Shown in pieces: positions 1 through 34,275 of a DNA stretch of 34,275 bases. Position 1 is the stretch's first letter; every line of letters starts with the position of its first letter. Below the pieces are notes generated by a model. The model was not told where the DNA came from and did not search any database. It saw only the letters and a list, made by a program, of their open reading frames with translations. Location of the stretch: positions 1-34,275 of the forward strand of contig NZ_KB890744.1 in NCBI RefSeq assembly GCF_000373245.1, in the 5' to 3' direction. Source of the stretch: Echinicola pacifica DSM 19836. GTDB lineage: Bacteria > Bacteroidota > Bacteroidia > Cytophagales > Cyclobacteriaceae. A program made the translations under genes and the position numbers.

Positions 1-2
1 AA

Positions 3-209
3 GTGTACAATTGGCGATCCAACGCTAAATCAGGAGCTATTATGAGTATTAAGAATCAAGGGGACTTACATACCAAAGCAGAATTAGAACTACTCAGAAA
101 AGAGAATGAAGAGCTGAAGAAGGCTCTTGGTGAATCTACCTTGGACATCAAGATTCTAAAAAAAAAGTTGGAAATGGATCAACTACGAAACAAGAAATTG
201 AATCGTTAG
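3..209 (+). pseudogene. IS3-family transposase OrfA, C-terminal part
   Basis: The reading frame enters from outside the window. It begins with VYNWR, the end of the helix-turn-helix in IS3-type OrfA proteins, and continues into a charged heptad-like stretch (LELLRKENEELKKALGE), the leucine zipper used for multimerisation. In the intact family OrfA binds the terminal inverted repeats and is fused to OrfB by -1 frameshifting. The A9 slippery run at 158-166 lies near its end. It is part of a dead element because the matching OrfB is deleted. The family call is firm. Whether the missing N-terminus is intact cannot be seen. Confidence 0.75.
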
Positions 210-617
210 CCGGGGAGTTCAGAGTGAGTATTAACAGAACTATCAAGACTTTGGGAGTAGCCAAATCTACCATTTACTATAAGACAAAGAAGTATCCTGC
301 TCGTAAAAGAACAGCTCAGAAGGCGCTTTGTGAGCAGATGAAAGCAGCAATTCTCAAGCTTACTGTAAGCAAGTCTACCTATGGAGTGCCCAGAGTTAGG
401 GCCTCATACCGGTCAAATAGCGGTAGAAGTTTCCAACACCCCATGGGCAAGCGACATTACTTCGATTAAATGTTGGAATGGGGAAAAGCTCCGCGTAGCC
501 TTTGTGATGGATGTTGTGATAAATAAATCATTGTTATACAATACTTATGCACGTCATTCTGCTTTAGAAATGAAAACACCAAATGAATTTTATAAATTAA
601 AATCGCAGCATAACTAG
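158..617 (+). pseudogene. IS3-family transposase OrfB, internally deleted
   Basis: From the A9 run the -1 frame reads through 224-405 into the HTH_21-like N-terminal domain (IKTLGVAKSTIYY, then STYGVPRVRA). The frame then breaks near 405-425. The rve integrase core reappears in another frame at about 430-520 with NTPWASDITSIKCWNGEKLR, which contains the first catalytic Asp. A second deletion follows directly, joining to the family's C-terminal end (YNTYARHSALEMKTPNEFYK) and a stop at 617. Intact OrfB proteins are roughly 270-290 residues. Here the two other catalytic acidic residues are missing. This is clearly a non-functional relic. Confidence 0.8.
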
Positions 618-815
618 TCAAACTTTTTAGCGGAAAGAGCATAACATGGGTTTATAACTAATAACTCAATAACATTGAGGTTAGATTTTATCTTTAGCAA
701 CATGAAGTAAATATAATAAACTTATGAAAATCATGGTTGTCAATAGCCAATCCACATATATGTTAGAATGATTAAACTCAAAATTAATTTCTTCTAATTC
801 AAATTATTTTTAGGT

Positions 816-2078
816 TTAAAAATCTGTCTTTAACTTATAAAAAATCAAGACGGGATTGTCTGTGCTTTCTGTGTTTGACACCATATCAATAAGAGCTTCC
901 CCACCGGTACCACTCTCAAGGATCATCTTTCTATTAGCGTAAACCTGCTCTGAAGATGTGTAACTTACCAAAACATTCTTTTCAGGAATAGCTGTTGATG
1001 CCTGAAAAAAACCTAACGAATAAATGTCATTATTAATTTTCCCATGAAACAATTTCCCCGTAGTATTTGATCTAAAAAGATGGGCGGTTCTACCACCTCC
1101 ATAATAATGTTCAAAATAAGTAACATCACTTAAAAAATAAGCATTACCTACTATATATGAGTAATTTGAATATTCTTCTGCAAAATCACTTGCCATTTTA
1201 AAGTTGAAATTTGTATCATGCGGCAAAGTTTGATTTCCAAAATCTATGTAGCAATAAGGTGTCAATTTATTTTGTTGAAATGAATATACAATGTTTGAAA
1301 AAGGTCGAAGATAAAACACTTCTTCTCCCTTTTTACTAAAAACTTTCCCAGTAAAATAAAAATCTTGCTCATTTGTAGCATTATAAGAACCACCCTTAGC
1401 TATCACCTTCCAAGTAGTATCCACAATTGCCAATTGATTGTTTCTGATTTCTTCGAGATGATTATTGTCTGACTTATTTAGATCTACTGCACTCATGCTG
1501 CTATTGAGATATGCAAAATCTAAAAAGCGATAATAAACCCTTTGCTCTTTAATAAACTCTCCATCCAACGTATAATACAGCACTTTAGAAAGGCGGTCGT
1601 CATGAATAACCAATTGATTGTTATAGGAATCAATGGCAAAACTACTTGCTCTTATAAATTCTCCAGGTCCTTGTCCTGATACATTTTTTGAAAAGAGAAA
1701 GTCTCCAGAGAAATCAAAGATATAGACTTCATTTTTTTGGCCATCCATTAAATATATTCTTTCATCATGGATCTCTATTTCACTGATCCAATCAGAAATA
1801 ATATCATTTGGAATTTCCCCGAGTTTCAAATACCATACACTATCAATTACTTCAGACATTAACACTTCATTATCATTATTATCAGGAACCTTAATTTCCA
1901 TTTGATAAGAACTCTTTAAAGTATCGGAGTCCAGATTTAGCAAATCTTGAGAAAGAATCTTACTCTTTTCTAGATTGCTAAATTTATTATTAGAATTGGA
2001 CCTTTCAGCTTTTCCACAGGATGAAAAAAAAATGGATAAAGAAAAGAATAACAAGATATTAATATTTACAATTTTCAT
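816..2078 (-). CDS. Six-bladed beta-propeller lipoprotein
   Basis: The 420-residue protein has a lipoprotein signal peptide ending at Cys21 (SIFFSSC), so it should be anchored in the outer membrane or face the periplasm. Residues about 95-150 show the typical repeat of the Bacteroidota six-bladed propeller family (DUF5128 type): IHDERIYLMD, then VYIFDFSGDFLFS and GQGPGEF. Later blades are visible as VIHDDRLSKVLYYTLDGEF and FSNIVYSF. No enzymatic motif is seen, and the ligand is unknown. It stands alone on the minus strand, followed upstream by a C39-peptidase relic and two DUF4221 lipoproteins. In Bacteroidota such propeller proteins often sit near peptide export genes. A link here is only an inference. 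Confidence 0.8.
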   Translation of the reverse strand: MKIVNINILLFFSLSIFFSSCGKAERSNSNNKFSNLEKSKILSQDLLNLDSDTLKSSYQMEIKVPDNNDNEVLMSEVIDSVWYLKLGEIPNDIISDWISEIEIHDERIYLMDGQKNEVYIFDFSGDFLFSKNVSGQGPGEFIRASSFAIDSYNNQLVIHDDRLSKVLYYTLDGEFIKEQRVYYRFLDFAYLNSSMSAVDLNKSDNNHLEEIRNNQLAIVDTTWKVIAKGGSYNATNEQDFYFTGKVFSKKGEEVFYLRPFSNIVYSFQQNKLTPYCYIDFGNQTLPHDTNFNFKMASDFAEEYSNYSYIVGNAYFLSDVTYFEHYYGGGRTAHLFRSNTTGKLFHGKINNDIYSLGFFQASTAIPEKNVLVSYTSSEQVYANRKMILESGTGGEALIDMVSNTESTDNPVLIFYKLKTDF

Positions 2079-2251
2079 AATTTATAGTAAATTTATTGAG
2101 GTGCTTAGCATTTTTGAAAACTCAAATAATTATTATAATTCTGTAATCCTTAAAACATTAAAGAAATAAGTGCTGCCAGATAATTATAAAGGATCAATAA
2201 ATTAGGTATTTAATAATCCTTAAGTAGAATATATTAGGTTAGGCATCACAT

Positions 2252-2575
2252 TCACCCATACACCGGAAGATAAACCTTCCCCTTATTAATTTGATATACT
2301 ACCACAAAGTGGTTCTTGTCCCAGTGTACAATCAGAGGCATTTGAGCCTGCTCTAATCTCTTAAAATCTAACTAAGCCCCAATGGTTTTAAACCCAATGG
2401 CCTCTGCCGCATTGCTCAGCTTTAGCAAATTGCTTCCGGATCGAGTAGTTTCGGACAATTTTCTAATCTCTTGCAGTGAAATTAGCTTTCCATAATGTTT
2501 GGAAATAATCCGAAGACAAGTTGGTCCACAGTCTTTGGAATCGAGTTGTTTATAGAACGGAAAAGAGGATTTCAA
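2252..2575 (-). pseudogene. C39 peptidase domain relic of a peptide-exporting ABC transporter, with an internal stop
   Basis: The start (2575) opens a C39 bacteriocin-processing peptidase: FPFYKQLDSKDCGPTCL, with catalytic Cys16, then the helices KHYGKLISLQEIRKL and NAAEAIGFKTIGA. A TAG at 2372-2374 stops the frame. The same frame then continues with RLEQAQMPLIVHWDKNHFVVV, which carries the expected catalytic His of the family, before a TGA at 2252-2254. Intact proteins of this type have about 700 residues (C39, six transmembrane helices, ATPase) and cleave double-glycine leaders during export. Nothing of the membrane or ATPase part remains. A nonsense mutation plus a 3' deletion explains what is seen. 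Confidence 0.8.
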
Positions 2576-2728
2576 GTAATTTAATTTTTTTAATTATTAT
2601 ACAATAATTTCATCAGCACTGAATTTCAATCGACTTATACATTATTAATCAGCTATTCTATATTTAAAAATTGCTCTACTTAAAACTTAAAAGTACTCCA
2701 TATAGGGAATTTAATTAAATCACTAGAC

Positions 2729-3859
2729 TTAAATATCCAACACGATAAACCCAAGCTCATCCAACAGATTTTGGAAAACCCATAGCTTTCCATCTTTGGC
2801 GAAATACTTTACATTTTCAGACCTTAATTCAGGAACATTCAACTCCGAAATGAGATTAAAATCGGCGTCGAAAACAGATAGAAACACCTTCGTTTCTTTT
2901 ATTTCTGGAAGAAAAGCATCTTCTTCTTTTCGAATATTAGAAAAAATTCGTGTGGCAGATAAACGAAAATATCTTTTTTTCACATCATCCCACACTAAAG
3001 GTCCAAACCGTACCTGTTCCAATAATTTTTGATACTCATCTTGTAGCTGACCATATGTTGAAAGGCTCTTAAAATTAAAATCTCTGACACGACTAGATGT
3101 CAATTTAGGGCTGTAATTGATAGTTCTCACTGGTTTTCCTGCTGAATTGAATAAGTAAATTTCACTTGAAAATTGATGGCTTACTATAATATAATCATTT
3201 TCAGACATATTATAAACTCTTGGATCTAAGAAAGAATATGGATCATCAATCTTCAAAACAAAATCATGATAGGACTTCTCTGTATCTATATCATATCGAG
3301 CCACTGAATTATCTTGTACTGACAAAACATCAAAATACACACTGCTATTTGATTGATCATAGGTTAATCCAAAGACTTTCAAATCGCTAGAACCGATAGC
3401 AACCTCATAAGTAGGGATTTGACCATATGCTAAAGAATCTAAACCTAATGCATTTACCCAATCAATTTTTTCCAGAAGCTCACCGTTTATATTAAAGACT
3501 GAAGACCCAGTACTTGATTTGATGAATAGTGAAGCATTTTCTAAAAAATAAATATCATAAATATATTCACCCGTTCCGTTAGGTCCTTCAGCTTCAAACG
3601 AATAATTACTTACAACCTCAAGATCATCAAGGTTTATTTCATCAATCGAATGATCGAACTTATTATATAAAAAAATCGAACTTTTTTCTTCATTTAAATC
3701 TGATTTTAAAATATCCAAATCCAAATCCAGAAGCCGCCCCTTAGAATTAATAATAACTGTATCAATCAAATACGATAAATCGTCGTAAAGAACTTCACCT
3801 TTCCTGTTTTGACATGACATCGAAATACTTAGAATTAATAAAAATAAAAAGCGCATCAT
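2729..3859 (-). CDS. DUF4221-type lipoprotein (copy 1)
   Basis: The 376-residue protein has a short signal peptide with a lipobox Cys16 (ISMSC). It is a clear paralogue of the protein encoded at 4660-5790. Shared landmarks in the same order are SKGRLLDL near residue 40, HSIDEINLD, EAEGPNGTG, a central FDVLSVQD versus LDVLWVQD, EQVRFGPLVWDDV, FDADFNLISE and a C-terminal LWVFQNLLDELGFIVLD. The repeated beta-strand pattern suggests a propeller-like fold. I recognise the family as DUF4221, known mainly from Bacteroidota, with no established function. It lies 800 bp from its paralogue, so the pair looks like an old tandem duplication without cotranscription. Either of two adjacent Met codons may be the start. 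Confidence 0.75.
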   Translation of the reverse strand: MMRFLFLLILSISMSCQNRKGEVLYDDLSYLIDTVIINSKGRLLDLDLDILKSDLNEEKSSIFLYNKFDHSIDEINLDDLEVVSNYSFEAEGPNGTGEYIYDIYFLENASLFIKSSTGSSVFNINGELLEKIDWVNALGLDSLAYGQIPTYEVAIGSSDLKVFGLTYDQSNSSVYFDVLSVQDNSVARYDIDTEKSYHDFVLKIDDPYSFLDPRVYNMSENDYIIVSHQFSSEIYLFNSAGKPVRTINYSPKLTSSRVRDFNFKSLSTYGQLQDEYQKLLEQVRFGPLVWDDVKKRYFRLSATRIFSNIRKEEDAFLPEIKETKVFLSVFDADFNLISELNVPELRSENVKYFAKDGKLWVFQNLLDELGFIVLDI

Positions 3860-4659
3860 ATGGTTTTTTAGTTAATTATAGAAGAAGCCAAAATTAACCT
3901 TAGCCTCTTCACACCTATTGAGAATCAATATTCTAATTCAATAAAAAAGAAACTTAACCATCTAGTGGTATTGGCTTCAATTTACATTTACCCTAGTCAC
4001 ACCAATCATGGTGACTCTTGCTAGGGCATTCAAATGAGCATAAACCCGCATTATGAATTAGAATAATTGAATGGAGGGCTTATGTTTTGAATTTGGGCAA
4101 ATATCCCACCCATCCAATGCCTCTTTTTAGCAGGTAATGAGATTTTCAATACCTGCTTATTGGCATGATTTACCCTCCATGCTCCCAATGCAATGTAATA
4201 GGGTTTCAGTGTTTTTAAAGTGGCCCGATTTGGTAAATTCCGCTCTAAATGAAATTTTGATATTACGACAAATAAATCTCCATGCAAAACACAAAACCAT
4301 CCGGTCATCCGTATTGGCGCTAAAGGTCTTGTGTAGGGCGGCTTGGGTTTTCGAAACGCGGCTCTGCCCCACATTGCTGAACAAGATTAAGAAAACTGAA
4401 CTTCAAATTTACATTGAACACCAAGCTGGCATAAATATTTTGTGTAGGCCTTGGATGGTGAATATAAATCAAAAAGTTGTCGTTCCAACGGGCGAAATTC
4501 CCATATTCATAATTCTGTGTAAGAATCAGAATAAATATATTCTTTATAGAAAACCATCTTTAATCATTTACATTTTTACATAATTACATTTTGATTTAAA
4601 ACACTAAATGAATAAATTATTCAGAATACATTCCATTCCCCCAAGATTGTAGCTAACAT
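3860..4659. other. Gene-free stretch with overlapping, probably non-coding ORFs
   Basis: This 800-bp gap between the two DUF4221 genes contains a hairpin (3991-4026). A block at about 4050-4400 is open in two minus-strand frames and one plus-strand frame at once. None of the three translations has a signal peptide, a recognisable domain or a plausible composition. The block is visibly less AT-rich than the sequence on either side, which suggests inserted or repeated DNA rather than a normal spacer. I see no gene that I can support. Confidence 0.5.
3991..4026. repeat. Imperfect inverted repeat (hairpin)
   Basis: Outer arms CCCTAG (3991-3996) and CTAGGG (4021-4026) enclose a second pair, AGTCAC..CCA against TGGTGACT, around a small ATCA loop. 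It has no T-run on either side, so it is a poor terminator. It lies in the spacer between the DUF4221 paralogues, beside the odd block at 4050-4400. It could be the end of a small repeat element. Its function is unknown. Confidence 0.45.
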
Positions 4660-5790
4660 CTAGAAACTTAGCACCAAGAATCCCAGTTCATCATCCAAAT
4701 TCTGGAATACCCAAAGATCCCCATCTTTTGTAAAGTACTTCTTGGATTCAAGATCTAACTCGGGCACGTATACTTCGGAAATTAAATTAAAATCACTGTC
4801 AAAGATGGACAAATACACTTCTGCAGTATTTTTAGGCACTAATGCCCCCTCCTCACGACTTTCTGAAAATTTCCTTATTGCGGACAAGCGCAAATATCTT
4901 TGATTAACTTTATCCCATACAGGAGGGCCAAATCTAACCTGCTCCATGTAAGATTGGTAATCCTTGAATAAAAGATCAGCAGTGGGATAATCAACTATTC
5001 CAGAAGGTTTCACACGCTTTGGTGTCAAATTGGGATCATATTCAACAGTTTTCAAAAATTTACCGTCGGAATCCCATAGAGTAATTTCATTTGAAAACTC
5101 ATGCCCTACTGTTATCACACCCCCTTCATAACCTAGATAAACATAAGGATTCATTAAAGCAAAATATTGAGGATCTTCCGATTTCAAGATGAAACTCTTG
5201 TATGAATCTTTCGGATCTGCGTCAAACCTTTTAATTATCGAATCCTGCACCCACAAAACGTCTAAAAAAACCTTATTAGAACCAGAAGCATAATTCAATC
5301 CAAATGCTCTCAGGCCACTAGAATTTAGGAGAAATTCGGTGTTTGGTACATCATTATATTTTTGCCCAGATGAATCAAGAGAATTTCTCCAATCTAGTCT
5401 TTGAAGCAACTTACCCTCTTTATTAAATATAGCTGATACTACATTAGATTTGATAAATAATAAGCCGTCCTTCAGTAAATTAATAGAATTAACATTCTTC
5501 CCTGTACCATTAGGACCTTCTACCTCTAAGGGATAAGTGCCCGAAAACTCCAACTGATCAAGATTTATCTCATCGAGGGAGTGATCATTTTCATTAAATA
5601 ATAAGATCGATTTACTATTCTCATCCAAAGCTGAAATTAGAATAGACCTTTTTAGATCCAGAAGTCTACCTTTAGAGTCAATCCTTACGGTATCAACAGA
5701 ATAAGCTATTTCAGCATCCCCTAGATCTGAGGTTTTACTTTGGCACGCAATAGAGACACCAATAATTACGATTAATATTAAATATCTCAT
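4660..5790 (-). CDS. DUF4221-type lipoprotein (copy 2)
   Basis: I chose the Met at 5790 because it opens a compact lipoprotein signal peptide (MRYLILIVIIGVSIAC, Cys16). An upstream Met at 5820 would add ten polar residues in front of it. The mature protein follows the same order of landmarks as its paralogue at 2729-3859: SKGRLLDLKRS, HSLDEINLDQL, EVEGPNGTGKN, EQVRFGPPVWDKV, FDSDFNLISEVYVPEL and a C-terminal LWVFQNLDDELGFLVLSF. It is probably a surface or periplasmic propeller-like protein of unknown ligand. A third copy of the gene's 3' end survives at 8485-8549, so the family was once larger here. Confidence 0.75.
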   Translation of the reverse strand: MRYLILIVIIGVSIACQSKTSDLGDAEIAYSVDTVRIDSKGRLLDLKRSILISALDENSKSILLFNENDHSLDEINLDQLEFSGTYPLEVEGPNGTGKNVNSINLLKDGLLFIKSNVVSAIFNKEGKLLQRLDWRNSLDSSGQKYNDVPNTEFLLNSSGLRAFGLNYASGSNKVFLDVLWVQDSIIKRFDADPKDSYKSFILKSEDPQYFALMNPYVYLGYEGGVITVGHEFSNEITLWDSDGKFLKTVEYDPNLTPKRVKPSGIVDYPTADLLFKDYQSYMEQVRFGPPVWDKVNQRYLRLSAIRKFSESREEGALVPKNTAEVYLSIFDSDFNLISEVYVPELDLESKKYFTKDGDLWVFQNLDDELGFLVLSF

Positions 5791-5820
5791 AAACTTGAAG
5801 TTATACTGATTCAAAACCAT

Positions 5821-6288
5821 AAAGTATTTTTTATTGTGAAAAACAAATAATTTTTAAAATGAAATTTTCTCCTTTGGTATATAGGGGAGATAGACCCAAA
5901 AAGCGATTCAAGTAATCTATTGGAATTTGCCGTTTTCCATTGAATTCTCATGAAATGAAAATATCGATGTTTAAAATTGACTTCATTCAATTTGAGTATT
6001 AGGTTTTTAAAATACTATACCGTATTTTCTAATTTTCAGTAAATTTTCACTAAGACAATTAACCTTTTAATCGATAAAAATAGGTCATCAATTAAATAAA
6101 AACAGAGAATATAAAAGACTAATTCAATTTAGGTAACTTTTGGACTTTTCCAAAAAAAAGTCTTCTAAAATAGAAAATAATTAATCTCAGCCAACTGTTG
6201 CATAACTTGATTTGATGGAAGAAATTTATGAGATGGATGTAATTTTTCTCATATCGTAAAGGAGTAATAAAAAGAATTAAAATAATGG
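5821..6288. other. AT-rich spacer without a recognisable gene
   Basis: The stretch is very AT-rich with many homopolymer A and T runs. No frame gives a recognisable product and I found no strong hairpin. It contains the promoter region of the DUF4221 gene ending at 4660, but I could not pick a convincing TTG/TAnnTTTG pair. Confidence 0.4.
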
Positions 6289-6812
6289 TTAAGGGATGTA
6301 TTTAATATCAAAACGTCCTTCTGTTATCTGTACAGTATCACAGGTTCCACTAACAGTAGAAAACTCAAATATCCCTGAAACAATAAAGTTGGTCTTGTCA
6401 ATTCTTGAAAAGTTGATATTTCCCCCAATAATATCTGTAGCTTCATGCCTGCATCTTTGACTTTCTGAATATTCCATAAATCTTGCCCTAACGGCGGGTA
6501 GGTCAGTCACATCGTAATTATGATTTACTTCGAAAGGATCCAGGACAGTAAAACCAACACTTTGACCTACAACTCCTGTATCCATCCTACCACTGATTTG
6601 AATTCCCCCTCCCTGATAAATAGCCGAGACATATTGTATATTATTGGAAACCATTGCCTTCCCATTTACTCAACAACCAAATGTATTTTCTCCGGTTTGG
6701 GTAATTGAAGGAAGATTTTCCAACTCAGTTTTTGGCTTACTATCCTTGCCGAAAAAATTCAGGTCACAAGCAGTACACATAGTAAAATAATAAGGTAGAG
6801 GATACTTTTCAT
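6289..6812 (-). pseudogene. DUF6252-like lipoprotein, broken by a frameshift and a stop
   Basis: An ATG at 6810-6812 opens a lipoprotein-like signal peptide (MKSILYLIILLCVLL). The frame ends in TGA a few codons later, but one frame over it continues as ACDLNFFGKDSKPKTELENL and NTFGC. There a TGA (6670-6672) interrupts, and the sequence goes on as VNGKAMVSNN and the remaining 121 codons. The C-terminal half (GGNINFSRID, FIVSGIFEFS, ITEGRFDIKY) matches what I know of the DUF6252 family, whose members read NTFGCLVNGK at this point. Two lesions therefore separate the 121-codon open part from its export signal. Function is unknown for the family. Sequencing error is possible but would need two independent errors. 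Confidence 0.7.
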
Positions 6813-6832
6813 ATATTTAAAAATTTTGCTAT

Positions 6833-7027
6833 ATGAAAATGAATAATTTAAATATCAAACGAAAAAAGAAGATCTACAAGAGAAATCAGTTGTGGCTACC
6901 ATCCATTGAAGATAAAATCTCACAATATAATTGCTTAGTTGCCGTGGGTGCTAATCACTTATTTTATAAGGCAGGTCTAATCACTGTACTTCGAGCTTAG
7001 GGGCATATCGTAGAGCCTGTTGAATAA
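6833..7027 (+). pseudogene. C-terminal fragment of a TraB/GumN-family protein, with an internal stop
   Basis: The frame from 6833 reads RNQLWLPSIEDKI, then CLVAVGANHLFYKAGLITVL, a TAG at 6998-7000, and in the same frame GHIVEPVE before TAA. VGAxHLxxxxGLxxxLRxxGxxVEPV is the conserved C-terminal signature of TraB/GumN proteins (normally near 300 residues). The N-terminal three quarters are absent. Both a 5' truncation and a nonsense mutation are visible. The fragment is on the opposite strand to the neighbouring lipoprotein pseudogene, whose ATG lies only about 20 bp away. Confidence 0.6.
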
Positions 7028-7091
7028 AAGAAAAATTAATATTTTCTATTCAACTATTTGAATAGGGATTTACTATAACATTACTTTTACA

Positions 7092-7364
7092 ATGAAATCA
7101 CTTTCCATCATCAATGATGACCTAATATATGAGAATTTAAGCTTGAAATTAAATTATATCACTATTGCTGAAAATCAAATTCTATTTGCCTTAATTGATA
7201 GTGATGACCTAGAAAATCATCAGATAAATAATGAATTGGTTTTAGTTAGAAAAACAGCCTTTTCACTTAATTATCGAGACAAAAGGATTTGTTTAGACCC
7301 TTTAACAAAACTAAAAAATTATTTTACGTTAACTATGATTGCAATCCAGCATGCTTGCGGATGA
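7092..7364 (+). pseudogene. Possible N-terminal fragment of a medium-chain (zinc-type) dehydrogenase, fused to other debris
   Basis: The 90-codon frame contains NNELVLVRKTAFSLNYRDKR near residue 47. This resembles the LVRVKAFSLNYRD motif at the start of the GroES-like domain in medium-chain dehydrogenase/reductases (usually 310-350 residues). After residue 68 the similarity stops and the frame runs into sequence that, one frame over, encodes a C39-peptidase fragment. No zinc ligands or nucleotide-binding motif remain. The fragment could be transcribed but cannot make an active enzyme. The family call rests on one motif, so it is moderate to low. Confidence 0.4.
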
Positions 7365-7408
7365 TTTTAAAATTTCATGGAAAATCATTTCAACTCGAAA
7401 ATATATAA
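7313..7408 (+). pseudogene. Second C39 peptidase fragment
   Basis: In the frame beginning AAA at 7313 the translation reads KKLFYVNYDCNPACLRMILK, followed by FHGKSFQLENI and a TAA at 7406-7408. This is the catalytic-Cys segment of the C39 peptidase domain of peptide-exporting ABC transporters. It aligns with FPFYKQLDSKDCGPTCLRII in the relic at 2252-2575, with Asn in place of the first Gly. It lies on the opposite strand to that relic and overlaps the 3' part of the dehydrogenase-like fragment in another frame, so it marks a deletion or recombination junction. No start codon or downstream transporter sequence is present. Confidence 0.6.
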
Positions 7409-7770
7409 AAAGATTCCGCCGACCTTTTTGGGAGCTAAGGAAACTGTTGACTTTGTAGGAAAATTGACTAATTAAATTGAGTTTATTCGATTCCAGGTCC
7501 GCCCATTTTCCCAGAATAACAATATATATAACCAATGAATAAGATGGGATTTCGAACATTTAGAGTATAAAAATCATCCCTCCTTTATATTCCAAAAAGA
7601 AAAATCCTCAAGAAAAGAGATTGGTAAGCTATAAGCATGACAAAACACAAACTTTAACAGAATTCCTACCTAAATCGTGGGGCTAAGCTTCAAATAAATA
7701 CTAGCTATCCGAGCTCCAGAATTAAATTTCTCGGCTACTACCGAGACATGGCAGCGATCATTTCCCTTTA
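7409..7770. other. Spacer without a supported gene
   Basis: Short open stretches occur on both strands (for example a plus-strand run reading GAKETVDFVGKLTN near 7430-7475) but none can be tied to a family. It is probably more eroded coding sequence from the debris zone to its left. Confidence 0.35.
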
Positions 7771-8280
7771 TCATCCAGCGATATGGATGTTCAGCTCGGA
7801 ATTAGTTTTTGAGGCTAGTTTTTCGGCTTGCTTGATGGCTTTTCTTTTATTGCTATACGTGAAGGAGAAGAGGGGCTCCATATCATAGGAGCTTATTTGT
7901 ACCACATAATCCCGTACTTTTCCTGAAAACGTGGGACTGATTCCATTTGGGGTATTGATTCTAATATAACTATTCGAAAACACACTTATTCTTTTTATTT
8001 CAGGCATGGGTACCCATGTTCCAAACTTATAACCTACAACCGAAAAATAGGCCATATACTTTTGCTCGGTAAGGTCGATTAGCATTCCTCCGTAGGAGTT
8101 TATTATCAGCATCCCCAGTAGAATTGCTCCTCCCCCTACCCCAAACACTTTTTCTGGGGAATTTTCAGCTTCAAAAATTGATGGACTCACCAAAGCAAAA
8201 ACACCAGCCAAAATCAATATGGGGCCTAAAATATGGGGCCCCTGAGTAAAACTGCGTCTTTTAAAATTAAATTTATTCAT
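7771..8280 (-). CDS. Small membrane protein with two N-terminal transmembrane helices, PH-like C-terminal part
   Basis: I chose the Met at 8280. The longer frame to 8361 would add 27 residues with no signal-like character, and MNKFNFKRRSF gives a basic N-terminus directly before the first helix. Two hydrophobic segments (about residues 18-34, LGPILILAGVFALVSP, and 47-64, GVGGGAILLGMLIIN) are followed by a soluble domain of about 100 residues with alternating strands and a final helix (KRKAIKQAEKLASKTNSEL). This resembles inner-membrane proteins with a bacterial PH-like domain, but I do not recognise a named family. It is isolated on the minus strand, in the debris-rich zone but apparently intact. 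Confidence 0.6.
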   Translation of the reverse strand: MNKFNFKRRSFTQGPHILGPILILAGVFALVSPSIFEAENSPEKVFGVGGGAILLGMLIINSYGGMLIDLTEQKYMAYFSVVGYKFGTWVPMPEIKRISVFSNSYIRINTPNGISPTFSGKVRDYVVQISSYDMEPLFSFTYSNKRKAIKQAEKLASKTNSELNIHIAG

Positions 8281-8484
8281 ATTAAAGCATATTGCACCAC
8301 TCCTGACTCCACAAAGGGTGTATCTTGATGGGATGAGCAAAAATACCCACACTATTTTCACACTTATAGACCACCTATGGGAAGATATTTTGCCAAATTC
8401 TTAGGATCAAATTCCATCAGAAAATACACCAATGGCCAACAAAGTTATTAATTTAAGCAAGAATTTAGTGGAACAAAAATATAT

Positions 8485-8549
8485 AGAAACTTAGCACCAA
8501 GAATTCCATTTCACGCTCCAAATTCTGAAACACCCAGAGATTCCCGTTA
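8485..8549 (-). pseudogene. 3' end of a third DUF4221 gene
   Basis: Read on the minus strand, these 65 bases encode NGNLWVFQNLEREMEFLVLS. This is nearly the same as the C-terminus of the intact DUF4221 protein ending at 4660 (DGDLWVFQNLDDELGFLVLS). The DNA match is also strong: AACTTAGCACCAAGAAT is shared exactly. The stop codon has changed from TAG to TAT, so even the ending is lost. Everything upstream of this tail is missing. Confidence 0.75.
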
Positions 8550-8663
8550 ACTAATAATCCTCAAATGTAAGGGGAACCCTTGCCTTTCGGTTAATACTAT
8601 TTTGTCAAATTATTTGACGATAATAAAGGGTAACACATTTTTTACAGGGGCTTTTAACCCAAA

Positions 8664-8689
8664 AAAGCGGGATCGACACATCCCGCTTT
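8664..8689 (-). terminator. Rho-independent terminator of hmp
   Basis: A 10-bp perfect stem, AAAGCGGGAT/ATCCCGCTTT, has a 6-nt loop. Read on the minus strand it continues into a run of six T. It lies about 50 bp after the hmp stop codon. Confidence 0.8.
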
Positions 8690-8740
8690 AATTATATTCT
8701 CATAAATAAACTACTTGATTTACTTCCTAAGGCTGCTCCT

Positions 8741-9949
8741 TTAGTTCAAGGATAAGGAAGCTGGACCAAACTCCTCATAGTGAATGGATTCACTCGGTAC
8801 TCCTTCGGCTTTGAGGTATTCATATTGCTTGGTAATGAAGGGGGCGGGACCACAGATATAATAATCCGCTCCGTCTTTAAGCACCTCATCCTTGATCAAG
8901 CTTAGTTCCACCACACCAGTATGAACTGAGGCATCAGCGGAATCCAGTTGCTCATAAAAAATATGCTGATTGAGATGCTTATGTGAATCAGTCAATTCTG
9001 ACAATCTATTCTTAAAGGCATGCACCGCCTCATTTCTACAGCCATGAATCCATAAAATCTGTCCGGTGGATTCACTATCCGCTAGGCTAAGCTTCTCCAC
9101 CATGGAAAGCAGGGGTGTCTGTCCTACTCCACCACTTATAAATATTTTGGCTCTTGAGGGGCTGTCTTTTAGCACAAAGGTGCCAGCGGGTGCAGTGATC
9201 TCCACTGAATCGCCCTCCTCAATATGATCGTGAAGCCTATTGCTGATCATCCCATTTGGATGAGTGCCATTTGCTTCTTTCTTAACGGATATCCGGTAAT
9301 ATTCACCGTTTGGAGCACAGGAAATGCTGTATTGTCGAGGCTGGAGCAAGTTCATCTCCGGAAGAAATAATCGAAGGCTTATAAACTGCCCAGACTCATA
9401 ATCTGCCACCGCTCCTCCGTCCGACGGATAGAGATAAAAAGAAGTAATTTCGGCAGATTCTTTGACTTTTCTCCTGACGATAAATGGCCTCCATCCTGTC
9501 CATCCACCCTTTTCATTGATCTGCTGATCATAGAGCTTCTGCTCATGGCCGCTCATCAGGGCAGCAAGCTGATTATAAGCCACAGTCCACGCATCCACAA
9601 GAGCGGGACTAGCGGCATCCCCCAATACCTCCTGAATGGAGGCTATCAAATGGCGCCCCACGATACTGTAATGCTCCGGACGAATATCCAGACTCGTGTG
9701 CTTATGACCAATATTATTCACCACTGGCATCAGGACAGAAGGATCCTCAATATGCTCGGCATAAGCCAATACCGCCATCGCCAAAGCCCGCTGTTGCTTA
9801 TTATTGGTCTGATTGCCCATATTAAACACATGCTTCAGCTCAGGATTATGAGTCAGCATCCTCTCGTAAAAATGAGTGGTCAATAAAACACCGTTCTCTC
9901 TTAACACCGGCACGGTGTCCTTTACCAATTGTTTCTGTTCTCTAGTCAT
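8741..9949 (-). CDS. hmp: Flavohemoprotein, nitric oxide dioxygenase
   Basis: The enzyme converts NO and O2 to nitrate in the cytoplasm, using NAD(P)H, FAD and heme b. Its 402 residues match the family length. The globin domain (1-140) shows Tyr28 (B10), Gln52 (E7), proximal His84 in GHKHTSLDI, and Tyr94, each one position before its E. coli counterpart. The FAD domain has QPRQYSIS. The NAD domain has GGVGQTPLLSM and ends YYICGPAPF and YEEFGP. It follows an Rrf2-family regulator and a cupin on the same strand, 51 bp after the regulator. That gap contains its own promoter and a copy of the putative operator, so NO or nitrosative stress is the likely inducer. No key residue is missing. Confidence 0.96.
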   Translation of the reverse strand: MTREQKQLVKDTVPVLRENGVLLTTHFYERMLTHNPELKHVFNMGNQTNNKQQRALAMAVLAYAEHIEDPSVLMPVVNNIGHKHTSLDIRPEHYSIVGRHLIASIQEVLGDAASPALVDAWTVAYNQLAALMSGHEQKLYDQQINEKGGWTGWRPFIVRRKVKESAEITSFYLYPSDGGAVADYESGQFISLRLFLPEMNLLQPRQYSISCAPNGEYYRISVKKEANGTHPNGMISNRLHDHIEEGDSVEITAPAGTFVLKDSPSRAKIFISGGVGQTPLLSMVEKLSLADSESTGQILWIHGCRNEAVHAFKNRLSELTDSHKHLNQHIFYEQLDSADASVHTGVVELSLIKDEVLKDGADYYICGPAPFITKQYEYLKAEGVPSESIHYEEFGPASLSLN

Positions 9950-9963
9950 ACTGATACTTTATT

Positions 9964-9989
9964 AATAAAAGATAAATTTGTCCTTTATT
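9964..9989. promoter_or_regulatory. Putative Rrf2-type operator of hmp
   Basis: This 26-bp site ends in TTTGTCCTTTATT. It matches the centre of the perfect palindrome at 10841-10882 at all but three positions, all in its left half (AATAAAAGATAAA instead of AATAAAGGACAAG). It lies between the two hmp promoter elements, so a bound repressor would block RNA polymerase. A second GGACAAA follows at 9991-9997, forming an alternative 7-7-7 inverted repeat with TTTGTCC at 9977-9983. Confidence 0.65.
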
Positions 9990-9996
9990 TGGACAA
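9967..9996 (-). promoter_or_regulatory. Promoter of hmp (Bacteroidota type)
   Basis: On the minus strand TTG (9996-9994) is followed after 19 nt by TATCTTTT (9974-9967). The latter differs from the consensus TAnnTTTG only at the last base. The spacing is right for the Bacteroidota primary sigma factor. The hmp start codon lies about 18 nt further on, so the leader is short. Confidence 0.5.
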
Positions 9997-10000
9997 AAAA

Positions 10001-10438
10001 TTATTTGTTCAATGTTAATTTCCCATTTAGGTGCTCTCTGTTAAATTCTCCGATGGTGGTTTTATAAAGCATGCTGGTTATTTGATTACGGACTATTTTA
10101 AAATCCTCATGGAGTGGACAGGGATTATTCTCTGAGCAATAGCTCAAACCCATACCACATCCGGTAAATAGCTCATTGCCTTCGAGTGCAGTGATAATAT
10201 CTGCCATGGGGCGCTGGAGTCCTGGCGCATCGATATAAAACCCTCCATGGGGGCCTTTTATGGACAGCACGAGCCCCTGCTGGCTGAGTTTCTGTAGTAT
10301 TTTAGCCAAAAAATGCTCTGGAGAATTGATGTTTTCAGCAATTTCCCTGATGCCTGTTCGCTGGCCTTCCTGAGACCTTACGGCAATATAAATAACCGCC
10401 CTCATGGCGTATTCGCATGTTTTGGAGAAAAAACCCAT
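10001..10438 (-). CDS. Rrf2-family transcriptional regulator, NsrR-like, with a Cys3 cluster site
   Basis: The 145-residue protein has the Rrf2 winged helix (SKTCEYAMRAVIYIA, then REIAENINSPEHFLAKILQKL and the wing KGPHGGF) and three C-terminal cysteines, Cys94, Cys101 and Cys107. The spacing is C-X6-C-X5-C, close to the C-X5-C-X5-C of IscR-type proteins that bind an Fe-S cluster. In NsrR the cluster reacts with NO and repression is lifted. Its position directly before hmp fits this role. It starts 20 bp after the cupin gene, so both are probably read from the promoter at 10830-10860, which overlaps a perfect palindrome; autoregulation is likely. IscR-like iron-sulfur control is the main alternative. 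Confidence 0.85.
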   Translation of the reverse strand: MGFFSKTCEYAMRAVIYIAVRSQEGQRTGIREIAENINSPEHFLAKILQKLSQQGLVLSIKGPHGGFYIDAPGLQRPMADIITALEGNELFTGCGMGLSYCSENNPCPLHEDFKIVRNQITSMLYKTTIGEFNREHLNGKLTLNK

Positions 10439-10458
10439 TTAACGTCTTCTTTTTTAAA

Positions 10459-10776
10459 CTATTTATTCTTGTCAATTTTAATTAAGGAAAGCCTTACTAT
10501 ACTGTCCTCTCGAGCAGTCAGATGATGCAAAACATCCGCTTCCAAAGCGACCATCATTCCAGTCTTTAGGTGAAGCAGCTCCTCCCCAAGTCCAAAATCG
10601 ATAGCTCCCCTCATCACACAGACCACAATAGGAAACCCCGCTTTATGCTCCTTCATCTCCTGCCCTTCCCGGAAACTTATCCGAATTTCCTTCACCGCAG
10701 GCGTATCCAACATTACTTTTAGCACTGGGCGACTGTCGCCATAGGTGATCGCTTCATTAATTGCTGCTACTTCCAT
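10459..10776 (-). CDS. Small cupin-domain protein
   Basis: I start it at the Met at 10776 (MEVAAINEAITYGDSRPVLK). The frame is open to 10860, but that extension would run into the promoter and palindrome. The 105-residue product is a single-domain cupin: FREGQEMKEHKAGFPIVVCV is the first motif with Glu and His ligands, GAIDFGL and KTGMMVALEADVLHHLTA the second. Metal binding is likely, the substrate unknown. It is the first gene of the cupin-Rrf2-hmp unit. Cupins of this type recur with NO and redox regulators in Bacteroidota, possibly as sensors or scavenging enzymes, but I cannot assign a reaction. Confidence 0.75.
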   Translation of the reverse strand: MEVAAINEAITYGDSRPVLKVMLDTPAVKEIRISFREGQEMKEHKAGFPIVVCVMRGAIDFGLGEELLHLKTGMMVALEADVLHHLTAREDSIVRLSLIKIDKNK

Positions 10777-10829
10777 GCTCCTATAGTTTATGTTTATAAG
10801 TCTCCCCTCTTTACCGCTCTCTTTATGCT

Positions 10830-10860
10830 CAAATATAAGAGAGAATTTAATAAAGGACAA
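10830..10860 (-). promoter_or_regulatory. Promoter of the cupin-Rrf2 unit
   Basis: On the minus strand TTG (10860-10858) is followed after 20 nt by TATATTTG (10837-10830), a perfect TAnnTTTG element. The TTG and almost all of the spacer belong to one arm of the palindrome at 10841-10882, so promoter and operator are interlocked. The predicted start of transcription leaves a leader of about 45 nt before the cupin Met. Confidence 0.7.
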
Positions 10861-10882
10861 GTTTGTCCTTTATTAAATTCTC
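10841..10882. promoter_or_regulatory. Perfect 42-bp palindrome, putative Rrf2/NsrR operator
   Basis: Two perfect 20-bp arms flank a central GT. The core is AATAAAGGACAA-GT-TTGTCCTTTATT, extended by TTTA and GAGA on the outside. It overlaps the TTG element of the cupin promoter. The half-site TTTGTCCTTTATT recurs exactly in the hmp promoter. As RNA it could fold, but it lies upstream of the predicted transcript start, so a DNA-binding role is more likely. Confidence 0.8.
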
Positions 10883-11119
10883 AATAAAAACCAGTGAGTT
10901 GATCCACGCAGAATGAAAGGCAACACACAGAGGTATGGAAAAGGAAGATCAGCAGTTTTTTTTCCAATCCCACCGAGCAAGTTCCTCTGTGTATTGCTGG
11001 AAATTAACTAAGGAAGATATAATAGGTAAGTGTCTGGGGGCTAAATTCTCTTGACAAAAAAACCCTACAAACGCCTATACTCCCCTTATTTAATCTAATG
11101 AGAGAAGAACCGATACAGT

Positions 11120-12241
11120 CTAATTTTCTCCTTCCCCAACGACCACCCCCACCATACTATCGGCAGTGCCATAATACAAAAACCATTGCTCTTTAAAGTA
11201 AACAAGGCCTTCCAGGAAGGTAGTACCATCTTTATATTGTCCGGATTTCTCAAAAGGCAGCTCGGGTTGGATAAACGGCTCATCAGACCTGTCCAATAAC
11301 TTCCACGGTTCTTTGGAATCAAATAGTGCCTGACCACCGGTATATACCCTATTTCCCAGATCACTTACCCCTATATTTGCGGAGTTGCCAGCATTATAGA
11401 TTACCACGATCCCATCAGCGGTGCGTACAGGGGGCGGTCCAGCTTCGACCAACCAGGAATCGAAATACCCAGGTCGTGGGCTCAGCACCGGAGCCAAATT
11501 CCCCTCATAGGTCTCTACTGGCTCCCAGTGAATCAGGTCCTCTGAGGAAGCCAGCCAAATATGGGGAACGCCATAATACATCCAATACTTCCCATTTATC
11601 ATCGCTGCCACCAATTCTCCATCCTGAAGCTCCGTGACGATAGCGCCCGACTTGGTCTCTTGATTATGGTATTTTCCGTCTTTCCATTGTTTGAAGATAG
11701 GCCCATGTTTCTCCCAATGCAGCAGATCCGAGGAGGTGGCCACCGCTAGCCGTGGATACTCTCTGTTCCATTGGGTATAGGTCAATACGTAAGTTCCCTC
11801 CGGAGTTTCTATTATGCGCGGATCTTCAGTGCCTCCTGTCCATTCAAATTCCTTCTGATTATCCTCTGCTGGATAGAATATCGGTACTTTATTCCTTATA
11901 AATTCCCTTCCATCCTCGCTAGTAGCAAGACCTATTCTTGAGGTATGTCCCCCAATTTCGTTTTCTCCAAGCTTCTCTTCGGCACGATATAGCACATGGA
12001 TCTTCCCGTCTTTTACGATAGCTGCTGGGTTAAAGGTCGCCATGGACTCCCAGTGCACGCTTTCGCCAGACATTGGGTCCTCAAAAACCGTTTCGCTGGT
12101 GGGGCTGATGATTGGCTGAGGATCATCTCCTCGCAAAAAAGGCCCAAGCATCCAGCTTTTCTCCTGAGCCATGACGGCTGAGCCCATCCCCATACCTAGA
12201 AGTAGGAATAGCCTCCCTATATATTTTATTTTCATCTTCAT
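11120..12241 (-). CDS. Secreted GH130-family glycosidase/phosphorylase
   Basis: The 373-residue protein starts with a type I signal peptide (LFLLLGMGMGSAVMAQE) and folds as a five-bladed propeller. GH130 features are FNPAAIVKDGKIHVLYRAEE near 70-89, GGTEDPRI with the putative catalytic Asp140, and the repeated LATSEDG/VATSSDLLHWE/LASSEDLIHWE blade motif. GH130 enzymes act on beta-mannosides. Cytoplasmic members are mostly phosphorylases, while exported ones from Bacteroidota are often beta-1,2-mannosidases. Because it is exported, hydrolysis is the more likely reaction. It follows the SusC-SusD pair on the same strand, 71 bp after susD, so it probably processes the glycan taken up by that pair. 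The substrate is inferred from the family only. Confidence 0.85.
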   Translation of the reverse strand: MKMKIKYIGRLFLLLGMGMGSAVMAQEKSWMLGPFLRGDDPQPIISPTSETVFEDPMSGESVHWESMATFNPAAIVKDGKIHVLYRAEEKLGENEIGGHTSRIGLATSEDGREFIRNKVPIFYPAEDNQKEFEWTGGTEDPRIIETPEGTYVLTYTQWNREYPRLAVATSSDLLHWEKHGPIFKQWKDGKYHNQETKSGAIVTELQDGELVAAMINGKYWMYYGVPHIWLASSEDLIHWEPVETYEGNLAPVLSPRPGYFDSWLVEAGPPPVRTADGIVVIYNAGNSANIGVSDLGNRVYTGGQALFDSKEPWKLLDRSDEPFIQPELPFEKSGQYKDGTTFLEGLVYFKEQWFLYYGTADSMVGVVVGEGEN

Positions 12242-12312
12242 ATTTTATTTGATTGATTTGGTTTCAAAAAACGGCAACTTACCCCACTTCCAAAATGCCA
12301 TTCTATTCCTTT

Positions 12313-13797
12313 CTAATATCCGGGATTTTGGCCAATCCTGCCGCCCGACTTATCGATTTCCCCCTGAGGTACAGGGTAGAGCATATGATAATCCTGGAAA
12401 TTTTTGCCCAAGGCAGTGAGACTGGATTTGGCAATCCCCCAGCGCTTAAGATCGTTGAAACGCTGCGACTCAAAACCTAGCTCCACTCTTCTTTCTTGCC
12501 TCAATGCCGCTATAGCCTCTTCCATGCTAAGGCCCTTATTGGATAAGGGAGGCAAAATAGCTCCTGTATTTGGTAAACCACTTAAAGCAGGTGTATTGCG
12601 AGCTCTGGCTCTGACCTGATCTATCAGCAGAAGGCCTTGATTTATGTCTCCTTGCTGCAAATAAGCCTCGGCTTTCCATAATAGCACGTCAGCATAGCGG
12701 ATGTAAATTTTATTTCCTGGAGAATCATCATTCCCTTTATACTCCCCATCGGTGGAGCCCAGCAGCTTATGGATCAATTGTCTTTCTGGATTTACGGTAT
12801 AGCCACTGCGCGGATCTCCTTGCTCAAAAGCTGCCAAAAAATCCTCCGAAGGTGCCACAAACCCCCAGCCCATCAGCGCTCCCAGCCCATTTCCTTTATT
12901 CGGGTTTAATCCCTGTTCATGGTTATAAGCAAATATTACTTCCTGTTCCTTATATTCTTTACTTACCTCAAATGCATCAAAATAATGAGGGTTCAGTGCA
13001 TAGAATCCCAAGCTTTCTATCTCCGCTATATACTGAAGCACCTTAGTCCAGTCCTCCTCAAACAGGGCTATTTTAGCCTGCAGTGCTTTCACCGCTCCTA
13101 ATGAAACTCTCCATGGCTCAGCTTCACTGGAATATTTCGCTGTGGGTAATAAGACCGCTGCACTTTCTAAATCAGCCTTTATTTGTTCCACTACCAAACT
13201 TTTTGACACCCTTCCGGCCACCTCATAAGCCTGCTCAAAATTCTCTAAAGGCTTAGTCAATAAGGGGACATCCCCGAAATTATTGGTAAGCTCAAAGTAA
13301 TAGTAGGCTCTTAAGAAATATACCTCTCCCAATAATCTATCCTGAAGGGAAGGGCTCATCCCCGTCTGTGCAGCTAGATTTTCCTGCTCCAGCAGCGCAA
13401 TGGCCTGATTACATCTGGCGATCCCCTCATAATCGTAGGTCCAAGTCCCATTAAAAGCCCCATTCAATGAAGTGAAATTAAAGGAGGCAACTTGATCCAT
13501 CCATGCCTGATCTCCGTCAGGATTCCATTTCTTCTCCATATCCCCGGAAGCAATATCGTAAATGATAAAATCAACCCTCAATACGGTTCCTCCTAGCCAA
13601 TTCCACTCCCCAATTATATTTAAGGTATTGGAGAGGACTTGATAAGAAGAATTTACCGAAGAGGTCACCGAAGATTCCGTCGGCTCCGTATTGATCTGAT
13701 CTTGCGTGATGAGTCCTATGGGTTCTTTATCCAGGAAGGAGTCGCAAGCTCCAAAACTGAGAGAAGATAGGACGAGTATTTTTATGACGTTTTTCAT
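12313..13797 (-). CDS. SusD/RagB-family surface glycan-binding lipoprotein
   Basis: The protein (494 residues, typical length) has a lipobox Cys18 (SLSFGAC) followed by DSFLDKEP, the usual start of mature SusD proteins. The N-terminal SusD-like domain contains TPR helices (RCNQAIALLEQ, LLGEVYFLRAYYYFELTNNFGDVPL). The C-terminal RagB part ends with KIYIRYADVLLWKAEAYLQ, RQERRVELGFESQRFNDLKRW and YPVPQGEIDKSGG. It binds oligosaccharide at the cell surface and acts as the lid of the SusC channel. It begins 11 bp after the susC stop and is cotranscribed with it. The family is certain. The ligand is unknown, with mannoside suggested by the GH130 neighbour. Confidence 0.95.
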   Translation of the reverse strand: MKNVIKILVLSSLSFGACDSFLDKEPIGLITQDQINTEPTESSVTSSVNSSYQVLSNTLNIIGEWNWLGGTVLRVDFIIYDIASGDMEKKWNPDGDQAWMDQVASFNFTSLNGAFNGTWTYDYEGIARCNQAIALLEQENLAAQTGMSPSLQDRLLGEVYFLRAYYYFELTNNFGDVPLLTKPLENFEQAYEVAGRVSKSLVVEQIKADLESAAVLLPTAKYSSEAEPWRVSLGAVKALQAKIALFEEDWTKVLQYIAEIESLGFYALNPHYFDAFEVSKEYKEQEVIFAYNHEQGLNPNKGNGLGALMGWGFVAPSEDFLAAFEQGDPRSGYTVNPERQLIHKLLGSTDGEYKGNDDSPGNKIYIRYADVLLWKAEAYLQQGDINQGLLLIDQVRARARNTPALSGLPNTGAILPPLSNKGLSMEEAIAALRQERRVELGFESQRFNDLKRWGIAKSSLTALGKNFQDYHMLYPVPQGEIDKSGGRIGQNPGY

Positions 13798-13808
13798 GAT
13801 AGCTAGAA

Positions 13809-16800
13809 TTAGAAATTAACATTCACCCCCAATAGGATGGTTAGTGACTGAGGATAAGTTCCCCTATCGATTAGATCGGTAGATTCAGGGTCCAGACCAC
13901 TGTATTTAGTAAAAGTGAGCAGGTTTTGGCCAGAAATGTAAAATCGCATGCCCGCAATGTCTGATAGCTTTTCTTTGCTTATTGTATAGCCCAACTCAAT
14001 ATTCTTGAGTCTTAGATAAGAGGCATTTTCCACGAAAATATCAGAGATATTACTACTTCCATTATCACTAAAACTTACCCTGGGAATGGTATTCGAACTC
14101 CCTTCTCCATCCCAACTGCTGAGTACCCTGTCGGAGAAATTAAATGGTCGGGTGTCATAATCGATGATTTTTTTGAGGTCATTATATCGATCCACACCAG
14201 CCACTCCCTGAAATAAAATACTGAAATCAAAGGCTTTATAATTCATATTTACCGTGGTGCCGTAACTGATTTTAGGGTTTGGGTTTCCTATAAAATCGCG
14301 GTCATTATCATTGATAAGCCCATTTTGGTCCAGGTCTTTAAATTTTATATCCCCAGCTTGCTGTGCAGGATTTGGAGTGCCAAATAGGTGTTGGCTTACC
14401 TCCTCCTCATTTTGGTAGATGCCCTCTTGCACAAAACCATAATAGGCATTCAAGGAATGGCCACGTTGGGTTCTGGTCACATTACCATCCAGATAAGGCA
14501 GGTTGGGGTGCAGGCCTGTTACTTCGTTTTTGAGGCTCGCAATATTGCCAGTAATGGAATATTTGAAGATATTATCCCTATTCCGATACGAAAGTGCAAG
14601 CTCCAGCCCACTATTAGTTACTTCTCCCGCATTGATAAAAGTGGGAGCCACTTCTCCAACCAGGTTAGGCAGATTAATGGGTAATAGGATATCTGAGGTG
14701 GTCTTTTTAAAATAATCAAAGCTTGCGTAAACTTTGTTTTGGTACAAGCCCAAATCAAACCCTATATCCGTCTGCGCAGTGGTTTCCCATTTCAGGTCTG
14801 CATTGCCATACCGACTGATCAGATACCTGTCTTGCTCCCTTTTGAATAAAGTCAAATAGGCATAATTTGGAATCTCTTGGTTTCCAAGCTTGCCCCAGCT
14901 TCCGCGCAGCTTTAGCTCGGATAGCCAGCTGCTATTCCGTAAAAAATCCTCTTCCGATATCATCCAGCCTGCTGAGAAAGAAGGGAAATATCCCCATTTA
15001 TTATTGGAAGCAAATCGGGAGGAAGCATCCGCCCGGAAATTCGTGGTGACCATATATCGGTCATTATAGACGTAAGTTCCCGAGCCAAAATAAGAAAACA
15101 AGGCCCACTCGGAGGCAAAACCACCATTCCATAAGTCCCGCTCAGTATTTCCAAAATCGATGTATCGGAAGTTTGGGTCAACAAAATCATAACGTCTTCT
15201 GGAAGCCCCAAGGTTTTCTGCCTTATTACTTATAAATTCACTTCCCACCAAAGCGGTAATGTAATTCTTACCAAAGGTTTTATCGTAAGTCAGGCTATTA
15301 TTCCAGGTAATCGTAATTTCCTGCCCTCGGCTTTCATCCAGTCCATTTGGGCGATTTTGCCTACCTAGCCCCTTATCAAATTCATTTCCTCCTCCATCAT
15401 CATCACCATAGTTGACACCAAATACCTTATTATGAAAAAAGTTGACATCAGCCCCTAGATTGGTCCTGAAGTTCAGTGACTTGTCCTTCAAAAAGGAATA
15501 TTCTCCAAATATATTTCCAAAGGTTTTAAATGTTGACCGTACATCATCGGTAAAATAAGCCAAGGCTATAGGATTCTGACTCAACTCATACTTTGAACTT
15601 TCGTAAGTCGAGGGATTTCTATAGAATGGCAGATCAGTAAATGGATTTTCCGGACTATAAGTGGGGTCCTCCGCACTTTTGTAAACAGGTATAATCGGCG
15701 GCCTCAAGAAAGCATGCCGGATGATCCCCGGAGAGTCACCGCTGGAGGATATCTTATCCTGCTGGACATAACTTATTTGCAAATTCATCCCCACAGTAAG
15801 CCTGTCGGTCAATTTTGACTTCACATTTGATCGAAGATTGATCCTATTATATAGGTCATTATCAAAGACCACTATTCCATTTTGCTTAAAATACCCTGCT
15901 GAGATCAAATAAGATGTTTTATCATTACTTCCTGAAGCAGAAAAATCCACATTATTGGTTCGGCCTAATTCAAATAACTCATCAAGGTAGTTGACATCTC
16001 CAAAATCACTTCTTCCCAGGTCCGCGGTGTAAGGATTGACGCCGCCATATCCAGCATTATCCCAAGCCTTCTCCACGGTCTGCATATACTGACCTGCATT
16101 TAGCAAGGTGGGCAAATTGGTTACTTTCTGTATGCCACTGTAATAATTTACCTTGAAGTGATTCCCTTCCGTGCCACTTTTGGTGGTGATCACTACCACC
16201 CCACCTGAAGCCCTCGATCCATATATCGAAGCCGCAGCAGCATCTTTAAGCACCGTCATGGAAGCTATATCTGAGGGGTTCAGGAAATTAATATCCCGAC
16301 TCGGAACTCCGTCAATCACGTAAAGAGGGTTATTGTTTCCGATGGTTCCATTGCCCCGAATACGGATTTCTACTTCATCTCCAGGTGCTCCCGTGCTTTG
16401 AGTAATCTGTACACCTGCCACCTGTCCCTGAAGGGCCTGAGTGACATTGGGCACCCTTCTGTTCTCCAGATTCTCAATATTTACTGGTGCAACAGCTCCT
16501 GAAATGGTGGCCCCCTTCTGAGACCTATACCCCACCACGACCATCTCATCCAAGTCAGCAATATCCTCCTCTAGATTTATCCGACCGACCTTGGGATCGG
16601 AGACAAGGAGCTCCTGACTGACAAATCCCACGAAGGAAAATACTAAAACTGCATCCTGCTGACTCACCTCTATGGCATATTTTCCCTCCATATCCGTCAC
16701 TGTCACATTCGCAGTCCCCTTGACCATCACCGTCACCCCAGGTAGCGGAAGCTGATCCGTGCTGCTAAATACGACTCCTTCCACCCTCTCCCTAGGTGCA

Positions 16801-16919
16801 GTATTCTGCACATCCTGCGGCATCTCTAAGGCTACCACCGCTTGAAAATCGATCGAGAGCAAAATTAAAATCCCCAATAGGACCAGCGCTCTCGCCTTTT
16901 TGATAATTAATTGCTTCAT
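13809..16919 (-). CDS. SusC/RagA-family TonB-linked outer membrane transporter
   Basis: This 1036-residue protein imports oligosaccharides across the outer membrane with energy from TonB. After an atypical long signal region it has a CarboxypepD_reg-like domain (VEGVVFSSTDQLPLPGVTVM to about residue 120), then the TonB-box region (DEMVVVGY) and a plug domain with QALQGQVAGVQITQSTGAPG, IRGNGTIGNNNPLYVIDGVP and the SusC signature KDAAAASIYGSRASGGVVVI. A 22-strand barrel ends in LLGVNVNF. It is the first gene of the SusC-SusD-GH130 unit. A LacI-type palindrome lies about 28 bp before its start codon, so repression released by a sugar is plausible. No lesion is seen. Confidence 0.96.
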   Translation of the reverse strand: MKQLIIKKARALVLLGILILLSIDFQAVVALEMPQDVQNTAPRERVEGVVFSSTDQLPLPGVTVMVKGTANVTVTDMEGKYAIEVSQQDAVLVFSFVGFVSQELLVSDPKVGRINLEEDIADLDEMVVVGYRSQKGATISGAVAPVNIENLENRRVPNVTQALQGQVAGVQITQSTGAPGDEVEIRIRGNGTIGNNNPLYVIDGVPSRDINFLNPSDIASMTVLKDAAAASIYGSRASGGVVVITTKSGTEGNHFKVNYYSGIQKVTNLPTLLNAGQYMQTVEKAWDNAGYGGVNPYTADLGRSDFGDVNYLDELFELGRTNNVDFSASGSNDKTSYLISAGYFKQNGIVVFDNDLYNRINLRSNVKSKLTDRLTVGMNLQISYVQQDKISSSGDSPGIIRHAFLRPPIIPVYKSAEDPTYSPENPFTDLPFYRNPSTYESSKYELSQNPIALAYFTDDVRSTFKTFGNIFGEYSFLKDKSLNFRTNLGADVNFFHNKVFGVNYGDDDGGGNEFDKGLGRQNRPNGLDESRGQEITITWNNSLTYDKTFGKNYITALVGSEFISNKAENLGASRRRYDFVDPNFRYIDFGNTERDLWNGGFASEWALFSYFGSGTYVYNDRYMVTTNFRADASSRFASNNKWGYFPSFSAGWMISEEDFLRNSSWLSELKLRGSWGKLGNQEIPNYAYLTLFKREQDRYLISRYGNADLKWETTAQTDIGFDLGLYQNKVYASFDYFKKTTSDILLPINLPNLVGEVAPTFINAGEVTNSGLELALSYRNRDNIFKYSITGNIASLKNEVTGLHPNLPYLDGNVTRTQRGHSLNAYYGFVQEGIYQNEEEVSQHLFGTPNPAQQAGDIKFKDLDQNGLINDNDRDFIGNPNPKISYGTTVNMNYKAFDFSILFQGVAGVDRYNDLKKIIDYDTRPFNFSDRVLSSWDGEGSSNTIPRVSFSDNGSSNISDIFVENASYLRLKNIELGYTISKEKLSDIAGMRFYISGQNLLTFTKYSGLDPESTDLIDRGTYPQSLTILLGVNVNF

Positions 16920-16946
16920 ATCATTTTGGGCTTAAATAAAATTTAG

Positions 16947-16958
16947 TAAAACGTTTTA
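16947..16958. promoter_or_regulatory. LacI-type operator candidate upstream of susC
   Basis: TAAAACGTTTTA is a perfect 12-bp palindrome with a central CG, the hallmark of LacI-family operators. It lies 28-39 bp before the susC start. TACAATTG just upstream on the minus strand resembles the TAnnTTTG element with one mismatch, but I see no TTG at the right distance. The palindrome is short and in AT-rich DNA, so chance is possible. Confidence 0.5.
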
Positions 16959-17577
16959 TCAATTGTAGAATAAAAAACAACACTTATTAGATGTTGTCAA
17001 ATACCTAAACAATTACGAGCCTTAATATAACACTATCTTTCTATCCAGCACCATAATTTCAATTAAATATGTTTTTTAATTTAAAAATACAGAAAATTTT
17101 ATTTATCCTCCAACCTAACAAAAATTGATAAACCTCCCACACTCCTTGATTGATCCAATAAATTTTCATTACTTTCACCTCACTCTTCCCTACTAACTTT
17201 TCCAAAATTCCAATTTCAAATGAAGTAAATCTCAAAGAACCTTAGCATCCAATAATCACCCTAATTGACACTATACCCTAAAAACCAATACATTATAGTA
17301 TAATCCCGCTATAATCCCCTTAGCAATACAGGGAATTATTGAACTACTATTTTGAGAGAAAAGTCAATGGCGGCAAGTAAACATCACCTACTAAAAAAAA
17401 GCAATTTATTATTCAAGAGTATCTCCTGAGATGAGGATATACTTAGCTTTCACACCTATAAAAGGAATATAACACGAGTCCAATCTAATATAAAAAACAT
17501 ATCTAATTCAACTAAATAATTTTAAATTTAGGACTCTATCCCTAGACTAATAGTAATAAAATAAGTAAAAAAGATAA

Positions 17578-17608
17578 GGTCCCTTCTGATCAGAAATCAG
17601 AAGGGACC
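17578..17608. terminator. Strong terminator after the metal-uptake genes
   Basis: A perfect 13-bp stem, GGTCCCTTCTGAT/ATCAGAAGGGACC, has a 5-nt loop. On the minus strand it is followed by TTATCTTTTTTA. It lies about 110 bp past the end of the His-rich lipoprotein gene. Confidence 0.75.
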
Positions 17609-17717
17609 CTTAATTAATCACTTCCTCTCTAAAAGGTGGATACCAGAAACCCAATTCATCCTTTAATTTTTAAAGTTAAAGGATGAAAAGCTTTCAATCC
17701 CCTTTCCCCTATCTCGC

Positions 17718-18422
17718 TTAATGCTCATGGTCCTCCTCTGAGGCATGAATCTCAAAGTTCAACTTCAGGATATCTGAGCCTGCAAAGGCTTCTGCATAAT
17801 CAGACCTGTTCCAGTCGGAGCGCTCCACAGTTGACTTTGTGGCAGGATCGGTGAATTTTCTCATAATAAAGGTTACCGCATGAGTCTGGGCTGAATTGGA
17901 ATGACCTAGGGTAAAATACGTCAGCACTCCCGTCGTTTCATACTTTCCATCCACCAGCGTACCCTCACCATACTCCTTTTCACGGGCTTGGAATATCGCT
18001 CCGGACTCATCCTCTGTGTCCGCATTTAATAGTATATTTCCACCCACCAGGAAGGCCTTATACTGATCGGCCGTCTCTTTGTTCTGGACAAAATCGCCCT
18101 CTACCCGATTCCCAGCATAATCCCAGGCTTCTAAGGCCACTTTATAGATCCCATCCGGATCCAAATGGAGATGACCGCCAGAACTGGCATTTCCCAAAGC
18201 ATCAAATTCTATCACCTGCGACTCGCCCTCCACCGCATCATCAATCCCGTGAAAGTGATCTCCATGTGCGCCTAATCCCTCTCCACCAGATATCTCCGTA
18301 AATATCAGACTCGCTTTCTCTATCCCTTCCTCAGGAATCACCGGGCTATCCTCATCTGTACACGAAAACCCTAAAACTGCAAATGCTAAACTGGCAATAA
18401 TAACTTTTCTCATTCTTTTCAT
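17718..18422 (-). CDS. His-rich lipoprotein, putative metal binding
   Basis: The 234-residue protein has a lipoprotein signal peptide with Cys21 (AVLGFSC). Three His clusters stand out: GAHGDHFHGIDD near residue 52, GGHLHLDPDG near 82-91, and the C-terminal EEDHEH. Together with several Asp and Glu residues these suggest zinc or another divalent metal as ligand. I do not know a named family for it. It follows two DUF4625 lipoproteins and a ZnuD-like receptor on the same strand and has its own 7-1-7 palindrome upstream (18472-18486). It could be read separately under the same regulator. It may capture the metal at the surface and pass it to the receptor; this is inference. Confidence 0.7.
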   Translation of the reverse strand: MKRMRKVIIASLAFAVLGFSCTDEDSPVIPEEGIEKASLIFTEISGGEGLGAHGDHFHGIDDAVEGESQVIEFDALGNASSGGHLHLDPDGIYKVALEAWDYAGNRVEGDFVQNKETADQYKAFLVGGNILLNADTEDESGAIFQAREKEYGEGTLVDGKYETTGVLTYFTLGHSNSAQTHAVTFIMRKFTDPATKSTVERSDWNRSDYAEAFAGSDILKLNFEIHASEEDHEH

Positions 18423-18471
18423 TTTTGTTATAGTTTGAATTTTAATTGGTTATGTAATTAATACTATTATT

Positions 18472-18486
18472 CGCAACAATGTTGCA
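18472..18486. promoter_or_regulatory. Fur-family (Zur-like) operator candidate before the His-rich lipoprotein gene
   Basis: CGCAACA-A-TGTTGCA is a 7-1-7 inverted repeat with one mismatch. It lies 50-64 bp upstream of the gene start. It matches both sites in front of the TonB receptor gene at 19688-21925. The 7-1-7 layout is the one used by Fur-family repressors. Confidence 0.65.
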
Positions 18487-18604
18487 TATTATTTTTTTGG
18501 CAATAATTCCCCCTTCCTAGGGAATATCCCTAGGATTAGGTAAGTCTTACTCATAAGTGCAGACACCTGAAAACCGATGAATCTATAAGACCTTCAGTAC
18601 TATT

Positions 18605-19075
18605 TTATTGAATCTGTAAACTGATCCCTTTCAGGCTTTGCCAGCCTTCATGATCTGTCAACTTGACTAGGAAATGATAATCTCCCGGATCAATATCTTC
18701 GGGCACGGAAATACTGAGCTCCGCCTCATAGGTAGTTTTCCCTGCGGGAATGGCATGGCTTTCGATTAGCAAAAAGGGATTCACAGGAGTTTTGGTAGGC
18801 ATCATATCGCAGTCATTCACCTCTGTGCTATGCGTATGATGGTCAAAATTGTGATGAATATCCAAGCTGAAGGAACCGAGTTGGAAATTATCAGAAAACC
18901 GGGCCCTGAATATAAAGTCCTCGCCCCGCTTCACTAGAGCGCATTGGCTGGGGAAAGCCTCTGCAAAATCCATCGATATCTCTGGATATTGAGTATCCAC
19001 AGCGTCATTTTCCGTACAGGATCCTAGGCCAAATACTATCATTATTAGCAGAATTGCCGATTGTTTTATTCTCAT
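18605..19075 (-). CDS. DUF4625-type lipoprotein with a His cluster
   Basis: A short lipoprotein (156 residues) with Cys20 (VFGLGSC) and an Ig-like beta-sandwich domain. The sequence FRARFSDNFQLGSFSLDIH, followed by a cluster of six His within about 12 residues (HHNFDHHTHS) and an Asp-Cys-Asp (NDCDMM), is striking. The end, DPGDYHFLVKLTDHEGWQS, is typical of DUF4625 proteins. The His cluster sits where the paralogue at 19200-19676 has EQQADKLYD, so one copy seems specialised for metal. It is the third gene of the receptor unit, 124 bp after its paralogue. Metal binding is an inference from composition. Confidence 0.7.
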   Translation of the reverse strand: MRIKQSAILLIMIVFGLGSCTENDAVDTQYPEISMDFAEAFPSQCALVKRGEDFIFRARFSDNFQLGSFSLDIHHNFDHHTHSTEVNDCDMMPTKTPVNPFLLIESHAIPAGKTTYEAELSISVPEDIDPGDYHFLVKLTDHEGWQSLKGISLQIQ

Positions 19076-19199
19076 CCTCTTTTGTTTAGCAATTGTTTTA
19101 TTGTTTTAATAATCAGGTCAACAAAGAAAAAATGGCTTTCTTTATCCTCCTCTTCCAGACCTTATTGAGGGGGGTAGAATTCTCACTGAAAGTTTAGCG

Positions 19200-19676
19200 C
19201 TAATCGGAGGACGGGTTTTCTGCTGCCCGCACCTGGACGAGATAGGACTCTTCCATCAGGGATCCATTTTGGTCCTTTATATAGAGGGTAAAGAGATATT
19301 CTCCCTCCACCGCAGCTGCAGGAATCATAAAATGCTTATGGACAGTGGTGTTTTTGAGGCCTTCAAACTCCTCCCACTGGATCTCAAAATTCCAGGGAGC
19401 GTCATAAAGCTTATCGGCTTGCTGCTCGATGCGTACCCCCACGGATTCGATCAGGTTTTCGGCGAGAACCTGGACATTGAGATGGAAATCCTGCCCGATG
19501 GTCAGCGTCCTATTATCCCCTGATCCTATCTCCAGCTCACTGAAGGAGGCGGGCCGTGGCTCCATATCTTCCTCCTGGCTACAGGAAAAAACAGCACCTA
19601 GTCCGATACCTATAAAAAGAGGAAGCCAATAAACGTTTTTGTTCAGGGGTACAAAGCGATTTTTCATGCGATACAT
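19200..19676 (-). CDS. DUF4625-type lipoprotein
   Basis: A 158-residue protein with a rather long lipoprotein signal peptide (Cys32, GAVFSC); starting at Met4 would shorten it slightly. The mature part is one Ig-like domain: FHLNVQVLAENLIESVGVRI, HKHFMIPAAAVEGEYLFTLY and KDQNGSLMEESYLVQV. It is a paralogue of the protein encoded at 18605-19075 but has few His residues. It begins 11 bp after the TonB receptor stop, so cotranscription is nearly certain. A role as accessory surface lipoprotein of the receptor is likely. Confidence 0.7.
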   Translation of the reverse strand: MYRMKNRFVPLNKNVYWLPLFIGIGLGAVFSCSQEEDMEPRPASFSELEIGSGDNRTLTIGQDFHLNVQVLAENLIESVGVRIEQQADKLYDAPWNFEIQWEEFEGLKNTTVHKHFMIPAAAVEGEYLFTLYIKDQNGSLMEESYLVQVRAAENPSSD

Positions 19677-19687
19677 TATTAAATTAT

Positions 19688-21925
19688 TTAAAGTTGAAAG
19701 GGAATCAAAAGGGAAAAAACGAGGTTTCGACCTTGCTCAGGCAGGTCTATCAGTCGATAGAAACTAGTATGATTCATATAGCCTGTGTTTAATACATTTT
19801 GCACTTGGAAGTTCAGGGTCATTTGCTGGCCCCAGAAGATCAGATCTCCCCCTCCTTTGATGCTTAGCAGCTGGTAAGCCGGGCTAGTTTTTTCTGGTGG
19901 GACAATCCGATTTTGCCTCGCGGTAAGGCGATAATCGATTCCTATAAAAGGGGCTGTAAGCCAAGCGGTGGACCTAAACGACTTTTCTATCCCAGCGATC
20001 ATGGAGGCGGGAGGAGAAAATGGCAGTGAATACCCCTTCTTTGACCCACTGACCTGCTGGCTATACAAAACCTCCCCTCCAAGGTCCAGATGTAATTGGG
20101 GTAACAGCCGGAAGTCCACATGAAATTCTGCCCCATACCGAATCACCTGCGCTTGCTGATAATTAAAAACCTGATTTCCAGCACCGTACAAATAATCGTA
20201 GGCAGCACTGGGGTTGAGGTAGATATAATTGGTGAAATAATTGAGGTAGGGGCTGAAATCAAAGGTCAGTTTCTCCGTCTGATAATTCGCCTCCAGGTCC
20301 AGCTGAAAAGAGCGCTCAGGATCCAAATTCGCATTACCTCTTTCGAATCTATAATAATGATAATTGACGCCATTTGCTCCCAACTCCTGGGCAAGAGGAA
20401 CCCGATAGGCTGTACCAAAACTGCCCTTATAAGTCCATGTTCCGGGCGTATAAGTCAAGCCAATCGATCCCACTATACTGCTAAACTGCCGCTCCAACTC
20501 ATTCGCCCGATAGAGATAATCTCCAGGGGTAGGTGAAGCCGAGGTGCTTGAAGGAAACCAATCTTGATAAGCCTCAATATTAATTTTATGATAATCAAAT
20601 CTGGCGGCGACCTCGATCAGCCACTGCTCCGTCCACCGCCATTTGTCCAGCGCATACAGTCCAATAGCTCGTTTTTCATGAGCAGGAATCAAAAACCCCC
20701 AACCTCCAATTTTATTTCTCTGATATTCCGCGCCAAGACCCACTTGCAGCTGATGGCGATTCAGGAACCAATCTGACCGCGCATTGAGGATGCCCGTTGA
20801 CTTATCAAAAGCCCGCTCCAAATCCGCTGGATCGCTACGATCTGAAGGATAATTGGCTGGCATAAAACCATGATTGACATATTGGCCCCATTCGCTGCGA
20901 TCGTTGATTTGCCATCCCATATCCAGTTCCAATAGAGCTTTATCAAAGGTAAACCTTAGCTGATCCGCCACTTTCAGGTGACTTACCTCCTGCATCGGCA
21001 GCAGAATATCTGTGGAAGACTGATCATGCAGCTCAGTATTCACCGCCCGAGGCTCGAGCCCATGGGCATTGGCAAAGAATCCAGCTCTGGTACTTACCCG
21101 GGATAGGCTAAGGACATTGCGTAGTCTGGATGTTTTATAACCCCAGTTGAAAGCCCAATTCTGCTCAGTTCCGGCGGTATTCCTCACCCTATTTTGATCC
21201 AAAGCCACAGGATAATTATATACATGTACAGTGTCCGCGGGCACCCTAAAGTCACCATAAGTGGCTGCCGTCAGCCTTGCCTCCAGCCACCAATGGTCCG
21301 AGGTATAATAGATGTGGCCAGACCCGCCGGCCCAATTCATATTCGACTGAGTTCCCATGGACAGCTCACCACCAGCGGTATTTCTTTCCGGATAGTTGGA
21401 TGCCTGGATATCCAGCACCCCTCCAATGGCATCCGAGCCATAGCGCACCGATGCAGGTCCCTTAATCAAAATAACCTCGCCAATTCCGTACTGATCCACC
21501 TCTAAGCCATGATCTGCGCCCCACTGCTGCCCCTCATGCTTCAGGCCATGCTCCACCACCATCACCCTATTGAACCCCAGCCCTCTTATCTGTGGCTTGG
21601 AGGCCCCGGAGCCCACGCCTATGCTGCTGATCCCCGGAATTCGCTCCAGGGACTTCATCAGACTGCCTGACCTATTTCTCCTTATAAAATCCTCTGAAAT
21701 AAATGAAATAATAGACACCTCTTCTCTCCTGCGCTGAGCGCCTAAACCCTCAACCGTCACCTCCTCCAGCTCTACTAACCCGCTAGGCAGTTCAAGCACC
21801 GAAGTATCCCTTGGGGCGGTTTTGACTGGCATGTCCAGACTTGACCTAGCCAGCTCCTTAGCCTCCGCTGAGCCAGTAGATATCCAGAAAAATGATAAAA
21901 AGCCTAAAACAAAATTCATAAACAA
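19688..21925 (-). CDS. TonB-dependent receptor, ZnuD-like, putative zinc uptake
   Basis: The 745-residue outer membrane receptor has a signal peptide, no CarboxypepD domain, a TonB-box-like region (LEEVTVEG), and a plug with LMKSLERIPGISSIGVGSGA, IRGLGFNRVMVVEHGLKHEG and GPASVRYGSDAIGGVLDI. The segment QQWGADHGLEVDQ in the plug sits where zinc receptors of the ZnuD type carry their DH-containing metal site. The barrel ends in NLVFSLLIPFQL. It leads a unit with two DUF4625 lipoproteins and is preceded by a perfect promoter with two 7-1-7 palindromes, which fits repression by a metal-bound Fur-family protein. Zinc is the best guess; copper, manganese or a metallophore remain possible. Confidence 0.8.
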   Translation of the reverse strand: MFMNFVLGFLSFFWISTGSAEAKELARSSLDMPVKTAPRDTSVLELPSGLVELEEVTVEGLGAQRRREEVSIISFISEDFIRRNRSGSLMKSLERIPGISSIGVGSGASKPQIRGLGFNRVMVVEHGLKHEGQQWGADHGLEVDQYGIGEVILIKGPASVRYGSDAIGGVLDIQASNYPERNTAGGELSMGTQSNMNWAGGSGHIYYTSDHWWLEARLTAATYGDFRVPADTVHVYNYPVALDQNRVRNTAGTEQNWAFNWGYKTSRLRNVLSLSRVSTRAGFFANAHGLEPRAVNTELHDQSSTDILLPMQEVSHLKVADQLRFTFDKALLELDMGWQINDRSEWGQYVNHGFMPANYPSDRSDPADLERAFDKSTGILNARSDWFLNRHQLQVGLGAEYQRNKIGGWGFLIPAHEKRAIGLYALDKWRWTEQWLIEVAARFDYHKINIEAYQDWFPSSTSASPTPGDYLYRANELERQFSSIVGSIGLTYTPGTWTYKGSFGTAYRVPLAQELGANGVNYHYYRFERGNANLDPERSFQLDLEANYQTEKLTFDFSPYLNYFTNYIYLNPSAAYDYLYGAGNQVFNYQQAQVIRYGAEFHVDFRLLPQLHLDLGGEVLYSQQVSGSKKGYSLPFSPPASMIAGIEKSFRSTAWLTAPFIGIDYRLTARQNRIVPPEKTSPAYQLLSIKGGGDLIFWGQQMTLNFQVQNVLNTGYMNHTSFYRLIDLPEQGRNLVFSLLIPFQL

Positions 21926-21936
21926 AACTCATTATA

Positions 21937-21951
21937 TGCAACAGTGTTGCA
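21937..21951. promoter_or_regulatory. Proximal Fur-family (Zur-like) operator of the TonB receptor
   Basis: TGCAACA-G-TGTTGCA is a perfect 7-1-7 inverted repeat. It abuts the TAnnTTTG element (21950-21957) and covers the predicted transcription start, a classical repressor position. Confidence 0.75.
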
Positions 21952-21979
21952 AATATAGAAATTAGCATTTATGAAACAA
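21950..21979 (-). promoter_or_regulatory. Promoter of the TonB receptor unit
   Basis: On the minus strand TTG (21979-21977) is followed after 19 nt by TATATTTG (21957-21950), a perfect match to TAnnTTTG. The TTG lies inside the distal operator and the TATATTTG touches the proximal one. Transcription would start roughly 20 nt before the receptor ATG. Confidence 0.7.
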
Positions 21980-21986
21980 TGTTGCA
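21972..21986. promoter_or_regulatory. Distal Fur-family (Zur-like) operator of the TonB receptor
   Basis: TGAAACA-A-TGTTGCA is the same 7-1-7 repeat with one mismatch in the left arm. Its centre is 35 bp from the centre of the proximal site. It covers the TTG element of the promoter. Confidence 0.65.
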
Positions 21987-22101
21987 ATTAGAAAAATTAG
22001 AAGAAATTACTGAGGAGCTTGATGAAATATGGCTAAAGCAAGCAGGTAAATCGTTTATTTATATAAGGATAAGGACGGGGAAATTGAAAATTGACCAGTA
22101 A
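21979..22101 (+). CDS. Possible 40-residue ORF, divergent from the receptor gene
   Basis: The frame starts with the ATG inside the distal operator and gives a 40-residue product, beginning MLQLEKLEEITEELDEIWLK, that looks like a charged amphipathic helix, then KSFIYIRIRTGKL. I do not recognise it, and there is no clear ribosome-binding site. It may be a chance ORF, or the 5' end of a lost gene that shared the operator. Confidence 0.2.
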   Translation: MLQLEKLEEITEELDEIWLKQAGKSFIYIRIRTGKLKIDQ

Positions 22102-22384
22102 TAACATTCCCCGCATAAATCAGGAATCCATCTCCAAAATTCCCTAATTTTGGATTTAGGCGTCACAAGACCTTTATAAGTGGAAACCAAAGTTCTTAAA
22201 ATCATTCCCATCAAAATCCTAATGGGCAGCAGGCCTAGGCTACGATTTTGGGATTATAAAGAGTTCGTTGGGGCTTTATTAGTTTATTGTGGTAATATGA
22301 GGGGCATTTAGAAGCCAATGCCTCCACCTCGCCGAAGACATTTACCCTTATATTTTGAATAAAAACAATATTTACCTCCATAAA

Positions 22385-23968
22385 ATGACCTTAAAACACT
22401 ATATCAGAATGCCCCTTTTGGGCCTATTATTAATGCATTGTTTCTCCTCATGGGGACAGACCAATAGGGATTCGAATCGCCCAAATATTATCCTTATCTA
22501 TGCGGATGATCTAGGCCGGGGATTGCTTTCCGGAGAGGGCCAGGGGATCATCAAAACCCCACATATCGACCAGCTGGCTCAGGAGGGAATGCGATTTGAG
22601 AATGCTTATGGGAGTATGCTTTGTGCGCCAGCACGAGCCAGCCTGATCACTGGCTACCATGATGCGCATGGAGATCGCTGGAGAATCACCCAAGGGGGGA
22701 TTTACAAAAAGATTTCTACCGGCGAAATGACCCAGGACGCTATCGAAACCATGGTAAACGAGCAGATTGGGAGTATTCCAGAGGAAGAGGTTTTCCTTCC
22801 TCAGGTGCTCCGGGAAGCAGGATATACCACGGGAGAAATCGGCAAATTGGAATGGGGATTTGCGACTACGGACCAGGAAATGAAGCGTCACGGATGGGAC
22901 TATTATTATGGCTATTTAGATCATGAGCGGTGTCATGGATTTTATCCTCCATTTTTATTTGAAGATGGTCATCTTATAGAAATCGAGGGAAATACCCTCG
23001 TAAACTGTGGCAAAAGCATAGAACATGAGACGCCAGAAGCCTATGCAGAGCGCTGGAATATGGAAGGAAAAGCGCAGTATTCGCAAAACCTGTTTTTAGA
23101 AAAAATACTGGACTTCATACGGGACAATAAAGATCAACCTTTTTTCCTTTATCACCCTACCCAACTTCCTCACGGCCCAGTATCCATCCCGGAAGTGGCC
23201 GAGGAATACCTGCATGATGATCGTCTCACTCCAATCGAAAAAGAATATGCCTCCATGGTAAAGATGCTGGATGACCATGTGGGTATCATTATGGCCGAGC
23301 TGAAAGCCCTGGGGATTGATGACAATACCATGGTGATTTTCACCTCTGATAATGGGCACGAAATCTATTATTCCCAGGAAGGACGTATCCTCAAACCGGT
23401 GAGGAATATGCAAACGGGGAAGTTTTTTGATGATGTCAATACCAAATATTATAGCGAACTGGCCGGAGATGTCTTCGATGGCAATGACGGCATGGCCGGA
23501 GTAAAACGTAGCAACTGGGAAGGTGGAGTGCGCGTACCGCTGATCGCCCGATGGCCAGGCAAAATCAAGGCTGGCGCCAGCTCTGAGGCCTTGGTAACCA
23601 ATTATGATTTCATGGCAACTATGGCAGACCTCGTGGGATCTGCCCTTCCGCCCAATAAGGATGGCCTTTCTTACCTGCCTGAATTGCTGGGCAAGAAAGT
23701 GGAAGAACATGATTATATCGTCTATTCCTCCTTTATGGGACCTGCTTTGGTCACTAATGAAGGGTGGAAAATCCGCTATTTCTCCAAAAAAGACCTTTAT
23801 CAGCTCTATTATTTACCTGACGACTATCGGGAAGAAAATAATATCATCGCTATGAATCCAGAAAAAGCAGAGGAACTCAAAAAACCCCTAATCGAAGAAT
23901 GCGAAGGAGATCTGGACAATGGCCTTTTCCAAAACAATAAGTCCATCGTCACTTACCCCTCTCATTAA
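22385..23968 (+). CDS. Secreted sulfatase, S1 family
   Basis: I place the start at 22385, giving 527 residues and a signal peptide ending WGQ. The longer frame from 22355 adds ten polar residues. The sulfatase fold is clear: NIILIYADDLGRG (metal-binding Asp pair), TPHIDQLAQEGMRFENAYG, then CAPARASLITG with Cys80 as the residue converted to formylglycine. The motif is CxPxR with Ala where the common form has Ser. Further on, IFTSDNGHE supplies metal-binding Asp and Asn, followed by RVPLIARWPGKI. It removes sulfate esters, probably from an algal or host glycan, in the periplasm. It is the only intact plus-strand gene I can support here, and converges with an SGNH hydrolase. The substrate cannot be told from the sequence. 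Confidence 0.92.
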   Translation: MTLKHYIRMPLLGLLLMHCFSSWGQTNRDSNRPNIILIYADDLGRGLLSGEGQGIIKTPHIDQLAQEGMRFENAYGSMLCAPARASLITGYHDAHGDRWRITQGGIYKKISTGEMTQDAIETMVNEQIGSIPEEEVFLPQVLREAGYTTGEIGKLEWGFATTDQEMKRHGWDYYYGYLDHERCHGFYPPFLFEDGHLIEIEGNTLVNCGKSIEHETPEAYAERWNMEGKAQYSQNLFLEKILDFIRDNKDQPFFLYHPTQLPHGPVSIPEVAEEYLHDDRLTPIEKEYASMVKMLDDHVGIIMAELKALGIDDNTMVIFTSDNGHEIYYSQEGRILKPVRNMQTGKFFDDVNTKYYSELAGDVFDGNDGMAGVKRSNWEGGVRVPLIARWPGKIKAGASSEALVTNYDFMATMADLVGSALPPNKDGLSYLPELLGKKVEEHDYIVYSSFMGPALVTNEGWKIRYFSKKDLYQLYYLPDDYREENNIIAMNPEKAEELKKPLIEECEGDLDNGLFQNNKSIVTYPSH

Positions 23969-24021
23969 TCAGCTTCCTCCTTCATGACTTCAAAAGATGC
24001 CTGGTGATTGCGGATGAACCC

Positions 24022-24675
24022 TTATTTCATCCGCTCTGCCAAAGCCTTCTGAAGTTGTGAAGTGATTTTTTGGCTAATCTGCTCATATCCCTCCTTGGAA
24101 TAATGAACATCATCAGGGCCGTTTCCAGCGGTTTTGTGGATCTTTTTGGTCCATGAATAAATATCATTGACCTCAATATCATTTTCCCGCATGATCCGCT
24201 TCGCCACTTTATTATACCGCTGGGCATCCTTATCAAACCTGCCAGGCTCCTCTTTGGGTACATAGCTGGTGGTGACAAAAATCAGTTTGGCATCGGACCT
24301 TTCCTTAAGGATGGACACCAAAGCCCTCAAATTACGCTCATACTCCTCCAGGGAGGCCGTCAGCGTCCCATTGACCTTGTCTCTATCCATCTGAGCATCC
24401 CTATAGCACAGGTCCCATAAGCCCCAGTTGAACTGGATGATATCAAATTCCTCAGCTCCCAGCCACTCCTCAATATGAGCCAGGCCATTGGCGGTAAATT
24501 TAGCATTGCCAGCATTATGGGTGACCTGAGCCTTTCCCTGAAAATAATCCGCCACAAAGGGGGTATAACCTATGGAAATAGAGTCCCCAATGATGAGTAT
24601 TTTTGGCTTTTCAGATTGGCTGAAGCTCATTAGCATGAGCAAAATTATACTGCTTAAAAGAAAACGCTTCATCAT
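24022..24675 (-). CDS. Secreted SGNH/GDSL-family hydrolase
   Basis: The 217-residue protein has a short signal peptide and then KILIIGDSISIGYTPFV, block I of the SGNH family with nucleophile Ser32. Block III is seen as FNWGLWDLC and block V as DDVHYSKEGYEQ, giving the catalytic Asp and His. Such enzymes are esterases that often remove acetyl groups from polysaccharides. The gene ends 53 bp from the stop of the convergent sulfatase gene. Both may act on the same decorated glycan, which is inference. A hairpin, GCGGATGAA/TTCATCCGC (24010-24034), spans its stop codon and may help end both transcripts. Confidence 0.85.
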   Translation of the reverse strand: MMKRFLLSSIILLMLMSFSQSEKPKILIIGDSISIGYTPFVADYFQGKAQVTHNAGNAKFTANGLAHIEEWLGAEEFDIIQFNWGLWDLCYRDAQMDRDKVNGTLTASLEEYERNLRALVSILKERSDAKLIFVTTSYVPKEEPGRFDKDAQRYNKVAKRIMRENDIEVNDIYSWTKKIHKTAGNGPDDVHYSKEGYEQISQKITSQLQKALAERMK

Positions 24676-25279
24676 AATACTATTAATAGGTTCATTAAAA
24701 ATTAAAAATAAGTATTCCCAGCCAAAAACCGGGGTTTTGAACCAGTATTTTACCCTTACTCTATCTATTAGAATACTGCTCCAATAGTAGGTCTAAGAAC
24801 TCAAACTGATCATAAAAACCGAGCAGCATAAGGGTACCTCCTCAGCATTTGCCGAATATAAATCTCCATCCAATCCGGCCTTTTTGTTCTTCCCCGAAAG
24901 CTCGGTGGCAGTGATCAATTGTACTTCCCTCTGCTTCATTTTTGAGTTTAAAGCCTAATAAGGACTCTATTAATAGCGGGGAATATGAAATCTATACAAC
25001 AAAAGAAAGGGCTTATCACAGGGTAAAAATCAAAAAGGCATAGCACTTTTCATAAAGAGCTATGCCTTCTTTTTTTGCTAAAGTCTGGGAGCCATTCGGA
25101 AATCAAGGCCATGAATTGGTCTGAATAGAAATCAAATGGCTATTCGCCAAAACCCTCATGCTAATGGGTATCCTCTAAAAGGATGGTTCTACTGAAATCT
25201 ATCAGTTGAAAGTGAGAAGTCACCGCCATATAATCAATATAGAATTCAGGCCTTCATTCCTTTATGCTGCCTATATGGA
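24676..25279. other. Intergenic region with a terminator and one short ORF
   Basis: Apart from the terminator at 25032-25075, this stretch has a 48-codon minus-strand ORF at 24793-24939 (beginning MKQREVQLITATELSGKNKK). I do not recognise it; it may be a relic. I see no other gene. Confidence 0.4.
25032..25075. terminator. Bidirectional terminator
   Basis: A 10-bp stem AAGGCATAGC/GCTATGCCTT, extended by CTTT/AAAG around a TCAT loop with one mismatch between, is flanked by T-runs on both strands (CTTTTTTT on plus, TTTTTG on minus). It lies about 200 bp after the haloacid dehalogenase-like gene, which is its most likely user. Confidence 0.75.
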
Positions 25280-26083
25280 TTAAAGTTTGACCAGCTTCCT
25301 GGCTATTTTTAGCAGATCAGTCTCTACGATTTCCGGTGTTGGAGCGAGAGGAAAGAGCTGTTTTCCTGGTCTAGCGATAAAGGCAGCTCTCCATCCGGCC
25401 CACTGCGCCCCGGCGACATCCCAGCCATGAGCAGCGACCAGCATGGATTCAGCTGGGGCTATACCTAGCTTTTTCGATGCCCATTGGTAGGTTTCGGAAA
25501 AAGGCTTAAATTTCCCTACATCCTCCACGCTCAGTCTTTCGTCAAAATACTCCAGCAAGCCGGCGTATTCAAATTGATTTTTCACCCCTGCATTGGAGGA
25601 GTTGGTAAAAGAAACCAACTTATACCCATCTGCACGAAGCATTTCCAAGGCTTCTTTCACCTCTGGATGAGCGGGCAAGGATTGCAGGGCTTTGGAGATC
25701 ACCTTACGTGCCTCCTCCTCGGAGATATCGATATCATGATTGGCAGCCACCATCTGCAAGGCTGCGGCACCAATATGGCCAAAGTGCTCATACTGACCCG
25801 AAGCAGAGACCACCAGAGAATATTGCAGCATAGTCGTAAACCACAGTGATAGTAATTCAGATCGTCCTTCCAAGGCCTCACTCACGGTTTCTTTCATCGC
25901 CGTAAGGTCCAATAAGGTTTCATTGACATCAAAAAACAAGACCTTTGGGCGGCCGATAATGAGTGGATTCTTAGCGCTATTTGTGGTATTTGCCATCATA
26001 AGATTTGGGATTATAAGTCCAGAGGATCCGAGGATCCCTAATTTCTTGATAAACGAACGTCGTTGTTCTTCAGTATTTTTCAT
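25280..26083 (-). CDS. Haloacid dehalogenase type II-like protein with a Tat-type signal
   Basis: The 267-residue protein starts with EEQRRSFIKKLGILGSSGLI, a twin-arginine signal (RRSFIKK) before a hydrophobic stretch, so it should be exported folded. The HAD core follows: VLFFDVNETLLDL with nucleophile Asp52, a helical cap, SFTNSSNAG as motif II, the Lys in VGKFKPFSETY, and VAAHGWDVAGAQWAGW as motif IV, which is the form seen in L-2-haloacid dehalogenases. It would hydrolyse the carbon-halogen bond of short haloacids. Most relatives are cytoplasmic, so the Tat signal is unusual. It is a single gene with its own terminator. Substrate is untested. Confidence 0.88.
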   Translation of the reverse strand: MKNTEEQRRSFIKKLGILGSSGLIIPNLMMANTTNSAKNPLIIGRPKVLFFDVNETLLDLTAMKETVSEALEGRSELLSLWFTTMLQYSLVVSASGQYEHFGHIGAAALQMVAANHDIDISEEEARKVISKALQSLPAHPEVKEALEMLRADGYKLVSFTNSSNAGVKNQFEYAGLLEYFDERLSVEDVGKFKPFSETYQWASKKLGIAPAESMLVAAHGWDVAGAQWAGWRAAFIARPGKQLFPLAPTPEIVETDLLKIARKLVKL

Positions 26084-26459
26084 AATTCGTTGAATTGCCT
26101 AAAATTTGCTGTCTCTCGTCATATAAAGTCTAGCGATTAGCCTTGTCATGGGATTCTCCTGAGCCTAGTCTACAATGGGTGGAATCCCCAAAGATCATGC
26201 TTACAAAGTAATTTGGTGGTGGAAAATGCGTCCGGATGGACCTGCCAAGATAACCCCATTCAAATGGAAATCGCCTTTAAATAGGCAATTTCCTTACCTC
26301 ACACCACCTCTTAATAGGTACCACAACTTCTATACCCCTGAAATCAGCATTAGGAAGTTATATAATATACTATTTAGGGCCTTAGGATAATTGATTTTGT
26401 CCTAAACCAATTAAAATTAAAATGGCACTGATCGCTGGGATCAGTGCCATTGAAAAAGA
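26084..26459. other. Intergenic region without a supported gene
   Basis: A 71-codon plus-strand frame exists here, but its product is rich in Trp, Pro and Lys and resembles nothing I know. I consider it non-coding. The right end holds the terminator at 26421-26451. Confidence 0.45.
26421..26451 (-). terminator. Terminator of the AhpD-like gene
   Basis: A 13-bp perfect stem, AATGGCACTGATC/GATCAGTGCCATT, has a 5-nt loop. On the minus strand it is followed by TTAATTTTAATT. It starts only 9 bp after the stop codon of the AhpD-like gene. Confidence 0.75.
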
Positions 26460-27026
26460 TTACTTCTTCCATGCATATTTTTCAAATGCCTTATCCGAAG
26501 GAGTTTCAGCGATATGATTGGTATAGTTACTGATCACCTTTTGGGACAAGCCAAGGATGATATCCAGTAAGTTGGTCTGATTATAGCCCGCATCAAAGAA
26601 CTTTTGACTTACCTCTTCAGAGATGAAGCCTCTATCCTTTACGATTGCCAAAGTGGTTTCGTGAAGAACCTGAAGCTTCTCGGTGGGCAGCTCAGTTTTA
26701 TTTCTAAGAGCATCGATGATCTCTTGATCCACCTTCATGGAGTGAGCAATGGCGGTGTGAGCAGGCACACAATAATGGCATTCGTGCTCCACATTGATGG
26801 TCTGCCATACCACGGTAAGCTCATCAGCGTCGAAGCTAGAATTGGAAAATAACTCATGTAGCCTCTGATAGGCCTCTAAAAGTTGTGGAGACCCCGCCAA
26901 TACCCCATGGAGGTTGGGCACATAGCCATAAGCATCCTTAGATTTCTGCAATAAAGGCTTGCTCTTTTCCGGTGCTGAATCGATCGTGTGTACTGTCAGT
27001 TGGTCTTTCTTTTCGGTAGTGCTCAT
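26460..27026 (-). CDS. Carboxymuconolactone decarboxylase/AhpD-like protein
   Basis: The 188-residue protein has the all-helical AhpD-like fold. The signature HECHYCVPAHTAIAHS gives Cys83 and Cys86 in a CxxC and His90, the layout of alkylhydroperoxidase-type members rather than true decarboxylases. ELTVVWQTINVEHECHYC is the usual leading helix. It probably reduces peroxides or serves as a thiol redox protein in the cytoplasm. A TetR-family gene lies 71 bp before it on the same strand. A 23-bp element in that gap recurs before the TetR gene, which suggests both genes are controlled by the same repressor. Substrate is unknown. Confidence 0.82.
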   Translation of the reverse strand: MSTTEKKDQLTVHTIDSAPEKSKPLLQKSKDAYGYVPNLHGVLAGSPQLLEAYQRLHELFSNSSFDADELTVVWQTINVEHECHYCVPAHTAIAHSMKVDQEIIDALRNKTELPTEKLQVLHETTLAIVKDRGFISEEVSQKFFDAGYNQTNLLDIILGLSQKVISNYTNHIAETPSDKAFEKYAWKK

Positions 27027-27060
27027 AATAGTATTTGGTTTTATATAATGAAAATTTTAT

Positions 27061-27083
27061 TTCTAAACGATTAGTTAGTTATT
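27061..27083 (+). repeat. 23-bp element before the AhpD-like gene (possible TetR operator)
   Basis: This element begins TTCTAAAC and ends AGTTAGTTATT. It matches the reverse complement of 27675-27697 at 20 of 23 positions. It lies between the TetR-family gene and the AhpD-like gene, about 35 bp before the latter's start. Confidence 0.6.
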
Positions 27084-27097
27084 GAATAAAAATAAGG

Positions 27098-27658
27098 TTA
27101 GCCCTTATTAAATATAGATTCTATATAGGTACTGATTTGATCCTTAGTGAAGATCTTTGAGGATGAAGCAAGGCCAAACATAGAGATAATATAATAGTCC
27201 GCTTTCGACTCAATATCATCAGGACTTAGACCTTCTTTACTTAAAGCTTCGGCAAATACCGCACGCACCTCATTCATGAACTTAAGCAGCACGGCTTTGA
27301 TTTCGGGCTCGGCATTATCGCCCAATTCATTGGCTGTATTGGTAATCAAACAACCCTTAGGGCTATTTTCATCTCTGGAAAACTCCAGAAAATCATAGAA
27401 ATATTCCTTGATTCCTTCGATCCCTTTATCAGATACCAGCAGCTTCTCAAGGAGGACATTCAGTTTCTGCTTATAGCAATTAAGACATTCAACGAATACC
27501 CCATTCTTACTCCCAAAACTGGAATAAATAGAGAATTTATTAATCCCCATTTCTTTCTCCAAACGCTGCATGGAAGTGGTTTCATAGCCATTCTTCCAAA
27601 ATAAGGCCATCGCTTTTTCAATTACTTCCTCTTCCAGGTACTCTTTTTTACGTGCCAT
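27098..27658 (-). CDS. TetR/AcrR-family transcriptional regulator
   Basis: The 186-residue protein opens with the TetR DNA-binding domain: EEVIEKAMALFWKNGYETTS, then RLEKEMGINKFSIYSSFGSK. The C-terminal ligand domain (SPKGCLITNTANELG, then YYIISMFGLASSSKIFTKDQ) is that of the group with PKGCLI..T motifs, which often controls small oxidoreductase genes. It precedes an AhpD-like gene on the same strand. A shared 23-bp element in front of both genes suggests autoregulation plus control of the neighbour. The inducer is unknown, perhaps an electrophile or quinone. Confidence 0.88.
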   Translation of the reverse strand: MARKKEYLEEEVIEKAMALFWKNGYETTSMQRLEKEMGINKFSIYSSFGSKNGVFVECLNCYKQKLNVLLEKLLVSDKGIEGIKEYFYDFLEFSRDENSPKGCLITNTANELGDNAEPEIKAVLLKFMNEVRAVFAEALSKEGLSPDDIESKADYYIISMFGLASSSKIFTKDQISTYIESIFNKG

Positions 27659-27674
27659 TGATTAAGCTAACGGG

Positions 27675-27697
27675 AATAACTAACTGAATGTTTAGAA
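27675..27697 (-). repeat. 23-bp element before the TetR gene (possible operator)
   Basis: On the minus strand it reads TTCTAAAC, ATTC, AGTTAGTTATT. It is an inverted copy of the element at 27061-27083 with 3 mismatches. It lies 17-39 bp upstream of the TetR start codon, so it probably overlaps the promoter. Confidence 0.6.
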
Positions 27698-27840
27698 AAG
27701 AGTATACTTTTTTTAAAAATCAGCATTCATAAAAACAGCAATCCACCTATAACAAATTGATAATCAATAAACTATACGATAATAGGGATCTATAAATAAT
27801 AATAGATGAACCTAAAAATAAGAGGGAGGCTGAGTCTCCC

Positions 27841-29067
27841 TTATTCCATAATAATCATTGTTTTGGGTTTTTGGACTTTCGACCGAGGGATAGTTTTGGC
27901 TCGGCCTTGGTTATTTTTACGGGGTTTTCCTTTCTTTTTCTTACCCCACCAGATGATAAAGCCCGTAATCGGTAAACTGCCAGAAATAATGCAGACTAGA
28001 AAAGCGATAATCTTGGTCCAGATCCCCCCGATAAGGCCTAAGTGCAGATCATAGTTTAAGCGCATCAGTTGCTCCCCTCCATTGGCCTCATTATAAGGCA
28101 GCCCTGCTTTCAATAGTTTTAAACTATGCTGTTCGTAATGATAATCGATTTTTCTAAAAGTACTTATCAGACTTGGATTGACCTGTAAGTTCCAGACGCC
28201 GGCCTCGCCACGCGGATAAAACATACTAAATCGGTTCTCTTCCACATCAAGACCTGATGTAACTAGCTTGCTAAATAAAATATCTTCCTCCAAAACACCC
28301 TCCTTGGCCATCAAAGTGGTATCTGAACTAAACCGATCAAATACCTCCTTCTCCCCTGCCGAGCCGACCCAATATACAGAGCTGCGGAACCAGTCCATGC
28401 CATAGACCATCCCCGTCAGGCCCAGCACGAGGGCGATCAAAAGGGAGTAAAAGCCGATTACATTATGTAGATCATAATTGAGACGCTTTGGGCTGGCGGG
28501 CCATTTCACCTTGAAGCTAGCATTTTTGGTGGCGCGGGTCCACTTTTTGGGCCACCAAAGCACCAAGCCGGTGATCAGTGTGATGACAAAAATCAAGGTA
28601 CTATAAGCCACGACGGGCTTCCCTATAGGCCGAGGCAGCCAAAGCTGGTAATGCCCCATCAGCATAAATCTAAAAAAGTCATCATTTAATTTCCGAAGGT
28701 GCAGCACCTCCGCAGTATAGGGATTGACCAGCACCTGGCGGTAATTCCTTCGATCTTGGTAATAAGGTACCATGGCGCTTCGTCCTTCCCCTCTATACAT
28801 CACGCCATACACGCTTGGGAAGCCATATTCCTGCTTCACCGCCTCTGCCAGCACGGATGGAGGCAATAGCTCCTGTCCTTCCGATGCCTGCACTGTTTCA
28901 TATGGCTCCAACAGCAAGCGTATTTCATCCTCAAAAGTAAGGGCTGCAGCAGTAAGGCTCACCAAAACCACCACGATGCCCGACACCAAACCAAGCCACA
29001 GATGCAGCCAAGCTGATATTCTATAAAATAAGGAGCGATTTTTTACTGTTTTCTTTTTCTTAAGCAT
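27841..29067 (-). CDS. PepSY-domain membrane protein, XusC-like putative ferric-siderophore reductase
   Basis: The 408-residue inner membrane protein has four hydrophobic segments: residues about 20-45 (LGLVSGIVVVLVSLTAAALTF), about 150-170, about 205-225 and near 365-385. Conserved His residues at helix ends (SAWLHLWLG, LMGHYQLW, YDLHNVIGF, YDLHLGLIGG) suggest heme ligation. PepSY-like soluble parts lie between helices 1 and 2 and between 3 and 4. It follows a DUF4374 lipoprotein and a TonB receptor on the same strand, the order of the XusABC xenosiderophore system of Bacteroides, where XusC is thought to release iron. A hairpin in the 214-bp gap before it may lower its expression. Confidence 0.82.
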   Translation of the reverse strand: MLKKKKTVKNRSLFYRISAWLHLWLGLVSGIVVVLVSLTAAALTFEDEIRLLLEPYETVQASEGQELLPPSVLAEAVKQEYGFPSVYGVMYRGEGRSAMVPYYQDRRNYRQVLVNPYTAEVLHLRKLNDDFFRFMLMGHYQLWLPRPIGKPVVAYSTLIFVITLITGLVLWWPKKWTRATKNASFKVKWPASPKRLNYDLHNVIGFYSLLIALVLGLTGMVYGMDWFRSSVYWVGSAGEKEVFDRFSSDTTLMAKEGVLEEDILFSKLVTSGLDVEENRFSMFYPRGEAGVWNLQVNPSLISTFRKIDYHYEQHSLKLLKAGLPYNEANGGEQLMRLNYDLHLGLIGGIWTKIIAFLVCIISGSLPITGFIIWWGKKKKGKPRKNNQGRAKTIPRSKVQKPKTMIIME

Positions 29068-29240
29068 ACCGAAAAGAGACTTGGCGTGAGGAATTGGGAC
29101 TAGAAGTTTAGCATTAATTAAAATGCTAATCTTCCCTTAATGAGAGATATGGCGAGGAACTTGTCTACTTTAATAGGAGAGTTTTGGCCTACCCATCACA
29201 AGGTGGTTTAGCCTTGTTTATGGATAAAAATGAAGAAGAA

Positions 29241-29272
29241 TGACCAATTGAACCCGGGAGTCCAATTGGTCA
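29241..29272 (-). terminator. Terminator or attenuating hairpin between the XusB-like and XusC-like genes
   Basis: A perfect 10-bp stem, TGACCAATTG/CAATTGGTCA, has a 12-nt loop. On the minus strand it is followed by TTCTTCTTCATTTTT. It lies 10 bp after the DUF4374 stop. The tail is not a pure T-run, so read-through into the PepSY gene is possible. Confidence 0.6.
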
Positions 29273-29281
29273 ATACCTTTC

Positions 29282-30517
29282 TTATTCGGCGACAGCGAGT
29301 CGGCTGATGGCTGTGATGGTGCCACCTTCCACTTTTAGCCCTCGGCTGGCAGTGGCAGACTGTGCATCCACCTGATAGACATAGGATCCCTCAGTGGTGG
29401 TGAAGCCAATGAAGGCCGTTTTGCCATCCATAAGGGAGTAATTATTGGTGGTGACATTGGTGATTTCTTCCACTGCAGGAGTACCGCTCACCCAGGTGAA
29501 GGTTTCGTCATACACATTGAGTATTCCCAATCTTTTCCCAGTGGTATAGGCACCTTTTTCGTTGTGCATAAACACTACGAAATTGCCTAGGCCAAGATAA
29601 GTCTGGTTGGTGACATGATATCCGTCAGCCACATCCTCCACATTGAAATAATAATCCTGGTCAAACTCCGTCTCGCCTGCTTTTATCCGCACAAAAGCAG
29701 AGGGGCTGGTGGAGGTAGCGACCCCATTGCTGGTGGCCACGGCGGAGGAGAAGGCATAGGCATCTCCGTTTTCTACTTCTACAAGTCCATTGGTAAAATA
29801 CCTGCCGATATAGCTAATTCTATTGTCCTTGATCACTTTTTCCAAATTCATAGAGGGATAGTCATACACGGCTACCCAGGCGCTATCAGGGTAAGAAGTC
29901 CCGAAAGTATCATTGCAGCAACCTTTGATGCTCATATAGGGGGCATATACCTTTTCGCCCACCTGAGTAAGCCAGGTAAAATGTGCTCTTTCTCCATTGG
30001 AAGCGACATCCACGATATTCGTCAGGCCATTGGCTTTGATCTGCAGCAGATCGGTATCCAGCTGATACCAAGAGGCATCCTCTGCTCCACTACGAGGAAT
30101 TTTCATCATCAGGATATCATCATTCACCGGTGCAAACACCTGTACGGTCTCAGACTGGAAATCTGACAATTTCTGCAAGGCCCCATTTTCATCCAGCTGA
30201 TAGGTGGTGACCGCTCCAGGATTCCCCTGTCCATAGAGCAGGCTGAAGAACTTATTATTATTGGTTACATAATAGCGGTAAGTCCCATCCTGCTCGATGC
30301 CATTACCCACAGTACTGATGGTACCAGAGCTAAGATCCTCAGCCGTAAGCAGATAATCAGCCACTCCCTCCGAGGTGGTCGGGGTGGATGCGATTATATA
30401 CCTAGCCTGCACATCCTCTCCCGGGGTCACCGTAGGCTTTTCATCTTCACTACATCCAAACATCCCAAATGCGGCCAGAGCAGCTGCTCCGACACAATAA
30501 TTAAATTTCACTTTCAT
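29282..30517 (-). CDS. DUF4374 surface lipoprotein, XusB-like siderophore binder
   Basis: I start it at 30517, 13 bp after the receptor stop, because this Met opens a good lipoprotein signal (MKVKFNYCVGAAALAAFGMFGC, broken here as MKVKFNYC then GAAALAAFGMFGC; Cys22). The frame is open to 30613, but that start overlaps the receptor gene. The 411-residue product shows repeated beta-strand units typical of a propeller and the DUF4374 landmarks YIIASTPTTSEGVADYLLTA and VYAPYMSIKGCCNDTFGTSY. In Bacteroides the related XusB is a surface lipoprotein that binds ferric enterobactin-type siderophores. The neighbours (TonB receptor, PepSY protein) are the same, so a similar role is likely; the actual ligand is not. 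Confidence 0.85.
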   Translation of the reverse strand: MKVKFNYCVGAAALAAFGMFGCSEDEKPTVTPGEDVQARYIIASTPTTSEGVADYLLTAEDLSSGTISTVGNGIEQDGTYRYYVTNNNKFFSLLYGQGNPGAVTTYQLDENGALQKLSDFQSETVQVFAPVNDDILMMKIPRSGAEDASWYQLDTDLLQIKANGLTNIVDVASNGERAHFTWLTQVGEKVYAPYMSIKGCCNDTFGTSYPDSAWVAVYDYPSMNLEKVIKDNRISYIGRYFTNGLVEVENGDAYAFSSAVATSNGVATSTSPSAFVRIKAGETEFDQDYYFNVEDVADGYHVTNQTYLGLGNFVVFMHNEKGAYTTGKRLGILNVYDETFTWVSGTPAVEEITNVTTNNYSLMDGKTAFIGFTTTEGSYVYQVDAQSATASRGLKVEGGTITAISRLAVAE

Positions 30518-30530
30518 AATTTTCACTTGA

Positions 30531-32894
30531 TTAATAAATAAAATATCTGATTTTTCCACTGACATTTCGACCCGGTTTTTGAAGGCTGAAGTTGTCATAT
30601 ATTTTCTTGTCAAAGATGTTTCTGCACTCTGCGGTAAACTGAAAGCGGTTTTGCTTCCCGAAGGTATAAGTCATATTCAGGTCATGAGACAGCTGCTCGG
30701 GAACGCCAAACTTATCGCTGCCCAGACTCGGCCAATAGAGGTAAAAAGCATGCACATAAAGTAGATTATACCCGATCACCAATCGTTTTCCTTCCTTGAT
30801 GAAATTTTCAAAGGTATAAGAGGCATCCGCATTGCCATAGAAATAAGGCATATTGGGAATTCTGTCTCGGTACACCACGCTTTCCACGGTCTGTCCCTCT
30901 TCATATTGGGTGTTATTTCGCAGACTTTGGTAGGTGATATTGGCGCCAAGGGTAAAGGACTGCTTATAAAAATACCTCAGCTCCCCTTCCACCCCTATAT
31001 TGGTGACATTGAACAGGTTATCCATCACCTGCATGGTTTGATTATTATTAAGGCGAGGGCGGATGAAGTCCTTGGCATCTCTGTAAAAGACATTTCCCCC
31101 AATCTCCATTCGGTGACTTGGGCCCATCGTTTTCCAGTAGCTAGCGCCAAGGTTATAGTTATAGCTGCTCTCTGGCTTTAGGTCGAGATTTCCCTGCAGG
31201 TTGACCATATCGCCAAATAGCTCCTCTGGCTCGGGCAGTCTATAGCTCTTCTCAAAGGAGCCTTTGAGCTGGAGATTGTCCCCGAAGAAATAGGTAGCCG
31301 CAAAGCCATAGCCTTGGTAGCTAAACGTTTCCTTTTCGTTTCGGTAAGCCACATCCCCATAGTTGCCGCTGGGATTATAGGCTAGAGCGAAATAATTAGC
31401 TTGCAGGTAATTTTTACCAAATAATGAAATATTGAATTGGTCGTTGGCTTGGTACCTATAGCTTAAACCGCTGATATTCTTCTGGCTTTTTTGGGGCTTT
31501 TCATAGAGGTTTTGGTCGGGAAATAGTTCATTGGTGCCTTCTCTATCGAAGGAGTTGATCACATTGCTAAAGGAAATTGCATGATGGGCACCGAAGCTAT
31601 AGTCCGCATTTGCCGTGAGCAAAGCATTATTGTTCTGGTATTTATATAGGGTATAAGAGCGCTCCCCGCCGGGAGTATCATATTCCAGGTATTGCTGAAA
31701 CCAGTTGTATCGACGATGGACGGTATCGATATTCTGCTCCGAGCCAAAGTTATAATTAGCATTCAGGGTCACATTCAAACCCTTGGTAATGAGGTCTTCC
31801 TTGCGGTATTTGAGGGTAGGCATCAGGATGGTTCCATTCCTATTCCAATCCCCAAAAACACTCACCAGTCTGGCACCCGTTTGGATTTCTTTATAGTTCT
31901 TCCCCACAGTAAGCCCCAGCAAAAGCTTATCGGCATAGGGCTTATTCTGAACGCCTATCTGAGTGATCAGGGTCTCATTATGGTAAGTATCATTGAACCT
32001 TCGCACGGTCTGATCGGGGTAATATTTTCCGGTATTGATATCGGCCACATCCACGGTCACCCAATAGTCATTATCGGAGTAATTTTGGAAGGCATTCATC
32101 TGAAAGGTAAATCCCGAAGGCGCCACATAGGCCGTGTTGATGACTGTCTTATGCGTATTGAAAGAACCATAAGAATAGGAGATGTCCAGGTAACTTTTAC
32201 CCGCTTGATTAGTGATAATATTGACTGCTCCACCGAGGGCATCTGCTCCTAAACCGACTGGTACCACACCCTTATAGACCTCTATCCTCTCGGCGAGATT
32301 GATGGGAAGATTATTGAGTTGGAAGGAAGAACCAAAATTATCCATAGGAATACCATCGATAAAAAACTTCACCTGCTTGCCCGTAAATCCATTGAGGGAA
32401 AAGTTCATCGTGGAGCCTACTCCCCCGGATTCTCTCACCCGCACCCCCGACACCCTATCGAGAGCATGGCCGATATCCAGGGTGGTATTATGCAATTTGC
32501 GGGCATCCACCACATCCACATTGAATGCCTTCTCCTTTATTTCTTTGACGATGGACTTCCCAGTCACCGTCACTTCGTTCAGATCCTGCGCATTCTCCTC
32601 CATTTGGATTTGGAGATAGGTACTAGTCTCGGGATTTACGTTCACCTGTGTGGACTGATAGCCCATAGAAGTGAATTCCAGCGTAAGGCTAGATTGGCTG
32701 GTAAGGGGAAAACTAAATTCTCCATTAAGATCAGTCACCGTCCCCTTATTGGTGGCGGTATCTCTAACCAATACCCCCGGAAGCTGCTCCCCTTTGGCGT
32801 CTTTCACCTTGCCCTTTAGCACTTGCTGAGCCAAAATTGGAAAATGCATCAGAAGAAAAATATAGAGCAGGATCAGTTCCTTTGTGTGTTTCAT
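30531..32894 (-). CDS. TonB-dependent receptor, XusA-like, putative siderophore uptake
   Basis: The 787-residue receptor has a signal peptide (FPILAQQ), a CarboxypepD_reg-like domain at about 25-105 (LKGKVKDAKGEQLPGVLV to SMGYQSTQV), a TonB-box region (LNEVTVTGKS), a plug with HALDRVSGVRVRESGGVGST and ADALGGAVNIIT, and a barrel ending NVSGKIRYFIY. It transports a ligand, probably a ferric siderophore, through the outer membrane. It is first in a unit with a DUF4374 lipoprotein and a PepSY protein, the XusABC arrangement. Upstream lie a perfect TAnnTTTG element and an AT-rich Fur-like box, so iron repression is expected. Heme or another metal complex is a less likely cargo. Confidence 0.9.
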   Translation of the reverse strand: MKHTKELILLYIFLLMHFPILAQQVLKGKVKDAKGEQLPGVLVRDTATNKGTVTDLNGEFSFPLTSQSSLTLEFTSMGYQSTQVNVNPETSTYLQIQMEENAQDLNEVTVTGKSIVKEIKEKAFNVDVVDARKLHNTTLDIGHALDRVSGVRVRESGGVGSTMNFSLNGFTGKQVKFFIDGIPMDNFGSSFQLNNLPINLAERIEVYKGVVPVGLGADALGGAVNIITNQAGKSYLDISYSYGSFNTHKTVINTAYVAPSGFTFQMNAFQNYSDNDYWVTVDVADINTGKYYPDQTVRRFNDTYHNETLITQIGVQNKPYADKLLLGLTVGKNYKEIQTGARLVSVFGDWNRNGTILMPTLKYRKEDLITKGLNVTLNANYNFGSEQNIDTVHRRYNWFQQYLEYDTPGGERSYTLYKYQNNNALLTANADYSFGAHHAISFSNVINSFDREGTNELFPDQNLYEKPQKSQKNISGLSYRYQANDQFNISLFGKNYLQANYFALAYNPSGNYGDVAYRNEKETFSYQGYGFAATYFFGDNLQLKGSFEKSYRLPEPEELFGDMVNLQGNLDLKPESSYNYNLGASYWKTMGPSHRMEIGGNVFYRDAKDFIRPRLNNNQTMQVMDNLFNVTNIGVEGELRYFYKQSFTLGANITYQSLRNNTQYEEGQTVESVVYRDRIPNMPYFYGNADASYTFENFIKEGKRLVIGYNLLYVHAFYLYWPSLGSDKFGVPEQLSHDLNMTYTFGKQNRFQFTAECRNIFDKKIYDNFSLQKPGRNVSGKIRYFIY

Positions 32895-32934
32895 CGTACG
32901 TGTAGATTGCGTAATTTCATTCTAAATTCTTTTC

Positions 32935-32946
32935 TACCAATTGGTA
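32935..32946. promoter_or_regulatory. 12-bp palindrome in the leader of the XusA-like gene
   Basis: TACCAATTGGTA is a perfect palindrome 41-52 bp before the start codon, downstream of the predicted promoter. It may be a second regulator's site. No regulator gene for it is recognisable nearby. Confidence 0.4.
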
Positions 32947-32963
32947 AAAAACACCTAATCGTT

Positions 32964-32982
32964 ATTTAGATTAAGTTTAAAT
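32964..32982. promoter_or_regulatory. Fur-like box of the XusA-like gene
   Basis: ATTTAGA-TTAAG-TTTAAAT is an inverted repeat with one mismatch, in the AT-rich style of Fur boxes. It lies just downstream of the TAnnTTTG element at 32988-32995, where it would cover the transcription start. Confidence 0.5.
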
Positions 32983-32987
32983 TAAGG

Positions 32988-32995
32988 CAAAGGTA
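32988..32995 (-). promoter_or_regulatory. TAnnTTTG promoter element of the XusA-like gene
   Basis: TACCTTTG on the minus strand is a perfect -7 element about 95 bp before the start codon. Twenty nt upstream the expected TTG reads ATG, so the -33 element is weak. Confidence 0.5.
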
Positions 32996-33727
32996 TTTCA
33001 AAAATTGATTCACACCATAGGATGCTTCCCTATTTTTCAATTGTATTTTTCTATCGAATTAGAATCTTGATAAAAGAGATTTATCAGCGGAATTAAACAA
33101 CTGTTTATCACCTGTCAGAGGCTGTTCACGCGCACAGTTTCAGGAATATGGAATAGGTCTGAGAAGGATGGTTGAGAAAAACCAGTGAGACAAATGCTAG
33201 CAAAAAGACCTTAAAAGTATTGACATGAGCATATATTTCTTGCATTATCCCCTAAAATCAAGCTCCTGCTTTTTCAGGTTTTGAGGTTCCTGGACCAGGA
33301 TAATAAATACGCAAGCAAGCCTAAACCCAGTGATGGTAATCCATTTATTTAGCGTCCAATTCCGCCCTATTGCAGCATGGCTACTTGTCATTTGTTCCCG
33401 CTAACCTATGGACCAAATAGGATGAGCCAGCCCTCCGGTAGGTTAAGCAATTATTATTCTAAGGAGATTTTTTACACCAATTATTCATGGATTCCCTCAA
33501 AAGGTATTTGCTCCAGTACCCCAAGAGCTTCGGAAGCATCGAGAAAATTCAAGTAAGAGGAAAATGAGAGAAACCGCATTTTCGCATCCCTCAAATTTGA
33601 TAGGGCTCAGAAACTTAAGTGATCATAATCCACGACAATCTACCTTAGGTCTTGGCCGGGTCTTATACTACCAAAAAATACGGAAGAAAGGGTTTCCTTC
33701 TCCCTTGGGGAGGAATTTCCCTGCAAG

Positions 33728-34275
33728 CTAGCCAATGGTTTCATTCATTTTTTCGGCGTACTTCCCAGGGCTGACCTCATATTTATCCTTAAAAATCTTA
33801 GCAAAGTGAGTACGGCTCTTAAAGCCAGTCATCATAAACACCTCACTTACGGTATATTGCTCCTGATACAGCATCTGAGCGGCTTTCTTTAACCTATAGT
33901 TTTTCAGTAATTCATAGGGAGTTTGACCGGTCAGGGCTTTTACTTTTTGGTAAAAATGGGTTCTGTTGAGGTAGAGTTCTTTGGAAAAAGAATTAAGATC
34001 CAAATCCTGATTATCGAGGTTCTTATCGATCAGCGAATACAATTTGTCCACAAAAGCATGGTCATTGCTTTCCTCTTTGGTGATGGTAAGCGGAAGATCA
34101 ATCTCAAATCTTTTTCTGATCTGATATCGGGAATTCAGCAATGCTTCTATTCGCACCAGCAGATGGGTCTTCTCAAATGGCTTATGGACATAGGCATCTG
34201 CACCACCCTCATAACCTTTCAGTTTGTCATGCTCCGTCTGGCTAGCGGTTAGCAAAAGCACAGGAATATGGCTGG
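33728..34275 (-). CDS. C-terminal part of a hybrid two-component regulator with an AraC-type DNA-binding domain
   Basis: The frame runs off the right edge of the window, so only the last 180 or so residues are visible. It begins in a receiver domain (SHIPVLLLTASQTEHDKLKG, then GGADAYVHKPFEKTHLLVRI, with the conserved Thr and the Lys-Pro pair). A linker of about 50 residues follows, then an AraC-type domain (LDLNSFSKELYLNRTHFYQK, TGQTPYELLKNYRLKKAAQM, VSEVFMMTGFKSRTHFAKIF). This order is typical of the C-terminus of Bacteroidota hybrid sensors that combine a sensor, kinase, receiver and AraC domain and control nearby glycan genes. Its target is probably outside the window to the right, but control of genes here cannot be excluded. 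A stand-alone response regulator is the alternative. Confidence 0.85.
   Translation of the reverse strand, partial: SHIPVLLLTASQTEHDKLKGYEGGADAYVHKPFEKTHLLVRIEALLNSRYQIRKRFEIDLPLTITKEESNDHAFVDKLYSLIDKNLDNQDLDLNSFSKELYLNRTHFYQKVKALTGQTPYELLKNYRLKKAAQMLYQEQYTVSEVFMMTGFKSRTHFAKIFKDKYEVSPGKYAEKMNETIG

Follow-up and report, generated by a model that had tools for sequence, protein, structure and literature searches.

A predicted Zur-repressed zinc-scavenging operon of Bacteroidota with a ZnuD-like receptor and three lipoproteins

We propose that four clustered genes of Echinicola pacifica DSM 19836 make up a zinc-scavenging operon of Bacteroidota repressed by Zur, in which the lipoproteins would collect zinc for a ZnuD-like TonB-dependent receptor, and we put the probability of this reading at roughly 0.8. 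The cluster occupies positions 21919 to 17718 (minus strand) of a stretch of 34,275 nucleotides that was analysed as a whole and is called the window below. Its operator-like sites, gene set, conservation and link to Zur emerge from comparison across genomes, and regulation by Zur with zinc as the metal is well supported on this basis. The binding of zinc by the lipoproteins and its hand-over to the receptor are suggested by the anatomy of the proteins.

Organization of the cluster and its operator-like sites

A first-pass annotation had described the cluster as a TonB receptor accompanied by two DUF4625 lipoproteins and an unnamed lipoprotein, a composition that is borne out by Pfam domain scores: the receptor (TBDT1) has a Plug domain (57.1 bits) and a barrel domain (100.3 bits), both DUF4625 genes exceed the gathering cut-off of PF15418, which is 27 bits, and the third lipoprotein (LipoC) has no match in the Pfam scan (Table 1). 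The peptide segments that it had singled out, namely QQWGADHG, HHNFDHHTHS, GAHGDHFHG and a C-terminal DHEH, are each found in the translations.

Table 1. Coordinates of features in the window
Feature	Position	Strand	Details
TBDT1, ZnuD-like TonB-dependent receptor	19688..21919	-	743 aa from ATG; alternative TTG start possible at 21925
DUF4625 lipoprotein A	19200..19676	-	158 aa; lipobox Cys then SQEED; PF15418 69.4 bits
DUF4625 lipoprotein B	18605..19075	-	156 aa; bears HHNFDHHTHS; PF15418 127.9 bits
LipoC, third lipoprotein	17718..18422	-	234 aa; C-terminal DHEH
Operator-like site 1, TGCAACAGTGTTGCA	21937..21951	.	perfect match; overlaps putative -7 box
Operator-like site 2, TGAAACAATGTTGCA	21972..21986	.	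one mismatch; overlaps putative -33 element
Operator-like site 3, CGCAACAATGTTGCA	18472..18486	.	one mismatch; 50 bp upstream of LipoC
Putative Bacteroidota -7 box TATATTTG (TAnnTTTG)	21950..21957	-	read from sequence
Possible -33 element TTG	21977-21979		19-nt spacer to -7 box; read from sequence
Flavohaemoglobin-like gene	8741-9949		
GH130-like	11120-12241		
SusC/SusD	12313-16919		
Sulfatase	22355-23968		
GDSL lipase	24022-24675		

The three 7-1-7 palindromes reported earlier, two ahead of the receptor and one ahead of the LipoC gene, were located by a motif scan, the first two as a tandem pair 35 bp apart. This pair overlaps the predicted -7 and -33 elements, the former named by TAnnTTTG, which we take to be the Bacteroidota promoter consensus, and this geometry fits a repressor. 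Within the window alone such sites are not unusual, as at least three matches with up to three mismatches were reached by 16 of 100 shuffles. The whole genome (5.44 Mb, 22 contigs) has just five sites with at most one mismatch, three of them at this cluster. In a genome of the same genus (L290) all four genes recur, and each of the three places again has a site, with one or two mismatches. This rarity and positional conservation argue that the palindromes are more than chance occurrences. Echinicola shivajiensis (L156) likewise has the four genes in the same order with sites at the same three places, and tandem site pairs are found in both L290 and L156.

Conserved histidines and putative export signals of the lipoproteins

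The claim that two of the three lipoproteins carry histidine clusters stands, and it can be extended to the third (19200-19676), which also has family-conserved histidines; homologue alignments thus show conserved histidines in all three. In DUF4625A, H65 and H113 are kept in 85 of 86 homologues and H115 in 83 of 86, forming an HxH at 113/115. The invariant residues of DUF4625B (39-row alignment; 79 homologues) are H74, H80, H82, H134, C45 and C89, with the four histidines kept in 79/79 homologues, and its predicted structure is a beta-sandwich (mean pLDDT 92.9). LipoC has the invariant histidines H53, H56, H84, H86 and H226 in a 9-row alignment.

A surface lipoprotein export signal (LES) of Bacteroidota, described in PMC5080379, consists of polar and then acidic residues behind the lipobox cysteine. 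In the window lipoproteins TDEDS and SQEED fit this pattern and TENDA does so weakly, the fit of DUF4625B being a weak one. At least two acidic residues at +2 to +6 are present in 66/86 sequences of DUF4625A, 42/79 of DUF4625B and 7/9 of LipoC.

Spread of the gene set

A scan of named genomes with a three-receptor alignment confirmed 564 places, of which the best 80 were retained; they come from Echinicola, Algoriphagus, Flavobacterium, Pedobacter, Mucilaginibacter, Chitinophaga, Sphingobacterium, Labilibaculum and others. The locus is also present in Flavobacterium johnsoniae CI04 (L178). All of these best 80 loci contain DUF4625 genes (A in 74, B in 78), and eight have LipoC-like genes, six of which are fused to DUF4625A with the LipoC part behind. 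In a separate survey of the phylum, 22 of 395 genomes yielded a DUF4625 match, above the cut-off in 18. The stretches retrieved from 16 of these 18 also contained a relative of TBDT1, and those from the four with lower scores contained none.

These associations bear on an alternative in which uptake is Zur-controlled and the lipoproteins work on their own rather than supplying the receptor: they might store zinc at the surface, or serve as chaperones facing the periplasm or as adhesins for a zinc-loaded protein or glycan. We consider this unlikely, though worth serious thought, as the constant company of DUF4625 and the receptor across the best 80 loci and the fusion of DUF4625A to LipoC in six of them both speak against it and fit a joint machine.

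Operator-like sites recur in the best 80 loci, with 5, 47 and 53 sites having 0, 1 and 2 mismatches respectively; a Markov resample gave 0, 0 and 9. At least one site with up to two mismatches is present in 58 of the loci and absent from the other 22. A spacing of exactly 38 bp is shared by 17 close site pairs, many of them from related Flavobacterium loci.

An AztD-like protein is frequently the last one encoded by the operon in Flavobacterium (in L163 it matches PDB 6cmk with E 3.3e-18), and L161, L165 and L186 have a protein of similar size and start. AztD itself is a zinc metallochaperone, which in Paracoccus works with an ABC importer. In L115 and L120 the AztD-like gene stands directly behind the motif. 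These matches in relatives fall below the curated AztD cut-off, and the window operon contains no AztD-like protein. As a side observation, the AztD-like proteins in Zur-type operons at L163 9094-10308, L115 5754-7016 and L120 5707-6936 appear by eye to have lipoprotein-type signals. Separately, in L130, L132, L133, L135-L137, L163 and other Flavobacterium-like loci a secreted-looking, histidine-containing protein of about 116 aa heads the cluster directly behind the sites.

Genomic associations of the motif

Of 98 genomes of the same family 42 contain the exact motif, and of 194 genomes belonging to the order 61 contain a 16-base form of it; the reversed control gave 0 in both cases. From the family sites listed we studied 74, comprising 73 from other genomes and one from the E. 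pacifica genome, and scanned the 90 genes starting near them with Pfam and NCBIfam. Among these genes were 12 with a TonB plug, nine MerC, eight Pyr_redox_2 and five CobW; five of the 90 were recognised by the model of the zinc chaperone ZigA at an E of 1e-5 or lower, the best at 3.3e-173. We then considered the first four genes behind each site under labels independent of the motif (MerC, COG0523/ZigA, AztD-like, Zur-like, ZnuD-like receptors, HupE and FolE), with 1300 control points at least 3 kb from the sites in the same stretches. Such classes lie behind 28 of the 74 listed sites as against 83 of the 1300 control points, so that the clustering of the motif at zinc and zur-like genes, which had been put forward as a check, holds in relatives.

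Forty-six of the 74 listed sites fall outside the independently named classes. Of those, 22 fit classes derived from the sites themselves (LipoD, DUF3299-like, FAD oxidoreductase, ABC protein and DUF4625), and the other 24 fit no class, several of them having small His-rich proteins by eye. LipoD genes stand behind the motif at 14 of the 74 listed sites. A thioredoxin-reductase-like FAD family (Pyr_redox_2) does so at seven of the 74, in E. pacifica and six other genomes; the E. pacifica gene is at G000:C16:225670 (L018 4733-5644).

In the E. pacifica genome itself, sites with at most one mismatch outside the cluster lie before a second receptor on contig C13 and before the FAD oxidoreductase on C16, so that both ZnuD-like receptors are covered and the zur gene is not. 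Six further sites with two mismatches are present, none at a recognised zinc gene. One of these, G000:C1:920434 (L025), is 64 bp before a gene for a 353-aa protein (start MRNNARKNIIYS).

Among 51 one-directional sites, a count that includes three copies from one genome and two promoters counted twice, TAnnTTTG was found 22 times in gene orientation, eight times at -6 and 12 times at +21 to +33, and seven times in all in the opposite orientation. In genome G043 three motif-led operon copies lie on three contigs (L113, L114, L116), headed by an 898-aa protein with a distant receptor match; they may reflect a recent duplication or an assembly effect.

Zur as the probable regulator

The E. pacifica genome encodes four Fur-family proteins, of which L023 (C1:704.6 kb) is most likely Zur: its best solved relative is E. 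coli Zur (E 7.6e-8), and Zur is its best NCBIfam model, with a score below the cut-off. Fur is the best NCBIfam match of L020 and L021, and L022 adjoins an AhpC-family gene and was judged PerR-like by this context. The genome scan found no site with up to two mismatches near the zur gene, and no ZigA or MerC match in this genome.

Zur-like genes are present in 13 of the best 80 TBDT1 loci, although in the E. pacifica genome the module is unlinked to zur. The linked Zur-like proteins (14 reading frames, two of them short) are all closer to L023 than to the other three Fur-family proteins of the genome. At L123 TBDT2, LipoD and a Zur-like gene, its product 53 percent identical to L023, form one row behind an exact motif. 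At L140 a site with a single mismatch separates a Zur-like gene from a divergent MerC-FolE pair, next to DUF4625B, DUF4625A and the receptor, and L209 has the order MerC, ZigA-like, Zur-like, TBDT1, DUF4625A, DUF4625B, its ZigA-like protein reaching 569.6 bits against a cut-off of 600.

Independent support for Zur and zinc comes from a comparative study of 2004, in which the predicted Zur box of Desulfovibrio znuABC-zur operons is ATGCAACnnnGTTGCAT and the predicted D. vulgaris site is ATGCAACagtGTTGCAT (PMC545781). This box has the same core palindrome as the window motif, and the sequence at 21936-21952 (ATGCAACAGTGTTGCAA) has 16 of 17 bases in common with the D. vulgaris site; the operator thus matches a Zur box that is itself predicted rather than footprinted (PMC545781). 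The genes behind it differ, as the motif precedes znuABC-zur in Desulfovibrio (PMC545781) and receptor and lipoprotein genes of Bacteroidota here. The position of the motif at zinc and zur-like genes in relatives, together with the Desulfovibrio box, narrows the 'Fur/Zur' control named by the first-pass annotation to Zur.

The receptor and its probable cargo

The best PDB relative of TBDT1 is ZnuD of Neisseria (4rdr; E 3.3e-21 by sequence and 1.3e-36 with a profile), and the curated ZnuD model NF038289 is its top NCBIfam match with 116.8 bits, far under the 950-bit cut-off. In the profile alignment, with a hand-counted residue offset, its plug pair D136-H137 aligns with D99/H100 of ZnuD. H521, kept in 70 of 70 aligned receptors, falls in the same loop as H499 of ZnuD, two columns off, and no counterpart of the ligand E340 was assigned in this alignment. 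H521 sits between what we take to be FRAP-like and NPNL-like boxes. TBDT1 also differs from ZnuD in having lipoprotein genes alongside; control by zinc starvation is predicted here as for ZnuD. It lacks a His cluster like those described for ZnuD loop 3 (PMC4557270), HGLKH being its sole instance of two histidines within five residues. The SusC models TIGR04056 and TIGR04057 are absent among its 19 NCBIfam matches, and a SusD partner was not seen in the Pfam scan of the cluster, its lipoproteins being DUF4625 or family-less.

Among 124 plug-domain matches in the E. pacifica genome, the C13 receptor alone is clearly like TBDT1, with 28 percent identity and E 9e-38; three others follow with E from 1e-4 to 7.5e-4. 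Both TBDT1 and the C13 receptor are preceded by the motif. The C13 receptor (G000:C13:550729; L019 4795-7720) has a CarbopepD_reg_2 N-terminus and a GQQWGSEH plug, and is accompanied by the lipoprotein family LipoD, which has conserved acidic residues and two conserved histidines.

A Fur-controlled system for iron or haem, with a receptor that would import haem or siderophores and with His-rich lipoproteins as its haem-binding partners, deserves attention in so far as TBDT1 scores 104.9 bits with a haem receptor model, near its ZnuD score, and ZnuD was itself at first misread as a haem receptor (PMC4557270). We regard it as highly improbable, given the rarity of the motif, its place at MerC, ZigA-like, AztD-like and Zur-like genes in relatives, its identity with the predicted Zur box (PMC545781), the kinship of the linked regulators with Zur rather than Fur, and the occurrence in the window of an Xus-like iron operon that is free of it. 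Import of copper, nickel, cobalt or manganese is less probable still, for although part of the TBDT1 barrel matches the copper receptor model TIGR01778 and OprC, the recurring neighbours (ZigA-like, AztD-like, Zur-like) are linked to zinc by name.

A proposed mechanism and its relation to known systems

For the Zur-repressed zinc-scavenging operon, we envisage that in zinc-replete cells Zur, most likely L023, would bind the two operators over the -7/-33 elements of the receptor gene and the third before LipoC, blocking transcription. In zinc shortage Zur would leave, and the ZnuD-like receptor and the three lipoproteins would be made. The lipoproteins, probably exported to the cell surface, would use their conserved His clusters to bind zinc or zinc-loaded ligands and would deliver the metal to the receptor. 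There the Asp-His pair of the plug and the loop histidine may form the entry site for TonB-driven import.

A broader proposal, which we hold tentatively and at somewhat less than even odds, is that of a phylum-wide zinc machine in which DUF4625A, DUF4625B and LipoC form a surface complex that loads zinc onto a ZnuD-like receptor under a Zur switch, DUF4625 being a new family of surface proteins that capture zinc, with an Ig-like sandwich and an invariant H...HxH...H site. Such a machine would be the zinc counterpart of the lipoprotein-receptor pairs of Sus (glycan) and Xus (siderophore). If this is true, zinc would join the cargoes of such pairs in a phylum common in gut, soil and sea. The analysis offers a testable function for DUF4625 and for an unnamed lipoprotein family, and supplies an operator sequence for genome searches together with a candidate regulator.

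XusB, the lipoprotein of the Xus system, is presumably a DUF4374 protein, this being the defining Xus feature, and not a DUF4625 one. The cluster lipoproteins are not DUF4374; a DUF4374 gene sits in another operon of the window. Xus of Bacteroides (XusA receptor, XusB lipoprotein) resembles the proposed system in that a TonB receptor and a metal-complex-binding lipoprotein form a pair, with iron-enterobactin as cargo in place of the zinc proposed here (PMC12574912). ZnuK and ZnuL of Caulobacter are also Zur-repressed TonB receptors, required for growth under zinc shortage, and the available text of the paper on them never uses the word lipoprotein (PMC4176598). ZepA of Anabaena is alike by description, as a Zur-linked extracellular zinc-acquisition protein, but it is an exoprotein, and 'Bacteroid-' and 'lipoprotein' are absent from the available text (PMC10957091).

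Zinc passage across the Bacteroidota outer membrane looks unmapped in the searchable open-licence literature, where we found no paper naming DUF4625 and neither a Bacteroidota Zur box nor such an operon; more may be found in subscription papers and regulon databases. A paper on Riemerella ZntR mentions TonB receptors possibly linked to zinc, with no Zur box described in its available text (PMC11960050), a search of a Zur review by three word stems gave no mention of Bacteroidota (PMC6103462), and a paper on Flavobacterium ribosomes mentions Zur, in its available text, for other bacteria alone (PMC9976891).

Genomic surroundings

Polysaccharide-type genes (SusC/SusD, GH130-like, sulfatase and GDSL lipase) flank the zinc operon in the window, and a flavohaemoglobin-like gene lies in the same region (8741-24675; Table 1). 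About 6 kb from the zinc cluster a minus-strand operon (27841-32894) encodes a TonB receptor, a DUF4374 protein and a PepSY membrane protein, with the motif absent and a different AT-rich stretch, TTTAAACTTAATCTAAA, upstream; it looks to be of the Xus type, for a xenosiderophore (iron). Elsewhere in the genome, a contig end (G000:C7:45500-48198; L024 11517-14199) carries several small genes with repeated pieces that by eye resemble fragments of polymorphic-toxin-like proteins.
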